From positions 205,667 through 269,666 of the forward strand of contig JAJVIF010000004.1 in assembly GCA_022072165.1 (NCBI GenBank): 64,000 nucleotides of DNA. Reading direction: 5' to 3'. The stretch comes from a bacterium. Its GTDB lineage: Bacteria; JAJVIF01. Under the pieces are notes generated by a model, which ran no database searches, was not told the origin of the DNA, and saw only the letters and a program-made list of their open reading frames with translations. A program made the position numbers and the translations under genes. Below, piece by piece: positions 1 to 64,000 of the stretch. How positions within the stretch are numbered: the first letter of the stretch is position 1; the number at the start of each line of letters is the position of its first letter.

Positions 1-1
1 C

Positions 2-2320
2 CTCGCCATCACGACCCTCTTTATGGTCGGCTGGGTCGCGACCATGATTCAGGTCTTCTCCATCGGGTACATGCATGGCGAGGCGCACTTCCCGCGCTAC
101 TTCGCCTATCACTCCCTTTTCGTGACCGGGATGCTCATTCTGGTCATCTCCGACAACTTCCTGACCCTGCTGGTCGGCTGGGAGCTGATGGGGCTCTGCT
201 CCTATCTGCTCATCGGCTTCTATACGAAGAAGGCTTCGGCGAACGCCGCGCAGCTGAAAGCGTTTCTCACCACGCGTCTGGCCGACATGTTCATGCTGCT
301 CGGCATCGCGATGGTGATGGGATTTGTGATCCAGGCGAATGCGACCGGGATGCGCCCCCCCGGCAAGGAGATCACGGCGCGGGTCATGGCAGGCGAGATC
401 TCCAGCCAGTACGCCACCTGGCAGGATGTGTCGAAGACGTCGTTCCAGTTCGCGACCATTCAGCAGACCATCGCGCAGACGCTGGCTGCCGATCCGGCGC
501 AGGTGTCAGAGTCCGGACGTCCGAATCCCCAGCTGAAGTACTACGGCGCGCTGATGATCGCCGCCTTCCTGGTGTTTGTTGGAACGATGGGGAAATCGGC
601 GCAGTTCCCACTCCATATCTGGCTGCCCGATGCGATGGAGGGTCCGACCCCGGTCTCGGCCCTGATCCATGCCGCCACGATGGTCGCCGCCGGGGTTTAT
701 CTGATCGCGAGGACCTACTTCCTCTTTGACCCCCTCAATGTGGGGGTGAGTCCTGCATTGCTGGCCCTGGCAGTGATCGGTGGATTCACTGCCCTCTGGG
801 CCGCGACCATCGGGCTGGCGCAATACGACATCAAGCGGGTCCTGGCGTACTCCACCCTCTCGCAGCTCGGCTACATGGTGGCGGGGCTGGGGGTTGGAGC
901 CTACGCCGCCGGGGCGTTCCACCTGGTGACCCACGCATACTTCAAAGCGCTGTTGTTCCTGGGGTCCGGGGCGGTCATTCTCGCGTGTCATCACAACCAG
1001 GACATGCGGTACATGGGGCGGCTGTCGAAGTACCTGAAGTGGTCCTTCTACGCCTACATGATTGGTTACCTGGCTCTGATCGGCACCCCCGGTCTCGCGG
1101 GGGCGTTCTCCAAAGACGCCATCATCGTGGGAGCCTTCGACCGGCTCCACGGCGAAGGGGGCGTGCTCTATCCCTTCGTCTTCTGGTGTCTGATCCTCGG
1201 TGCGTTCCTGACGCCCCTGTACATGACCCGCCAGATGGCCATGATCTTCTATGGCCCGAAGTACCGTGGCGACGAGAACCCCGATGCCCACGGACATGGG
1301 CACGATGCTGCGGCGCATGGACACGACGATGCACACGGGCATCACGAAGTCGCGCACGCTGAGGATCATGCTCACGCTGCGGTCCATGACGGCCACGGCG
1401 CGCATGACGCGCATGACGGCCATCATGGCGGAGAGCCTCACGAGCAGCCGGTCATCATCTGGGGTCCCCTGATGGTGCTGTCGCTCTTCACGGTCCTCAT
1501 CGGCTGGTTCTACGCGCCGCATGGCCCCTTCCTGACGAAGCTGTCGGTTCCCTCCCTGGATCACCATGCCTTCGGCGGGGTCCCCACCGTGTTTGCCAGT
1601 GCCTACTACCCCAAGAGCTGGATGGGTGGGCATCACGATGACGGGCATGGCGATGAGCACGGCGCGGGGCATGGCGACGAGCATCATGAGTCGGAGTACT
1701 ACCCGGGTCTGGTGAAGTACGCGGGTCACGAGCCGGTGGTCGCCAGCCACGACACCCATCTGATCGTGGAGTGGGCCATCTTCCTGATGGCGCTCCTGGG
1801 GGTCGGGGTGGGGTATCTGATCTACGGCAAAGACGCGCCCATCGTGTTCGGGATGCGGAAGGATGCGTTCAAGGCGACCCCTCAAGGGGCCGCGCTCTTC
1901 CGGCTGCTGAACAACAAGTACTACATCGATGAGATCTACGCGGCGTACATCATCACGCCGTTCTTGGTCTTCACGCACTGGTGCCGGGCGTTTGACACGT
2001 TCATCATGGATGGGATCGTCAATGGGGTGGGCCTCCTCTGGCTGGGGCTGACCCGGATCGCCCGCTGGCTGGATCAGCGGGTGGTCGATGGTTTCGTCAA
2101 TCTGCTCGCCTGGGTGACACAGTCCTCCTCAAAAGGGATCCGTTTCATCCAGTCCGGGTTTATCCAGAACTATTTCATGGTGGTCGTGGTCTCGGTGCTG
2201 ATCTGGCTCTTCTATGCCCACAGCATGAAGATCACCACAGCTTCGAACGAGGGGCAGGTCCATCCGGCACAGGCGATGGACGCTGCTCTCCAGCAGGGGG
2301 GGCTGACGCCTCCCCGGTAG
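2..2320 (+). CDS. nuoL: NADH-quinone oxidoreductase subunit L (5' end cut by window)
   Basis: Large antiporter-like membrane subunit of respiratory complex I, coupling quinone reduction to proton pumping. The reading frame is open to the window edge (772 residues visible) and the first visible residues already match the third or fourth helix of the family, so roughly 90 N-terminal residues lie upstream. Key family features are present: the GWELMGLCSYLLIGF helix with its Glu, and the broken-helix Lys in GKSAQFPLHIWLPDA followed by GPTPVSALIHAATMV. A long C-terminal part carries the lateral-helix region. Odd: two His-rich hydrophilic insertions, about nt 1282-1446 (18 His in about 55 residues) and nt 1627-1700. 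nuoM follows 84 nt downstream on the same strand. Identity is certain; the metal-binding idea for the insertions is inference. Confidence 0.96.
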   Translation, partial: LAITTLFMVGWVATMIQVFSIGYMHGEAHFPRYFAYHSLFVTGMLILVISDNFLTLLVGWELMGLCSYLLIGFYTKKASANAAQLKAFLTTRLADMFMLLGIAMVMGFVIQANATGMRPPGKEITARVMAGEISSQYATWQDVSKTSFQFATIQQTIAQTLAADPAQVSESGRPNPQLKYYGALMIAAFLVFVGTMGKSAQFPLHIWLPDAMEGPTPVSALIHAATMVAAGVYLIARTYFLFDPLNVGVSPALLALAVIGGFTALWAATIGLAQYDIKRVLAYSTLSQLGYMVAGLGVGAYAAGAFHLVTHAYFKALLFLGSGAVILACHHNQDMRYMGRLSKYLKWSFYAYMIGYLALIGTPGLAGAFSKDAIIVGAFDRLHGEGGVLYPFVFWCLILGAFLTPLYMTRQMAMIFYGPKYRGDENPDAHGHGHDAAAHGHDDAHGHHEVAHAEDHAHAAVHDGHGAHDAHDGHHGGEPHEQPVIIWGPLMVLSLFTVLIGWFYAPHGPFLTKLSVPSLDHHAFGGVPTVFASAYYPKSWMGGHHDDGHGDEHGAGHGDEHHESEYYPGLVKYAGHEPVVASHDTHLIVEWAIFLMALLGVGVGYLIYGKDAPIVFGMRKDAFKATPQGAALFRLLNNKYYIDEIYAAYIITPFLVFTHWCRAFDTFIMDGIVNGVGLLWLGLTRIARWLDQRVVDGFVNLLAWVTQSSSKGIRFIQSGFIQNYFMVVVVSVLIWLFYAHSMKITTASNEGQVHPAQAMDAALQQGGLTPPR

Positions 2321-2404
2321 TGAGTCCCGCCGCCTGAGTCGCAGTCTGCGATCCAGGAGGGTGTGTGACCCAGTCCGAGAGTCAGCAGAAGGAGCGCGAC
2401 GCGC

Positions 2405-4225
2405 ATGGCAACGCATGTGACGACCCATCACGAGCCCGATCCCCTCCCCCTGAGTGGGGATGGGGAGAGTTCGGGAGTCGCGACCCTCCTTGGCCGGGCG
2501 GTGACCGGCTTTATCGCCATTGGCGCTCTCCTCTGGACTTTCGGCAATCTGGGCAACGACACAGTCCTCAGCCGCCTGATCTTTCTCCCCCTCTTCGGGG
2601 CCATCAGCATGGCGGTGCTGACCCAGAGCGACACCATCGCCCATCGCGTGACCGCTGTCGGGTACACCATCCTCAGTCTCATCCTTTGCCTGGGCATGTG
2701 GGGCGGTCTCTTCGGACTGGAACAGTACAAGGACCCGAACAATGCGGCAGCCAGGATGCTGGCAAATCCCATCACGGACATCAGCGCCAAAGATGCGGAG
2801 AAACTCGCGCCGAACACCGCCTGGATTTATGAGGCGGAGTCGCCCTGGTGGCGAATCACCAATCCGCCGTCGCCGACCCCCGGCGAGAGCTATCGCGTCA
2901 TCCTGGATGCGAGCTTCCACCTGGGACTCGATGGCTGGTCTTTCCCGCTGGTCCTGCTGACCGGGTTCATCTTCGTTATCGCTGCCCTCGCCAGCTTCGG
3001 CATCACCCAGCGGACGAAGGAGTACTTCGCCTGGTTTCTGATTTTGCAGACGGCAGTCGTCGGGACCTTTGCGGCGCTGAACTTCATCCTCTTCTACATT
3101 TTCTGGGAGATGATGCTGGTCCCGATGTACTTCCTGATCGCCATCTGGGGCGGTCCGCGCCGGGAGTACGCCGCGATCAAGATGTTCCTCTACACCCTGT
3201 TCGGGTCGGTGTTCCTGCTGCTGGGGCTCATCTACATCTACTTCAACTCCGGGGCGGAGACCTTCGAGTTTGCCGACCTGCAGCGGAAGTTCCTGGCGGC
3301 GCATGGCACCCTGAATCCGGCGCATCTGAAGCTGGTCTGGATCGCGATTTTCCTCGGCTTTGCCATCAAAGTGCCGGTCTTCCCGTTCCACACCTGGCTG
3401 CCAGATGCCCACGTCGAGGCCCCGACCCCCATCTCGGTCATCCTGGCCGCCATTCTCCTCAAGATGGGGACGTATGGATTCTTCCGGATTCTGATCCCCC
3501 TGATGCCAGAAGAGACCCGGGCGTTTGTGCCGCTCATGGCGATTCTGGGGACGGTGGGCATTGTGTATGGCGCACTGGTCGCCATGGCGCAGGATGATCT
3601 GAAGAAGCTGGTGGCCTACTCCTCCGTGGGGCACATGGGTTTCTGCATCCTGGGATTCGCGGCGATGAACGAACTGGGTGTCGGTGGCGCGAACTTCATG
3701 GTGCTGGGACACGGCATCATCTCGGCGGCCATGTTCCTCCTGGTGGGTGTCATTTACGACCGGGCGCACACGCGGCAGATCGACGCGTTTGGCGGCCTGA
3801 TGGAGTACATGCGGTACTACGCGATCATCGCTTACATCGCGAGCTTCGCCAATCTGGGCCTGCCGGGACTGGTCGGCTTCTGGGGCGAGCTCTACACCCT
3901 CATCGGAGCCTTCCAGGGCGAGTATCCCTGGGGCGCGTTCAATCTCATGCGGGTCTGCGCCTGCTTTGCGGTCATCGGTATGCTGACCACGGCGGCGTAC
4001 ATGCTCTGGATGGTACAGCGGGTCTTCCTTGGGAAGCCGAATCCCCGCTGGGCCAATCTGCCGGACCTCTCCCTGCGCGAGCATGTCACCCTCTGGCCGC
4101 TGGTGGTCGGTATGGTGGTCTACGGCATCCTGCCGGGCGCGCTGACGACCATGTTCAACGGCTCACTCACGGTCCTGACCAACTGGCTGCCGAACTGGAG
4201 TCTCATTCTCCAGAAAATGGGCTAG
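2405..4225 (+). CDS. nuoM: NADH-quinone oxidoreductase subunit M
   Basis: Second antiporter-like proton-pumping subunit of complex I, an integral membrane protein of 606 residues. The start was chosen because GGAG lies about 10 nt upstream of ATG. Diagnostic features: FWEMMLVPMYFLIAIWGG (helix Glu) and FAIKVPVFPFHTWLPDAH followed by EAPTPISVILAAILLKMG (channel Lys). It is about 100 residues longer than usual, mainly from a hydrophilic N terminus (first 25 residues) and an extra loop near residues 105-165. It follows nuoL in the standard order, but nuoN is not directly downstream; a toxin-antitoxin-like pair comes next. Confidence 0.96.
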   Translation: MATHVTTHHEPDPLPLSGDGESSGVATLLGRAVTGFIAIGALLWTFGNLGNDTVLSRLIFLPLFGAISMAVLTQSDTIAHRVTAVGYTILSLILCLGMWGGLFGLEQYKDPNNAAARMLANPITDISAKDAEKLAPNTAWIYEAESPWWRITNPPSPTPGESYRVILDASFHLGLDGWSFPLVLLTGFIFVIAALASFGITQRTKEYFAWFLILQTAVVGTFAALNFILFYIFWEMMLVPMYFLIAIWGGPRREYAAIKMFLYTLFGSVFLLLGLIYIYFNSGAETFEFADLQRKFLAAHGTLNPAHLKLVWIAIFLGFAIKVPVFPFHTWLPDAHVEAPTPISVILAAILLKMGTYGFFRILIPLMPEETRAFVPLMAILGTVGIVYGALVAMAQDDLKKLVAYSSVGHMGFCILGFAAMNELGVGGANFMVLGHGIISAAMFLLVGVIYDRAHTRQIDAFGGLMEYMRYYAIIAYIASFANLGLPGLVGFWGELYTLIGAFQGEYPWGAFNLMRVCACFAVIGMLTTAAYMLWMVQRVFLGKPNPRWANLPDLSLREHVTLWPLVVGMVVYGILPGALTTMFNGSLTVLTNWLPNWSLILQKMG

Positions 4226-4252
4226 CGTCCCGGGCCTCTCCTGGTCACATGC

Positions 4253-4258
4253 GATAAT
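4253..4258 (+). promoter_or_regulatory. -10 box (GATAAT) for the first MNT/HEPN pair
   Basis: GATAAT ends 7 nt before the ATG at 4266, so the expected transcription start nearly coincides with the start codon. No Shine-Dalgarno lies between and no clear -35 is visible. This suggests a leaderless mRNA. Confidence 0.5.
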
Positions 4259-4265
4259 GACCTCC

Positions 4266-4610
4266 ATGAGTCAGAGCCTGCCCCTGACGGTCGGGTTGGA
4301 TCCTGTCGCGGAAGCCAGGCAAATCGCGTGTTGCATCGCCGAGAAGTTTCACCCGGTAGCCATCTGGCTCTTTGGATCAGTGGCTCAGGACCTGACCACT
4401 GAAGACTCCGATATTGACCTGTTGATCGTCATGGAGCCAGAACAGAAAAGTGCTGTCGAGCAGGCTGCGGACATTTGCCTGTCATGTCGCGGCACATTTC
4501 CGCTGGATCTGCGCGTAATCGCTCCTGACAAGCTCGCCTCCCGATTAGAAGCGGAGCACTCGTTCTATCAGGAAGTCGTCGAGCACGGCGTCTTGTTGTA
4601 TGCACGCTGA
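4266..4610 (+). CDS. MNT-type nucleotidyltransferase (putative antitoxin)
   Basis: Small (114 aa) minimal nucleotidyltransferase of the MNT/DNA polymerase-beta fold. It has the full GSx10DxD signature, GSVAQ followed by DSDIDLL. In characterised MntA-HepT pairs the MNT protein neutralises the HEPN RNase by adding AMP residues to it. The ATG at 4266 is preferred over the in-frame ATG at 4257, which lies inside the predicted -10 box. It overlaps the downstream HEPN gene by 11 nt, the usual layout of such pairs. The family call is firm; the antitoxin role is inferred from the pairing. Confidence 0.85.
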   Translation: MSQSLPLTVGLDPVAEARQIACCIAEKFHPVAIWLFGSVAQDLTTEDSDIDLLIVMEPEQKSAVEQAADICLSCRGTFPLDLRVIAPDKLASRLEAEHSFYQEVVEHGVLLYAR

Positions 4611-4995
4611 GGTTCTCGAGTGGTACAGCTACGCCCTCGATGCGCTCCGACGCGCTCGTCGGAACCTGCGTGCTCGTCGCTTTCCGAGTCCAGCCGGTGC
4701 TTCCATCGACTCGCAACAGGCAGCAGAGATGGCCCTGAAAGCGCTTATCCGTCATCAGGGGCTACGTGTTCGCAAAGTTCATGACCTGGTGCTGCTGCTC
4801 AACAGTCTGGAACAGGCTCCACCCGAGCTTTTGCTTATGAAACAAGACCTGCAGTTGTTGTTTTTGTCAGCCGGAGCTGCCCGCTATCCGGGAGGAGAAC
4901 ATGATCCAGCCGATGCACGACGGGATGTTGAGGTCGCCCGGCGTGTTGTCGAGATCGTCTCCAGGGCCCTGGGATTGCCGGAAGTGGAGTGCTAG
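4600..4995 (+). CDS. HEPN domain protein (putative toxin partner)
   Basis: A 131-aa all-helical HEPN domain protein. It shows the typical core SQQAAEMALKALIRHQG then KVHDL, and a C-terminal RYPGG segment followed by a helix. In MNT/HEPN modules the HEPN member is usually the RNase toxin. The clear Rx4-6H catalytic motif of HepT is not evident here, so it may be a PF05168-type HEPN with other chemistry or a non-catalytic partner. It starts inside the end of the MNT gene and its 3' end overlaps the convergent Sua5 gene by 4 nt. Confidence 0.8.
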   Translation: MHAEVLEWYSYALDALRRARRNLRARRFPSPAGASIDSQQAAEMALKALIRHQGLRVRKVHDLVLLLNSLEQAPPELLLMKQDLQLLFLSAGAARYPGGEHDPADARRDVEVARRVVEIVSRALGLPEVEC

Positions 4996-5993
4996 TCCGC
5001 GCCTGCAGCACGACGGAGCCGGTCCATAACCGGCTCGTCCTCATCGACCGCCTCCACCAAAATCGTGCCGACCTCCAGCCCATCGAGTTCCCGCAACAAC
5101 CCATAAAACTGCCGGGTGAGGGCATCGGGATGCCGGGTCACCCGGACATGCAATGACACCGGAAGCCACGGCAACGGACGCTCCGAGGTGACAATCGCGC
5201 CCAGGGCTTTCCCGGCTGATGAGAGTTCCAGCAATCGACGATGCCATGCTTCAGTGCTGATGCCGCGCGGCAGCAACTCGACCCGTGCCACTGGCTGGTA
5301 GTGGGGATGGCGTGTTCCGGGAGAGCGTCCCGACCCCTCCTCAGCCAGCACTACCGGCTGCCCCAATACTTCGCTGATCACTGTCGCGGAAATGACGCCG
5401 GGCCGCAGGATGGTGGTGACGGTCGACGTGAGATCCACGACCGTTGACTCAATGCCGACGATGCAGGGGCCGCCGTCCAGGATCAGGGGAATAGCATCGC
5501 CCAGATCTTCCAGCACATGCCGGGCGGTGGTGGGAGAAGGGCGTCCTGATCGGTTGGCACTGGGAGCGGCCAGGGGCACCCCTACGGCATGGAGGAGCGC
5601 CAGAGCGAGCGGATGGCCCGGCATCCGGACCGCGATGGTGTCGAGGCCTCGTCCGACGGTCGTCCGGTAGGGTTCCTTTGCGGGCAGCACCATCGTCAGT
5701 GCGCCGGGCCAGAAGCGCTTGAAGAGCGCCACGACACGGGGGTCTTCCACCTCGGCGATGTCGAGGATGTCGGCGTTGTGTCCGATGTGGACGATGCTGG
5801 GGTTATCCGATGGCCGCTGCTTGACCGTATAAATGCGTTCGACCGCTGCGGCGTTGGTGGCATCGGCCCCCAGTCCGTAGACCGTCTCGGTCGGAAAGGC
5901 GACCAGTTCGCCGGCCCGCAGCAACGTCGCCGCTTCCAGCAGGGCGGGGTCGTGCTCATATGGTTCCTGGGGCTGAACGATCCGGGCTCTCAT
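4992..5993 (-). CDS. Sua5-type threonylcarbamoyl-AMP synthase
   Basis: Makes threonylcarbamoyl-AMP from Thr, bicarbonate and ATP for the t6A37 modification of ANN-decoding tRNAs; cytosolic. The 333-residue length fits the two-domain Sua5 form rather than short TsaC. The N-terminal YrdC domain shows PTETVYGLGADA (about residues 34-45), KQRPSDNPSIVHI and SANRSGRPSPT. A linker with the RSPGTRHPHYQP segment leads to a C-terminal Sua5 domain. Its ATG overlaps the stop of the upstream membrane-protein gene in an ATGA, so the two are likely co-transcribed. Confidence 0.93.
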   Translation of the reverse strand: MRARIVQPQEPYEHDPALLEAATLLRAGELVAFPTETVYGLGADATNAAAVERIYTVKQRPSDNPSIVHIGHNADILDIAEVEDPRVVALFKRFWPGALTMVLPAKEPYRTTVGRGLDTIAVRMPGHPLALALLHAVGVPLAAPSANRSGRPSPTTARHVLEDLGDAIPLILDGGPCIVGIESTVVDLTSTVTTILRPGVISATVISEVLGQPVVLAEEGSGRSPGTRHPHYQPVARVELLPRGISTEAWHRRLLELSSAGKALGAIVTSERPLPWLPVSLHVRVTRHPDALTRQFYGLLRELDGLEVGTILVEAVDEDEPVMDRLRRAAGAD

Positions 5994-6679
5994 GCGCCTT
6001 CTGTCAGCCTCCAGCGATCTGCCCGCAAGAGAAGGAGCAAAGCCAGGACCACCGCGACGCCGCCGGTGCCATAGAGAATCGAGGGGAGCGGAAAGGCGTC
6101 GAGGAGCCAGTAGGCGGTCACGAAAATCCCGGCCAGACTCCCGATAGTGCCCCAGGTGAAGATCACGCCTGCCCGGCTGCCGGCCTGGGCATCACCGGCG
6201 GCAATCAGCCGGACCAGACAGGGCGACACTGCAGCCAGTAGCAGACAAGGCAGAAAGAAAGCGGCGAACGAGCCAAACATCGGATCAAGCTTCTGCCAGA
6301 TGGGGTCAATTTCGGGCTGGTACCGGGACATGGGGTCGTAGTTGGATTCATCCACCACAGGAAAGTGACGTCCGGAAATGGCCTCAGCAAGAGGTCGGGT
6401 ATACAGGGGGAGGCTCAGCGTAACGATGCCGCCGCAGAGGAGCAGCAGCGCTGCAGTCCGGAGGGTGGGAAAGCGGTCGATGAGGCGTCCCCCCAGTGAG
6501 TAGCCGAGGGCCAGGGCGCACATGACCACGCCAATCTGGGCGGTCCAGACATAGAAGGCGGATCCAAAGGATGGTGCGAGGAGTTTCTGGCCCGCGATTT
6601 CGATGATCAGGATCGCCGCGCCGCTGGTAAACACTATCAGCGCGGCGAGCCAGAGTGGGCAGGGCATAGGGAGCATCAT
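5990..6679 (-). CDS. Membrane half of a spermidine-synthase-like protein
   Basis: A 229-aa protein with about six predicted membrane helices. The opening FTSGAAILIIEIAGQKLLAP and the later GYSLGGRLIDR are characteristic of the membrane domain of 'fused MFS/spermidine synthase' proteins. The Rossmann aminopropyltransferase domain that normally follows is absent, so this is a stand-alone membrane half and its substrate is unknown. Start: two tandem ATGs (6679, 6676); the open frame extends further upstream but with composition unlike protein. It overlaps the Sua5 start by 4 nt and diverges from the MNT gene at 6708. Confidence 0.7.
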   Translation of the reverse strand: MMLPMPCPLWLAALIVFTSGAAILIIEIAGQKLLAPSFGSAFYVWTAQIGVVMCALALGYSLGGRLIDRFPTLRTAALLLLCGGIVTLSLPLYTRPLAEAISGRHFPVVDESNYDPMSRYQPEIDPIWQKLDPMFGSFAAFFLPCLLLAAVSPCLVRLIAAGDAQAGSRAGVIFTWGTIGSLAGIFVTAYWLLDAFPLPSILYGTGGVAVVLALLLLLRADRWRLTEGA

Positions 6680-6695
6680 AGCGGCTGGGATGGTC

Positions 6696-6701
6696 GATAA
6701 T
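6696..6701 (+). promoter_or_regulatory. -10 box (GATAAT) for the orphan MNT gene
   Basis: GATAAT ends 6 nt before a GTG at 6708 that is in frame with the MNT gene. This is the same arrangement as at 4253 and 14423, so a leaderless start at the GTG is likely. Confidence 0.5.
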
Positions 6702-6707
6702 GGAGCC

Positions 6708-7085
6708 GTGACGATGTCCCGGACTGCCCGACTGCAACTGCCTGAGCCCTTTCCGGAAACCGCCCGTGTGAGTCGAGCGGCGGTGGAGTCGTGGCTCCAG
6801 GCGGTGATATCGCAATTCGCGCCGGAACGCATCATCCTGTTCGGATCGTTTGCACACGGCACCCCGGGGCCGGAGTCGGACCTGGACCTGCTCGTGGTCC
6901 TGCCGCATGATGGCAAGCATCGTGATTGCAGTGCCCAAATTGAAGCGATGCTTCCGCCGACTTTCCCGCTGGATCTGTTGTCACGCCGGCCTGAGGAAGA
7001 GTCGCAGGTGCTGCAGGCTGCTGACACATCCGACTGGATTCTCTCGGTGGCACTGAAGGATGGAGTGGAAGTTTATGCGGCCTGA
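6708..7085 (+). CDS. Orphan MNT-type nucleotidyltransferase
   Basis: A 125-aa minimal nucleotidyltransferase with a complete GSx10DxD motif (GSFAHG then ESDLDLL). It resembles the other two MNT genes in the window. The GTG at 6708 is placed 6 nt after a -10 box; ATG 6714 is the alternative. Unlike the other two copies, no HEPN gene follows: the next gene is the convergent moxR 33 nt away. It could be a solitary antitoxin, a survivor of a lost pair, or a protein-AMPylating enzyme with another target. Confidence 0.8.
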   Translation: MTMSRTARLQLPEPFPETARVSRAAVESWLQAVISQFAPERIILFGSFAHGTPGPESDLDLLVVLPHDGKHRDCSAQIEAMLPPTFPLDLLSRRPEEESQVLQAADTSDWILSVALKDGVEVYAA

Positions 7086-7117
7086 GGCTGCGATCATCCT
7101 TCCAGCGCATGATTGCA

Positions 7118-8125
7118 CTACGGCACCTTCACGGTGTTGAGAATCCGCGCGATGATCTTCTCGCTGGTCATCTCCTCCGCTTCCGCTTCGTAGGTCAGGA
7201 TCACCCGATGGCGCAGGACATCCATCGCGATCCGCTTCACATCATCCGGCACCACATAGCTCCGACCCTGGATGAACGCCAGCGCTTTGGCACCGAGGGT
7301 CAGATAGATGGAAGCCCGGGGTGAGGCGCCGTACTCCACGAGGTACCCAAGGTCAAGGCCGTAGTCTTTCGGACGCCGGGTGGCGAAGACCAGTTCCACG
7401 ATGTACTTCTTGACGTTCTCATCCACGAAGACCTCATCGCAGGCGACCTGCATGGCCAAAATGTCATCGCGGGTCGCGACCGTCTGAATCTGCGGTGGCT
7501 TGCCGGTGGTGTAGCGCCGGACAATCTCCAGTTCATCATTTTTAGTGGGATACCCCACCCGGACCTTCAGCATGAAGCGGTCGAGCTGGGCTTCGGGGAG
7601 GGGATAGGTCCCTTCTGTTTCAATCGGATTCTGCGTCGCGAGGACCAGGAACGGGGCATCGAGGCGGTAGGACTCCTCGCCAATGGTCACCTGGCGTTCC
7701 TGCATGGCTTCCAGCAGGGCGGACTGGACCTTGGCCGGGGCGCGGTTGATTTCGTCCGCCAGCAGGAAGTTGGTGAAGATGGGGCCGAAGCGGGTGTGGA
7801 AGGTGTGGTCCTGCGGGTTATAGATGCGGGTCCCCAGGATGTCAGCGGGCAGGAGGTCCGGGGTGAACTGCACGCGGCCATAGGCCGCCTGAATTGCCTG
7901 CGCCAGGGCGGTGATGGTGAGGGTCTTGGCGATCCCCGGGACCCCTTCCAGCAGCACATGCCCCCGGATGATCAGAGCCACCATGAGCTTGAGGAGCATG
8001 TCCTCCTGGCCCACCAAGACCCCCTTCACCTCACGGAAGATGGCTTCGATGGTGGCCTGATGCCGTCGCAGAGTCTCGTCAGACAGCGTCGGAGCGCTGG
8101 CGGGGGGCTGCATGGTGACCGACAA
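7118..8125 (-). CDS. MoxR-family AAA+ ATPase
   Basis: A 335-residue AAA+ ATPase of the MoxR/RavA clade, chaperone-like proteins that act with VWA-domain partners on envelope or metalloenzyme maturation. Walker A is GVPGIAKT (residues 61-68), Walker B is LLADEINR (D124, E125), and sensor 1 lies in VLATQNPIE. The start is a TTG with AAGGAG 6 nt upstream, which decides it over the in-frame ATG four codons later. It lies 12 nt after the BatD-like gene, in one operon. The usual DUF58 and VWA genes of such operons are absent here. Confidence 0.9.
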   Translation of the reverse strand: MSVTMQPPASAPTLSDETLRRHQATIEAIFREVKGVLVGQEDMLLKLMVALIIRGHVLLEGVPGIAKTLTITALAQAIQAAYGRVQFTPDLLPADILGTRIYNPQDHTFHTRFGPIFTNFLLADEINRAPAKVQSALLEAMQERQVTIGEESYRLDAPFLVLATQNPIETEGTYPLPEAQLDRFMLKVRVGYPTKNDELEIVRRYTTGKPPQIQTVATRDDILAMQVACDEVFVDENVKKYIVELVFATRRPKDYGLDLGYLVEYGASPRASIYLTLGAKALAFIQGRSYVVPDDVKRIAMDVLRHRVILTYEAEAEEMTSEKIIARILNTVKVP

Positions 8126-8137
8126 GAGGAACTCCTT

Positions 8138-9547
8138 TTATGGGGTCCCGGGACCCGGGGCTGACGAGGATGATGGGGCCGCAGCAGCGATCTGGTTCAC
8201 CAGTGATGCCGAATCAGCAGCCGTAAAGAGTGTACTGGAGGTACTGGGACTTGCGAGGGCCGCATCCGCGAGTTGTGTCGCCCGGGGCGTACCGCGCGGA
8301 TGGCTTCCATTCCGATCCGCCACCTCCCCCCTGGCCGGAACCGCACGAATCCGCATCCCGCTTGCCGCGCCGGTGAGGGCGGCTTCCGGAGCGAGCAGGG
8401 TGGCCGCGTCCTGACCCAGGCCGATGGGTAGGATCCCGCCACCCGGCAGGCGATGGTCAGTTTCGAAGAAGGTGCGGGCGCGACGTTTCGCTTCTTCCAT
8501 CAGCGGGAAGGTCGCGTGGAGATGGGCGTACTTCCCTCCATCGCACAGTTCAAACAGTTCCTGAAAGCTGTTCAGGAAGTCGGGGTCTTCATTCCCCCGA
8601 CGTTGCGCCAGCAGGGTCCGGTACTCCTGGCGCAGTTCCCAGGAGGTCCGTTCCCCCGCCTTGAGGCCATAGCGTTCTGCCAGGTACTCCTTGGCGAGGG
8701 TCGTGATCGCGAGATAGTAGTCGGCGATCACCTGCGCCTCGCTCCCAGAGTCGGGGATCGGGATGGCATCCAGAGTCTGCAGGGTACGCTGGAGCAGGCC
8801 GATCGGCGGGACATAGGGGATCACTTCTTCCGGCGCAGCGCGTTTGCGATTCCGCATCAGCAGATAGACCGCGAGGGCGATGAGCAGCAGCAGGAGCGTC
8901 GCGGCGATGGTGAGGACCAGGCCGAAGTCGAGGGGTGCCCGCTCGATGTCCTTGATGTCCCGGAGGCCCTCTTCCTCGGTACTGGCGGCGAGTCCGGGAT
9001 TCTGGGGATCATCCGCCGGATTCGGAGCGGTGGTATCAGCGGTCGAGGTCGGCGGGGCGGCCGGATCCCGCACCAAGAGAGCCGGGCCTTCGATCCGGGC
9101 CAGCCGGACCTCGCCTCCATCGCGATAGCGGAGTTCAATAGGACCCAGCGTGTAGGAACCGGGAGTCTGGGCGACGAAAAACGAGCGGATGGTGTAAGTC
9201 AGCTCGCCGGTGCCGTCAGAGCGCCGCGATTGCTGCTGACTGGAGACGGTCCGGGAGTGATCCCGCACGAGTCCGGCGATGTCCGGGACCCCCACGTCCT
9301 CGGCCTGGAAGCTGTTCAGGTCGCCCCGGATGGTGATGGTGATGGTGAGGGGCACTTCGTCACGGACCCAGACTTCGCTGCTGGGGACCGCTGCCGTGAT
9401 TTCCGGGGGCGCAATGGCCGCCAGCGCGAGGGCACAGCACCAAAGGCTCCCCAGGAGCATCCCGAGGACAACCCAGCTCCGCCATCCCCCGTTACGGCGT
9501 GGCATGTGGCGTAGGAGCCGATTCTGTCGCGACTGGTTCAGCGCCAT
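8138..9547 (-). CDS. BatD-like membrane-anchored protein
   Basis: A 469-residue protein with an N-terminal signal or anchor (hydrophobic stretch about residues 24-45) and an Ig-like extracytoplasmic region containing VWVRDEVPLTITI and the SYTLGPIELRYRDGG strand. A single membrane helix follows at about residues 212-235, then a cytoplasmic helical part containing RTSWELRQEYRTLL and an Ala/Ser/Pro-rich tail. This layout matches BatD-like proteins found with MoxR ATPases. It is transcribed ahead of moxR. The family assignment comes from architecture and context. Confidence 0.65.
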   Translation of the reverse strand: MALNQSRQNRLLRHMPRRNGGWRSWVVLGMLLGSLWCCALALAAIAPPEITAAVPSSEVWVRDEVPLTITITIRGDLNSFQAEDVGVPDIAGLVRDHSRTVSSQQQSRRSDGTGELTYTIRSFFVAQTPGSYTLGPIELRYRDGGEVRLARIEGPALLVRDPAAPPTSTADTTAPNPADDPQNPGLAASTEEEGLRDIKDIERAPLDFGLVLTIAATLLLLLIALAVYLLMRNRKRAAPEEVIPYVPPIGLLQRTLQTLDAIPIPDSGSEAQVIADYYLAITTLAKEYLAERYGLKAGERTSWELRQEYRTLLAQRRGNEDPDFLNSFQELFELCDGGKYAHLHATFPLMEEAKRRARTFFETDHRLPGGGILPIGLGQDAATLLAPEAALTGAASGMRIRAVPARGEVADRNGSHPRGTPRATQLADAALASPSTSSTLFTAADSASLVNQIAAAAPSSSSAPGPGTP

Positions 9548-9598
9548 AAGCGACGCTAGCTTACACCGGACCGGAAGTCGTCTGAGGGGGCGGGCCGG

Positions 9599-9604
9599 TA
9601 CAAT
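9599..9604 (+). promoter_or_regulatory. -10 box (TACAAT)
   Basis: TACAAT ends 8 nt before the ATG at 9613 with no Shine-Dalgarno between. This fits the leaderless layout seen repeatedly in this window. No clear -35 is visible. Confidence 0.45.
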
Positions 9605-9612
9605 CGGCAGGC

Positions 9613-11025
9613 ATGGAGGTCGCGACCCCGCCCATCGACAGCGTGCCGTATGAAGGCCCGCTGCAGTTTCAGTTCAGTGCGCTGGTCCAGGCGTCGACTC
9701 TCTCCAATGAAGGGCCTTTCGCACCGGCGATTCTGTGGGCGCTGACCTACGTCGATGCCCAAAATGAAGAGCAGTTTTATCTCACGAACACCGACCTCTT
9801 GCGGCAGTTTCCCCTCTTTCTCGACAAGCTCCGGGCGTTGCCCGAGGGGGCGAGCATCGGCCAGGAGATGTTTAACCAGGGACTCCCCTGCTACTTCTTT
9901 GTGGAGCGCCGGGAGAGTCTGGTGCGGCTAAATGTCGCGCACTATCGGGATGGTCGGGACCGGCTGCTCCGGGAAGACATCCTTCTGTCGTGGGATGAGT
10001 TTGTCGCGCTCATCACGCAGGCTGCTCGTCGCTTCCTGGAAGAGCTGGCGGGGAGTTACCCGAAGCTGCGCCGGTATCTCAATCCGCCTATCGAAAGCTT
10101 CAACCAGTGGGCGTCGCGCTGGCAGCTGATCCCCTTTCAGCCACCACCCGACATGGGGGAGGACCTGGCGACTGCCAGTGCCACGCAGCGGGGGCGACGC
10201 GTTGCTCCGTTGAGTCAGCCGATCTATCTGGAAGAGTGGCTGAATCACAAGGCAGCGAATCAGCGACTCAACGCCCTGCTGGTGGCGACCTATGTCGGGC
10301 TGATCCTGGGGTTGCTGCTGCTTCCATTGCCCCGACTTCCCCTGGGGCTGTGGCTCTTTCCACTCGTGGCGGTGGCTCTTCCCTGGCTGCTGGTGCAGCG
10401 CTATCCGGTCCTGCCGCTGGATAGCCCACTCTGGCTGGATCACGGCATCAAGTGGCGGGTTTTCTTCCTCGACACCATCACCCTGCTTTCAGGGGGGGTG
10501 ATCCTGCTCGCTGCCTCGCGACACAGCGCCGAGGTGATGTGGCTCTGGCTCTATCCCCTGGGCTGGCTGATCTGTCTCTTCTGTGGGCTGGGCTTCCCCG
10601 GGACTCATCTCGCAAGACCACTGTGGGACTGGACCCGTCCGATGATTCTCGGGAGTCTGCTGCTGGCATCGCTGGTCATGGGGCTCCTGGCGGATCTCGG
10701 GACCGAGATGGCGGTCAAGCTGTCGGATGATCGCTTTGCCCCACGGGTCGTGCAGGTGCAGCAGCAGACACAGCAGGCCGTGAGTTCCTGGACCTCGGTC
10801 CCGCTGAAGCAGATGGCGCAGCCAGTGGCGCGCTTTATCGATGAGTACTCCGCACGGGAGCAGATTTCCCAGTTGCTGCCATATCCCCATCCTTCCCGGG
10901 CGCCCCTGGGGGGCATGCTACGCTGGCTCTGGATGGTGGGCATGGTGGCCTACGCCCTCGGACTGGCCTGGGCGCAACTCCCCAGTCCATTACAGGTTCG
11001 GGTTCATTCCACACCGGTGCAGTAG
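9613..11025 (+). CDS. Unrecognised multi-pass membrane protein
   Basis: A 470-residue protein with no family I recognise. The first about 210 residues are hydrophilic, mixed alpha/beta-like. Then come about seven hydrophobic helices, beginning at LLVATYVGLILGLLLLPLP. A soluble segment with VQVQQQTQQAVSSW precedes the last helix (LRWLWMVGMVAYALGLAWA). It heads a plus-strand cluster of poorly characterised genes up to 13.5 kb and diverges from the BatD-like gene. No catalytic motif is apparent. Confidence 0.75.
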   Translation: MEVATPPIDSVPYEGPLQFQFSALVQASTLSNEGPFAPAILWALTYVDAQNEEQFYLTNTDLLRQFPLFLDKLRALPEGASIGQEMFNQGLPCYFFVERRESLVRLNVAHYRDGRDRLLREDILLSWDEFVALITQAARRFLEELAGSYPKLRRYLNPPIESFNQWASRWQLIPFQPPPDMGEDLATASATQRGRRVAPLSQPIYLEEWLNHKAANQRLNALLVATYVGLILGLLLLPLPRLPLGLWLFPLVAVALPWLLVQRYPVLPLDSPLWLDHGIKWRVFFLDTITLLSGGVILLAASRHSAEVMWLWLYPLGWLICLFCGLGFPGTHLARPLWDWTRPMILGSLLLASLVMGLLADLGTEMAVKLSDDRFAPRVVQVQQQTQQAVSSWTSVPLKQMAQPVARFIDEYSAREQISQLLPYPHPSRAPLGGMLRWLWMVGMVAYALGLAWAQLPSPLQVRVHSTPVQ

Positions 11026-11043
11026 CACCAGGGGGCGTCAACG

Positions 11044-11337
11044 ATGCAGCTGTTTCACAGCGACGGCAGCGTGAACTGGGATGCACTCATCTCGCTGATC
11101 TGCACAACGCGCGGCATTTCGCACGACGAACTGGCGCATCGCGTGCACTGCACAATGGGCGACCTGGAGGACTGGTCCCGGGGGATCACGGAGCCGGGCA
11201 CCGATGAAGCCGAACGACTCTGGGCGCTCTCCCCCCGCGCCCGGGTGGACCCGGTCCAGCAACATGCGGTCGATCCGGAGTTGTTGGGCGAGTCGTTATT
11301 GCCCGACGAGGACATCGAAGGCGATTCAGGCGGCTAA
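11044..11337 (+). CDS. Small HTH-like hypothetical protein
   Basis: A 97-residue acidic protein 18 nt downstream of the membrane protein. The segment ALISLICTTRGISHDELAHR followed by a second helix containing DLEDWSRG resembles a Cro/CI-type helix-turn-helix (about residues 14-45). The C terminus is acidic and disordered. DNA binding is a weak inference. It probably shares the transcript of its upstream neighbour. Confidence 0.55.
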   Translation: MQLFHSDGSVNWDALISLICTTRGISHDELAHRVHCTMGDLEDWSRGITEPGTDEAERLWALSPRARVDPVQQHAVDPELLGESLLPDEDIEGDSGG

Positions 11338-11356
11338 AGGACAGCTTGGGGCAGCG

Positions 11357-11836
11357 ATGGAGATTACTGGCAGCCCACAGTGGAGGTGGCCCGCCAGGAT
11401 GGATACCCGACGGTCGCTTTATGACCAGTCCCCTCAGGCCTTTTGGGCAGCGAGCCTCGCCTCGACTGTCTGGGTGCTGAATGTCGGACTGGACCTGTTT
11501 CAGAACTCGGTGAACCCGCTTGCCGGGCTGGTGGTGCCAGTCAGTCTATTCTGGATTGCCTGGGTCATCATCTGGTACTACCTGCGGGACCAGCGCAATC
11601 CATTGTGCTTTGTCGCGAATCTCTGCCTCCTCATCGGGATGCTGGGCTTCATCATGTGGGGCCTGGGGCATCGGATTGCCGATGCCGATTTCCTGGCGCG
11701 CTATGCCTTCCTGCCGATCATTGGTCCCTGCATGGGTGTGCTGGGGGTCGGGCTGGCGTTCCTGGGGATGGAGACGAATGTCCGGCTGCACCAGACCAGT
11801 CCGATAGAACGACGTCGGGACAGCACGATCCTCTGA
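11357..11836 (+). CDS. Small membrane protein, four predicted helices
   Basis: A 159-residue protein of unknown function. After a short basic N terminus come four hydrophobic stretches, including FWIAWVIIWYYL, LCLLIGMLGFIMWGLG and GPCMGVLGVGLAFLG, then a charged C terminus. The ATG at 11357 follows AAGGA about 15 nt upstream; ATG 11400 is the alternative. The frame stays open further upstream but overlaps the previous gene. It is co-oriented with its neighbours. Confidence 0.6.
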   Translation: MEITGSPQWRWPARMDTRRSLYDQSPQAFWAASLASTVWVLNVGLDLFQNSVNPLAGLVVPVSLFWIAWVIIWYYLRDQRNPLCFVANLCLLIGMLGFIMWGLGHRIADADFLARYAFLPIIGPCMGVLGVGLAFLGMETNVRLHQTSPIERRRDSTIL

Positions 11837-11888
11837 TCCGCACTGGTGTCAGCTGAGGTCAAGCTTCTGGAGCGGGCGCCAGTGACCC

Positions 11889-11894
11889 TATGAT
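11889..11894 (+). promoter_or_regulatory. -10 box (TATGAT)
   Basis: TATGAT ends 7 nt before the ATG at 11902, which decides this start over the ATG at 11890 lying inside the box. Predicted leaderless. Confidence 0.45.
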
Positions 11895-11901
11895 GAGGGC
11901 C

Positions 11902-12657
11902 ATGCCGCGTCCACCGGACCCCACCAGCCTGCAGGCACATTTCGACTGGCTCCTCTGGGCCGACCCCACGATTCCTCCGACGCAGGCCGAGGAGGGACGG
12001 GCGTTACATCTCTATCTGGATCCCCCGTTGTTACGCGAGGTCCCCCCTGCGTGGGGACTGCTGTCTGATGATGCTTCTCGTACCGGCAGCGCTGCCTGGC
12101 AGGCGGCACAGGTAGCGGACAACCGCACCGACCCCACCATGGAATGGAGTCTGATCATCCGGGCCTGGGACCGGGCTGAGGCGGCGTATGCCAATCAGCC
12201 GGCCCTGTTGAATCAGCTCCGACGGCTGCAGCGTCAGCTGCTCCGGTTGCTGCAGGAGGGTGGCGGCTCGCTGGTCGCGCCAGTCCACCCGGGGCTGGGG
12301 GTCGATACCTGGGTCCTCATCGCCAGCAATGGCGAGCGGGGAGCGCGGGAACTCCTCGCGCCGATTGTGCAGATCAGCCGCACTCTGTTCGAAGGCATCA
12401 CGGCGTTGCTGCCGGAGTCAGTGCTGGGAACATTCGAGAGCGAAACGATCTGGCAGCCGAAGGATGCGGCGCGTCTGGCTACCCAACTGCAAACTGCTGA
12501 ACCTGGCGATGCGCTGGCTGCCACGACGGTCCGGATGCTGCAGGCGGTCTGTGCGACCGCCGCCGAGTGTCAGTGGACCCTCCACGCGGAGGGCCCCGAG
12601 CCGGAGCCCGAGTGGTCGCTGGGTGATTTGCTGGGACTGAGTGATGTTCCAGATTAG
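11902..12657 (+). CDS. Hypothetical protein, mostly helical
   Basis: A 251-residue soluble-looking protein without a recognised family. It has a helical centre (NQLRRLQRQLLRLLQEGGG) and a Gln/Glu/Ala-rich C-terminal half. No signal peptide or membrane segment is present. Its last 14 nt overlap the next gene, an alpha/beta hydrolase, so the two are probably translationally coupled and may work together. Confidence 0.65.
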   Translation: MPRPPDPTSLQAHFDWLLWADPTIPPTQAEEGRALHLYLDPPLLREVPPAWGLLSDDASRTGSAAWQAAQVADNRTDPTMEWSLIIRAWDRAEAAYANQPALLNQLRRLQRQLLRLLQEGGGSLVAPVHPGLGVDTWVLIASNGERGARELLAPIVQISRTLFEGITALLPESVLGTFESETIWQPKDAARLATQLQTAEPGDALAATTVRMLQAVCATAAECQWTLHAEGPEPEPEWSLGDLLGLSDVPD

Positions 12658-13486
12658 TCGTCCGGATGGCGCGACATTGATCTGGGATCAGCTGGGGTCC
12701 GGACGCCTCCTCCTCTGCCTGCCGGGACTGGGCGCGGGCCGCGAGTCGTTTGCTCAGGTCGCGCAGCAGTGCCAGGCACAGCGACTGGTGGTGATGCCGG
12801 ATAATCGGGGTATTGGCGCATCGACATCGCCAGATGCCACCTTCGACTGGGAGACGCTGGCAGCCGATGCCTGGGCGATCGTGGAAGCGGTCGCCCCCGG
12901 AGCGGAGAGTGTCGATCTGGTGGGGATGTCGTTTGGCGGCATCGTGGCCCAGGTCATGGCGCAACAGCACCCCGCGCGGATCGGCCAGTTGTTTCTCGTC
13001 GGGACCAGTCGTCGACAGACCCCCTACGGACGTCGGATGCACCAGCTCATGCAGACACTGATTCGTACGGTTCCGCCAGAGCAGTTTGGGGATGTGATGA
13101 CCACCTTCGCGTTTCCAGCGCCCTTTCTGGATGCGCATCCAGGTCTGCGGAGTCTCAGACAGTCAGGCATCACGCAACCGCTGGATTCCAGTGGCAGACC
13201 TGCTCCCGGCGGCGATGGCTATGAGGGACGGTATCGGGCAGCGTTTGTCCGGATGGCTCTGCTTGCCGGTCAGCACCCTGCCGCGCTGGAGGCTCCCTGT
13301 CCGATCGCCGCTTCACAGGTCGTCGCAATCTGTGGAGCGGCAGATGCCATGGTCAGTCCTCTGGGGCAACAGAGCGTGACCTCGCTTTCAGCGGATCCGA
13401 TCATCGTGCCTGACGGCGGGCACCTCTTGCCCGAGCTCCCAATGCTGATCGCCGGGCGACTCTCGGTCCCATCGCCAGCGGCGTAA
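12644..13486 (+). CDS. Alpha/beta hydrolase
   Basis: A 280-residue cytosolic hydrolase. It has the oxyanion-side LPGLGAGRESF, the turn DNRGIGAS, and the nucleophile elbow GMSFGG in VDLVGMSFGGIVAQ. The acid is in CGAADAMVSP and the His in DGGHLLPELP, giving a complete Ser-Asp-His triad in the expected order. The ATG at 12644 is preferred over the GTG at 12641. The substrate is unknown; the family includes esterases, haloperoxidase-like and enol-lactone hydrolases. Confidence 0.85.
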   Translation: MFQISRPDGATLIWDQLGSGRLLLCLPGLGAGRESFAQVAQQCQAQRLVVMPDNRGIGASTSPDATFDWETLAADAWAIVEAVAPGAESVDLVGMSFGGIVAQVMAQQHPARIGQLFLVGTSRRQTPYGRRMHQLMQTLIRTVPPEQFGDVMTTFAFPAPFLDAHPGLRSLRQSGITQPLDSSGRPAPGGDGYEGRYRAAFVRMALLAGQHPAALEAPCPIAASQVVAICGAADAMVSPLGQQSVTSLSADPIIVPDGGHLLPELPMLIAGRLSVPSPAA

Positions 13487-13504
13487 GCCGTCTGAAGTTT
13501 CCCC

Positions 13505-13536
13505 AGAAAACAGAAAGCCCCCCGTCGCCGGAGGGC
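13505..13536 (-). terminator. Intrinsic terminator for the VOC gene
   Basis: An 8-bp stem with one mismatch (13517-13536, loop TCGC) is followed on the minus strand by TTTCTGTTTT. It lies 28 nt past the stop of the minus-strand VOC gene and faces the convergent hydrolase gene. Confidence 0.75.
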
Positions 13537-13563
13537 CAGAGGAGACAGTTTCAGGCTGTCAGG

Positions 13564-14334
13564 TTAGCGGGGGCCGACCAGGGCAAAGACCGCGCCCTGC
13601 GGATCGGTCCCGATGATGATGAAGCTGCCGCCGGGCACTTCCTGGGGCTCGACCATGAGATTGCCGCCGTTCGCTTTGATGGTCTCGACAGCCGTGTCGA
13701 TGCTGGGGACATTGACGTAGTAGCTCCAGAAGGGGACCGGCACTTCTGCGGGCTTGGTCATCATGCCGCCGAGCATATTCCCGTTCTTGCCGTACATGTG
13801 ATAGGTCCCCATGGGACCCATGTCCATGCTCTCCATCAGGTCCCAGCCGAAGAGAGCTGAGTAGAACGCCCAGGCGCTATCGAAGTCGCCGGCATTGAGT
13901 TCATGCCAACCGACATGGCCGGGATCGTTCTGATGATTGGTCCAGGCTTCTTCCGGATTGGCGCTGCTGTAGACCGCGAAGGCCGCGCCGTGCGGATCCG
14001 CGAGGACCGCGAAACGCCCCATGTTCGGGATGTCGGTCGGCGGGACCATCACCTGCCCCCCCAGGGAAGTGGCTTTGGCGGCGGCGTCGTCCACACTCGC
14101 GACCCCAACGTAGCCGAGCCAGTTGGGGGGGATCCCCATCTGCTGCATCTCCGGGGTCAGCTGCATGAGCCCGGAATGCGGTTCGCCATTGGTGGCGAAC
14201 ATGAAGTACTCCATCCCGGGCATCCCGGAATCCTGGGTGGTCCAGCCTGTGACCTTGCTGTAGAAGTCACTGGCCGCGCCAGTGTCCGTGGTCATGAGTT
14301 CATACCAGACAAACTGTCCGGTGGCGTCAGCCAT
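13564..14334 (-). CDS. Two-domain VOC (glyoxalase-fold) protein
   Basis: A 256-residue protein with two VOC domains (about residues 6-123 and 136-253), each with paired beta-alpha-beta-beta-beta units. Typical pieces are WYELMTTDTGAASDFYSKV and GWHELNAGDFDSAWAFYSAL. It resembles the CFP30B/hydroxylase-type VOC family of small-molecule-binding or dioxygenase-like proteins; the substrate is unknown. AGGAGG lies 9 nt before ATG, and a TATTAT -10 sits at 14390-14395 on the minus strand. It has its own terminator, so it is monocistronic. Confidence 0.88.
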   Translation of the reverse strand: MADATGQFVWYELMTTDTGAASDFYSKVTGWTTQDSGMPGMEYFMFATNGEPHSGLMQLTPEMQQMGIPPNWLGYVGVASVDDAAAKATSLGGQVMVPPTDIPNMGRFAVLADPHGAAFAVYSSANPEEAWTNHQNDPGHVGWHELNAGDFDSAWAFYSALFGWDLMESMDMGPMGTYHMYGKNGNMLGGMMTKPAEVPVPFWSYYVNVPSIDTAVETIKANGGNLMVEPQEVPGGSFIIIGTDPQGAVFALVGPR

Positions 14335-14422
14335 GTTGTGAGCCTCCTGCGAGAGGGAACTGCGGAAAATTGCACGACGGTCGCGGGGGATAATAGCGCA
14401 TAGGGCGAACCTGCGGGTGGGA

Positions 14423-14428
14423 GATAAT
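14423..14428 (+). promoter_or_regulatory. -10 box (GATAAT) for the second MNT/HEPN pair
   Basis: GATAAT ends 6 nt before the ATG at 14435. This is the same leaderless spacing as at the other two MNT genes. Confidence 0.5.
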
Positions 14429-14434
14429 CAGGAC

Positions 14435-14782
14435 ATGGCTGGCAGCCGCACCCGATCCGGACGTGTCTCGATGCGGGCGATTCGCGCTGTCGTCCGGCAG
14501 ATCGTGGAGCGCTGGCAGCCCGAGCGGGTGATCCTGTTCGGTTCGTACGCCTACGGCACCCCGACCCCGGACTCCGATGTTGATTTGCTGGTCATCATGC
14601 CGGTGGAGGGCTCCATGGCGCGTCAGGCGGTGGAGATCATGGCTGAACTTGATCGCGAGTTTCCAATGGACCTCCTGGTTCGTACTCCTGAGTGGATCGA
14701 CCTGCGGGCATCGATGTCGGACCTGATCACAGCCCATTGGCTGTCCCATGGCCAGGTGATGTATGAAGCCGCAAACCAGTGA
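14435..14782 (+). CDS. MNT-type nucleotidyltransferase (putative antitoxin)
   Basis: A 115-residue minimal nucleotidyltransferase with a complete GSx10DxD motif (GSYAYG then DSDVDLL). The ATG at 14435 is preferred over the upstream in-frame GTG at 14417 because the -10 box lies between them. It overlaps the following HEPN gene by 20 nt. It is the second complete MNT/HEPN pair within about 10 kb. The partner suggests an antitoxin or regulatory AMPylation role. Confidence 0.85.
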   Translation: MAGSRTRSGRVSMRAIRAVVRQIVERWQPERVILFGSYAYGTPTPDSDVDLLVIMPVEGSMARQAVEIMAELDREFPMDLLVRTPEWIDLRASMSDLITAHWLSHGQVMYEAANQ

Positions 14783-15149
14783 ATGGGTGCTCCAGGCAGA
14801 AGGTGATTTTCGAAGCGCTGAGATTCTGCTGCGTAGTCGGAGAGCGGAGGACCTCAATGCTCAAATCGCGTACCTGTATCAGCAGTCAGGTGAGAAGTAT
14901 CTGAAGGCCTGGGTGCTGGAGCAGGGGACCCTGCCGCTGAAGACTCATGACCTCCGCATTCTGTCAACTCAGGTTGAAGCTGATGCCGCGTTTTGGATGA
15001 ATCACTGCAAAGGGCTGGAGATCCTGAGTAGTTACGCGATTCGTGGGCGATATCCTGGGGAACCGGTACTCCGTCACGATGCCCTGGAGGCGATGAAGAT
15101 CGCCCGCGAGATCCGTCAGCTCATCAGGCAGCGGCTAGGACTCGACTGA
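14763..15149 (+). CDS. HEPN domain protein (putative toxin partner)
   Basis: A 128-residue helical HEPN protein. It has AQIAYLYQQSGEKYLKAWVL, KTHDLRIL and the C-terminal RGRYPGEP segment typical of PF05168. A canonical Rx4-6H RNase motif is not clear. It is paired with and overlaps the MNT gene. Its last 15 nt overlap the convergent radical SAM gene. Confidence 0.82.
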   Translation: MKPQTSEWVLQAEGDFRSAEILLRSRRAEDLNAQIAYLYQQSGEKYLKAWVLEQGTLPLKTHDLRILSTQVEADAAFWMNHCKGLEILSSYAIRGRYPGEPVLRHDALEAMKIAREIRQLIRQRLGLD

Positions 15150-17123
15150 CACACCGACCGCCCCGGCCGCTGAGGTGTCCCAGCGCGCATAGGGGTCGGT
15201 CATGCCCCATTCCTTGGTTTCCCGGACCTCCCCGGTCCGCTTGGGCGAACAGGTGGGATCGAACTGCCGGACCCCACAGTCGTAACAGTGCGTGTCGTTG
15301 CAGTCCAGCGACTCCCGGGCTTTGAGCGCCAGACGCCATTCCCGTTGCAGGAACGACTTCGCCAGGCCGGCTTCCAGGACATCCCAGGGGAGCGGAGCTT
15401 CGATATCGATCTCAGCGAAGTAGGTCGCGATGTCGATGCCAGCATCGGTGGCCGCATCGATCCAGGCCTGCCGCTCGACTTCATCCTTCCAGCCATCGAA
15501 CCGGGCTCCGCGACGCCAGGCCCCCTCGATGATGTCCGCAACCCGTTCATCGCCCCGGGAGAGGATCCCCTCCAGCCAGCTGGCGGCGGCGTTGTGCATC
15601 GACAGCTTCGCGCCCCGCATCCGGCGGATGGGAGCCAGCAGCGCCTGCCGACGGAGGGTCTCCTCGTAAGACATCTGCTCCGCCCACTGGAAGGGGGTAA
15701 AGCTTTTGGGGACAAAGTTGGAGACGCTGATTTTGATTCGCGGACGCCGGTGCGGGCGGATCTGTCCTGATCGACGCAGATCGTCGTGCAGCCGGATGAG
15801 CCGCTGGGCGAGGTCTACGATCGCCAGGACATCGTCATCGGTCTCTGTCGGATGCCCGATCATGAAGTAACACTTGATCAGGTCCCATCCCCGCTGGAAG
15901 GCTTCCGTGACCGCCTGGTCAATGGCGACTTCAGGCGTGTTCTTGTTGATGACTGCCCGGAGGCGCTCGGTGCCCGCTTCCAGCGCCAGAGTCAGGCCAC
16001 CCTGGGAGTAGGGAGCGATGGCTTCGGCGATATCGCCCCGGAAGGTGGTAATGCGACTCGATGGGAGTCCCAGTACCAGTGGCAGATGGGCATTGCGAGC
16101 CGCCACCTCGCGGATGAGTTCCACGAGCGCGGGGTAGTCGGTCGAGTTTAGCGAAGAGAGCGACACCTCGTGGTAGCCGGTGAAGGTGAGGGCTTCTGTG
16201 GCCTGCTCAATAAGGGTCTCCAGCTGCCGTTCGCGATAGGGGCGGTAGATCATTCCCGCCTGACAGAAGCGACAGCCCTGCGTACAACCGCGGAACAATT
16301 CCAGCATGACCCGGGTCTGCATTTCACCCAGATGCGGCACCACTGGTCGGGTCGGGAACGGGGCGCGCTCGAAGTTCAACAGGAAGGAGCGGGGCGCGAT
16401 ACGGTTGTCGGGATGCCCCGGTCCCACATAGCGGTGGTAGTGCGGGAGATAGACGCCGGACAGGTCCTTGAGTCCCAGCAGGAGCCAGCGCTTGTATTCG
16501 GGATCGTCGCGGTGCCGGTCGATGTCCTCGCGGTGCCGGGCAAACCAGGCGGCAATCTGTCCGATTTTTTCCTCGCCATCACCGACAAAAAGAAAGTCGA
16601 AGAAGGGGGCGATGGGAGCCGGATTGAAGACCGTCGTGCCACCGGCTGCCACGACGGGAAACCCTCGATCGGCAGCCCGCAGGGGGAGTCCGGCGAGGTC
16701 GAGGATCGTCAGGATGTTGGTGTACGTCAGCTCGCTGGAGAGAGTCATGCCCAGCAGGTCAAAGCGGGCCAGCGGCTGGAAGGACTCCAGTGCATAGAGA
16801 GGGAGTCCGGCCTCCCGCAGGGCCGTTTCCATGTCGGGCCAGGGGCAAAACTGGCGCTCGGCGAGGTAGTCGGGATGGTCGTTGAGGATGCTGTAGAGAA
16901 TCTGGAGCCCGTTGTTACCCATCCCGATTTCATACGTGTCGGGGTAGAGGAGGCAGGCCCGGAACGACGCCTCATCCCAGGGTTTCCGTCGGGAGCCCCA
17001 TTCGCCGCCAATGTAGCGTCCTGGTTTGCTCACAAGGGGGAGCAGGGCTGCCACGCGCTGACGCAGTGTGGCCGGGTCGAGGAGGGGCGGCGTACTGGTA
17101 ACGGCGGAGGTGTCGAGGGTCAT
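15135..17123 (-). CDS. B12-binding-domain radical SAM protein (TIGR03960-like)
   Basis: A 662-residue radical SAM protein. The N-terminal part has a cobalamin-binding-like Rossmann region (FRACLLYPDTYEIGMGNNG). The radical SAM core has the CxxxCxxC cluster motif in RGCTQGCRFCQAGMIYRPYRE, and later GLTLALEAGTERLR and KCYFMIGHPTETDDD. The C terminus is Cys-rich (CNDTHCYDCGVRQFDPTC), suggesting an extra metal site. The family's substrate is not established; members often sit beside a DUF2344 gene, which is missing here. It ends inside the convergent HEPN gene. Confidence 0.88.
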   Translation of the reverse strand: MTLDTSAVTSTPPLLDPATLRQRVAALLPLVSKPGRYIGGEWGSRRKPWDEASFRACLLYPDTYEIGMGNNGLQILYSILNDHPDYLAERQFCPWPDMETALREAGLPLYALESFQPLARFDLLGMTLSSELTYTNILTILDLAGLPLRAADRGFPVVAAGGTTVFNPAPIAPFFDFLFVGDGEEKIGQIAAWFARHREDIDRHRDDPEYKRWLLLGLKDLSGVYLPHYHRYVGPGHPDNRIAPRSFLLNFERAPFPTRPVVPHLGEMQTRVMLELFRGCTQGCRFCQAGMIYRPYRERQLETLIEQATEALTFTGYHEVSLSSLNSTDYPALVELIREVAARNAHLPLVLGLPSSRITTFRGDIAEAIAPYSQGGLTLALEAGTERLRAVINKNTPEVAIDQAVTEAFQRGWDLIKCYFMIGHPTETDDDVLAIVDLAQRLIRLHDDLRRSGQIRPHRRPRIKISVSNFVPKSFTPFQWAEQMSYEETLRRQALLAPIRRMRGAKLSMHNAAASWLEGILSRGDERVADIIEGAWRRGARFDGWKDEVERQAWIDAATDAGIDIATYFAEIDIEAPLPWDVLEAGLAKSFLQREWRLALKARESLDCNDTHCYDCGVRQFDPTCSPKRTGEVRETKEWGMTDPYARWDTSAAGAVGVSVES

Positions 17124-17212
17124 GGAGCCTGCTTACATGCCGGACGATGTGGTGTGAGCGTTGTTCAGGCTACCACGCAATTTAGTCAGTCGACGAATCA
17201 CTTCTAGTGCAA

Positions 17213-17236
17213 CGCCTCCCCTGGGAGGGGGAGGCG
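17213..17236 (-). terminator. GC-rich hairpin downstream of the outer-membrane protein gene
   Basis: Perfect 9-bp arms (17213-17221 and 17228-17236) with a 6-nt loop lie 34 nt past the stop of the 17270-18091 gene. No U-tract follows on either strand, so termination is uncertain. Confidence 0.35.
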
Positions 17237-17269
17237 CCTGAGGTACTCAGCTTTACTGTCGCGCTGGAC

Positions 17270-18091
17270 TTAGAAGCCGGCCTGCACACCCACGAGGATG
17301 GAGTCGTTGTTCACGACACCCGCCTGGATGGTCCAGACCGTCTCAGCATCTTCCGGATTGATGTGCCAGCGGAGCGCCCCGGCGAAGCCTTCGGTGACGA
17401 ATCCATCGTCGTCGTCATCTTCGTACTCCAGCGAGATGCTGATGCGGCTGTCGGGCCGGAAGATGGCACCGACAAACCAGTCGAAATCGTTCTTGTCGAT
17501 GTCGATGGTGTCGTTGTCGGTGTCGAAGAAGTTGTAGACCGCGCCCGCCGAGAAGGTCGTGTTGGCGAAACTGCGATCCTTGGTCTCTTCCTCGAAGGTC
17601 CAGGAGGCCACGAAGCCCAGGCGATGGGCGTTCAGGTCGCCGCTCCCCTGGTAGGTGTAGTACCCGGCCATGCTCGGCCAGCCCCCTTCGGGACGATCCT
17701 GGCCACCTGTGAGGACGATGTCAGATCCGGCGCGCTCGTCATAGAACTTGAACTTCAGGCTGACGCCAAAGACATCATCCGCATCTTCAGCGTCCATCAT
17801 CCAGCCATAGCCGCCCAGCTCCCAGCGATCGTCAATGCCCCAGACAAAGGTCGGAGCCCAGACCGAGTTGCTGGCCCCATCATCTTCGGGAAAGAGGAGG
17901 TTGATCCCGACCGCGCCCTGCTGGGTGCCGGCGGTATAGGCCTCGGGGTTCATGACATGGCCGGTGAGGCCCATCAGGGTCGAGTCGCCCCCAACAATCG
18001 CGGCCGACTCGGCGCCCGCCGGTTGGGCCGAAGCGACAGTGGGGAGTGCCAGGACTCCGCAGGTCAGGGCAAGCAGGGGGAGAACACGCAT
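17270..18091 (-). CDS. Putative outer-membrane beta-barrel protein
   Basis: A 273-residue exported protein with a classic signal peptide cut after AxA (VASAQ, about residue 22). The mature part alternates hydrophobic and acidic strands (for example RISISLEYEDDDDDGFV and WTIQAGVVNNDSILVGVQAGF) and ends in Phe, as barrel proteins often do. AAGGAG lies 6 nt before ATG, and a strong promoter lies upstream. Function unknown; a porin-like or surface role is inference from topology. Confidence 0.65.
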   Translation of the reverse strand: MRVLPLLALTCGVLALPTVASAQPAGAESAAIVGGDSTLMGLTGHVMNPEAYTAGTQQGAVGINLLFPEDDGASNSVWAPTFVWGIDDRWELGGYGWMMDAEDADDVFGVSLKFKFYDERAGSDIVLTGGQDRPEGGWPSMAGYYTYQGSGDLNAHRLGFVASWTFEEETKDRSFANTTFSAGAVYNFFDTDNDTIDIDKNDFDWFVGAIFRPDSRISISLEYEDDDDDGFVTEGFAGALRWHINPEDAETVWTIQAGVVNNDSILVGVQAGF

Positions 18092-18142
18092 GGAGGGCTC
18101 CTTCGCCGTCAGGAAAGTGATCTGGCCGATGTAGGCCGGTTC

Positions 18143-18170
18143 AGTATAGGCCGACCGGGGGAGGCGTCAA
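18143..18170 (-). promoter_or_regulatory. Sigma70-type promoter of the outer-membrane protein gene
   Basis: On the minus strand, TTGACG (18165-18170), a 16-nt spacer and TATACT (18143-18148) give the best consensus promoter in the first 20 kb. The predicted leader is about 45 nt and contains the Shine-Dalgarno. Confidence 0.7.
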
Positions 18171-18245
18171 CGTCCCCGTGCTGCGGGACTAGCACGGAAG
18201 GTGCCAGCCCTGCTTCCAGTGATGCGCGACTGGCGGCTCGCGGGG

Positions 18246-19610
18246 CTAGCCTGCGCCCAGCGGGGGCTGCAGGTGCTGCTTGAGGAAGCCGTCGGCGGTC
18301 TGCATCATTCCGACCCAGTCCTGGGCATAGAAATCGTGCCCAACCCGGGGGAAGGAACTCATGAGGGCCTGCAGTCCGATGGGAGTGATGATGGCCATGA
18401 GCGACCGGACATCGTCCACCGGCACGACCGGATTGAGTTCGCCGGCGACGATGCCGACTGGGCAGCCCAGATCGCCCATGAAATTGCTGTAGGTCATGTT
18501 GCGGTACCACTTAATGGTGTCGGGGTTGTCTGGCTTGCCATAGAAGTAGTCCATGCTGTTCGCGACCTCGGGGTCCAGCCCGTTCGCGAAGATGTCGCGC
18601 TGATTCGCCTCCTGCATCCCCATCGGCGAAACCACAAAGACCGCCCGGGGATGCATGAGAATGCCGGTCTTCATCGCCAGCGAGGCCCCATGTCCGAAGC
18701 CCATGAGCCCGATGCGGGCGGCATCGCCGTTGGTCAGGGGGCTGGCACGAAGGGCCTGCACCAGATTCGCGGCATCCCGGAGCATCCCGAGTCGCAGGAG
18801 CTCCGGCGGGTCGGCTACCGGAGTTGATGCCCCATAGCTACGGTAATTCGGCACCAGCGTGAGATAGCCCCGGGCCGCGAAGAAGGCGGCCTCCCGGACA
18901 AGATCCGGGACACCGTAGCGGTCCTGGGGGTAATGCCCATGGAGCAGGATCAGAATGGGAGCGGTCCCCACACTTTGGGGGATCGCACCATACCCGGTGA
19001 GCGTAAGCTCTTCTGCTTCGTAGCTGAAAGCCTGCAGCTTGACACCGAAGGTCCCTTCGGGAATCGGAACCGGGGTCCAGTCGGCGGCAGTCGGTGGCGG
19101 GGCGGAGACCCCCCGCCGTCGCTGCATCTCGGCCTTCTCCCGGGCTCGCTCTTCTGGCGTATCACCAGAGCGACCACCATCCCGGTCCTTGACTTCCCTG
19201 GCTTCCCGGGCCTCCTGATCCAGCTTGGCCTGGTCTTCAGCAGTCGGCGCGGGTGGAGCGGGTGGCGTGAGGATGTAGTGCTCGGGCTGGACCGCCAATT
19301 CGGGGATGGGAATGTCGGGATTAAACGGACGGGTCTGCTTCCACTCGTCCTGCATCGCGATTTCTGCGCCCCAGGTGAAATTGCGCCCATCCCAGGCCCG
19401 TTCTCTGAGGGCGGGGATGAAGGCGAGTTGTTTGAGCTCATCCGATTGCGGCGCGATACGGTCTGGGGTCGCGGCCTGCGTCGTCGCCGGGGCATCGGAG
19501 GCGGGAGCGTCGGCCTTCTTCGGAGCAGGAGCCTCGCTTTTCGTACAGGCCGTCACGGCGAGCGCCAACAGGGCGCAGGGGAGGAGTCGTCGGAGCATCA
19601 TGCCGCTCAT
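18246..19610 (-). CDS. Alpha/beta-hydrolase-fold lipoprotein lacking the nucleophile Ser
   Basis: A 454-residue lipoprotein with lipobox LAVTAC, then a long Ala/Pro/Asp-rich linker and a dienelactone-hydrolase/prolyl-oligopeptidase-like domain: LILLHGHYPQD, then FFAARGYLTLVPNYRSYG. The elbow reads GFGHG, with Gly where Ser or Cys normally sits. The late regions with the acid and His (PVDDVRSL and RVGHDFYAQ) look intact. The start at 19610 has GGAG 4 nt upstream; the frame extends further but without signal features. It may be a non-catalytic binding protein or use another residue. Confidence 0.75.
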   Translation of the reverse strand: MSGMMLRRLLPCALLALAVTACTKSEAPAPKKADAPASDAPATTQAATPDRIAPQSDELKQLAFIPALRERAWDGRNFTWGAEIAMQDEWKQTRPFNPDIPIPELAVQPEHYILTPPAPPAPTAEDQAKLDQEAREAREVKDRDGGRSGDTPEERAREKAEMQRRRGVSAPPPTAADWTPVPIPEGTFGVKLQAFSYEAEELTLTGYGAIPQSVGTAPILILLHGHYPQDRYGVPDLVREAAFFAARGYLTLVPNYRSYGASTPVADPPELLRLGMLRDAANLVQALRASPLTNGDAARIGLMGFGHGASLAMKTGILMHPRAVFVVSPMGMQEANQRDIFANGLDPEVANSMDYFYGKPDNPDTIKWYRNMTYSNFMGDLGCPVGIVAGELNPVVPVDDVRSLMAIITPIGLQALMSSFPRVGHDFYAQDWVGMMQTADGFLKQHLQPPLGAG

Positions 19611-19745
19611 GGTACTCCGAGCCGACCGGCCAGCGGATGCTCCCAGGTCGCAGACTGCACGGATTTGAAAGGGTTTTGGGTACACTATGCGGACCTCCCC
19701 TCTCCGGTGGTAGTCGCCGGGGCTTCTTGCGACGGAGACGCTGTT

Positions 19746-20567
19746 ATGCGCCAGTCCACCTGCACACTCGCCTTCGTACTGGGCCTGCTCACCGGCTGTG
19801 GTGGCGGTCAGGGAACTCCTGCTCCGGATGCGGCACTACAACCAGCAGAGGCCGCAGACCCCCGGGTGAGCGCGCTGATCGGCAAGGCACTCCTGCCAGA
19901 CCTGATGACCCAGGTGCCGCGGGATCTCTCTGTGGAACGCCTCGGCTCGGAATACCGCCTCCGCCTGACCAACGAGTACACCAATGTCGGCCAGGGCGCA
20001 TTGCGGCTGCAGGGAGAAAACATCGGCACGGAGACCCACGCGATCCAGCACCTGCTGGATGCGAGCGGCAATACGGTAGAGACCTACGATGTGAGCCAGT
20101 TCGAATGGCATGAGTCCCATAGTCACTGGCACATCAATCATGTCTCGCGGTACTCGCTGCTGAAGGGGAGCCCCGATGGGCCGGTAGTGGCGGAAGCGGA
20201 AAAAGTGACCTTCTGCATGATCGACCTGTCGCACCGGTATCCGGGGATGCGGAACTCGCCGGCCACCGGTACCTATTTCGGATGCAATCAGGAGTTTCAG
20301 GGGTTGTCGGTCGGCTGGTCCGACATCTACAGCGCAGGATTGCCCGATCAGTGGGTCGTGATTACGGGACTGCCCCGGGGGATCTACTACCTCGTCTCGA
20401 CCGTGAATCCGGAGCGGACTTTCATCGAGCGGGATGGCATCGGTGAGAACCCGTATGCCAACAACGCCGCCTGGGTGAAGATCCGCCTTGATGCGGTCCG
20501 GCAGCGTGTGGAGGTCCTTGATTCTGGGCTGGGGCATCCCGGTCGTCTGCCGCGACGGACCACCTGA
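19746..20567 (+). CDS. Lysyl-oxidase-family lipoprotein
   Basis: A 273-residue lipoprotein with lipobox LLTGC (Cys18). It matches the bacterial lysyl oxidase family, copper enzymes that oxidise primary amines. The His cluster HSHWHINH lies around residues 125-132, followed by the Cys-containing CMIDLSHRYPGMRN, the FGCNQEFQGLSVGWSDIY core and the ENPYANNAAWVKI ending. The start has a CGGAGA site upstream. It diverges from the hydrolase-like lipoprotein. The extracytoplasmic role and any crosslinking function are inferred from the family. Confidence 0.85.
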   Translation: MRQSTCTLAFVLGLLTGCGGGQGTPAPDAALQPAEAADPRVSALIGKALLPDLMTQVPRDLSVERLGSEYRLRLTNEYTNVGQGALRLQGENIGTETHAIQHLLDASGNTVETYDVSQFEWHESHSHWHINHVSRYSLLKGSPDGPVVAEAEKVTFCMIDLSHRYPGMRNSPATGTYFGCNQEFQGLSVGWSDIYSAGLPDQWVVITGLPRGIYYLVSTVNPERTFIERDGIGENPYANNAAWVKIRLDAVRQRVEVLDSGLGHPGRLPRRTT

Positions 20568-20633
20568 TCCGGCAGCAGAGCATTCATGTAAAAATAACTG
20601 ACTATTAGCTGGCCCTGATCTGGCGGGCTGACG

Positions 20634-20639
20634 TATGCT
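20634..20639 (+). promoter_or_regulatory. -10 box (TATGCT)
   Basis: TATGCT ends 7 nt before the ATG at 20647 and overlaps the alternative ATG at 20635, favouring the downstream start. Predicted leaderless. Confidence 0.4.
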
Positions 20640-20646
20640 GCTCCGT

Positions 20647-21216
20647 ATGCGCCTCCTTCTGTTCCTGGTGACCCTGTTGCTGGCAGCGCCGGCCACTGCG
20701 AATCCTGCGCCGGCGGTATCGCTTTTGCCGGAAGGGGAGGTCCTGCTGGATGAGTGGGTGCACCCCATGTCCTTGGGATCGCCGACCGAGCCGATTGTGC
20801 TGGTGACGCTCCTTCTGCCACAGCCGGCGTCGTTGCTGGTGGAGCACCCGGCGGTGGATGACATGGGGATGGTCTGGCATCTGCAGGTCGCCGAACCCGA
20901 CATCTGGGGGGAGATTCGCTTTGTGCAGTCGCCGGGCGGGACCGATCTGGATCCGTTCACGTTTTTCCTGGCGACCACGCTCTTCCCGGAAGAAGCCATC
21001 GCCCTGGCGCAGACGGATGATTTGCTGGAGGTGGAAGCCCCGGTCCGAATCGGCGCGCGGGCCTATCGGGGGTGCTTTCGGGCGGAGCGACGCGGCCCGG
21101 TGGTGGCGGTGGCAGCCCTGGCGCTGCCGGAGCCGGTGTCGGCGGATGTACGAGCCACCGCCTGGGCCAGCCTGCGGCTGATGCTGGCACCGACCACTCC
21201 TGGCTCAGAGTATTAA
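20647..21216 (+). CDS. Secreted hypothetical protein
   Basis: A 189-residue protein with a signal peptide (LLLFLVTLLLAAPATA, cut near residue 18). The mature part is acidic, with segments such as VHPMSLGSPTEPIVLVTLLLP and DPFTFFLATTLFPEE. I recognise no family. It looks monocistronic, between the lysyl oxidase gene and the CarH-like regulator. Confidence 0.65.
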   Translation: MRLLLFLVTLLLAAPATANPAPAVSLLPEGEVLLDEWVHPMSLGSPTEPIVLVTLLLPQPASLLVEHPAVDDMGMVWHLQVAEPDIWGEIRFVQSPGGTDLDPFTFFLATTLFPEEAIALAQTDDLLEVEAPVRIGARAYRGCFRAERRGPVVAVAALALPEPVSADVRATAWASLRLMLAPTTPGSEY

Positions 21217-21226
21217 ATCGTGCAAA

Positions 21227-21255
21227 TCGACTAAACTGCGGAAATCTGGTACACT
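21227..21255 (+). promoter_or_regulatory. Promoter of the CarH-like regulator
   Basis: TCGACT (21227-21232), a 17-nt spacer and TACACT (21250-21255). The start point would fall inside or next to the palindrome at 21256-21267, so autoregulation is plausible. The leader is about 65 nt, with AAGGAG 7 nt before the ATG. Confidence 0.55.
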
Positions 21256-21267
21256 CCCCATATGGGG
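21256..21267 (+). promoter_or_regulatory. 12-bp perfect palindrome, possible operator
   Basis: CCCCATATGGGG directly follows the -10 box of the MerR/B12 regulator gene, covering the expected transcription start. Its position suits a repressor site. Which protein binds is not shown. Confidence 0.5.
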
Positions 21268-21325
21268 GAAAATGTGGGGCAGTTAACGCACCCGTGACCC
21301 CCGGCAGTCCCACAAGGAGCGCAGG

Positions 21326-22231
21326 ATGGCGGCCAAAGACCTCTTTTCAACCCGGGAACTGGCCCGCATCTGCGGGGTCAGTGAGTCCACCATCAAGCGC
21401 TGGGCCGATGAAGGCTTGCTGGCCTGCATCAAGACTCCCGGGGGCCATCGGAAGTTTCGACTCGATGCGCTGGTGGAGTTCGCTCAGGCGCACAATTTTC
21501 AGCTCGAAAGCATGGGGGATCTCACTGATCGTCAGCGGGTCTCGGTGAGTGTCGAGCGCCTCCTGCGGGCTCGCAGCGCCTTCAACCTAAAAGAGACCCT
21601 GCTCGAAGCACTCAAAGCCGGCGACCGGTTCATGGCGCTGCATCTGCTGCGACGTGCCGTGGAAGCCGAGTACGAACTGGTGCGACTGATTGATGAAGTC
21701 ATCACGCCCACGATGGCGGAGATCGGCGATCTCTGGGCGCGAGGAGAGCTCTCCATTGATGAGGAGCACCGGGCATCGCAGATCATCCTCGATGCGATTG
21801 GTGAACTCCGGAGCCTGCATCGGGAGCCGCCGGGACAGCCGCCAGTGGTCCTGGGAGCCTGTCCCCCGGGCGAGCATCATGTTCTGGGACTCAAGCTGCT
21901 CCTGACCCTGCTGGCGCAGCATGGCTGGCGCACCATCGACCTGGGCGACAACACCCCATTTGAGAACATCGCCCGGATGGCCGAGCGACAGCGACCCGAT
22001 GTGGTCCTCCTCTCGAGCACCCTGATCGGGGATGCCACGGAGTTCGTGACCGGCTTCAATCAGCTCTCGGAACGACTGGCGCAGTTGCAGTTGCGACTGG
22101 TCGCTGGCGGGGCGGCCCTGACACCGGCGATTCGACGTCGCCTGAAGCGGGTGGAGTTTGTCGACAGTGCAGCGCAGGTGCTGGAACTGTTGCCCGCAAC
22201 CCAGAACCGGCCGATGCAGGCTGCAGAGTAG
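21326..22231 (+). CDS. CarH-like MerR-family regulator with cobalamin-binding domain
   Basis: A 301-residue regulator. Residues 7-50 form a MerR-type winged HTH (STRELARICGVSESTIKRW). About 75-165 is the helical B12-binding cap with W137-x9-E147-H148, the motif that marks CarH-type adenosylcobalamin light sensors. About 173-285 is the Rossmann B12 domain with E183-x-H185-x-x-G188, whose His is the lower cobalt ligand. In CarH, AdoB12-bound tetramers repress in the dark and light releases DNA. Downstream genes 22240-26710 may be its regulon. Light sensing is inferred from the conserved residues. Confidence 0.85.
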   Translation: MAAKDLFSTRELARICGVSESTIKRWADEGLLACIKTPGGHRKFRLDALVEFAQAHNFQLESMGDLTDRQRVSVSVERLLRARSAFNLKETLLEALKAGDRFMALHLLRRAVEAEYELVRLIDEVITPTMAEIGDLWARGELSIDEEHRASQIILDAIGELRSLHREPPGQPPVVLGACPPGEHHVLGLKLLLTLLAQHGWRTIDLGDNTPFENIARMAERQRPDVVLLSSTLIGDATEFVTGFNQLSERLAQLQLRLVAGGAALTPAIRRRLKRVEFVDSAAQVLELLPATQNRPMQAAE

Positions 22232-22239
22232 CGCCCGGG

Positions 22240-22979
<740 letters not shown>

Positions 22980-22980
<1 letters not shown>

Positions 22981-25562
22981 TGCGGACGCTGCTGCTGTCA
23001 CTGATTCGTCCGGCGGCTCTGCGACGTCCCTGGCAGACCCTGCTGGCGATGTTGGGGATCGCCCTGGGTGTGGCCGTGGTGGTGGGGATCGATCTGGCGG
23101 CGGCGGCAGCACTGACGAGCTTTCGGGGTGCGGTGAGTGCGGTCGCGGGGAACACGACCCACGAAGTGACCGGCATCGCCGGGCGGGTTCCGGACGAACT
23201 GGTGGCTTCGCTGCTGGTGCATCCGGAGGTCGAGGCGGCGACTCCTGTCCTGAGCACAGCGGCCCTCGTGCCCGCGCTGAACAACCTCCCCTTGCGCTTG
23301 CTGGGGATCGACCCTTTCAGCGATTTCCGCTTTCGGGCGTACAGCCCCACGAACACCGCCGGGTCATCTCTGAACAGCCCCGAGGCAGTTCCCGATGCCT
23401 TCATACGCTTTCTGACTGAGCCCGATACACTGGTGCTGGCTCGTCCTTTTGCTGAGCAGCATGGCTATCGCGCTGGCGATTCCCTCAAACTGCTGGTCGG
23501 GAGCCGTCCGCGGGAGTTCACGATCCTCGCGATCTATGACCCGGTTGGACCGGGCGCGGAATCTGCCGTGGACCTGGCACTCTGCGACATCGCGACACTT
23601 CAGGAAGCCCTGGGGCTCCGGCAAGGACTCGACCGGATTGATCTGATTCTCCCGGGCGACTTCGCCGAGCAGGAACGCCATGCCGCGTCAGTCCGGCGCA
23701 GCCTCCCGGATGGTGTCCGGCTGGAGCGCCCTGCCGCACGATCTGCCCAGGTGGAGCAACTGATCGGAGCCTTTCGGCTAAATCTGCAGGCGCTGTCCCT
23801 GCTGTCGCTCTTCGTCGGGATCTTCCTCATCTACAACACCATGCTCTTCGCGGTGGTGCAGCGACGCCCTGCGATCGGAGTAGTCCGTGCACTGGGCGCA
23901 ACCAGGCAGGAAGTATTGGGCGCGTTTCTGCTGGAGTCAGCGCTGCTGGGGCTCGCCGGATCGCTGCTCGGGCTCCTGCTTGGGACACTGCTCGCGCAGG
24001 TGGCGGTCCGGTTGGTGGGACAGACCATCACGGATCTCTACGCCTATGTCCGGGTCACGGAAGCGCCGCTGACGCTGCTGGTCGCTGCCAAGGGACTCGT
24101 TCTCGGACTTGGGGCGGCGGTGATTGCGGCCCTCTGGCCAGCCAGGGAGGCGGCGACTACACCGCCACGACTGACGCTGTTGCGGTCGGAGTATGAACAA
24201 CAGACACGACGGCTGCTGATGCCCTTAGGTCTGGTCGGGTGCGGCATCCTGGGACTGGCGGCACTTAGCATCGCGATCCCGGCGGGCGGCACGCCGGGGG
24301 GCTTTGCCGCCGCCTTTCTCGTGGCTCTCGGATTCGCCTGCTTCACGCCGCATCTGGTGCTGGGGCTCATTGCTGCAGGACGTCCGCTGGTGTCACGGTT
24401 GAGCGGCACGATGGGGGTCCTGGCCATCGCGAATGTTGGTGCAAGTCTGTCGCGGACCGGAGTCGCCATCGCTGCGTTGATGGTGGCCCTCGCGATGACC
24501 ATAGGCGTCACGACCATGATCAGCAGCTTCCGGAAAACCGTCAGAACCTGGGTGGGGGGGACCATCATCGCGGATGTCTACATCCGTCCGGCGGCCCAGG
24601 ATGCGGCGGGGATGGATCCGGTCCTGGACCCGGACCTGATGGCGGCCCTCGCTGCGACGCCCGGGGTCGCGGAGATCAGCACCTATCGGGCGCAGGAGAT
24701 CGAAATCGAAGGGCGTCCGGTGTTTCTTGCGGCCATCGATGCCGACCTGCTGGATCGTCGGGCCGAGTTCACGTTTCTGGATGCTGATCCGCATACAGCC
24801 TGGCAGGGTGCGGCACGGGGCGAAGGCGTCCTGGTGAGCGAGCCCTTCGCGCGCAAGTTCAATCGCTGGCGCGGCGACTCACTCGCCCTGCCGACCCCCT
24901 CCGGTATCCGGGAGGTGCGGATTCTCGGTACCTTCTACGACTACACCGCGGACCGGGGAGTGGTAATGCTGGATCGACAGGTCTATGCGGGGTGGTTCGA
25001 TGACACGGTGGTCAACAGCCTCGCGCTTTTCCTGGAGCCCGGCGTGAGTGCCGCCGAGGTGAGCGCGCAGGTCCGGGAGACCTATGGTGGTCCGTGGGGT
25101 CTGGTGGTGACATCGAATCAGGAACTCAAAGCGGAGATCTACCGCATCTTCGACCGGACGTTTCGGGTGACTGGCATCATGCAGGGACTGGCGGCGCTGG
25201 TGGCGTTTGTCGGGGTCCTCTCCGCCCTGATGTCGCTGCTGCTTGAGCGGACGCGGGAGTTTGGTGTCCTGCGAGCACTAGGGGCGACCTGGAGCGAAGT
25301 CGCCAGGATGCTGACCATTGAAACCGGCTTTATGGGATTGGTGGCGAGTCTCCTCGCGATCGTCTGCGGGTCGATCCTCTCCTGGCTTTTGGTTGAAGTG
25401 ATCAATCTCAGGTCCTTTGGCTGGACCATTCCCCTCTCCCTGGAAGGGGGCACGTTTCTGCAGGCGATGGCGATTGCCATCGGAGCGAGTCTCCTCGCCG
25501 GGGTGATCCCGGCATGGCGTCTGCGGTCACTCATCACAGCCAGTGCCATGCGGGAGGAGTAG
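22980..25562 (+). CDS. FtsX-type ABC permease, two-module
   Basis: An 860-residue permease with an N-terminal helix (LLAMLGIALGVAVVVGIDLA), a large extracytoplasmic MacB-like domain and three helices beginning near LLSLFVGIFLIYNTML. A second copy of the same layout follows (start about residue 480), ending with three helices (LVAFVGVLSALMSLL and after). Such fused ABC permeases occur in Att-type systems together with an AttH/CrtC-like protein, as here. It probably extracts or moves a lipid-like or lipoprotein substrate; the cargo is unknown. Confidence 0.9.
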
Positions 25563-25564
25563 AG

Positions 25565-26710
25565 ATGCGGTACTGGGCTCTGATGCTGTTGTGGTGGCTG
25601 GCGCTGGCGGGGTGCCAGGCCGGCAATCTGTCGGAGCAACGGACCAGTGAAGCTCCGGCGGTGGTGGAGCGGGCTCCCGCAGCATCCCAGGGCTTCCTGC
25701 TGGCGGATGCCCCGCGTCCTTTTAGCTTTCCTGAGGATCACGGGCAGCATCCCGGCTTCCAGACCGAGTGGTGGTATTACACCGGGCATCTGCGAACTGC
25801 GAGCGGACGAACCTTCGGGATGCAGGTGACGTTTTTTCGTCGCGGACTCGTGCCAGCCTCGGAGACCCGCACTTCTGTCTGGGCCACAGAAGATATCTAT
25901 CTGGCGCATTTCTGCATCAGCGATCTGGAAGCTGGCAAGTTCTATCAGGCAGAACGCCTCGCGCGAGGGGCGGCGCATCTGGCCGGGGCGAGCACTGACA
26001 GCCACGACCTGTTTCTCCTGGACTGGAGGGTGACCCCCATCGCGGGAGGCGTCCGGATGCAGCTGGCGGACCCGGCAGGACCGCAGTCGCTGGACCTGGA
26101 GGTCATGGAACCCGCGACCGCCGTGCTGCATGGCGACTCGCCCGGCTGGTCCTTTAAGGGCGGACCCCAGCAGGCCTCGTACTACTATTCCTATCCACGG
26201 ATGTCCGCGCGCGGGACTTTACAGGCCGGGGAGGAGCGGCATGAGGTCTCCGGGACGCTCTGGATGGACCATGAATGGGGCTCCAACCAGCTGGCGTCGG
26301 ATCAGCAGGGCTGGGACTGGTTTGCCCTCCAGCTGGATGATGGGAGCGCAGTGATGCTGTTTCAGATTCGTCCTGCCACGCCCGGGGGAAGAACGGTGTA
26401 CAGCGGGACCTGGATCCCGGTGTCCGGGGAGCCGAAGACGCTTGGAGCGGCGGACTTCACGCTGACCCCCCGCGACTGGTGGACCAGTCCGGTCAGTGGC
26501 GGCAAGTACCCGCTCACCTGGGAGATCGCGATTCCCTCAGTGGGGGTGGCGGTGACAGTCGCCTCCAGGATGTCAGCGCAGGAACTGCGGACCGAGGCCA
26601 CCACCGGCATCACTTACTGGGAAGGCTCGGTCGGGGTCCAGGGATCGCACCCAGGCGAGGGCTATCTGGAAATGACCGGGTACGTGGAAAACGTCGGCGT
26701 CAGGTTCTGA
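25565..26710 (+). CDS. AttH/CrtC-like lipocalin-fold lipoprotein
   Basis: A 381-residue lipoprotein with lipobox LALAGC about residue 17. The body matches the 'carotenoid 1,2-hydratase'/AttH family: EWWYYTGHLRT early, YYYSYPRMSARGTL, the signature GTLWMDHEWGSNQL and WDWFALQLDDG. These are two lipocalin-like barrels that bind hydrophobic ligands. It starts 2 nt after the permease stop. Enzymatic hydratase activity should not be assumed; the genetic link to an FtsX-type ABC suggests it presents or receives the transported lipid. Confidence 0.85.
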   Translation: MRYWALMLLWWLALAGCQAGNLSEQRTSEAPAVVERAPAASQGFLLADAPRPFSFPEDHGQHPGFQTEWWYYTGHLRTASGRTFGMQVTFFRRGLVPASETRTSVWATEDIYLAHFCISDLEAGKFYQAERLARGAAHLAGASTDSHDLFLLDWRVTPIAGGVRMQLADPAGPQSLDLEVMEPATAVLHGDSPGWSFKGGPQQASYYYSYPRMSARGTLQAGEERHEVSGTLWMDHEWGSNQLASDQQGWDWFALQLDDGSAVMLFQIRPATPGGRTVYSGTWIPVSGEPKTLGAADFTLTPRDWWTSPVSGGKYPLTWEIAIPSVGVAVTVASRMSAQELRTEATTGITYWEGSVGVQGSHPGEGYLEMTGYVENVGVRF

Positions 26711-26779
26711 GGCATCAGCCACAACACACAAAAAGGGGAGACCTGCGTCCCCCCGTGAAGTGTCTGGATGGCTGATGCC
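26711..26779 (+). terminator. Large stem-loop between convergent genes
   Basis: Perfect 11-bp inverted repeats (26711-26721 and 26769-26779) enclose a smaller GGGGA/TCCCC hairpin. It starts right after the stop of the AttH-like gene and ends 6 nt before the stop of gcvPB, so it could end transcription from both sides. No U-tract. Confidence 0.5.
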
Positions 26780-26784
26780 CTTCG

Positions 26785-28257
26785 TTAGTCCCCGCAGAAA
26801 CGGAGATTTGGATTCCGTGCCGCTGTTGTCTCATCTGGGCGGGTGATCGGCAGGGTCACTGGCGCGCTCTTGACCGCCTCAGGATCGGTGTCCGCGAGGT
26901 CCGCGATTTCCTGCATACAGGCGATGAAGTAGTCCAGGGACTCCTTCGGTTCGGTCTCGGTCGGCTCGATCATCATCGCCTCGTGGACGATAAGCGGGAA
27001 GTAGACCGTCGGCGCATGAATCCCGCGATCCATGAGCGCTTTGCCGATGTCCAGCGCCCGGACCCCTGTCGCTTCCTTCTGCCGATCGGCCGAAAGCACG
27101 AACTCGTGCATACAGGTCTCGTCGTACGGGAGCTCGAAGCGATCTTTGAGCTGGTGCATCAGGTAGTTGGCGTTGAGGACTGCCATCTCCGACACGCGGC
27201 GGAGACCATCAGGACCGTGGTACCGGATATAGGCGTAGGCCCTGACGTGCATCCCGAAGTTGCCGAAATGGCTCTTCACGCGACCGATACTCTCTGGCGG
27301 AGTGGAGAGGTCGTAGTGATCCTCCACTTTGATGATGGTCGGGGCCGGGAGGTACTTCGCCAGGTGCGCCTTGACCCCCACGGGCCCCGAACCGGGCCCT
27401 CCCCCACCATGCGGTGTCGAGAACGTTTTGTGCAGATTGGTGTGCACGATGTCGAAGCCCATGTCGCCGGGGCGGGCGATGCCGAGAATGGCGTTGCCGT
27501 TGGCACCGTCGTAATAGAGGAGTCCGCCGGCGGCATGGACCAGCTTCTGGATCTCCAGGATGTCGGTCTCAAAGAGCCCCAGAGTGTTGGGATTCGTGAG
27601 CATGATGCCCGCGAGAGTGTCATTGCAGTGGGGCTTCAGCGCTTCCACATCGACTTTGCCGGCGGTGGTGGAAGGGATGGTGACGATGTCGAAGCCGGCC
27701 ATGGCGGCGGACGCCGGATTCGTGCCGTGGGCCTGATCGGGAATCACAATGACCCGTCGCTTGGGATACTGCCCGGTCGCCTCCAGATGCTTCTTCATGA
27801 TGAGGAGTCCGGTGTACTCCCCCTGCGCGCCGGCGGCGGGCTGCAGCGTGAACTGGTCCATCCCGAAGATTTCGCAGAGGTACTGCTGCAACTGCCAGCT
27901 CAGCTCCAGGGCTCCCTGGAGTTCCACCGGCGCCTGATGCGGATGAATCTGGGCGAAGCCGGGCAGGGCTGCGACCTTTTCATTCAGCCGGGGGTTGTAC
28001 TTCATGGTGCAGGATCCCAGGGGATAGAACCCGACATCGATGCCGAAGTTCTTCCGGCTGAGGTTCGTCAGGTGACGAATCAGCTCCAGCTCACTGACTT
28101 CCGGGAGCATGGCCGGTGTGGTGCGGCGATAGCTCGCCGGGAGAGAGGTGGTGGCTTCTGGCGACGAGTACGGGTCGGTCTTCAGGGTGCCTGCCTGACG
28201 GCCCGGGCTCGACTTCTCAAAGATTGTCAGGGGCGAAGTGTTGCGGTTCGGCAGCAT
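26785..28257 (-). CDS. gcvPB: Glycine dehydrogenase (decarboxylating) subunit 2
   Basis: The PLP-carrying half of P-protein of the glycine cleavage system, 490 residues. It decarboxylates glycine and passes aminomethyl to lipoyl-GcvH. The PLP lysine is in [18 protein letters not shown] (K277), and [14 protein letters not shown] is the classic N-terminal motif. It starts 2 nt after the gcvPA stop. Confidence 0.96.
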
Positions 28258-28259
28258 GA

Positions 28260-29648
28260 TCAGGCCACCTCCATGCTGACCGCGACCGGGGCGGCCGTGG
28301 GCTGATTGAATGAATCGAAGGCGGCGACCAGCGCGTCGATGGTCGACTGGTCGTGGGTCTCGTTGAGGGTGATCAGGACCCGCTCCGCATCAAGGGCAAT
28401 GCCACTGGAAAAGCCGTGACCGACCAGCCGGCAGTTGATCTCGCCACTGGAGCGTCCGCGCATGGTCGCGACAAACTCCTGGAAGTGCGGCTGTCCCAGG
28501 AACGGCAGGCAGCAGCCATCGACATCGCCGAGCGCCAGCATGGTGGCGTGTGTCAGCGCGGCGATCCGCTGCGCCATAGCTGGCAGTCCGGACTTACCCC
28601 AGAAGCTGGCGAAGGCCATGACACCGAAGGCATTCAGGGCCTGCGCGGTGCAGAGATTGGAGGTCGCCCTTTCGCGACGAATGTGCTGTTCGCGGGCGGT
28701 AAGGGTCAGGACATAGGCGCGACGGCCCTCGGTGTCGGTGGTCATGCCGACCACGCGACCGGGAAGCTTCCGCACCAGCGCGTCGGTGGTGGTGTAGAAC
28801 CCGCAGACCGGTCCGCCAAAGTTCAGCGTGTTGCCGAAGGCCTGGGCTTCGCCGACTGCGATATCGACACCACACGCGCCCGGCGGTTCCAGCAGCGCAC
28901 AACTCAGCGGGTCGGTGGACTGCACCAGGAGTCCGCCCGCGGCGTGGGTGGCTTCGGCCAGGCGTCGGATCGTGTCCGGCGACTCCACGAGGCCGTAGCG
29001 GTTGGGGCTCTGGATGATGACGCCCCGGACCTGCGTGCCGATGGCGTTGAGGGCGGCCTCGAGATCGAGCAAGCCATTGGCTTCCGGCAGGACTTCCAGC
29101 GTCACTCCCAGGCCGTAGTTGTAGGTCTCCAGCACCTGACGGTACTGGTCGTACAGCAGGTCGCTGACCAGGACCCGTGCTCCCTCGCGACCGAAGCTCG
29201 CGAGGGTCCCGAGGGCGTCACCGAGGGCGGTCGAGCCGTCGTAGCTGGAGGCGTTGGAGACCTGCAGCCCGGTGAGCTCGCACATGATGGTCTGGTACTC
29301 GTAGAGGACCTGGAGGGTCCCCTGCGAGATCTCGGGCTGATACGGCGTATAGCTGGTCAGGAACTCCGAGCGTCCATAGACCACGGCATCGAGGAAGGCC
29401 GGCTGGTAATGCGCATAGAGCCCCGCTCCCATGAGCTGTCGGGAGGGGGGATAAGGGTGATTTTTAGCGGCGAGATCCTGCAGATGCAGGAAGAGCGACG
29501 CTTCATCCATGCCGGGGGGGAGGTCGAGGGGGCGATTCAGGCGAACCTGCGGGGGCAGATGCGCGAAGAGGGCATCGACCGAGCTGACGCCAATAACGTC
29601 GAGCATTGCACGGATGTCGGGGTCGGTATGGGGAGCGTAGGACGGCAT
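28260..29648 (-). CDS. gcvPA: Glycine dehydrogenase (decarboxylating) subunit 1
   Basis: The N-terminal half of P-protein as a separate 462-residue polypeptide. It starts [20 protein letters not shown] and contains [32 protein letters not shown] and a [10 protein letters not shown] segment. It pairs with GcvPB to form the active dimer of dimers. AGGA lies about 6 nt before ATG. It appears to have its own promoter because a fic gene separates it from gcvH. Confidence 0.95.
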
Positions 29649-29692
29649 ACGGGTCCTGGGCCTTTAGTGGCGGAAGATCAGCAAGCCCGTGT

Positions 29693-29721
29693 AGCGTACT
29701 GGAAACCGGGGAAGGGGCCAA
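29693..29721 (-). promoter_or_regulatory. Putative gcvPA promoter
   Basis: On the minus strand, TTGGCC (29716-29721), 17 nt and TACGCT (29693-29698) lie 45 nt before the gcvPA start. A run of T just upstream could end fic transcription. Hexamer matches are moderate. Confidence 0.4.
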
Positions 29722-29756
29722 ACTAAAAAAGAGAGGTGTTGGGGAAACTCTGGGCA

Positions 29757-30881
29757 CTAGTGTTCGGGCAGCGGCGCGAGGAGGTAGTGGGTGCCAGCCC
29801 CGGCCCCTTCCTGACGCAGAATTCCAAACTCCACCAGTTGCATGAGGTCGCGCAAGGCGGTGTCGGGTGAGGTCTTCGTCAGTTTGGCGTACTTGCCGGT
29901 GCGGAGTTTGCCCTGGAAGTCATCCAGCAGCAGATTCAGCACCGTGCGTTGCCGTTCATTGAGGGGGAACTCCGCTGCGCGTCGCCAATGTTTCGCCCGA
30001 TGGAGAACCGTATGCAGAATCTCCTCCGAGGTTGCGATGGAGCGCTCGATCACCCCGATGAACCACCGATGCCATGCTGTGATATCGAGAGTTTCGCAGC
30101 GTGATTGCGCATTTAGGTGTCGGTAGTAATCGCTGCGCTCTTTCAGGATCTGGGATGACAGGCTGTAATAGCGCGTCGGGCATTGCTCCGCCTGCGCCAG
30201 GGCGAGCTCTGCGATCGCCCGCCCGATGCGTCCGTTACCGTCCTGAAACGGGTGAATGGTCTCGAACCACAGGTGCGCCTGACTCGCCCGCAGGAGGGTT
30301 GGCTGGGCGCGAGTTTGCTCGAACCATGCCAGGAATCGCTCCATTTCCAGGGCGGTCCGCTCAGGGGGAGGAGCTTCGAATACGACAAATCCGGTTCGGT
30401 CCACGACCGCCATCTGCCAGTCACTCCAGCCGCCGACCTTGATCCGATGTCCACCACTCCAGCCATCCGGAAAGAGGCAGGAGTGCCAGCTGAACAGTCT
30501 TTCCTCGTCCAGGATCGCCTGGTAATTGTGTGTGGCATCGATCATCACTTCAACAATCCCCTCCACTTGGCGATTCGTGGGGACTGCGCCAAATTCTCGA
30601 TAGCCCGCAAGCGGTAACCGGAGTCGCTGGGCCATGGATGACTTGACTTCACTCCGTGAGAGACGCTCGCCTTCGATCTGACTGGTACTGATAGCCTCCT
30701 CGACCGCCAGTTCTAATTCCGCCTCGGCGGCGACCTCGAAGCCGAATCCCTTCAATCGTCCCCACAGCGAGCCCATCGCGAATCGCGCAGCAGCGACTGG
30801 GGCAGCCAGGGCGGCTTCGTCCCAGTACAATAGCGGCCAATCCTCGTGCTGGTGTATGTACGTCGGCCAAGAGTCGGTCAT
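29757..30881 (-). CDS. Fic-family protein (AMPylase type)
   Basis: A 374-residue protein: an N-terminal DUF4172-like region, then the Fic core with an intact catalytic motif HPFQDGNGRIGR (His210), and a C-terminal winged-helix-like part (NERQRTVLNLLLDDFQGK). The autoinhibitory TSQIEG (residues 66-71) fits [S/T]xxxE[G/N], so it is class II (self-inhibited by an N-terminal helix). It transfers AMP or another nucleotide to target hydroxyls; the target is unknown. It sits between gcvH and gcvPA in the same orientation, with its own -10 box and repeats upstream. Confidence 0.92.
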   Translation of the reverse strand: MTDSWPTYIHQHEDWPLLYWDEAALAAPVAAARFAMGSLWGRLKGFGFEVAAEAELELAVEEAISTSQIEGERLSRSEVKSSMAQRLRLPLAGYREFGAVPTNRQVEGIVEVMIDATHNYQAILDEERLFSWHSCLFPDGWSGGHRIKVGGWSDWQMAVVDRTGFVVFEAPPPERTALEMERFLAWFEQTRAQPTLLRASQAHLWFETIHPFQDGNGRIGRAIAELALAQAEQCPTRYYSLSSQILKERSDYYRHLNAQSRCETLDITAWHRWFIGVIERSIATSEEILHTVLHRAKHWRRAAEFPLNERQRTVLNLLLDDFQGKLRTGKYAKLTKTSPDTALRDLMQLVEFGILRQEGAGAGTHYLLAPLPEH

Positions 30882-30887
30882 GCGGAG

Positions 30888-30893
30888 ATCCTA
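30888..30893 (-). promoter_or_regulatory. -10 box (TAGGAT) of the fic gene
   Basis: On the minus strand TAGGAT ends 6 nt before the ATG at 30881. Predicted leaderless. Confidence 0.4.
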
Positions 30894-30899
30894 CCGCCA

Positions 30900-30943
30900 A
30901 ATCACCGCAAAATCTGCGGCGATTCTGCCCTGTAATCGCCGCA
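30900..30943 (-). repeat. Three AATCrCCGCA half-sites upstream of fic
   Basis: An exact 10-bp inverted repeat (30915-30924 and 30934-30943, 9-nt loop) plus a third, direct near-copy at 30900-30909 (one mismatch). They cover the -35 region of the fic promoter, as an operator would. The alternative is a stem-loop ending gcvH transcription. Confidence 0.55.
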
Positions 30944-30995
30944 AACGCCAGTGCGACACCATTTTATAGCGCCTGGGAATTGAACTGCGCGGTCG

Positions 30996-31373
30996 CTACA
31001 GCCCAGCGAGGTACTGATCCTTCGTCAGGAGACCCGCGACACTCCCGGGATCATCCACTTTCAGCTTCAGCATCCATCCTTCGGTGTAGCTGTCCTGATT
31101 CACCAACGCCGGATTCCCCTCCAGGGCGGTGTTGACCTCGGTGACAGTCCCCGCCACCGGCATGTAGAGGTCGGAGACGGCCTTCACGCTTTCGACCACA
31201 CCGAAAGTTTGGCCCGCGTCGTAATGCTTGCCGACCGTCGGGAGTTCGACAAACACGACATCGCCGAGCTCTTCGGTGGCGTGGGCCGTAATCCCGATGG
31301 TGGCGGTGTCGCCGTCGAGCTGAACGAACTCGTGGGAGGCGGCGTAGCGGAGGTGGTCGGGGTGGTGTGCCAT
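30996..31373 (-). CDS. gcvH: Glycine cleavage system H protein
   Basis: A 125-residue lipoyl carrier that shuttles the aminomethyl group between P, T and L proteins. The lipoylation Lys is K64 in GVVESVKAVSDLY. The rest is standard: AHATEELGDVVFVELP and NTALEGNPALVNQDSYTEGWM. It appears to be read from a leaderless transcript. gcvT is not in the window. Confidence 0.96.
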   Translation of the reverse strand: MAHHPDHLRYAASHEFVQLDGDTATIGITAHATEELGDVVFVELPTVGKHYDAGQTFGVVESVKAVSDLYMPVAGTVTEVNTALEGNPALVNQDSYTEGWMLKLKVDDPGSVAGLLTKDQYLAGL

Positions 31374-31380
31374 GAGGCTG

Positions 31381-31408
31381 ATTATAGAGGGCGGCTGCGG
31401 GATGTCGA
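31381..31408 (-). promoter_or_regulatory. gcvH promoter
   Basis: On the minus strand, TCGACA (31403-31408), a 16-nt spacer and a perfect TATAAT (31381-31386) end 7 nt before the gcvH ATG. It is the strongest example in the window of a promoter directly abutting a start codon. Confidence 0.7.
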
Positions 31409-31456
31409 GGGGGAGCCTGGGAGGGCGACTGGCGGGTTGCAGCAGTGATGTGCGGG

Positions 31457-31484
31457 TTCGCCAGGGGCGGGGGGTGCGTATACT
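31457..31484 (+). promoter_or_regulatory. Putative tRNA-Gln promoter
   Basis: TATACT (31479-31484) lies 47 nt before the tRNA; a TTCGCC at 31457-31462 with 16-nt spacing is a weak -35. Confidence 0.5.
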
Positions 31485-31531
31485 CCATGGGACCTGACGG
31501 CCGTGTGCGGTGGGTCAGGGGCTCCAGGTGC

Positions 31532-31606
31532 TGGGGTGTCGCCAAGCGGTAAGGCATCGGATTTTGGATCCGACATTCGGAGGTTCGAATCCTCCCACCC
31601 CAGCCA
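31532..31606 (+). tRNA. tRNA-Gln (anticodon TTG)
   Basis: A 75-nt cloverleaf: acceptor TGGGGTG/CACCCCA, D-arm with AAGCGGTAAGGC, anticodon loop TTTTGGA with TTG, T-arm GGAGGTTCGAATCCTCC and encoded CCA. It is followed directly by a decayed serine recombinase pointing at it, suggesting use as an integration site. Confidence 0.96.
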
Positions 31607-31870
31607 GATCGACGTTTTGCGTTCCAAGGCCTCCATCCAGGGGCCTTTCGCCTGGTCCTCGATCACCGCTGAGGCCCGTAAATCGAAGGGTTTCCGGTAT
31701 TCTGCGCTCAGTTTCCCATCGCGCCAAGAGCAGTTCGAAAGTGGAAAATCGATGAGTCGACGCTGTTCGCGAGGGGCCTGCATGCGGAACAGCGATCCCG
31801 CTTGCTGCGCGAGTTCCTGAAACTGAGCGTCGTCTTCCAGATAGCCCTGGTCCGCCTGCTGATACGGCTG
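31607..31870 (-). pseudogene. C-terminal remnant of a large serine recombinase
   Basis: Minus-strand translation shows ELAQQAGSLFRMQAPREQRR then LSNCSWRDGKL and EYRKPFDLRA. This is the conserved C-terminal end of resolvase/integrase-type large serine recombinases. No catalytic N-terminal domain is found upstream, and the frame runs without a stop into the antisense of the tRNA. The gene is therefore truncated at its 5' end and probably lost its own terminus on integration or deletion. Confidence 0.7.
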
Positions 31871-31996
31871 CATGGCCGCTGAAGGCGTGCCTGTTCCTCG
31901 CTGGGACTTCGGCTCGAAGAAGGCGGCATCAATGATGTGTATCCCGGTCAGGGAGTCGTGGTCCTCCGAGGTGGAGATCACGGCGCGAAGCTCGCT

Positions 31997-32607
31997 GCCG
32001 AACGTCGATTCAATAAGGCGGATGGTCCTCGCGTCCTTGTATGCACGGCGGCCGGTCGGGAAGGCATAAATCTGGAGTTTGCCCGCCTGCCTTTCAATTG
32101 CTGTCGCGAGAAGATTGCACCTTGGATTTGCGCAATGGTGATGCGATCGAGGGACGATTTACGCTTGATCGAGAGACGGCGATGCAGCGTGCCGATCTTG
32201 AACTGCTCGGGCTGGATCATCCGCTCGTCCAGGCCGAATTGAACAGATGGCAGTCGCTCTCACCGGGCCAAATCGGCATCTCGATCGAGAGCGAAGCCGG
32301 GCCAGGAGTGCTCACGATCTGGTTCGTGGAATCGAGGGGTCCAGCAGGAGAACAAAGGTCCAGCGTGATCGCGCTCGGAGTTGCAGAGGACGGTCGCAGG
32401 GAGCTTCGCCTGGAGCAGCTCGCAACAGACATTGTCCAGGCATCTGGCGCGCGATCGATTTTCCCGCTCCAGGATCGCCAGACTCTCCTGCGCGAATCAA
32501 TCATGCCCATGCTGGAGCGCGAACTACACCATCGACAATTGGTTCCACCAGGCGGAAGCTACGCAGCCAAACGCATCGGCTGGGTTGAGGTAGCGGGATC
32601 GAGATAG
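31997..32607 (+). pseudogene. Decayed SNF2/HepA-type helicase C terminus
   Basis: One frame (31997-32086) encodes PRVLVCTAAGREGINLEFAR, helicase motif V. After a frame change near 32090, the other frame encodes FTLDRETAMQRADLELLG then LDHPLVQAELNRW, typical of the end of bacterial SNF2-like helicases with a C-terminal extension. Motif VI and much sequence between are missing. It is a deleted and frameshifted remnant, possibly of a defence helicase. Confidence 0.65.
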
Positions 32608-32627
32608 CAGCTGCAGCGGGTTCGACG

Positions 32628-32783
32628 CTACTGTCCCCCCAGATTCTTGTCGATTTGAGCTGGTGCGGATTGCACGTGCTCGTCGATCTGTGTTGGCGAC
32701 ATCGCGTGGTGCTGGCCCCAGAAGATGAGGCCGCCGAGGACGAGCGCACTGGCGAGGATGATCCAGATCAGGTGCTTATTCAT
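32628..32783 (-). CDS. 51-aa single-pass membrane peptide of the metal operon
   Basis: Begins [18 protein letters not shown], one membrane helix, followed by a short polar tail with two His (GQHHAM) and DKNLGGQ at the end. Its ATG overlaps the P-type ATPase stop in an ATGA, the coupling used across this operon, which supports it as a real last gene. Family unknown; it could be a small accessory subunit of the ATPase. Confidence 0.65.
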
Positions 32784-35263
32784 GACGGTGTCCTTTCGAT
32801 TCCTAACGGAATGCGCCGGAGTCGGAGCGCGTTGATGATGACGGACAGCGAACTCAGACTCATCGCGGCACTGGCGAAAATCGGACTTAGCAAGAGGCCG
32901 AAGGAGGGATAGAGGAGTCCGGCCGCGACCGGGATCCCCAGTGTGTTGTAGATGAAGGCGAGGAAGAGATTTTGTCGAATGTTGCTCATGGTCGCCCGTG
33001 AGAGATGGATCGCCCGTGCGATCGCCCGCAGATCGCCCTTCACGAGGGTTACTCCCGCGCTCTGCATCGCGACATCGGTCCCGGTTCCCATGGCGATCCC
33101 CACCTGTGCCTGGGCGAGTGCGGGGGCATCGTTGACCCCATCGCCCGCCATCGCGACCTGGCGTCCCTCGCTCTGTAAGCGTTTGACGACGACCACCTTT
33201 TGGTCGGGGAGCACTTCAGCTTCTACCTCTGTCAGCCCAAGCTTGGCCGCGATAGCCTGCGCGGTCCCCAGGCTGTCTCCGGTGACCATGACGACGCGGA
33301 TCTCTTCGGCTTTCAGTTGTGCGAGTGCTTCGACGGTCGTGGCCTTAATGGGATCGGCCACTCCCAGCAGACCGGCCAGTTGTCCATCCAGCGCGACAAA
33401 CATGACGCCATGTCCCTCGGCACGTAGGGCTTCTGCGCGTGCGGTGACTGGCGCGAGGTCGATGCCAGCGCTTTCCATCAGGCGAGCATTGCCCAGCGCG
33501 ACTTCGCGGTTTTCGACGCGTCCGCGGACGCCCATCCCGGTGATCGATTCGAAATTCTCGACTGGGGCGAGGGGTATATTGCGTTCGGCTGCAGCGCGAA
33601 CAACGGCAGCGGCCAGCGGATGTTCACTGGAGCGTTCGAGACTGGAAGTCAAATGCAGAAATGTGTCAGGAGTCTCCGTGATCGGCTCGATGATCAGCAA
33701 GGCCGGCTTGCCCTCGGTCAGAGTGCCGGTTTTATCCACGATCAGGGTGTCTACTTTTTCCAACACTTCGAGCGCTTCGGCATTCCGGAACAGGATGCCC
33801 ATCATGGCGCCCCGTCCGGTACCGACCATGATCGACATCGGCGTCGCCAACCCCAGCGCGCACGGACAGGCGATGATGAGGACGGCGATGGCGTTCACTA
33901 GCGCGTATCCCAGACGCGGCTCGGGACCCCAAATCGCCCAGATGATGTACGTGAGAATGGCGATCAGGACGACCGCCGGTACGAACCAGCCGGAGGCCAC
34001 ATCCACGAGGCGTTGAATCGGCGCGCGACTCCGTTGGGCATCGCCGACCATCTTCACGATCTGCGCCAGGAGCGTCTCACTGCCGATCTTCTGCGTTTCC
34101 ATCAGGAGGGAGCCGGTGCCGTTGATCGTTGCGCCGATCAGCGGATCCCCAGGACCCCGTCCGACTGGCATCGACTCGCCAGTCACCATGGATTCATCGA
34201 CACTGGAGAGGCCTTCGATCACGATCCCATCGACCGGGACCTTTTCTCCGGGGCGGATCCGCAAACGATCGCCGATCTGGACAGCATCGAGTGGAATTTC
34301 CTCCTCGGTGCCATCTGGCTTTACGCGTAGTGCAGATTTCGCGGCGAGTCCGAGAAGGGCACGAATGGCGCTGGAGGTCTGACTGCGCGCGCGCAATTGC
34401 AGGACTTCGCCGACCAGGATCAGCACCGTGATGACAGCGGCTGCCTCGAAGTACAACGGGACGGCGCCGGATTCGAATCTGAACTCGCTGGGGAACAACT
34501 GAGGAGCGGCTGTCGCTACGACCGAATACCCATAGGCGGCAGATACACCGAGGGCAATCAGTGTGTACATGTTGAGATGACGCGTCATCAGCGATTTCCA
34601 GCCTAGTACGAAGAAGAACGCTCCGCCCCACATCACGACCGGTGTCGCGACGACCAGCTGGAACCAGGGGATCCAGGGAATGCCCATCAGCCGCTCGTGC
34701 AAGCCCCCTGGGATCCACTCGCTCATCGCAAGCAGCAGCAGTGGGACTGTCAGGACTGTGGTGACCCACATGCGCCGGGTCAGGTCTTTGAGGTGCAGGT
34801 CCTCTGGTTCCTCACCCCCTGCCCCAAGCGTCAGAATCGGTTCCAGGGGCATGCCGCAGAGCGGACACGAGCCGGGGTGATCCTGGCGGATCTGCGGATG
34901 CATGGGGCAGGTCCAGATCGTCCCTGCCGGGGTGGCTGCGGCGGCCATCGGCTCCTTCTTAGCCTGCCCAGTGAGATAACTCGCGGGAGCGGTCTGGAAC
35001 TTCTGGAGACACGAGGCGCTGCAAAACCAGTATGTCGTGCCCCCATGTTCCACCGGGCCGTGAGGCGTCGGTGGCGTGACTGTCATGCCGCAGACCGGGT
35101 CCGTGCTTGCTCCTTGCACAGCCATGACCGGGGGTGGCGCGGCGGCAGCATCCCCCGCGACTGGCACGAGGGTCATCTCACACTTGGGACAGGAGCCGGG
35201 AGCGTCTTGGCGGATCTCCGGATGCATGGTGCAAGTCCAAAGGGCTGTGAAGGTCTGCGTCAT
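32780..35263 (-). CDS. Copper/heavy-metal P1B-type ATPase
   Basis: An 827-residue metal-exporting ATPase. The N terminus has a heavy-metal-binding domain ([15 protein letters not shown], residues 9-30), a YHS domain (DPVCGM, CSASCL, about 55-95) and a second metal-binding domain ([15 protein letters not shown], 117-138). Transmembrane CPC is at 466-468, TGES at 361-364 and the phosphorylated Asp in DKTGT at 510. The CPC type and neighbours favour Cu(I)/Ag(I). Start and stop both overlap neighbours by ATGA. Confidence 0.93.
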
Positions 35264-36003
35264 GTGCGGGTCTCCGTCGGTTTGATCTGCGTTGGCGGTA
35301 AATCACGCGAGTACAAAGGGATGGCCATCGATTCGCTTGCTATGCCAGCATGCGGTTGGCAACAGGCGGGGAGCTCCGCGCGAATCAGGGTGAGTGCCTG
35401 CGTGAACTTCTCGACAAAGTCGGCGGTACAGGGCACGACAAATCGATGTGGGTGCGCGGACCAGGCCTGCGCGATGCGGTCGTCGATGGCGCGCGCTTCG
35501 CGGGCTGATTCGATGCGGAGTGGGTTGTCGTGGTTGTACCCATGTTCCGGACGCGGTGTTTCCAGATGGATCACCGCCGTATACCGGGCCAGTTCCTCCG
35601 CTTCCGTGGTCTGTTGGTTTTCCCAGAACGAATCTGCCGAGTCAGGCCAGTACGCGAAGCCATCCAGCGTCCCACGGTCGCAGAGCACGAGGGCGGCCTG
35701 CTGCTCTTCGGCCATGAGGCGCTGGAGTTCGACCTGTACTCGGAAGATCGTGCGCTGCGCCGCGCGCAACGCACTCTGCGATGTCCCGCGCGGGAAGCCC
35801 CCACCGAAGACGATTCCAGCCGCTTCCGGCAAGATCGCCACGTGGGTGCATAGGCTCTGTCTTGCCGATTCGAGAATGGCTGTCTTGCCCGCCCCGGGTC
35901 CGCCGGTCACAACCACGTACACGGGCTGATGCTCCGCGCGTTGGCAGAGGCACGGAGTCAGCCCTGTGAGAATGCCGACGAGCGGCGAGGCAGTGTCGTT
36001 CAT
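35260..36003 (-). CDS. AAA-type NTPase/kinase-like protein in the metal operon
   Basis: A 247-residue P-loop protein. Walker A is [11 protein letters not shown], later [16 protein letters not shown] (Walker B/lid type) and a C-terminal [10 protein letters not shown] segment. It resembles 'predicted ATPase' AAA_28 proteins related to nucleoside kinases and NadR. The ATG at 36003 is in an ATGA overlap with the upstream stop. An NTPase of this type is not a standard copper-resistance component; its role is unknown. Confidence 0.75.
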
Positions 36004-36284
36004 GCTGGGGTCCCGGCGTCTGGTTGCCGTGCGAGATGCCAGTTGTAACAGGAGGCGACCAGGAACCCGAACGCAGCCGGAATCAGGTACCACCCGACCA
36101 ACCCCACGATCACGTTGGTCCCGGTGAGCGTACGGGAGCCAGGTGGAAGCTGCATGTGCAGCAAGGCGTTCATCAGTTGCTCAGCACGGTCCGGCGCGGC
36201 CCAGAAGGCCAGGACACAGAGCGCGTAGAGGATGTCCACCGAGAGCCCAAAGGCATGGGCGAATATCCAGGGCCTGAGTTTCAT
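36000..36284 (-). CDS. DUF5676-like small membrane protein
   Basis: A 94-residue protein with two helices (FAHAFGLSVDILYALCVLAF and VGWYLIPAAFGFLVASCYNW), matching the DUF5676 pattern that recurs in heavy-metal islands. It starts in an ATGA overlap with the methyltransferase-like gene. Confidence 0.7.
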   Translation of the reverse strand: MKLRPWIFAHAFGLSVDILYALCVLAFWAAPDRAEQLMNALLHMQLPPGSRTLTGTNVIVGLVGWYLIPAAFGFLVASCYNWHLARQPDAGTPA

Positions 36285-36958
36285 GACGTGCCTCCAGCTG
36301 CCGTGGCGATCTGATTGGAAGAAGAGCCGAATCGCGGCAAGAAGCGCGGGGTACGCGCAGCATAGGCGGGCCATTCAGTTGGAAAGGCCACCGCCGCAAC
36401 TTTCTCTTCAGCAATTGCCAATTGGAGGTACATGACCACCAGTACCGGAAACATGAGCAGGGTGATCAGAGTTGGCCACTGCAGCAGGAAGCCGAAGAGA
36501 ATGGCAATGAACGCCATGTACTGCGGATGACGCATGCTGGCGTAGAGACCGGTGGTTGCCAGACTCTTCGCTTGCTGCGCTTCATACAGCACATGCCACG
36601 AAGAGCCGAGGATCCAAAAGCCGCCCCAAATGAAAACGCTGCTCAGGATGTGAAAGATGTCCAGATGCGGATTCCCCGGCATGCGCAGGAGGGTGTGCCA
36701 CAAATGGCCGTTGTCATGTGCGAAGGGATCCAGCCCTGGAAAGGTCCGCTGCAACCAGCCCGCCATCAGATAGATGGTGAGCGGGAAGCCGTACATCTCC
36801 GCGAATAACGCGACGATGAAGGCCGAGAACGCGCCAAAGCTCCGCCAATCACGAGTGGTCTTCAGCATCACGAAGGACCGTGCGAACAGGATGAACACTG
36901 CCGCGTTGATGACAACCAGGCCCCAATAGCCATAGGATGAATGTGTAGCTTCATTCAT
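36281..36958 (-). CDS. ICMT/PEMT-like membrane methyltransferase
   Basis: A 225-residue protein with about five helices and the C-terminal SAM-binding signature of isoprenylcysteine carboxyl methyltransferase-like proteins: GLYASMRHPQYMAFIAILFG and a late AEEKVAAVAFPTEW. Such genes are common in copper and mercury islands, but the methyl acceptor is unknown. ATGA overlaps on both sides. Confidence 0.82.
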   Translation of the reverse strand: MNEATHSSYGYWGLVVINAAVFILFARSFVMLKTTRDWRSFGAFSAFIVALFAEMYGFPLTIYLMAGWLQRTFPGLDPFAHDNGHLWHTLLRMPGNPHLDIFHILSSVFIWGGFWILGSSWHVLYEAQQAKSLATTGLYASMRHPQYMAFIAILFGFLLQWPTLITLLMFPVLVVMYLQLAIAEEKVAAVAFPTEWPAYAARTPRFLPRFGSSSNQIATAAGGTS

Positions 36959-37221
36959 AGAGGGCCTCCGGACTTCGCAAGGACTTCGACGGTCGGTGAG
37001 GTATCAGTGTGTCCGCCGTGTGAGCCGCGATGAAAGAAATGCATCAGCGGACAGGCGAGGAAGATGAGGTACGGCAGCCACCCTAAAAGGTGCTCCCGAT
37101 GCTGAGTGAACAGGTAGAAGGCCAGCACGCCTAGGAAGACATACAACGGCCATCGGACGACTGGGCGAGGGGGTGACCCTTCATTCGTGTGATGGATGTG
37201 GTCTGCACTAGTCATGGTCAT
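36955..37221 (-). CDS. DUF2933-like small membrane protein
   Basis: An 88-residue protein. The core HREHLLGWLPYLIFLACPLMHFFHRGSHG has the CPLMH metal-ligand-like motif of DUF2933 proteins found with copper ATPases. The start overlaps the preceding propeller gene by 14 nt; the Met at 37215 is an alternative. Confidence 0.78.
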   Translation of the reverse strand: MTMTSADHIHHTNEGSPPRPVVRWPLYVFLGVLAFYLFTQHREHLLGWLPYLIFLACPLMHFFHRGSHGGHTDTSPTVEVLAKSGGPL

Positions 37222-38303
37222 GGCTGTGCTCCTTGGCCTCAGCAGGCGCAGTGAGTGAAACAGAAATCACAGGGGATGCCGGAACGGCAGGTGCCCGGTC
37301 GGCAAAAGAGATCCCGTTGGGAGCCTCGCCGACTGGGATAGTGGCGACGGCCTTGCGAGATGCAAGATCGATCACGGAGACGGTGTTGTCGTAGACATTG
37401 GTGACGTACGCGCGTGTTGAGTCAGGATCGATCACCACACCATGGGCTCCACGTCCTGTCGGGATTGTTGCTAGCAGCTTGAGATCCAGCGGGCTGAAGA
37501 GCTTGAGGGATGTGCCGGGAGCCTCATTCGTGCCCTGATTCGCGACCGCCAGGACACTGTTGTCGGCGGCAACGAACACCTGTACCGGACCCGGGCCGCT
37601 GGCAGCCTTCCCGGTCACTTGCCAGGTAGCGGTGTCGATGCGACCGACCTCGGCTGTCTGGTTGAGGGAGACAAAGAGTGCTTTTCCATCGGGACTAAAA
37701 CCGACCTGGACCGGCTTGGCTCCGACTGAAATAGTGGTGGTTACTTTATGGCTCGCGGTACTGATCACGCTGACCGTTCTGGAGTCCATGTTCGCCACCG
37801 CGACCCATTTCCCATCGGGGCTTGGTCGCGCTCCATGCGGCATCACTCCGACCGGAATAGTTGCGGTCACTTTCATGGTTCCGGGATCGATGATGGAGAC
37901 CGTGTTGTCGCCGCTAATTGGTCACATACACTTCGCGGCTGTCAGGCGTGAGGATGACGTGGGCTGGATGATTGCCGACTGGAATCGTGGCGAGAAGCCC
38001 ATAGGTCTTGACATCCAGCACTACGACCTGATTGAGGGGTGCGCTGGTGATCCAGAGGGTGTCTCCGCTGGGGCTTACCTGCAGGTTGTGGGGTCCGGGG
38101 ACCCCGGTGATCGTCGCGATGACTTTGTCCGCGGCAGCGTCGATTACTGTGACGCTGCCGGAAGTTTCATTCGCGACGAACACCGTGCCTCGGGGGAGCG
38201 ACTTGTCGGTCGGCGCTGCCGTGACAGCTGGCAAGCTTAGGGAGCCCCCCACGGCAATGCACAGTACAGCGCATGCGACCACCTGTTGAAGTTGTCGGAA
38301 CAT
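37208..38303 (-). pseudogene. YncE-like beta-propeller, split by a 1-nt frameshift
   Basis: The 5' part (38303 to 37914) encodes a signal peptide (to about residue 30) and the first blades (VFVANETSGSVTVIDAAADK, then REVYVTN). The rest continues in another frame (NMDSRTVSVIST, YVTNVYDNTVSVIDLASRK) and ends in a His-rich tail. Removing one base from the TAATT at 37915-37919 restores NSGDNTVSIIDPGTMKV and gives one protein of about 364 residues. Either a real frameshift or a sequencing error. Exported repeat protein; a metal-related role is suggested only by the operon. Confidence 0.8.
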
Positions 38304-38362
38304 GTATGGAACCTCTGGTTTCGGAAGGTGAAGCCAAGATCAACAGGACGTGCGTGAGCTAG

Positions 38363-38968
38363 CTAGCTGACCGTAAACAGGAACTTCGCGTGGCTGTCCC
38401 CTTTGTCGCCGCGATCGACGTGGATCTCCGCCTCGTACTCGCCAGGGGTGTCGATGCTGAAAGCCAGCACCCCTTCACCGGGCTTCCCGCTCGTGAGAAT
38501 TAACCCCTCGATGTTCTTTCCGGTCCCGGTGTTCACCAGCTCGGCTTCGATCTCGACTGCGCCCTCGGCAGGGGGAACCATGCCGGGGGCGTGAATCAGG
38601 ATGTCCCAGGTGTTCTTGCCGAGGGCTGGCTTCTGGGGGATGGGCGTGATCATGACCATGTACTCGTCATCAGTCATGGCGGTGCAGGTGGCGGTATCGC
38701 CGGCGACGATCATCTCGTCCTTGGCAGTTCCGGCAGCCTCATCGGCATGCTCTTTTGACTCGTCCATGTGTTCGCCGGCTTCTTCCATGTGTCCGGCGGC
38801 TTCCTCAGGACTGTCGGCATTGGCTGCCTCTTCCTTGTGTTCTGCGGCCTCTTCGGCATGTTCACCGGCCTTGGCCATGTGATCGGCGGCCGTATCCGCG
38901 GCAGGCTTTGCACCGCCGCATCCGGCGAAGGCAAGGGCGGCGAGCATGAGGATCAGGGTGCGTGTCAT
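38363..38968 (-). CDS. Exported lipoprotein with Ala/Glu/His helix
   Basis: A 201-residue lipoprotein with lipobox LAFAGC. A long helical stretch with heptad-like HAEEAAEHKEEA and HMEEAGEHMDESKEHA follows (residues 28-75), then a C-terminal beta domain (KNTWDILIHAPG through AKFLFTVS) resembling FixH/YtkA-like domains. AAGGAG lies 7 nt before ATG at 38968. It lies directly downstream of the RND pump in the metal operon. His clusters suggest metal contact; function inferred. Confidence 0.7.
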   Translation of the reverse strand: MTRTLILMLAALAFAGCGGAKPAADTAADHMAKAGEHAEEAAEHKEEAANADSPEEAAGHMEEAGEHMDESKEHADEAAGTAKDEMIVAGDTATCTAMTDDEYMVMITPIPQKPALGKNTWDILIHAPGMVPPAEGAVEIEAELVNTGTGKNIEGLILTSGKPGEGVLAFSIDTPGEYEAEIHVDRGDKGDSHAKFLFTVS

Positions 38969-39084
38969 AGCGAGTCTCCTTGGGGGTGTCGTAAAGGTGA
39001 TCGAACAAGCCCGACGCCTTCCGACGTGGGCGACATGCTGCGGGCCCTGTGGGCGAATCGCAGCGACGATATGGAGGAGGAAGG

Positions 39085-42000
39085 TCACTGGTGATGGACC
39101 TCCAGAGATGGGGTCAGTGGGGAGGCGCGAGGCTCGTCCACGGTTGCAGCGCTGACGGCCGAGCGGCGAGCCACAATCCGGTCGTACACCGGACGTCCGA
39201 ACCGGAAGAAAAGCGCCGGTGTGACAGCCATATCGAGCAGGGTCGAACTGATCAGCCCGCCCAAAATCACGACCGCGATGGGTTGCAGCAGTTCTTTGCC
39301 GGGAACGCCGGAAGCGAGCGCGAGGGGGATCAACCCCAGCATGGCGGTGAGCGCGGTCATCAGTACCGGCACCAGGCGTTCCAGCGATCCTCGGATCACC
39401 ATGTCGCGGGTGAAGCCCTCGCCCTCATGCTCCATGAGATGGATGTAGTGCGAAATCATCATGATTCCGTTGCGGCTGGCGATGCCAAACACCGTGATGA
39501 AGCCCACCATGCTTGCGATCGACAGGACCCCACCAGTGAGGAACACGGCGATCACGCCGCCCACCACTGCCAGGGGTAGATTGCTCATCACCTGCAAGGC
39601 GACACGGGCCAGACCAAAGTGCATGAACAAAATCAGGAAGATCCCAACCACGCTGCCGATGCCGACAATCAGGATCATCCGGCTGGCAGTTCGCTGCGCT
39701 TCAAACTGCCCTTCAAGCTTGACGTGATACCCGGCGGGAAGCGTGACTTGCCGATCTATCGTCTGCTGGATGTCATCGACCGTTGCCCCTAAATCACGCC
39801 CCTGCACATTGGCGCTGATCACGATGCGTCGGCGGATGTTTTCGTGAAGGATCTGATTCGGTCCTTCCGTCTTTTCGATCTTCGCAACGAGTCGCAGCGG
39901 AACCGAGGTCCCGTTGGGACGGGCCACGAGTAAGTCCCCGATGATGTCCGGATTCTCGCGGGCGTCAGGCTCCAGCATCACGACCAGGTCGTAGGCGCGC
40001 TGCCCTTCGAGCACCTGACCGAGGGTGTCTTGCGAGAGCGCGACTTCCAGATCTTCAGCAAGGTCCCCGACCTGGATGCCATACTGCGCGGCTGCTTGTC
40101 GATTAATCTGAATCTGCAGCTGCGGGATCGGCACCTGCTTCTCGATGTTGAGATCGACAACCCCCGGAATGCGGGCCATGACCTCGCGAATTTCTTCCGA
40201 TTTCAGACGCAGAGTCGGCAGATCATCGCCAATCAATTTCACTGCGATTTGCGCCTGGACTCCGCTGAGCAGGTGATCAAGACGATGGCTGATCGGCTGG
40301 CCGACATTGACCGTGGCGTTGGGAATTGTTGCCATCTTGGTTCGGATGTCGGCAAGTACCTCTTCCTTCGGACGACCCTCACGGAACTCGACCTCTATCT
40401 CACTTGAGTGCGGACCTTCCGCATGGTCGTCCTCCTCAGCGCGCCCCGTCCGACGACCGGTGGAGATGACCTCCGGAACCGTGAGAAGCAGCTGCTCCGC
40501 TTTCAAGCCGACGGCATTCGAGGCATCGAGATTCGTGCCTGGTGGTAGCAGCAGATTGATCGTCGCCGATCCCTCATTGAATGGCGGCAGAAACTCACGA
40601 CCCATCAGCGGGAACAAACTGAAGCTGATCAGGACCAGGGTCAGGGCACTCCATAGCACGACATTGGGATGGTCGAGAGTCCAGTGCAGCAGTCGCAGAT
40701 CCAGTCGCTTCAGATTTCGGACCAGCCAGCCTTCGGCTTCAGCGGCGTGATACTTCAGGCCGGGCAACAGATAGCTCGCCATCGCGGGAGTCACCGTCAA
40801 ACTCACGAGCAGGGAGGAGAGCAGCGCGCAGATGTAGGCGATCCCCAGCGGCTGAAAGAGACGTCCTTCCAGTCCTCCGAGAAAGAACAGCGGGAGGAAC
40901 ACCAGCGAGATGATGATCGTGGCGTAGACGATCGAGTTTCGGACTTCACTGGACGCCTCGAAGACCACCTGCAGAGTCGGCTTGGGATGGAGTGCAAATT
41001 TGTTTTCTTTGAGCCGTCGATGGACATTCTCGACATCCACGATCGCGTCATCGACCAACTCGCCAATCGCGACCGCGAGACCGCCGAGGGTCATGGTATT
41101 GACCGACAACCCGAAAAAGTGGAAAACCAGCGCAGTGAGCAGGAAGGAGAGCGGAATCGCCGTGATGGTGATGATTGTGGTACGAAAGTTGAGCAGGAAC
41201 AAGAAAAGCACGATCGTCACCAGGATCGCGCCATCGCGCATCGCTTCCTGTACGTTGCCGATCGCATGCTCGATGAAGATAGACTGACGGAACACTTCCG
41301 TATTGAGTTCCACCCCAGCCGGTAGCGAAGGACGCAATTCTTCCAATGCACCTTCGACCTGCTGCGTAAGTTCGATCGTGCTGGCGCCCGGCTGCTTCTG
41401 AATCGAAATGATGACGCCTGGTTTGCCGTTGACTCCGGCATCGCCGCGTTTTTGTCTGGGGCCGAACGTGACCGTCGCGACATCCCCGATCGTGATGGGC
41501 AACCCCTCCCGCTCGGTGATAACCGCGGCACGCAAATCGGCCAGACTGCCGATGCGCCCCAGTCCGCGAATGAGGAATTCCTGGTCGCCCTGATCAAGAA
41601 ATCCGCCGCCCGCCGTTGCCTGCGCATGTTCAAGCGCTTCACGTACTTCTGTCAGAGAGATTTTGAAATTCGCCAGTCGTTCAGGCCTCAACTGGACCTG
41701 ATACTGCCGGACTCCGCCGCCGATGCTGATGACCTGCGCGACACCCGAGATGCTTTGCAGCCGCGGACGGATTGTCCAGTCCGCCAATTCGCGCAGCTCC
41801 AGTCCATCGACCGAATCATCCGGCGACACCAGGCCAATGAGCATGATTTGCCCCATGATGGAGGCGATGGGTGCCATCTGAGGCTCGACATCAGCGGGCA
41901 GCCGCTCCCGGATGCCATTCAGTTTTTCAGCGACGATCTGACGGTCTATGTAGATATCGGTACCCCAGCCGAACTCCACAAAGATCTGCGCGAGTCCGAT

Positions 42001-42261
42001 CCCCGCCGTCGAACGTACGCGCTCCACCCCGGTCGCGCCGTTCATCGCGGTCTCGATGGGCTGGATCACCAGCGTTTCGACTTCCTCTGGCGCGAGGCCA
42101 CCTGCTTCCACCTGGATCGTGACCGTCGGGCGATTCAGATCGGGGAAGACATCGACTGGCAAGGCGATGATGATCATCGTGCCGTAGACAAACAGCAGCG
42201 CGGCCAGTGAGATAGTAAGCAGGCGATGCTGAAGTGCAGCGCGAATGATGGAGTTGAGCAT
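39085..42261 (-). CDS. Heavy-metal RND efflux pump, CusA/CzcA family
   Basis: A 1058-residue inner-membrane RND transporter moving metal ions from periplasm or cytosol to a TolC-type channel, driven by protons. Features: the N-terminal LPVDVFPDLNRPTVTIQVEA, two large periplasmic loops and 12 helices. The TM4 acidic motif GELVDDAIVDVENVHRR is diagnostic of the HME branch, and GMLNS-like start and GREFLPPFNEGSATI are also seen. The copper context favours CusA, but the substrate (Cu/Ag versus Zn/Co/Cd) is not proven by sequence. It starts 2 nt after the adaptor stop. Confidence 0.93.
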   Translation of the reverse strand: MLNSIIRAALQHRLLTISLAALLFVYGTMIIIALPVDVFPDLNRPTVTIQVEAGGLAPEEVETLVIQPIETAMNGATGVERVRSTAGIGLAQIFVEFGWGTDIYIDRQIVAEKLNGIRERLPADVEPQMAPIASIMGQIMLIGLVSPDDSVDGLELRELADWTIRPRLQSISGVAQVISIGGGVRQYQVQLRPERLANFKISLTEVREALEHAQATAGGGFLDQGDQEFLIRGLGRIGSLADLRAAVITEREGLPITIGDVATVTFGPRQKRGDAGVNGKPGVIISIQKQPGASTIELTQQVEGALEELRPSLPAGVELNTEVFRQSIFIEHAIGNVQEAMRDGAILVTIVLFLFLLNFRTTIITITAIPLSFLLTALVFHFFGLSVNTMTLGGLAVAIGELVDDAIVDVENVHRRLKENKFALHPKPTLQVVFEASSEVRNSIVYATIIISLVFLPLFFLGGLEGRLFQPLGIAYICALLSSLLVSLTVTPAMASYLLPGLKYHAAEAEGWLVRNLKRLDLRLLHWTLDHPNVVLWSALTLVLISFSLFPLMGREFLPPFNEGSATINLLLPPGTNLDASNAVGLKAEQLLLTVPEVISTGRRTGRAEEDDHAEGPHSSEIEVEFREGRPKEEVLADIRTKMATIPNATVNVGQPISHRLDHLLSGVQAQIAVKLIGDDLPTLRLKSEEIREVMARIPGVVDLNIEKQVPIPQLQIQINRQAAAQYGIQVGDLAEDLEVALSQDTLGQVLEGQRAYDLVVMLEPDARENPDIIGDLLVARPNGTSVPLRLVAKIEKTEGPNQILHENIRRRIVISANVQGRDLGATVDDIQQTIDRQVTLPAGYHVKLEGQFEAQRTASRMILIVGIGSVVGIFLILFMHFGLARVALQVMSNLPLAVVGGVIAVFLTGGVLSIASMVGFITVFGIASRNGIMMISHYIHLMEHEGEGFTRDMVIRGSLERLVPVLMTALTAMLGLIPLALASGVPGKELLQPIAVVILGGLISSTLLDMAVTPALFFRFGRPVYDRIVARRSAVSAATVDEPRASPLTPSLEVHHQ

Positions 42262-42263
42262 GC

Positions 42264-43937
42264 CTAGCCCTTCCCTTCCGAGCCTGCAGCCGTGGGAGGC
42301 AGGAAAGAGACTTGCTGCCCGGCGTACAGCGAATTGGGAGGCGCAGTCACTTCAAAGAGGGCGGGCAACGTGCGTGTATCTGGGTCGAGGCTCAGGCCCA
42401 GATTCATGAGCCTTGCTGAATAGAGTTGCGCCGAGGAAAGACTGGTCGAGAAGGAAATGCGGGTGCCGGGTTCCAGTCCGAGCAACTGATCCTCGAAAAG
42501 TCGCGCTTCGATCCAGAGCCGTCCCGGCGTGACGATTGTGTAAAGCGGCGTACCCGGTTCGACATATTCCCCGGCGGCGATCGCGACCTCAGTGATGACG
42601 CCATCGAGCGGACTCGTGAGTCTGATGGTGCGATACGCCCCGGATCCGCCAGCCGCACGCAGCGAGCGACCGCGCGCCTCGGTGGCCTTCAGCACTTCCC
42701 GCGCAGCCTTGAGATCAGATTGCGCGGTCGCCAGGACGGCCTGACGTTCTTCCAGTTCACGCTTGCTGATGGCTTCCGCCGCGTAGAGTCGCACTCCGCG
42801 ATCGGCATCGCGCTGCGCCTGCGCGACCGCCGACTCAGCAGCGGAGACGTGGGATTTCGCCTCCGCAATCGCGCCGGGCGATTCCGCGGCATCGGGAGCA
42901 ATCTCGGTGTTCAGGACCCGGAGCTCGGCGAGGACTTGCCCTTGGGTCACTGTCGTGCCGCGTGGCAGCACCACTGCGGAGGTGAGCGTTCCGCCTTGTG
43001 GAGCGCTCACAACCGCGCGGGCATCGTCAGGAATGATCAGTGTGCCCAAGATCGGACGCCCACTGGCACCTGAATTCGTCAGTTGCGGTTGTAGCGGAAG
43101 CTCCGGTTTCGCGCCAGGCTCCGATTCGGCGGGAGTTTCGGCGGGTGTTTCGGGGAGTGCTGAGGGCCAGGGCTGATCAGCCGCTGCTTGTGCCTGTGCG
43201 AGGTAGGCGGTTTCGGCGGATTCAATCTGGCCCGCCGCCGAGGCGAGGGGCAGTCGCACCAGAATCGCCCCGCCGAGTCCAAGCAGAAGTGCCAGGCTCC
43301 AGACGATTGCGGGCAGCTTGAGGAAGCGTCCCAGGATCGCGCCGAGGATTCCGGTCGTGAGTAGACCAACGATCAGGAACGGGACCAGCGGAACCGGAGG
43401 ACGCTTTACATAGATCGGCTGCTCCAGATGTACCAATGCGGCAGATCCTTTGCCGAGCATCAGCGTGACCGTGGCTTCGCCAGCCTCTTCCCAGGGGACA
43501 GCCAATTCATACAGGCCCGGAGTGCCGTTGACGGATTTGAGCTTCGCACTGACTTCCTTCCCACTCGGGAATCGGATCGCCATTTCGGGGCTGTACCCCT
43601 CCACCGGCATAGGTGTGCCTGTGACATCGGTCAGTGCAACACGTACGGGCTCGGTGAGTCCGAGTCGGATGCGGCCGGGAGTAAAGAGCGTAATGACCTG
43701 TGTCTGTGATTTCCCCTCCGGTCCACCCGTCACGGTTTGCATGATTCCCACCGGATTCACCGGGGCGTTCTGCGATTCGTTGGAGCCCGTGAAGACGCTG
43801 GTGAGCCGCTCCAGGGGTGACTTCGGAGCCGGGGCTTCCGTATGGACTTCGCCAGCATGTCCCCAGGCGGCGACCACCATGAGCCCTGTGAGCAGTACTC
43901 CCATCGCGTAGCGAAGAAGGATTCGTTGGATGTTCAT
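42264..43937 (-). CDS. RND periplasmic adaptor with extra N-terminal domain
   Basis: A 557-residue membrane-fusion protein. Unusual build: signal peptide, then a YtkA/FixH-like beta domain (about 85-175), two membrane helices (about 185-235), a Pro/Glu linker, then the adaptor body. The body has a barrel-sandwich half (VVSAPQGGTLTSAVVLPRG), a helical hairpin (AIAEAKSHVSAAESAVAQAQ), the second half and a beta-barrel. It ends soon after GQQVSFLPPTAAG, so most of the usual membrane-proximal domain is missing. It bridges the pump and the TolC-like channel. ATGA overlap with the upstream gene. Confidence 0.85.
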   Translation of the reverse strand: MNIQRILLRYAMGVLLTGLMVVAAWGHAGEVHTEAPAPKSPLERLTSVFTGSNESQNAPVNPVGIMQTVTGGPEGKSQTQVITLFTPGRIRLGLTEPVRVALTDVTGTPMPVEGYSPEMAIRFPSGKEVSAKLKSVNGTPGLYELAVPWEEAGEATVTLMLGKGSAALVHLEQPIYVKRPPVPLVPFLIVGLLTTGILGAILGRFLKLPAIVWSLALLLGLGGAILVRLPLASAAGQIESAETAYLAQAQAAADQPWPSALPETPAETPAESEPGAKPELPLQPQLTNSGASGRPILGTLIIPDDARAVVSAPQGGTLTSAVVLPRGTTVTQGQVLAELRVLNTEIAPDAAESPGAIAEAKSHVSAAESAVAQAQRDADRGVRLYAAEAISKRELEERQAVLATAQSDLKAAREVLKATEARGRSLRAAGGSGAYRTIRLTSPLDGVITEVAIAAGEYVEPGTPLYTIVTPGRLWIEARLFEDQLLGLEPGTRISFSTSLSSAQLYSARLMNLGLSLDPDTRTLPALFEVTAPPNSLYAGQQVSFLPPTAAGSEGKG

Positions 43938-45220
43938 GGGGTGGTGTCCTCCGGCCAGGTCGTGAGTCCGGCAGCGAGCATCAGTTCGCCGCGCGCAGTC
44001 GCCAGCGCCGCATGACCGTCGAGCAGGTCCTCGTTGATGCTGATTCGCTGACGTTGTGCATCCAGATAATTCAGCAGAGATCCCTCGCCCTCGCGCCAGG
44101 CGAAGAGCGCAGTCGCCAGCACCGCATCGGCGGCCGGTACCACCACGGCCTCCAGTTCCGCGACCTGCGCCCGGGCTGCCTGAACCGCAGCAAAATGCAC
44201 CGCGACTTCCACAGTCACCTGGGCTTCCCGGAGCTCTAACGCGTCAGTGAGCGCTTCGTGCCGACGGGCAATGCTTTGCTGCGTCGCACGTGTGCCATTG
44301 CCATCCTGCCTGAGCGGGATGGTTAGTCCCGCACCAACCGTTGTCTCTGCCTCAGTGCTTTCTACAAAGACCGAGTAGCTGAGACTCGACCGTCCCTCCG
44401 CGTCTGCGACCTGCTGCTCGAGGGTCAGTCGATCCAGTTCCGCGCGATCGCGCAGAAGCTCGGGGCGATGCGTTAGAGCCAGGCTTTGCCAGATGGTGAG
44501 ATCGAGAGCTGCGTTTGGCGGAAAGAGCTTTTGCAGTGGCGCGATTTCCAGGCTGTCGGGGGCGAGCCCCAGCTGGAGCGCGACGAGTCCCCGGGTCGTG
44601 GTCAGCTCACGCTCCAGACTGGCTCGCGAGGACTCCGCGAGGCCCGCCTCGACTTCCAGGCGCCGCAAGTCGGTGCCTGCCGTCTCGCCTTCATTCACCA
44701 GCTGACGAGTCAATTCCACATTCTCATGCAGCCGTGCAGTGCTCTCGTTAGCCAGGGACAGCGCACCATTGAGTCGACTTACTTCGATCCACTGCGGCAG
44801 GAGCGCCGCGAGACGCTCCTGCCGGACCATGCCCAACTCCGCTTCGGCACGTCGAACCGCAAACTCAGCCAGCGCGATGCGGCGACCGATCAGCCCCGGA
44901 GGCGGCTGCTCGATGGACCAGGCGACCCGTACGCGCGGATCGACCGGATCCTCGCCTTCGCGTAGTGCGAGGTCGCTGAGTTCGAGTTCCAGTTCAGGAT
45001 TCGACCAGACGCGCGCCTGATCGACCAGCGCCCGCTGAGATTCGACTTCTCCGCGTGCGGCGACCAACTCGGGATCCGCCTGCTCCAGCGCAGACACAAG
45101 CCCGGGCCATCCCAGCGGGACAGCATCGGCTCCGATGGCGACCGCAGAGCTGGACAGGCCGAGGTAGCCACAAATGAATCCCACGCGCAGCATGCGCGTA
45201 CGAGTGTCGAGGCTTTGCAT
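43934..45220 (-). CDS. TolC-family outer-membrane efflux channel
   Basis: A 428-residue protein with a signal peptide and two TolC repeats of long coiled-coil helices (ALEQADPELVAARGEVESQR; ELREAQVTVEVAVHFAAVQA). The late GEGSLLNYLDAQRQR is the typical family motif. It forms the outer-membrane duct for the RND pump encoded downstream. Start at 45220 chosen for GGGAG 7 nt upstream. Indicates a diderm envelope. Confidence 0.92.
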   Translation of the reverse strand: MQSLDTRTRMLRVGFICGYLGLSSSAVAIGADAVPLGWPGLVSALEQADPELVAARGEVESQRALVDQARVWSNPELELELSDLALREGEDPVDPRVRVAWSIEQPPPGLIGRRIALAEFAVRRAEAELGMVRQERLAALLPQWIEVSRLNGALSLANESTARLHENVELTRQLVNEGETAGTDLRRLEVEAGLAESSRASLERELTTTRGLVALQLGLAPDSLEIAPLQKLFPPNAALDLTIWQSLALTHRPELLRDRAELDRLTLEQQVADAEGRSSLSYSVFVESTEAETTVGAGLTIPLRQDGNGTRATQQSIARRHEALTDALELREAQVTVEVAVHFAAVQAARAQVAELEAVVVPAADAVLATALFAWREGEGSLLNYLDAQRQRISINEDLLDGHAALATARGELMLAAGLTTWPEDTTP

Positions 45221-45230
45221 GGTGAGCTCC

Positions 45231-46328
45231 CTAGCGGACGTCGATAACAAAGGGGGCGATGATCACCCCGGATGGCGTTAGGAACTGCCCCCACGCCTTG
45301 TAACGACCCGCTGCCGGAATCACCGTATGGAAGGCGACGGTGCCAGGAGCGACGGCCATACCTGCGTCATCAGTCTTGGCGTCCATGTCCATGCCTTCAT
45401 GATCGCCGCCCATGTCCATGCCTTCGTGATCGCCACCCATCTGCATGCCTTCGTGATTGCCACCCATGGCCATGCCTGCATGTTCGCCGTCCTCAGGATG
45501 CGCGTGCAGGAACTCTTTGGTGTCCTGGCTGATGATGACCAGATGGCCCCCAGCGCCCAGGTAGGGCATCAGATCAGTCGCGGGCTGCCCGTGCTTCGTG
45601 ATGTGGAAGGTGAAAGCTGCCTCTCCAACTTTGAGTCCGCCAGGATCGAGCGCGAGATGGATGTCGTAGTCCCCCGACATCACGCTCATGTCTGTTGGCT
45701 TCAACGGCACGGCTGCGGCTTTGGTGCCAGCGACCTGGAAAGCGAGGCGCTCCACCTGTGGGGAAGCGCCGCGCACGGTCGCGTCGGGATAGAGCACGTA
45801 GTCGCCGCCTGCGGGCAGGGTCAATTGGATCATGAACTTGCCGGGCGCGACCTGCTCGGGGTGAACATGGTCGAAGTAGCTCAGGTCCTTGCTGACCACG
45901 ATTAGATGCGACAGCTTGGTGTGCATCTCCACGAGATCCGGCGCGCCGCCCTCCGCCGCTGCAAAGCGATAGGAGAGCCAGAAGGGTTGACCGGCGGTCG
46001 GTTTCGCCGGCTGCAACAGCGTGGTGAAGCGCATCGGGGGCTTATCGGGGACCAGATCCATCCCGCAGAGGGAACAGGCCCCGGGCGTTCCCGACGTGAT
46101 CTGCGGATGCATGGGGCAGCTGTACGACTGCTTCGCCTTCTCGGCTTTGGCGTGGTGATGGTTCTTGTCTTTGGCGTCGTGATCCTTGGCGCCCGGGGTT
46201 TTCGGTTTGTCGTGATCGTGGGCAAAGGCGGGGACCGGGCGAATGAGCGCCGGGATCATCCCGATGGTGAGGAGCAGGAGCAGGGTCGCTGGCACGCGGA
46301 AGTGCAGCCGGTTCAATGGAGCGGACAT
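45231..46328 (-). CDS. Exported metal-binding protein with Met/His repeats
   Basis: A 365-residue exported protein with an N-terminal signal (to about residue 36), a His/Lys/Asp-rich linker and a heavy-metal-binding domain (YSCPMHPQI, CSLCGMDL). Two beta-rich domains follow with LSHLIVVSKDLSYFDHVHP and GGHLVIISQDTKEFLHAHP, the 'FDHVHP/LHAHP' pairs known from copper-island proteins. Tandem GGDHEGMDM repeats precede the last strand region. ATG 46328 has AGGTG upstream; a GTG at 46337 is the alternative. Likely a periplasmic copper sequestration or transfer protein. Confidence 0.82.
   Translation of the reverse strand: MSAPLNRLHFRVPATLLLLLTIGMIPALIRPVPAFAHDHDKPKTPGAKDHDAKDKNHHHAKAEKAKQSYSCPMHPQITSGTPGACSLCGMDLVPDKPPMRFTTLLQPAKPTAGQPFWLSYRFAAAEGGAPDLVEMHTKLSHLIVVSKDLSYFDHVHPEQVAPGKFMIQLTLPAGGDYVLYPDATVRGASPQVERLAFQVAGTKAAAVPLKPTDMSVMSGDYDIHLALDPGGLKVGEAAFTFHITKHGQPATDLMPYLGAGGHLVIISQDTKEFLHAHPEDGEHAGMAMGGNHEGMQMGGDHEGMDMGGDHEGMDMDAKTDDAGMAVAPGTVAFHTVIPAAGRYKAWGQFLTPSGVIIAPFVIDVR
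45388..45468 (-). repeat. Three 27-bp tandem repeats coding GG(D/N)HEGM(D/Q)M
   Basis: Units at 45388-45414, 45415-45441 and 45442-45468 differ at only a few bases, and a degenerate fourth copy follows. Each adds one His, one Glu and two Met to the protein, a Cu(I)/Cu(II)-binding composition. Confidence 0.85.
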
Positions 46329-46442
46329 AATTTTCACCTGTTCGGAGCAGAGATGTATGAAGTCAAAGCAGGGAGGAGAATCGATGCCAGGGCGGCATCA
46401 GGAGACTCCGATTGAATTCAGGCCCAATTTGGGCCCTGAACA

Positions 46443-46895
46443 TCACGCGACAGGTGGGCGGATCAAGCCTAAGGAACTCAGACGACCGCCAGATTGGGGC
46501 GGGTTGAGCACCTGGACATTGAGAAATGAACAAAGCAACGGGGTGGTATCGGGTAGGATCGCGCTGAGTCCGCAAGTCATCGCACCGCAACAGTGGGTCG
46601 AGGCCGGAGGGCACTCTGGCGGGGCATCCCCGGAGGACGCTAGCACCCCAGCCTCTGGAGGATGATGCGAATGAGCGACCTGCGGGTGCCCGACTGTGGC
46701 GTGCTCCTGATGGCCGGATGAATGATGCTCACCAGCGGCTGTTTCCGCCGGTTCGCAGGTCTCATGTTCGCAATTGCCGGATCCCATCCAAGCGGTCATC
46801 GGCACCAGGGCGTAGGGTCCGACCGCGAACAACAACAATGCCGCCAGGGAGAGCCAGGCGAGACGCTGCTGATATTTGCGGACCTGCTTGAGCAC
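46443..46895 (-). CDS. Cys/His-rich exported protein, first gene of the metal operon
   Basis: A 150-residue protein with an N-terminal hydrophobic segment (LAWLSLAALLLFAVGPYALV). A His-rich stretch (HHSSGHQEHATVGHPQVAHS) and Cys pairs (NCEHETC, HCCGAMTC) follow. It resembles small copper-island leader proteins such as CopL/DUF2946 types; assignment is tentative. The start is a GTG placed 6 nt after a TAAAAT -10 box. The next gene lies 114 nt downstream, with no other gene between. Confidence 0.65.
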   Translation of the reverse strand: MLKQVRKYQQRLAWLSLAALLLFAVGPYALVPMTAWMGSGNCEHETCEPAETAAGEHHSSGHQEHATVGHPQVAHSHHPPEAGVLASSGDAPPECPPASTHCCGAMTCGLSAILPDTTPLLCSFLNVQVLNPPQSGGRLSSLGLIRPPVA

Positions 46896-46901
46896 GGCGC
46901 T

Positions 46902-46907
46902 ATTTTA
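46902..46907 (-). promoter_or_regulatory. -10 box (TAAAAT) of the metal-resistance operon
   Basis: On the minus strand TAAAAT ends 6 nt before the GTG at 46895, predicting a leaderless operon mRNA. The -35 region is poor, which would suit an activator such as a CueR-like protein, but none is encoded nearby. Confidence 0.5.
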
Positions 46908-47213
46908 CCACGCTTCCGGGATGGACACGGAGCTTGTGATCACACCTTCCGCTCCGGGGTTCAGGCCGACGTGCTGATGCGGGTAGCCAAATATCGGTTC
47001 GGCATCGCCCAGGCGACCGCCAGGATCCTTAGTGGGCTCAACTCAGGGCCAGCCCTGTAGCTGCGGGACCCAATTCGCTGGCTTGCCCCTCAAAACGGTT
47101 CCATAGGCGTCCGCGAAGGGCAGCCAGATGGAGACGCTTCATGTAGTTGTCGTTTCCAATTGGTCAGCATAGGGCAGGCTTGAATCGCTGCACTTTGCTA
47201 CTCTCCTCTCTCA
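46908..47213. other. Intergenic stretch between metal operon and defence block
   Basis: About 305 nt between divergent units. A TACTCT hexamer at 47199-47204, 9 nt before the ATG at 47214, could be a -10 for the helicase gene. No RNA gene, repeat or convincing coding sequence was seen otherwise. Confidence 0.5.
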
Positions 47214-50200
47214 ATGACTAAGCGCACAAGCCGTTCCGGCGCAGAACTCTTCGTGGTAGACAACAAAGCCCCCAACGCGACGGCGCGGTGGTATCTGCAG
47301 GAATGGTGCGCCCATTCCCGACAGATAGATGTCGCCACTGGCTTCTTTGAGATTGGAGGAATGCTAGCGTTGGAAGAAGCCTGGCAGCAAGTGGACCTGA
47401 TCCGGATTCTGATGGGCGATGAGATGACGAAGCGAACACGGACGGAGCTAGTCCGGGGTATCACCGCCCGGCTCGACGCCAGCCTGGAAGCGGTGAAAGA
47501 GAGTAATGTCTTTCTGGAGGGTGTACCTGCCATCCTGGAGGCCATTCGGAAAGGTCAACTCGATTGCCGGGTGTACCGTCGGGAAAAATTTCACGCGAAG
47601 GCCTACATCACCTATCCTCGCTCTGCGGCTTTTGTCGATTCGGCGCTGGTGGGATCGTCGAATCTGACACTCCCGGGGTTGACCCAGAATGTCGAACTCA
47701 ACGTCAGGGTCGTTGAACCTCAGGTCAGTGTCCTCCAGGAATGGTTCGAGGATCACTGGAAGGAAGGTGAGGATGTCAAGGAAGAGGTGCTGCAGACTAT
47801 TGAGCGGCACACCCGTGAGTACGCCCCCTTCCACATCTTTGGGAAGGCCCTACAGGAGTACTTTCGAACCCAAGAGCTGACCGCTGCGGAGTGGGAGCGT
47901 AAGCGATCTCGAATGTACCGGCAGCTGAGCAAATATCAGCAGGACGGGTACAGCGCGCTGATGAAAATCGCAGAGCAATACGGTGGTGCCTTCCTGTGCG
48001 ACGGGGTGGGGCTGGGCAAGACTTTCGTGGGATTAATGCTGATCGAGCGGCTCATCATGAAGGAGGGGAAACGGGTCGTGCTGTTTGCCCCAAAGGCAGC
48101 GGTGGATGGTGTCTGGAAGCCGCATATCGAGCGATACCTGCCGCATATTGGCGGAGTGAGCGGCTCGGAGGACTTTAGCCAGTTGTCGGTGTTCTCCCAC
48201 ACCGACTTCACCCGACGCGATCCGGCTTACAAAGCGCGTCTGGATCGCGTCAGTCGGCTTGCCGATGTCGTGCTCATCGATGAGGCCCATCAGTTCCGCA
48301 ATCAGGGACAGCGCGCGAACGAAGAGACTGGCCGCGACGACTCTCGGTACTACAAACTCTTTAGATTCCTCGCTGCAGGGGAATCGCCGAAGCAGTTGTT
48401 CATGCTAACCGCGACCCCGATCAACAACAGCCTCAACGACTTCCGCAACCTGATTCAACTCTTCACGCGCGAGGAGGATGCCTATTTCGGGAGCACGCTT
48501 GGCATCCACAACCTGCGCGCGCACTTCGCGGACCTCACTAAGCGGCTGAAGCAACAGCTCGAGGCGCAGAAACTCCAGGTCGATCCCGATCAACTCGGCG
48601 ACAGCATCGCCCTCGCCGCCGATCTCCTCGGCGAGTCGAAGACCTTCCAGGCGCTGGTCGTCCAGCGCAGCCGGGCCTACGTGCAGGAGAGCCAGAAGCT
48701 AGAAGGCACTGACCGGCCAGCCATTTTTCCGGAACGCAAAGAGCCGCAGGTGGCGAAGTACTCCATTCGAGCTACCTACGGCGATCTGCTTCAGGAGTTC
48801 AGCCAGGCCTGCTCCGGGGAAGAGCCGCTCTTTACGCTACCGCTGTACAAGCCACTGGACTACTTTGTTGGGGACAAGGCCAAGCTGGTCGAGACCCTCA
48901 GTGTGCCGACGCCCCCCGACAGCCTGTCAAAAGCCGAGAAGAACGAGTGGGCATTCGAATTCGCCCGCGGTCGACAGCGCCAGGTGGTCATCATGATCCG
49001 GACCGGGTCCCTCAAGCGATTTGAGAGTAGCGTGCAGGCCTTTGAGATTTCCTGCAATCGGCTCCTGCGAAAGCTACTCGCCTTCCTTGAAGTGCACTGC
49101 GAGCTGGAGACCGAACTGGCTACTCTCCGGCACTGGAAACAAACGAACTCCCGTGTGCTGGGGATGGCCCAGAATCGGGCGGGGTTCTTCTGGGATGAGG
49201 AGGCTGAGGCCGAGTATGAAGAGGATGTCGTTACCGAGGATCTGCGCAGCAAGATCGAAAAGCTTTCCCGAGCCGACTACAACCTCGCGGAGATGTTCAC
49301 CCATACTTACGCCGACCTCGACACGCTGGTGCACTTCCTCATCCGGCTCCAGCAGTTCAAGCCCGCGAACGACGACAAGCTCAATCGCCTCGAAGAGATC
49401 CTGAAGTTCCAGCGCGTCAAAGACGAGAAAATGCTCATTTTCACCGAGTTCGCTGACACCGCCGACTACCTCGGCGACCAGCTCAGCAGGCGCGGCTTTC
49501 CCGGTATCTTCGTTCTCCACAGCGGTAAGGGCGACAATCGCGCCGAAGTCATCCAGCGCTTCGCTCCCTACTACAACGGCACCTCTTCTGCGGACCTGAA
49601 GCGGAAGAAGCTCGAGGAGATCCAGATCCTCATCTCCACCGATGTCCTCTCTGAGGGTCTCAACCTTCAGGATGCCACGCGCATGATGAACTACGACATC
49701 CACTGGAACCCCGTACGCCTCATGCAGCGCATTGGTCGCGTAGACCGACGCCTCAACCTCGAGATTGAGGCGCGTCTCATCGCCGATCATCCCGCCCTCG
49801 AGGGCTCGCGACGCAAAGTCGAGTACTGGAACTTCCTTCCGCCAGAGGAGCTCAACGAGGTCCTCTCGCTCTATCGGCGTGTCACCAGCAAGACCCTCCT
49901 CATCTCCAAGACTCTGGGGATCGAGGGGAAGAAGCTCCTGACCCCCGAAGACGACTACGCTGCCCTCCGAGAGTTCAACCATCAGTACGAGGGCGAGCAG
50001 ACCTCCACCGAGAAGCTCAAACTCGAGTGGCAGGAACTGGTGCGCGATCACGTCGGACTCGAAGCGATCCTCGACCTGCTCCCCGGGTCCGTCTTCAGTG
50101 GCAAGAAGCGCGTGAAGAAGCAGAGCCGCGGCGTCTTCTTCTGCTTCGCCTTGCCCGGCTACGACCGGGTCCTGAAGGACTACACCTTCGAGGCCGGACG

Positions 50201-50435
50201 TGCCCACTGGCTGCTGTACGATCTCGACTCCGACGCTTTCATCGAGGACCCCACCCGCATCGCCGAGGTGATCCGCTGTACCGACGAAACCCCCCGGCAC
50301 TGCACGGAGGCGCGTCCCAAACTACTCGAACTCCGCAAGAAGGCCGAACAACGGCTGCGCAATTCCTACCTGCGCTCGCTGAACGCCCCGCTCACTGTCA
50401 AGCCCCAGCTCCGCTGCTGGATGGAGATCAGCTAA
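47214..50435 (+). CDS. PLD-domain SNF2-type helicase
   Basis: A 1073-residue protein. Residues about 10-190 form a phospholipase-D-like domain with H127-x-K129 (KFHAKAYITY) and GSSNLTLPG. Then a helicase: Walker A CDGVGLGKT (K269), DEAH at 356-359, LTATPINN (motif III), STDVLSEGLNLQDA (motif V) and MQRIGRVDRR (motif VI). A long C-terminal extension follows. One HKD motif per chain suits a dimeric PLD nuclease such as BfiI. Stop and next start overlap as TAATG, so it forms a module with the methyltransferase. DNA-translocating nuclease in restriction is inference. Confidence 0.85.
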   Translation: MTKRTSRSGAELFVVDNKAPNATARWYLQEWCAHSRQIDVATGFFEIGGMLALEEAWQQVDLIRILMGDEMTKRTRTELVRGITARLDASLEAVKESNVFLEGVPAILEAIRKGQLDCRVYRREKFHAKAYITYPRSAAFVDSALVGSSNLTLPGLTQNVELNVRVVEPQVSVLQEWFEDHWKEGEDVKEEVLQTIERHTREYAPFHIFGKALQEYFRTQELTAAEWERKRSRMYRQLSKYQQDGYSALMKIAEQYGGAFLCDGVGLGKTFVGLMLIERLIMKEGKRVVLFAPKAAVDGVWKPHIERYLPHIGGVSGSEDFSQLSVFSHTDFTRRDPAYKARLDRVSRLADVVLIDEAHQFRNQGQRANEETGRDDSRYYKLFRFLAAGESPKQLFMLTATPINNSLNDFRNLIQLFTREEDAYFGSTLGIHNLRAHFADLTKRLKQQLEAQKLQVDPDQLGDSIALAADLLGESKTFQALVVQRSRAYVQESQKLEGTDRPAIFPERKEPQVAKYSIRATYGDLLQEFSQACSGEEPLFTLPLYKPLDYFVGDKAKLVETLSVPTPPDSLSKAEKNEWAFEFARGRQRQVVIMIRTGSLKRFESSVQAFEISCNRLLRKLLAFLEVHCELETELATLRHWKQTNSRVLGMAQNRAGFFWDEEAEAEYEEDVVTEDLRSKIEKLSRADYNLAEMFTHTYADLDTLVHFLIRLQQFKPANDDKLNRLEEILKFQRVKDEKMLIFTEFADTADYLGDQLSRRGFPGIFVLHSGKGDNRAEVIQRFAPYYNGTSSADLKRKKLEEIQILISTDVLSEGLNLQDATRMMNYDIHWNPVRLMQRIGRVDRRLNLEIEARLIADHPALEGSRRKVEYWNFLPPEELNEVLSLYRRVTSKTLLISKTLGIEGKKLLTPEDDYAALREFNHQYEGEQTSTEKLKLEWQELVRDHVGLEAILDLLPGSVFSGKKRVKKQSRGVFFCFALPGYDRVLKDYTFEAGRAHWLLYDLDSDAFIEDPTRIAEVIRCTDETPRHCTEARPKLLELRKKAEQRLRNSYLRSLNAPLTVKPQLRCWMEIS

Positions 50436-53400
50436 TGGCCCCCACCGACCTCCAGGTCCGACTTGAAGCCGCCCTCACGACTGTCCACGACCAGCGCGCG
50501 TTCCTCGACCTCCTGCGCGATGTCCTCGAGTGGCCGCTGCCCGACGGGGCCGATGCCATCGCCGATGTCGCCTACGAATGGCCCCTCGCCGACCTCCGCG
50601 CCGAGAAGCTCCACGACAAGCTGGCGCAGAGCCATGTCTATCAGTTGGGGGCGCTCGCCGCGGACCAGCCCTGGGGTCTCTTTCTCGTCGAGTTCGCCGA
50701 TGCCCAGCCCTTTGATCGCGACCGCGGCCTCACCGGTCCCCTGCGCCGGCTGCTGGCAGGCTTGGTCGAGAGGCAACGACGCGCCGCGCACCTGCCTGCC
50801 TGGAAGCGCGAGCATCTGCTCTTCATCTGCACCTACAAGTACAAACACTTCCGGATCGCGTATTTCCGCGCGCCCAAAGATGGTCAGCGACAGCCGACCC
50901 TCGCGGCCTTCGGCTGGGGCCCGGACATCCCCGCCCGCACCGCGATCACCCACAACCTCGATAAACTCGTCTGGCCCGAGGACCCTGCTGAAGCCGACGC
51001 CTGGGTGAAGTCCTGGACCCAGAGCTTCAATGTCGAGAAGGTCACCGACCGCTTCTTCGATGACTATGTCGAGCTCTTCCGGCGCAACGAGACGATGGTC
51101 GCGACCGCCACTGGCTACGAGGGCGCCCTCTGTCGGCTCTACACCCAGGTGCTGATGAACCGGCTGATCTTCCTGCGCTTTGTCGAGCGCAAGGGCTGGC
51201 TGAAGTGGCAGGGCGATGACCAGTACCTGCAGGCGCTCTGGACCGACTACAACGCGACGCGCACTGCGAAGTCGAACTTCTATCGCGATCGCCTCACCCC
51301 GCTCTTCTTCCGCGCTCTTGCCCTGCCCGACGACCACCCCGACCGCGCGCCGGCCGATGTCGTCGGCCACATCCCGTTCATCAACGGCGGCCTCTTCGAT
51401 CATCACGTCCACGAGGGGCGCGACCTCGATGCCTTCCGCGGCGGCACCCTCCCCGATGGGATTTTTGCGTCGCTGCTGGACCCCGAAGACGGGCTGTTCT
51501 ACCGCTATAACTTCACCGTGATGGAATCGACGCCCCTCGCCATCGAGGTGGCGGTGGACCCGGAGATTCTCGGGCGCGTCTTCGAGGAGCTGATCACCAG
51601 CCGGCATGAGACCGGGTCGTACTACACCCCACGGCCCATCGTGAGCTTCATGTGCAAGGAGGCGCTCAAAGGCTTCCTCGCCCGACAGACGGAAGTGCCA
51701 GCCGACGCCCTCGCGCGACTGGTCGACCACCACGACGATGCCGGGCTTACCGATCGCATGGCGCAGGTGCCCGCGCTCCTGGAGGCCCTCGGCGCGGTCC
51801 GGGCAGTGGACCCCGCCTGCGGGTCCGGGGCGTATCTCCTCGGCCTCCTGCACGAACTCATCGACCTTTACCGGCTGCTGTATCAGGCGCAGGGGGAGCC
51901 GGGGGAATCGACCTACAAGCTCAAGCTGCAGATCATTTCGCAGTCGCTCTATGGGGTGGACCTGGACCCCGTAGCGACCAACATCGCGATGCTGCGGCTG
52001 TGGCTATCGCTGGCGGTGGAGGCGCCCCGCCCGTTGCCGCTGCCGAACCTGGACTTCAAGATCGAGACCGGCAACGCCGTGCTGGGGCCGAATCCGGAAC
52101 AGACCGAGAGTGTGTTCCTGTACGCGCCAGCCCGCGACCTCGCCGCCCGCAAGAAGCGCTACCTCACCGCGCATGGTGAGGAGAAGGCGCTGATCGGTGA
52201 GGAGATTCGCGAGCAGGAGCGCGCCCTGGCCGCACAGATTGAGGGGTTGTACGGCGCGGGGGTGATCGACTGGCGCGTGCAGTTCGCCGAAGTGATGCTG
52301 CATGAGTCCGGCGGCTTCGACATTGTCCTCGCTAATCCGCCCTATGAGCGTCAGGAGCTGCTGGTTGAGATCAAGCCGCAGCTGAAATCGGTCTATGGCG
52401 GGCTCTATCGAGGCACCGCCGATCTCTTGGTCTACTTCTACTACCGGGCGCTGGAATTGCTGCGGCCGGGGGGCATGCTCGCCTTCATCTCGTCGAACAA
52501 ATGGCTCAAGGCGGGCTATGGCGACAGGCTGCGTGAACACCTGCGCAAAGAAGCCCATGTCTGGTCCCTCACCGACTTCGGCGACTTGCCGGTGTTTGAG
52601 AATGCCACCGCCTATCCCGTCATTGTGATTGCCGAAAAGGACGGGAAAGGGATGCTAACGCTGCACACCGAGGTGCCGTCGCTGAACCCGCCCTATCCCG
52701 ACATCAAAGCGTTGCAGGCCGCGCATGGCACGAAACTGGGAGGGGACTCCTTCAAAGGGAGCGTCTGGACCCTGGCGGGCGGGGCCGATCTGAAGCGGCT
52801 GCAAAAAATGGAGCAGACCGGGATCCCGCTGGGGGAGTATGTCAACGGGCAGATTTTCCGTGGCGTCCTGACCGGACTCAACGAGGCCTTCGTCATTAAT
52901 GGGGCACGACGAGCCGAGCTGATTGCCCAGGACCCGAAAAGCGCTGAGCTCATCAAGCCGCTGATTCGGGGCCGGGACATCAAGCGGTGGCACGCGGCGA
53001 GCCGGGACCAGTGGCTGATCTTTACGCGCCGAGGGACCAACATCGATGCGTATCCTGCTGTCAAGAAACATCTGCTGCGCTGGAAGGCTGCGCTGACACC
53101 ACTCACACGGGAGCAAAGCGAGGCCAACCGTAGTTTGCTGACTGGAGAAAGGCGTCCAGGACGCAAGCCAGGTTCCTACAAATGGCATGAAATCCAGGAT
53201 GAAGTCGCGTACTACGAGGCGTTCGAGCGTCCGAAGATTGTGTTCACAGACATAGCCCCAACTTCGCAGTTCGCACGGGCTGCAGTTGGTACCTATCTGC
53301 TGAATACAGCGTATGTGATTCCTGGTGCGGATGACTACTTATTGGCTGCTCTAAACTCAGAATCAGTGCTGCAATGGTACATGAGTGCCAGTACTGCAGT

Positions 53401-53584
53401 GCGGGGTGGTTATCTAAGGTTCATACGCCAATATGTGGAGCGCATCCCAGTGCCCACCGCAGGAGAAGCAGAGAGAGCCAACCTTGCCGCGTTGTCACGG
53501 CAGTGCCTCGACGCCAAAGGGGTCGGGTGCGAGGCCTGGGAAGCCGAGATCAATGAGCGGGTCGCGGCCCTCTACGGACTCTGA
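50435..53584 (+). CDS. Eco57I-type adenine-specific DNA methyltransferase
   Basis: A 1049-residue protein. The N-terminal domain (about 1-210) is shared with the downstream gene at 53657. The MTase core has motif I DPACGSGAYLLG (from residue 459) and motif IV NPPY (634-637), which methylates adenine N6. The C-terminal target-recognition region includes IKPLIRGRDIKRW and ends with repeat-like TRD features. No PD-ExK nuclease motif is obvious, so cleavage could rest with the PLD-helicase partner. The TAATG start after the helicase excludes longer upstream frames. Confidence 0.88.
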   Translation: MAPTDLQVRLEAALTTVHDQRAFLDLLRDVLEWPLPDGADAIADVAYEWPLADLRAEKLHDKLAQSHVYQLGALAADQPWGLFLVEFADAQPFDRDRGLTGPLRRLLAGLVERQRRAAHLPAWKREHLLFICTYKYKHFRIAYFRAPKDGQRQPTLAAFGWGPDIPARTAITHNLDKLVWPEDPAEADAWVKSWTQSFNVEKVTDRFFDDYVELFRRNETMVATATGYEGALCRLYTQVLMNRLIFLRFVERKGWLKWQGDDQYLQALWTDYNATRTAKSNFYRDRLTPLFFRALALPDDHPDRAPADVVGHIPFINGGLFDHHVHEGRDLDAFRGGTLPDGIFASLLDPEDGLFYRYNFTVMESTPLAIEVAVDPEILGRVFEELITSRHETGSYYTPRPIVSFMCKEALKGFLARQTEVPADALARLVDHHDDAGLTDRMAQVPALLEALGAVRAVDPACGSGAYLLGLLHELIDLYRLLYQAQGEPGESTYKLKLQIISQSLYGVDLDPVATNIAMLRLWLSLAVEAPRPLPLPNLDFKIETGNAVLGPNPEQTESVFLYAPARDLAARKKRYLTAHGEEKALIGEEIREQERALAAQIEGLYGAGVIDWRVQFAEVMLHESGGFDIVLANPPYERQELLVEIKPQLKSVYGGLYRGTADLLVYFYYRALELLRPGGMLAFISSNKWLKAGYGDRLREHLRKEAHVWSLTDFGDLPVFENATAYPVIVIAEKDGKGMLTLHTEVPSLNPPYPDIKALQAAHGTKLGGDSFKGSVWTLAGGADLKRLQKMEQTGIPLGEYVNGQIFRGVLTGLNEAFVINGARRAELIAQDPKSAELIKPLIRGRDIKRWHAASRDQWLIFTRRGTNIDAYPAVKKHLLRWKAALTPLTREQSEANRSLLTGERRPGRKPGSYKWHEIQDEVAYYEAFERPKIVFTDIAPTSQFARAAVGTYLLNTAYVIPGADDYLLAALNSESVLQWYMSASTAVRGGYLRFIRQYVERIPVPTAGEAERANLAALSRQCLDAKGVGCEAWEAEINERVAALYGL

Positions 53585-53599
53585 AGCGGCTCGTCGCGT

Positions 53600-53605
53600 T
53601 ATAAT
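53600..53605 (+). promoter_or_regulatory. -10 box (TATAAT) upstream of the split gene
   Basis: Perfect TATAAT 16 nt after the methyltransferase stop; the -35 is not clear. The leader would be about 45 nt, with AGGAGG 6 nt before the ATG at 53657. Confidence 0.5.
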
Positions 53606-53656
53606 GACGGCCTGAGGGAGAAGTGACAGTATTGACGTCCTCGCAGGAGGGGTGCG

Positions 53657-54055
53657 ATGCCAGACCGGTGTCCGGAGAGTTTGTTGCGTCTGGAGGCGAC
53701 GGAGGCGTCGTTTCTGCAGGACTTGTTGCGGGGAGCGTTGGACTGGCCGATCCCGGCCGGGGTCCGGTCGCTGGAGGAGATCGCCTATCAGTGGGATCTG
53801 TCGGAGTTGCGGCTGGAGGACTTCGGGGTACGGTTGAAATCGCGGTTTGCCATGCAGCTCCCAGATCTCGAAGCGGAGCAGCCATTCACCGTGTTTATGA
53901 TGGAGGTCAGTGACTATATCAACCTCGATGCACGGACCGGATTGCATATGCTGTTGAACAAGTTTATCCGGGTGCTCCAAAGCAAGAGCCAGCGCCCAAC
54001 TCATTTAGTTTCCTGGAAGCCAGACGATCTGCTGCTGATTTTCACCAAGGACTAG
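53657..54055 (+). CDS. Stand-alone N-terminal domain of an Eco57I-type MTase (first part of a split gene)
   Basis: A 132-residue protein homologous to the N terminus of the preceding methyltransferase: SFLQDLLRGALDWPIP (18-33) against RAFLDLLRDVLEWPLP (21-36), and LVSWKPDDLLLIFT (117-130) against LPAWKREHLLFICT (120-133). It has a strong AGGAGG. It stops at a TAG (54053-54055), yet the homology goes on in the same frame in the next entry. The domain may bind DNA or partners; function unknown. Confidence 0.75.
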   Translation: MPDRCPESLLRLEATEASFLQDLLRGALDWPIPAGVRSLEEIAYQWDLSELRLEDFGVRLKSRFAMQLPDLEAEQPFTVFMMEVSDYINLDARTGLHMLLNKFIRVLQSKSQRPTHLVSWKPDDLLLIFTKD

Positions 54056-54073
54056 GAGTCGTACTCCTTCATC

Positions 54074-54832
54074 ATGTACGAACCCGATCCCCTCGGGGAA
54101 CGCGAGGCTGTGCTCCCTAAATTCAGCTGGCAGTTGCATCAGCGCCGGGAGTACATCTGGCGCGATCATCTCCGTTTTCTCTCCTGGCCGGAAGATCTGG
54201 ATCAATGGAAGGTCGCCTGGCGGCCCGGTTTTCACACGTTCCTCGAGCAGACGAGCATTTCCCCACATCGCCCATCTACTGGCAGTCCGCGCCGATCGCG
54301 CCGGCGCGAGGACGATTTGATGCGCGATGCAATCTTTGCGACAGACAGAGGGTTGGCATCGGGTGTTTTGCAAGAAGACCCGGACATGTGGGAATTGGCA
54401 CAAAGTTTAATCTTGGCTAATGCGAGTCTGAGCGAAAGCGATGATCCAGCCGATTGGGTAGGCCGTGCCACAGAGCGGCAAGTCGTGCGGGAAATCTTGC
54501 GGGGACGCTTCAGAGCGCCCTCAGGATCGGCGCTGGAACGCGCTCAAGCACTCACGGAACGCCGGGATGCAGCCAAGCGGCTTTTGCGTTGCCACGTTAA
54601 TGAAGAGCGGATGCAACGTGACCTCGCGATCGTGTTTGGCGAGACGAATTGGAACGAGACAGACTATGTCTCATTTCCGACAGCCGTGCGTGAATCCACC
54701 GGGGAAGACTCATGGCGCTGCTGGGAGTTAACCGACGTAGCTATCGAAGACCTGGTTCGACTTTTCCCTGATCTTGCGGGCTCCGCCGCAAACTGGTGGG
54801 CGCAGTCGTCTGATGCGGAAGCGCCTCAGTAA
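54074..54832 (+). CDS. Second part of the split gene: MTase-domain end plus unknown C-terminal region
   Basis: A 252-residue frame, same phase as the preceding one and separated by a single TAG plus six codons. Residues 1-60 continue the MTase N-terminal homology (LRFLSWPED, 33-41, against LDKLVWPED, 175-183 of the full MTase). Residues about 75-252 match nothing I know: helical, Arg/Glu-rich, with REILRGRFRAPSGSALERAQ. No ribosome site is obvious at 54074. Stop overlaps an ATG at 54832. Either a pseudogene or one 391-residue protein with amber readthrough. Confidence 0.6.
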   Translation: MYEPDPLGEREAVLPKFSWQLHQRREYIWRDHLRFLSWPEDLDQWKVAWRPGFHTFLEQTSISPHRPSTGSPRRSRRREDDLMRDAIFATDRGLASGVLQEDPDMWELAQSLILANASLSESDDPADWVGRATERQVVREILRGRFRAPSGSALERAQALTERRDAAKRLLRCHVNEERMQRDLAIVFGETNWNETDYVSFPTAVRESTGEDSWRCWELTDVAIEDLVRLFPDLAGSAANWWAQSSDAEAPQ

Positions 54833-54972
54833 TGATCCCAGCCCATCTCGGATTCGAAGGTGTCAGCGACCTTTGCGACATCTTCAATATGCGCCCGGAT
54901 CTCCACTTTGTTGACTGTCTTCACGATCTGGTCCTGCAACAGATGAAAATTTTGAAGACGACGGATCAGTTG

Positions 54973-55001
54973 TTGCGGTTTCGAGAAAGACCTGCTACAT
55001 T
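54973..55001 (+). promoter_or_regulatory. Putative promoter of the type III-B operon
   Basis: TTGCGG (54973-54978), exactly 17 nt, then TACATT (54996-55001). The leader to the cmr2 ATG at 55072 would be about 64 nt and includes GGAGG. Confidence 0.4.
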
Positions 55002-55071
55002 CGCGTCGCTTCGTCGAAACTCAGCACTGGAAGTCCGCTTCAGTCGCTTCATGATTACGCTGGAGGAAACG

Positions 55072-56847
55072 ATGCCTTCGTTTCAGTCACACGATAACCC
55101 TTCGCCGTCGACGGTTCGTGCGGCAAGGGCGGGATATCTGCTGGCGTTCTATCTGGGACCGGTGCAGTCCTACATCACAGCAGCGCGGACAGTCCGGGAC
55201 CTGTGGTCCGGGAGTGCCCTATTGTCCTGGCTCACCTGCCAGGCGATGCAACCGATCCTGAAGATGCCTGAGGCTGCCATAGTGCAGCCTTATCGCGAAT
55301 GGACAGACCCATCGTTTCAGGGGATGCCAAATCGCTTCCTTGCTGAACTCCCAGAGTCAGTCGACCCCCAGGAGGTCGCCAGCGCGTGCGAAGCCGCCGT
55401 CAGGGGGGCCTGGGAAGCACTGGCGGCGGAGGTTCATGCCTGGATTTCGAAGCAGGTACCGGGGGGCCAGTGGGATGCTGGCTGGAAGGAGCAACTCCGG
55501 GACTTTCTGGAAATCCGGGTGGCCTGGGTGCCGCTCTCTGCCGATCCACAAACGTGGGGGGATCGGGTGCAATCGGTGATGCAAGCCCTTGAAGCACAAC
55601 GGCAGATCGCGCACTGGCCCGGTCAGGGAATGGAGGGAGGGAATCGCGCGAAATGTACGTTGCTGGGGAGTTATGAACGGATGGGACCAGTTGATACGGA
55701 GCAAGGCAAGCAATTCTGGGAGCAGTTAGCGAGGCATGACTGGAACGGAGTCCGGGTCCGGCAGGGCGAAGCGCTGTGCGCGGTGTCATTGCTCAAGCGA
55801 TTCGCCGTTCCAGCAGTCCTGGGCGCCGAGCCCAGCATCAACAAGAGAGACCTGCGTTTTCCTGATACGGCCACGATCGCCGCTACTAAATGGCTGGAAC
55901 TGGCAAAGCTGGATCCTGGACGCATCAGGCGAGATTACGCTTCATGGAGCGGGCAGTGGCTGCACTGGCAGACGCCAAATGACGACAAGGACGATCCCTG
56001 TCCGGTCCAGGTCTGGGAGGAAATCCTCCGCGCAAGGAAGGAACATGGGGCAGCCCCAGCATATTTCGCCATTCTGAAGGCCGATGGCGACAAGTTGGGC
56101 AAGCGACTCCAGGACAGCCTCAAAACGGGTCGCGCATCCCTCCGCGATGTGACACTGCAGGTTGGCACTTTTATGCAGGGAGTCGCTGCAATCGTCGACG
56201 AGCATAACGGCTTCCTGATCTATGCCGGAGGCGATGATCTACTGGCCCTTCTCCCGGCCGATGAGGCGCTCGGGTGCGCTCAGGTGCTGCGCAGCAGCTT
56301 TCAGGAGATTGTCGGAGGAGATCTGTCCGCAGGTGTGGCGATTGTGCATTACAAGGAGGACCTGCGGGAGTCGCTCAACCTGTCGAGCGCTGCGCTCGAA
56401 CGGGCGAAAACCGAGGGGCGGAACGCCTGCGGACTCACTGCTGCCCGACGCTCTGGTGAAGTGAGTACAGTCGTCGCCTCCTGGGAGATCCTGCAGCAGA
56501 TTCAAGTTCTGGTGCACCGATTCAGCAAGGGCGTCGATGAATCCGACCGCTGGATCTATCAGCTTCGTAATGAAGTCACCACTCTGTCAGGGCAGGAAGA
56601 GAAGGCGCAGGATGCTGAAGTGAAACGACTGAGCGCGCGGAGCCGGGATGCGGCCACGCGCAGCGGGCGATCTGCAGACAATGCAGAATCCGCACTCGCG
56701 CTGCTGAATCAGATTCGTCAACGACATGCATCGCGCCCAGCGCGCAGCCAACAAGCCGATCCAGATACCAAGTCCGGCGCGCTGGAAGAATTCATCGCCT
56801 GCCTGCTGAGTGCCAGCTTTATTGCCCGTACCGGAGCCCCTCAATGA
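55072..56847 (+). CDS. cmr2: Cas10/Cmr2, type III-B large subunit
   Basis: The 591-residue signature subunit of the Cmr complex. It opens with LLAFYLGPVQSYITAARTVR, the standard start of Cmr2, so the HD nuclease domain is absent. The first palm has AYFAILKADGDKLGKRL. The second palm has an intact GGDD (nt 56227-56238), the cyclic oligoadenylate synthase site. The start at 55072 has GGAGG 7 nt upstream; the frame is open back to an ATG at 54832 (TAATG with the previous stop), but those 80 residues do not look like Cmr2. Overlaps cmr3 by ATGA. Confidence 0.92.
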   Translation: MPSFQSHDNPSPSTVRAARAGYLLAFYLGPVQSYITAARTVRDLWSGSALLSWLTCQAMQPILKMPEAAIVQPYREWTDPSFQGMPNRFLAELPESVDPQEVASACEAAVRGAWEALAAEVHAWISKQVPGGQWDAGWKEQLRDFLEIRVAWVPLSADPQTWGDRVQSVMQALEAQRQIAHWPGQGMEGGNRAKCTLLGSYERMGPVDTEQGKQFWEQLARHDWNGVRVRQGEALCAVSLLKRFAVPAVLGAEPSINKRDLRFPDTATIAATKWLELAKLDPGRIRRDYASWSGQWLHWQTPNDDKDDPCPVQVWEEILRARKEHGAAPAYFAILKADGDKLGKRLQDSLKTGRASLRDVTLQVGTFMQGVAAIVDEHNGFLIYAGGDDLLALLPADEALGCAQVLRSSFQEIVGGDLSAGVAIVHYKEDLRESLNLSSAALERAKTEGRNACGLTAARRSGEVSTVVASWEILQQIQVLVHRFSKGVDESDRWIYQLRNEVTTLSGQEEKAQDAEVKRLSARSRDAATRSGRSADNAESALALLNQIRQRHASRPARSQQADPDTKSGALEEFIACLLSASFIARTGAPQ

Positions 56848-57971
56848 CCAGCCATCAGCTCGGGATCCTGCTGGACCCCCTGGATGTCCTCATGTTTCGC
56901 GATGCCCGTCCCTTTGGGGTAGCGGGGTTTGCCCGGAGCGGACTTCCGCGTCCGGCCACACTCCTCGGAGCATTGCGCACCAGCCTGGGTATTCAGCTGG
57001 GCGTTGACTTTGAGAAGCTGGGAACTGCCATGAAGCGGGGTGCCAGCTTCGGTGAAGCGCTCACGGCGGATCAACCGGCTGGAGCTGCCAGCCTGGCAGA
57101 TATGGTTGTGCGGGGTCCGTGGCTGGCGCGTAGTTCGGCAGGACAGGTAGAGCCACTGGTGGCCTGCCCGGCAAATCTCAGGCGGGTCGAAAGCGAAGAC
57201 GGGTCAGCCAAGCTTATCCGGCTTGATCCCCAAAAGGACGCGTTGCCGGGCTGGCAGCCGCCGGAACCGGGGATGCTGCCGCTGTACAACGCAGAGGCTG
57301 GACAAAGCAAACGCGCCAAAGGCTTCCTGACGCTGGATGGTCTGCAGGCGTATCTCGCCGGGGACACACCTGCCCTGGAACATCTCGTATCTGCGAGTGA
57401 TCTCTATGGCGGGGATCGACGTGTCGGGATCAAAATCGACACCGACAGCCGCACCGCCGAAGATAGCTTTCTGTACAGCGCGGACTTCCTCGCCCTGAAG
57501 GCAGGGACGCAGGAAGCACCACGCGTCCGGTTTTATGCCGACCTGAGCGGACCCGAGTCGATCCTTGAGCTGTTGCGTGCGGATGCCTCCCCATTGCGCT
57601 GGGGAGGCGAAGGGCGCTACGCCGCCGTGACCTGTGTCGAGCCTGTCGTCTGGCCCCAGAGCGAGCCTACCCGGGAGAGTGCGGGCCGGGTGCTCCTGCT
57701 GACGACCGCCGCGCCATTCGATCAGGGCTGGAAACCTGCCGGCCTGGAATGCCAGTCTGCTGCGGTGGCGGGCTATGACGCCGTCTCCGGGTGGGACCTC
57801 GTCCGCAGCGAACCCCGCCCCAATCGCTTTGCTGCGCAGGCAGGAAGCGTTTTGTTCCTGAAGTCTGATTACCCACTCCCGGCCACGCTGGTCTCCGCTG
57901 AGGATGCCCAGGCGGGCTGGGGCACTTTTCTGCAGGGGAGCTTTTCCCTATGTCTGAACAGCGACTCTTGA
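56844..57971 (+). CDS. cmr3: Cmr3, type III-B RAMP subunit
   Basis: The 375-residue RAMP that caps the crRNA 5' handle and contacts Cmr2. The start motif LDPLDVLMFRDARPFG (10-25) is diagnostic, followed by ARSGLPRPATLLGALRTSLG. The end shows the Gly-rich RAMP elements. Its last 22 nt overlap cmr4. Confidence 0.92.
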   Translation: MTSHQLGILLDPLDVLMFRDARPFGVAGFARSGLPRPATLLGALRTSLGIQLGVDFEKLGTAMKRGASFGEALTADQPAGAASLADMVVRGPWLARSSAGQVEPLVACPANLRRVESEDGSAKLIRLDPQKDALPGWQPPEPGMLPLYNAEAGQSKRAKGFLTLDGLQAYLAGDTPALEHLVSASDLYGGDRRVGIKIDTDSRTAEDSFLYSADFLALKAGTQEAPRVRFYADLSGPESILELLRADASPLRWGGEGRYAAVTCVEPVVWPQSEPTRESAGRVLLLTTAAPFDQGWKPAGLECQSAAVAGYDAVSGWDLVRSEPRPNRFAAQAGSVLFLKSDYPLPATLVSAEDAQAGWGTFLQGSFSLCLNSDS

Positions 57972-58876
57972 TGCTCCATGCCCTGACCGGCATGCATCCG
58001 GGATCGGGCACCGCCCTGGGCGTGGTCGATCTGCCCGTCCAGCGTGAGCGACACACCCAGTGGCCGACCATCCCGGGGTCCTCGCTCAAGGGCGTCCTTC
58101 GGGCGGCCACCAGGCCGTCAGTGCTCGATGGCGACGCCAAAAGTCAGTGGGAGGCCGCCTTCGGGCCGGACACCAAAAACGCCAGCGACCACGCCGGTGC
58201 GCTCAGCCTGACCGACGCCCGACTCTTTGCGTTTCCGGTCAGGTCCCTGCGCGGCATCTTCGCCTGGGTCACCTGTCCGGAAGCTATCTACCGGCTGAAC
58301 TGTGATCTCCGGCTCTGCGGGATATCGGGCATCGATAGCGACCTGTCGCTGTTGCAGGACCGCTCCAAAGGCGATCCGGCCCTGCTGCCAGCAGACAGTC
58401 TCCTCCTGGTGGGCGAGCAGAAGGACCGGCTGGTCCTGGAAGAGTTTGAGTTCGTCCGGCGCGGTGACGCTCCTGCCATTCGGGACTGGGCCGCGGCTCA
58501 TTTTGGTGCGGCCGATCAGTCCCTGGCGGAGCGGATCACATCGCGACTGGTGGTGCTCAGCGACGATGACTTCACACACTTCGTCCGGCACGCCACCGAG
58601 GTGGTCGCCCGCATCGGGCTGAATTACGAAACCAAAACGGTCGCCTCCGGCGCGTTGTTCTATGAGGAGTACCTGCCTGCGGAGTGTCTGTTCTACTCCG
58701 TCGCTCTGGCGGAGGACAGCTACAAAAAGGACTGGAAAAGGTCCGCCAGCGACATGCTCAGTTATGTCGCTGACGCCCTCCTGCGGCAGCCGGTGCTGCA
58801 GATTGGTGGCAACAGCACCATCGGTAAGGGGCTCTGTCAGGCGCATCTCCTCAGCCAGGAGGTCCGCCGCTCATGA
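57950..58876 (+). CDS. cmr4: Cmr4, backbone RAMP and target RNA nuclease
   Basis: The 308-residue repeated backbone subunit that cuts target RNA at 6-nt intervals. The motif MHPGSGTALGVVDLPVQRE contains the catalytic Asp (D27), then WPTIPGSSLKGVLRAA. The C terminus has LQIGGNSTIGKGLCQ, the Gly-rich loop. GGGGAG lies 11 nt before the ATG. Confidence 0.94.
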   Translation: MSEQRLLMLHALTGMHPGSGTALGVVDLPVQRERHTQWPTIPGSSLKGVLRAATRPSVLDGDAKSQWEAAFGPDTKNASDHAGALSLTDARLFAFPVRSLRGIFAWVTCPEAIYRLNCDLRLCGISGIDSDLSLLQDRSKGDPALLPADSLLLVGEQKDRLVLEEFEFVRRGDAPAIRDWAAAHFGAADQSLAERITSRLVVLSDDDFTHFVRHATEVVARIGLNYETKTVASGALFYEEYLPAECLFYSVALAEDSYKKDWKRSASDMLSYVADALLRQPVLQIGGNSTIGKGLCQAHLLSQEVRRS

Positions 58877-59280
58877 CCACTGCCTCAGCGAAGAACGCCA
58901 CCCTGGATCAGCGACGTGCCGCCCATGCCTGGGAGACCGTGGCGACGGTAGCAGAAGCAAAGGGCGCAGCGGATGCGAAGGAAAAATTTAAGATCCACGC
59001 CAAGAAGCTGCCGGCACGGATCGTGACCTCCGGGCTCGGTCCGGCCCTCGCTTTTCTGAAAGCGAAGAAGTATGCCCCCGAGCTGCTGACTGGCCTCAAT
59101 ACCTGGATCGACAAGCAGATTCCCGCGAAGGACAAGCGGGAGATCGATCTGCTGCAGCGGGTGATCCACGGCGACTCCGACTTCCTGCGTCGGGCAACCG
59201 AAGAAGTCCTTCTTTACCTGCAGTGGCTGAATCGCTTTGCGGATGCCGAAATCCTGGACGAAGGAAGATCAGAGTCATGA
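58873..59280 (+). CDS. cmr5: Cmr5, small helical subunit
   Basis: The 135-residue all-alpha minor-filament subunit (Cas11 role). It starts with TLDQRRAAHAWETVATV and has KKLPARIVTSGLGPALAFL, as in the family. ATGA overlaps with cmr4 and with the following fusion gene. Confidence 0.92.
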   Translation: MTTASAKNATLDQRRAAHAWETVATVAEAKGAADAKEKFKIHAKKLPARIVTSGLGPALAFLKAKKYAPELLTGLNTWIDKQIPAKDKREIDLLQRVIHGDSDFLRRATEEVLLYLQWLNRFADAEILDEGRSES

Positions 59281-61310
59281 CTCCGGAGATTTGTCTGCCG
59301 AGGGAAACAGTCGATGCCATCAGGAAAACTTCTGATAAAGACCGCCATCCTGGGCTGGAGCTCGACAAGTTTTGCGCCCTGCCCAGCGATGAGCACGAGT
59401 GGGGCAAGTGGCAGGAGTCCCAGGGCCGGGTGCTGGACCGGGTTGCAGGACTCCCCGGCGATGCCGCGCTGCTGGACGCCCTGCTAAAGGATCGTCGTCG
59501 CATGCTCCAGGCCCTCAACGCCAGGTGCTGGACCGGCACCACGCAGGGACCCCTGACCCTCCATCTTGCCCGGGCAGGAGCGCTGGAAAACGCCGGCATT
59601 TGCCTTCATCCCCTCTATGGCTTCGTTTGGATTCCCGGGTCCGGTCTGAAAGGGATGACCCGGGCCTTTGCCGAGACGCTGACCGATGCCACCGCGGAGG
59701 ACCGCCAGCGCATCTTCGGCTGGAGCCCCGATGGCGATGACACCGGCGGGGCCGCCGGGTCAGTCGTCTTTCATGAAGCCTGGCCGACGCGCTGGCCGTC
59801 GCTGGTGCGGGACCTGAGCAACAGTCACCACGCGAAGTACTACACCGGGGAGCGGTCTGCACCGCCGGCGGACTATGAGGAGCCGATCCCGATTTCGTTC
59901 CTGTCCGTGCAATCGAAGACCGAGTTCGAGTTTGCCCTCTCCAGGCGGAGCACGGCGACCAGCGATACTGATCTGGCTCTGGCGCAGCAATGGCTCATCG
60001 GGGCTCTGGAGCATCTGGGGGTCGGGGCGAAGACTGCGGCGGGCTACGGCACCGTCATCTGTGACGACCAGCCGAGAACGCCAGTCTCGCCAGGCAGGCG
60101 GGAATTGCTGGATGTGGAACTGAAGCTGGTGACACCGGCTTTTCTGGCGGGAGCACAGCAGAGTGCCCAGGATTGTGATCTGCGGGTCCCGACATTGCGG
60201 GGGCAGTTGCGCTGGTGGTGGCGGACCATGCATGCGGGGCAGGTGGATGTCGAGACGCTGCGGATGATGGAAGCCGCCGTCTGGGGGGATACCGACCAGG
60301 GGAGTCCGGTGCGACTGACGCTGGAGCCGACAACAAAACGGCCTGCGGCGTTTAATCATGTGGAAATCGGCAAGCAAGTCAACCTGCCAGCTGGCCGTGA
60401 AATGACCGTGCGTGGCAACCGGATAACCCAGATGGGGCTGCATTATGTGAGCTATGGGATGGCCGAGATAAAAGGGAATCGACACTATCTGCCCCCCGGC
60501 AGTTGCTGGCGGCTTTCCCTGACGGTCCGCGACCAGCCCCGTCTCACCAAAAAGGTGAACGGCAGGGAGCAGGAGATACGCCCGACAATCCCTGCGGACC
60601 TGATTCGGGATCAGGTCGAAGCCGCTCTCTGGTTGCTCACGCACTTCGGCGGTGTGGGAGCCAAAAGCCGCAATGGCTTTGGATCGTTCGCGGACATCCC
60701 CGCACTGGACGCCGTTCTTTCTCTCGAGGAGTGCATGATCCGTGGCGCGAGGCTCCGTAAGAGCTTTCCAGCGTCCAGGCAAACCCCGGATCGGCGCGTC
60801 GCATCACTGGATCATCTGCAACGTATTGAAATCGAGACACACCTTGATGCCAGCAATCAATCCCATGTCTGGTTTGCGCTGGACAGACTCGGCTATCACA
60901 TGGGAGTTTTTGCTGACCGGTACTCCCGTACCGGCGACCCGAGCAGTCCACAACGGAAAGCTGCACTCGGACTTCCGCGTCACGGGGCAGATCAGAGTTT
61001 CAGCAAGACCTACCCACGTTGGGCCAAGCCCGTGCACTTCCATTGGGGAGTGACTTCTGACGGCAAGCTGAAGCTCTATATCACTGCGTTTCTCATCAGG
61101 CTGCCTGAACTTGACAAAAACAGGGAAATGATCGAACAGCTCCGGGAGTCCTTAGCGGAGCATCGAAACAGCCTCTTCAGGGTACCCGGGAATCTGGGAA
61201 GTGTGAGGGAAGTGGCGCCGCAGTCCACGCTCCGACCCCGCCCCCCCATGAGGGGCAGCGCTCCACCACCCCGTCGCGACAACCACGGCAACCGGGGGCC
61301 CCGCCGATGA
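59277..61310 (+). CDS. Cmr6-Cmr1 fusion protein
   Basis: A 677-residue single frame carrying two RAMPs. The N-terminal Cmr6 part (about 85-265) has YGFVWIPGSGLKGMTRA (114-130) and its Gly loop GVGAKTAAGYG (248-258). The C-terminal Cmr1 part starts at LKLVTPAFLAGA (282-293) with LRVPTLRGQLRWWWR (302-316) and a second loop GGVGAKSRNGFG (about 458-469). A basic Pro/Arg tail ends it. The start at 59277 is in an ATGA with cmr5. Both normally are separate genes; no separate cmr1 or cmr6 exists in the window, so the fusion probably supplies both 3'-end subunits of the complex. Confidence 0.88.
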   Translation: MTPEICLPRETVDAIRKTSDKDRHPGLELDKFCALPSDEHEWGKWQESQGRVLDRVAGLPGDAALLDALLKDRRRMLQALNARCWTGTTQGPLTLHLARAGALENAGICLHPLYGFVWIPGSGLKGMTRAFAETLTDATAEDRQRIFGWSPDGDDTGGAAGSVVFHEAWPTRWPSLVRDLSNSHHAKYYTGERSAPPADYEEPIPISFLSVQSKTEFEFALSRRSTATSDTDLALAQQWLIGALEHLGVGAKTAAGYGTVICDDQPRTPVSPGRRELLDVELKLVTPAFLAGAQQSAQDCDLRVPTLRGQLRWWWRTMHAGQVDVETLRMMEAAVWGDTDQGSPVRLTLEPTTKRPAAFNHVEIGKQVNLPAGREMTVRGNRITQMGLHYVSYGMAEIKGNRHYLPPGSCWRLSLTVRDQPRLTKKVNGREQEIRPTIPADLIRDQVEAALWLLTHFGGVGAKSRNGFGSFADIPALDAVLSLEECMIRGARLRKSFPASRQTPDRRVASLDHLQRIEIETHLDASNQSHVWFALDRLGYHMGVFADRYSRTGDPSSPQRKAALGLPRHGADQSFSKTYPRWAKPVHFHWGVTSDGKLKLYITAFLIRLPELDKNREMIEQLRESLAEHRNSLFRVPGNLGSVREVAPQSTLRPRPPMRGSAPPPRRDNHGNRGPRR

Positions 61311-62566
61311 CCGACACCACCAGTCCCCACCGGCTCCTCATCGCGACCGTCGGAAGCTCCCCCGGTCCGCTGGTGTTTACCTGCCAGCAATGGAAACCAG
61401 AACGGGTCCGCTTTCTGCCAACCGAGCAGACCACGGGCGTCATTGATGACATCCTGAACAGGCTGGCCAATGGCGATTTCAGGCTGCTGCCCGGCCAGTG
61501 TGACCGCACCATCCTGCAGGCTGAAAACTTTGAAAGCTGTGTCGCCAGGCTTCGACCGTTGACGCAGGAGGTGCTGGACTGGATGAGCCGGGGCAATGGC
61601 TTCGAAGTCATTCTGGACTTCACTGGTGGCACCAAATGCATGACCGCAGCCCTGGCAACGGTCTCCCGCTCCTGGCCTTGCACATACTCGTACATCGGAG
61701 GACTGGAGCGGGATAAAGCCGGAGTAGGAGCAGTGATCGATGGCAGAGAATCTGTCCACTATGTCAGCAGCCCCTGGCAAAGTCTGGGGTATCAATCCCT
61801 CGAAAACTGGCACCACCTGTTTAACCACCGCCAATATCAGGCAGCGCGTCTGGCACTGGAACCGGCCCGGAATCAGGCCCCGGATGCCCGGAAGGGCGAG
61901 TTCGCCGCCCTGCTGAATCTGACCGAAACCTACGAACTGTGGGACCGCTTTCGCCACAAGCAAGCCCTGGACCTCCTGGGCAAAGTCATCAGTCGGCGCA
62001 ACGACTTACAGGTCCGGCTGCGCCATGCCGATCAGCTTCCCCTGGAAGCGCATCTGGAGCGTCTGACCACTCTCCGGGACAATGCGCCTCCCTCCCGGGC
62101 GCATCTTGTGGACCTGATCGCCAATGCCGAACGGCGGGGCATCGAATTTCGGTATGACGATGCGGTTGCCCGCTTCTATCGCTTTTTCGAGGCCTGTGCC
62201 CAATTGCGTCTGGCGGAAGACCATGGCCGGCCAGAGACCGGAAAGCTCTTATGGGATGAACTCCCGACAGAGTTTCGCAGCCAGCTCCGGGTCTCTCCCA
62301 GGGATGACGGTACGGTCGCTCTGGGGCTGAAAAACACCTACAACCTGCTGGCAGCCCTTGGTGATCCACTGGGACCGATGTACGACACGCTGCACATGCA
62401 GGAAGTACTGCAGATCAGAAACGATTCAATCCTCGCCCATGGCTGGACACCAATCGATGAAAAGGGGTATCAGCGCCTGCGCCAGACCACCTGGGTGCTG
62501 GCCGACCTCCTCAGCATCACTCCGGCGGACCTCGTGGTCTTCCCCACCCTCGGCGAGCTGATCTGA
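61307..62566 (+). CDS. CARF-HEPN type III effector, TIGR02710-like
   Basis: A 419-residue protein. The N-terminal CARF-type Rossmann domain has LLIATVGSSPGPLVF (10-24) and ILDFTGGTKCMTAAL (about 102-116), where cyclic oligoadenylate binds. The C-terminal helical HEPN part has RNDSILAH, an Rx6H motif (R371, H378). It should be an RNase switched on by the signal made by Cmr2's GGDD site. ATGA overlap places it firmly within the cmr operon. Confidence 0.87.
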   Translation: MTDTTSPHRLLIATVGSSPGPLVFTCQQWKPERVRFLPTEQTTGVIDDILNRLANGDFRLLPGQCDRTILQAENFESCVARLRPLTQEVLDWMSRGNGFEVILDFTGGTKCMTAALATVSRSWPCTYSYIGGLERDKAGVGAVIDGRESVHYVSSPWQSLGYQSLENWHHLFNHRQYQAARLALEPARNQAPDARKGEFAALLNLTETYELWDRFRHKQALDLLGKVISRRNDLQVRLRHADQLPLEAHLERLTTLRDNAPPSRAHLVDLIANAERRGIEFRYDDAVARFYRFFEACAQLRLAEDHGRPETGKLLWDELPTEFRSQLRVSPRDDGTVALGLKNTYNLLAALGDPLGPMYDTLHMQEVLQIRNDSILAHGWTPIDEKGYQRLRQTTWVLADLLSITPADLVVFPTLGELI

Positions 62567-62575
62567 GGCCCGCTG

Positions 62576-63619
62576 ATGCCTGCGCTCTATGTCACCGAAC
62601 CGGGGGCGGTGGTGCGGGTCACCGGCGACAGTCTCCTGGTGACGCTGGATGCCGATCCCGACGGGGCAGGACCCCTGCCGGAACGACGTCGGACCCTGCT
62701 GGAGGCAGAACCTCATCGCCTGGAGCTGATCGCGCTGGTTGGCCGGACGCACATCACCGGCCCCGCCATCGAACTGGCACTGGACCGGGGGATCAGCGTC
62801 GCCTGGTTCAGCTGGAATGGCCGACTCCTGGGACGGCTGGTGCCGGCCGGAGCCAGTCAGGCCGACCTGCGCCTGCGCCAGTATGCGGACCACCAGGACG
62901 CTGCAGTCCGCTTCCGCCGGGCCCGGGAGACCGTCGCCGCCAAACTGGAGAATGGCATCCGGCTGCTGGAAGAGCTCCGGGCCAATGATGCCGACCGCCC
63001 GGTGTTTGGGGAGGCGCTGGCAGCCCTGCGGGACCACCGGTCGACTCTGCAGCAGGCTGAAGGGCCTGAGGCCCTCCTGGGGTATGAGGGACTGGCAGCG
63101 CGGGAGTACTTTCAGGGGTTGGGCGGGGGCTTCCGGCAGGAGATCACCTTTGCGGGGCGGCAGCGTCGCCCGCCCCCCGACCCCGCCAATGCGCTGTTGT
63201 CGTTCGGGTACACGCTCTTGACCCAGCGGCTGGCGGGCTGGATTGAAGCCCGGGGGCTGGACCCGGACCTGGGGTACTTCCATGAGGTGCGTCCGGGACG
63301 CCCGAGCCTGGCGCTGGACCTGCTGGAGGAGTTCCGGGCCCCCGTGGTGGACCGGCTGGTCCTGCGGGTCTGCAATCTGCGGATACTCCGGCCGGAGCAT
63401 TTTGAAGTCGATCCGGAAGACCCGGGGGGCGTGCAACTGACCCGGGCCGGGCTGAAGCTCTTCTTTAAGGAATGGGAAGCTTGCCTGGCCCGCCCCCTGA
63501 AGGACGCCACGACGCAGGAAGCGCTCCCGGTGCCCGCGCTCTGTCAGCGGCAAATCAACCATCTGGCGATGGCGCTGCGTCGTGGGGAGCCCTATCTCCC
63601 CTTTCTCTGGGGCAGGTAA
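62576..63619 (+). CDS. cas1: Cas1 integrase
   Basis: The 347-residue CRISPR spacer integrase. The N-terminal beta domain is followed by the helical catalytic lobe with the expected residues: E171 in GYEGLAAREYF, H236 in GYFHEVRPGRPSLALDL and E251 just after. The C-terminal RQINHLAMALRRGEPYLPF is standard. It works with Cas2; located 9 nt after the effector. Confidence 0.96.
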   Translation: MPALYVTEPGAVVRVTGDSLLVTLDADPDGAGPLPERRRTLLEAEPHRLELIALVGRTHITGPAIELALDRGISVAWFSWNGRLLGRLVPAGASQADLRLRQYADHQDAAVRFRRARETVAAKLENGIRLLEELRANDADRPVFGEALAALRDHRSTLQQAEGPEALLGYEGLAAREYFQGLGGGFRQEITFAGRQRRPPPDPANALLSFGYTLLTQRLAGWIEARGLDPDLGYFHEVRPGRPSLALDLLEEFRAPVVDRLVLRVCNLRILRPEHFEVDPEDPGGVQLTRAGLKLFFKEWEACLARPLKDATTQEALPVPALCQRQINHLAMALRRGEPYLPFLWGR

Positions 63620-63636
63620 ACCAGGGAGGTGGCGTG

Positions 63637-63936
63637 ATGCCAGCGACCCCGCTGCGTTATGTCTGCGCGTATGACATCCCGGACAACCGTCGCCGGCTGC
63701 GGGTGGCCCGGGTGCTGGAAGGGTATGGCGACCGGGTGCAACTCAGCGTCTTTGAAGCCGTCCTCTCACAGGAGCAGCTCGACACGCTGGTGACCGAAGT
63801 CACGGCGGAACTGGAGCTGGGGGAGGACGCCCTGACGATCTATCCACTCTGCGCGGCGTGCGCCGGGCGGATGCACCGCCTGGGCCGCGCCGGAGAAGGC
63901 GTGCCGCCGGGGAGCGAGGAGGTGTTCATTGTCTGA
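63637..63936 (+). CDS. cas2: Cas2
   Basis: A 99-residue ferredoxin-fold partner that dimerises and bridges two Cas1 dimers. It has YVCAYDIPDNRRRLRVARVL with the conserved Asp, then RVQLSVFEAVLS. The ATG at 63637 with GGGAGG upstream excludes the longer upstream frame, which overlaps cas1. Confidence 0.95.
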   Translation: MPATPLRYVCAYDIPDNRRRLRVARVLEGYGDRVQLSVFEAVLSQEQLDTLVTEVTAELELGEDALTIYPLCAACAGRMHRLGRAGEGVPPGSEEVFIV

Positions 63937-64000
63937 ACAGGTGACCGTTACAGAGGCCGCAGCGGCTGCCGTAACCGCAATCCGGGGCCAAAACGGGGGA
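63929..64000 (+). CDS. Start of an unidentified gene after cas2 (cut by window)
   Basis: A TTG at 63929 has AGGAGG 6 nt upstream and opens a frame (SEQVTVTEAAAAAVTAI and on) to the window edge; it overlaps the cas2 stop. A GTG at 63941 in the same frame is the alternative. Only 24 codons are visible, too few to identify. Confidence 0.4.
   Translation, partial: MSEQVTVTEAAAAAVTAIRGQNGG

Follow-up and report, generated by a model that had tools for sequence, protein, structure and literature searches.

The window analysed here, a stretch of 64,000 nucleotides, contains near its end a type III-B CRISPR-Cas operon on the forward strand, with the gene order cas10 - cmr3 - cmr4 - cmr5 - cmr6/1 - csm6 - cas1 - cas2. 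The fifth gene (59277..61310, +) is a single open reading frame with an ATG start and no internal stop codon, encoding a protein of 677 residues. It overlaps both its neighbours: the ATG overlaps the stop codon of cmr5 at 59280 (ATGA), and its own stop codon overlaps the ATG of csm6 at 61307. ATGA overlaps are also found at the starts of cas10, cmr3 and cmr5. The NCBIfam profile of Cmr6, TIGR01898, matches residues 105-259 of the protein (E 4e-27, 95.6 bits, curated cut-off 51.1 bits), and the profile of Cmr1, TIGR01894, matches residues 282-471 (E 2e-13, 50.8 bits, curated cut-off 28.65 bits). These are the best matches and the sole ones above cut-off. Two distinct RAMP matches are also found with Pfam.

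The Cmr6 part (59589..60053, +) can be aligned to the solved Cmr6 chains 3x1l_H and 9l7c_I, and has a G-rich loop, GVGAKTAAGYG, at residues 248-258. The alignment of relatives places a linker, CDDQPRTPVS (residues 262-271; 60060..60089, +), between the halves; in the relatives it is 8 to 63 residues long. The Cmr1 part (60102..61196, +) contains the RWWWRTMHA motif (residues 312-320; 60210..60236, +), which is invariant in 27 aligned fusions. Similarity to the solved Cmr1 4w8x extends past the profile match towards residue ~605. The protein ends in a disordered basic tail (residues 641-677; 61197..61307, +) occupying the place of an OB-fold domain seen in 24 relatives.

An earlier note had interpreted this frame as a Cmr6-Cmr1 fusion within a III-B operon, pointing to the motifs WIPGSGLKG in the first half and LRGQLRWWWR in the second. 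Both motifs are indeed in the frame, and the interpretation is right, as both profiles score above cut-off in one frame and the neighbours are of the Cmr type. The note had also asked whether there might be just one RAMP domain, a missed stop codon between the halves, or separate cmr1 or cmr6 genes outside the window. Two domains are found by both Pfam and NCBIfam, the frame is uninterrupted, and the whole assembly has no such separate gene.

The neighbouring genes complete the set of subunits. The cas10 (cmr2) gene (54832..56847, +) was identified by TIGR02577 (156 bits, cut-off 79), the Pfam palm2 family and a motif scan. The Cas10 protein has the GGDD motif of the palm; profiles gave no match to an HD-domain family, and the motif scan found no HDP motif of the type seen in relatives. 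It is followed by cmr3 (56844..57971, +; TIGR01888 above cut-off), the backbone gene cmr4 (57950..58876, +; TIGR02580, 245 bits) and cmr5 (58873..59280, +; TIGR01881 above cut-off, Pfam Cas_Cmr5). By inspection, D27 of Cmr4 is at the expected position of the residue that cleaves target RNA. Downstream of the fusion are the gene of a Csm6-type CARF-HEPN effector (61307..62566, +; TIGR02710, 197 bits, with a Csm6 HEPN domain), cas1 (62576..63619, +; TIGR00287, 233 bits) and cas2 (63634..63936, +; TIGR01573 above cut-off). The Cas10 palm, Cmr3, Cmr4, Cmr5, Cmr6 and Cmr1 are thus all present above cut-off, as in a type III-B effector; the usual, though not strictly defining, form with separate cmr1 and cmr6 genes is not seen here. 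The GGDD-bearing, HD-less Cas10 and the adjoining CARF effector place the system among the HD-less signalling III-B systems.

Upstream of the operon, a gene encoding a PLD-type nuclease/SNF2 helicase (47214-50435) and a type IIG restriction-modification gene (50453-53584) adjoin the CRISPR locus and form a small defence island. Two adjoining frames immediately upstream of cas10 (53657-54832), which have no family match, resemble on inspection a broken copy of the N-terminal part of the type IIG gene at ~50453-53584, followed by unrelated sequence. The frame 54074-54832 was considered as a cas gene and rejected: no profile matches it, and none of the fusion loci contains a homologue. Further upstream, at 45356-45488, there are four tandem copies of a 27-nt unit.

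A CRISPR array starts 165 bp past the end of the window and runs to the end of the contig (C4). Its 37-nt repeat, GTCTCAATTACCGCCCCGTCAGTGAGGGGATTGAAAC, ending in ATTGAAAC, has 14 full copies on this contig. Seven further exact copies lie at the end of another contig (C1), followed by a CARF gene (TIGR02619/APE2256) and then by cas6. These two ends share an overlap of 166 bp, at 98% identity, within one CRISPR array. The contigs would therefore join inside a single array, with cas6 and the CARF gene most probably situated beyond it. The overlapping ends are the loci L039 (10165-11284) and L041 (8011-10759); an unnamed frame of 134 codons accompanies the APE2256-type CARF gene and cas6 on the far side. 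In L039 (11073-11190), one spacer is almost a repeat of the one before it, as would result from a duplication or from repeated uptake out of related targets.

The profiles were run against the entire assembly (3.26 Mb, 99.1% complete). There is one Cmr6 match, one Cmr1 match and one Cas10, and the three RAMP matches are cmr4 and the two halves of the fusion; no separate cmr1 or cmr6 gene was found in it. In a survey that covered one genome of the same order and four of the same phylum, no genome besides that of the window had Cmr6 or Cmr1.

When 85,000 species genomes were scanned with the window protein, 32 loci from other genomes emerged, encoding proteins 26-45% identical to it. They come from about ten phyla: Planctomycetota (most loci), Acidobacteriota, Latescibacterota, Binatota, Nitrospinota, Rhodothermota, Hydrogenedentota, Omnitrophota, Pseudomonadota and Sericytochromatia. 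No relatives were found among viral contigs and phages. The match lies in a single frame at all loci, save for contig ends, a frame change within the Cmr1 half of one protein (L027) and one decayed copy (L034). The latter is a remnant of 302 residues in a Symbiobacterium MAG (7869-8774) with no other cas gene nearby. Both profiles match all 27 aligned near-full-length proteins, that is, the window protein and 26 others. Leaving the remnant aside, the upstream neighbours are cas10-cmr3-cmr4-cmr5 wherever the contig reaches, and neither cmr1 nor cmr6 occurs as a separate gene at any fusion locus. The profile scores and the layout shared by the 32 relatives exclude chance, and the Cmr6-Cmr1 fusion in one frame is confirmed as real. 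The Cas10 proteins of the fusion clade differ in length: the N-terminal HDP motif is kept in L005, L006, L009, L011-L013 and others, and the proteins of the window, L008, L018, L025, L026 and L028 are roughly 200 residues shorter and have no HDP motif. It follows that the HD nuclease has been lost in part of the clade.

The frequency of the fusion was sampled in one phylum, using 246 evenly drawn Planctomycetota genomes. Cmr6 scored above cut-off in 13 of them. Cmr1 was in the same frame in three of the 13 (G015, G082, G188), a share biased upward since the draw was centred on G015, which carries locus L020; it was on the same contig but in a different frame in seven and on another contig in one, and was not found in the remaining two. 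The fused architecture is a minority in Planctomycetota, though no rarity. Three genomes (G009, G015, G017) have a fused system plus a separate Cmr1/Cmr6 pair elsewhere, which serves as a control that the searches tell both apart.

The AlphaFold model of the fusion, built from the 27-row alignment, has pLDDT 78.7 and pTM 0.80. When it is compared with known structures by Foldseek, chains of Cmr6 (9l7c_I, 3x1l_H) and Cmr1 (4w8x, 9l7c_A, 4l6u) come first. In the profile alignment, W313 and W314 correspond to W38 and W39 of Pyrococcus Cmr1 (4w8x), and R465 to R154, if the crystal chain has six extra N-terminal residues; this numbering fits all three positions alike. In Pyrococcus these residues bind the 3' region of the crRNA (PMC5965380). 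R465 is conserved in at least 90% of the 27 aligned fusions, and the two tryptophans belong to the invariant motif.

With a probability of about 90%, the fusion is a single-polypeptide version of the cap that the III-B effector has at the crRNA 3' end. The N-terminal Cmr6 module would be seated on the last backbone Cmr4, and, after a short linker, the C-terminal Cmr1 module would cradle the 3' end of the crRNA. The order of domains is the same as the order of Cmr6 and Cmr1 along the crRNA in known complexes. The crRNAs of the adjoining array would be cut by the Cas6 encoded beyond it, and their 5' handle held by Cas10-Cmr3. Cmr1 and Cmr6 are known to position the seed at the crRNA 3' end (PMC8376896), and the fused cap would place this region for target RNA. 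The target would then be cut by Cmr4, and Cas10 would signal to the neighbouring Csm6 via cyclic oligoadenylate. With a GGDD motif and no HD domain in Cas10, the system should act via such signalling together with Cmr4 cleavage. HD-less III-B systems of this kind occur in Thermus and Vibrio metoecus (PMC8376896, PMC8682760). What the fusion itself contributes is most likely simple, namely that the two subunits of the cap are invariably synthesised and assembled jointly. Judged from the sequence, the halves may also be parted by proteolysis after translation.

The earlier note ascribed two further consequences to the fusion, a fixed 1:1 stoichiometry and a fixed length of the complex. The former follows trivially, but changes little, as the separate subunits of Thermus are already 1:1 (PMC8376896). 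The latter is unsupported. Thermus forms complexes with Cmr4:Cmr5 ratios of 4:3, 3:2 and 2:1, each with one Cmr1 and one Cmr6, so that length varies with the Cmr4/Cmr5 backbone (PMC8376896); hence the backbone sets the length, and the fusion should not. A related possibility is that the fusion serves as a ruler for both complex and crRNA, given that the cap subunits are at the crRNA 3' end, where length is decided (PMC8376896). However, the length of Thermus crRNA tracks the number of Cmr4/Cmr5 segments (PMC8376896), and Cmr4 and Cmr5 are encoded by separate genes at every fusion locus long enough to show them, making a ruler improbable.

Another possibility is that an internal start yields free Cmr1 in addition to the long protein. 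In the window, there are in-frame TTG and GTG codons near the junction (residues 277, 280 and 285). However, none of them is preceded by a Shine-Dalgarno-like motif, 26 of the 27 aligned fusions lack a Shine-Dalgarno-bearing in-frame start near the junction, five have no candidate start there at all, and neither length nor sequence of the linker is conserved. Thus an internal start is quite improbable.

The protein might instead be a double-Cas7 subunit belonging to a different type III subtype, in the style of III-D or III-E/III-I. The lower Foldseek matches of the model are fused Cas7 proteins of III-D and III-E (Cas7-11), and one member of the family has a weak match to the III-I gRAMP profile. 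On the other hand, only the Cmr6 and Cmr1 profiles exceed their cut-offs, all neighbours are of the Cmr type (Cmr2, Cmr3, Cmr4, Cmr5), and among PDB sequences the fusion profile matches those of solved Cmr6 and Cmr1 chains best, so that this assignment is very improbable. Finally, joining of neighbouring genes by an assembly or sequencing error is practically out of the question: the frame change in L027 demonstrates that errors or decay occur in the family, but the junction recurs in 32 loci of independently assembled genomes, several on contigs megabases long, and no stop codon separates the halves of the window protein.

In 24 fusion proteins, including L005, L010, L011 and L020 and counting the second piece of the split L027, the Cmr1 half is followed by a C-terminal domain of ~75 residues with the consensus GxxVxAxLLEExTKKGGWxA...GLxGPI...PAD...GxxVxLxVxS...FRW. 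The window protein, L015 and L035 do not have it. The domain was found in no other frame among the loci examined, two examples scanned against Pfam gave no match, and its profile produced only chance matches to PDB sequences. Its model has five strands and is matched by Foldseek to OB folds of the S1, TRAM, IF1 and cold-shock types (best E 0.008, probability 1.00; no match below E 0.001). Since the Cmr6 of a solved Cmr complex (9arw, 9z7q) is named as having a cold-shock domain, binding of nucleic acid at this end of the complex is plausible.

In trees of the Cmr6 and Cmr1 halves, a branch separates the 27 fusions (support 99/99 and 85/99, respectively), placing them away from ten systems with separate genes, although the choice of relatives by similarity to the window protein favours such grouping. 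Both trees also show a distinct group of five single RAMP proteins from cyanobacteria, those of Synechocystis III-Bv and Microcystis among them. Common origin of the cyanobacterial and window-clade fusions as one clade is not rejected by the AU test (p 0.27 and 0.37). In the Cmr4 tree long branches meet, and the grouping of fusions is better resolved by the half-trees. Judged from these, the fusions of the window's clade share ancestry. Where the genes are separate, as at ten III-B loci on plasmids, cmr1 is first (after cmr3 in Thermus) and cmr6 is last; thus placing cmr1 behind cmr6 would have required a rearrangement, perhaps duplication of the operon in tandem followed by loss. A bolder scenario, possible though on balance doubtful, is that the relatives represent a broad undescribed non-cyanobacterial III-B lineage in about ten phyla, whose Cmr6-Cmr1-OB cap arose independently of the cyanobacterial fusion. 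The OB domain would then clamp the 3' tail of the crRNA or the incoming target, and the host of the window would have lost it again.

The fusion as such is known. The earlier note did not recognise it as a described standard architecture, which no longer holds as of 2025: the 'Cmr1-6' protein of type III-B cluster 4 of Microcystis aeruginosa FACHB-524 combines Cmr1 and Cmr6 domains (PMC11855584). That complex has been purified, and it gives about tenfold protection against phage T4 in E. coli (PMC11855584). As in the window, its other subunits are Cas10-Cmr3-Cmr4-Cmr5, and the window likewise has no separate cmr1. The comparison was made via the protein of Microcystis NIES-2481 (L046), whose Cmr6 and Cmr1 scores narrowly miss the cut-offs; in the half-trees it falls among cyanobacterial proteins, outside the clade of the window. 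A second similar case is CRISPR3 (III-Bv) on plasmid pSYSA of Synechocystis PCC 6803. Here cmr4 is followed by the gene of a 649-aa RAMP protein, and the locus has no separate cmr1. The annotation of this protein says no more than 'RAMP superfamily CRISPR-associated protein', and its scores are weak, 43 and 25 bits, neither reaching its cut-off. Both cyanobacterial proteins scanned have the order Cmr6 then Cmr1, with scores just below the cut-offs. Unlike the window, the Synechocystis system has a longer Cas10 and no recognisable Cmr5 in the place of that gene.

In the open literature, outside which most subscription journals lie, the Microcystis paper was the only one found with a Cmr6-Cmr1 fusion, and neither the window's clade nor the OB domain was found in the same scope. 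Literature matches linking CoCoNuT to 'type III-B' reflected unrelated naming. The PADLOC profile PDLC01212 (499 positions), named Cmr6, spans both halves of the window protein, and therefore curated sets already seem to hold fusions as Cmr6. Judged by the literature searched, what is new is the fusion clade outside the cyanobacteria, together with the C-terminal OB-fold domain in 24 of its members. Joining of the cap subunits is thus a stable architecture across about ten phyla, beyond a cyanobacterial oddity, and the finding points to a third domain at the crRNA 3' end, an OB fold for which the two examples scanned have no Pfam description. The fusion provides a natural test of the joint role of Cmr1 and Cmr6 at the seed end, and reconstitution may be easier with complexes of five subunits.

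The window shares its set of subunits, operon core and crRNA-contact residues of Cmr1 with the canonical III-B Cmr systems of Thermus thermophilus, Pyrococcus furiosus and Archaeoglobus, whereas in the latter cmr1 and cmr6 are separate and non-adjacent. The Vibrio metoecus system is also described with separate cmr1-6 genes (PMC8682760). The solved complex 9arw/9z7q ('CSD domain-containing protein Cmr6', 'Cmr1-MntA') resembles the fusion family in having extra domains on the cap subunits, and its Cmr6 is matched by the fusion profile at E 6e-42. However, this Cmr6 is separate, with the extra region at its N-terminus, and the name of the Cmr1 indicates fusion to a different partner. Identity of the window protein with gRAMP (Cas7-11) of III-E/III-I, which unites the Cas7 domains of the backbone and Cas11 in a single protein and lacks Cas10, was considered and rejected, as Cas10, Cmr4 and Cmr5 have separate genes. 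Fusion of neighbouring Cas7-group subunits and structural similarity are common to the window, the III-D Cas7 fusions and III-E Cas7-11. However, III-D and III-E fuse subunits of the backbone, whereas in the window only two cap subunits are fused, and Cas10, Cmr3, Cmr4 and Cmr5 are separate.
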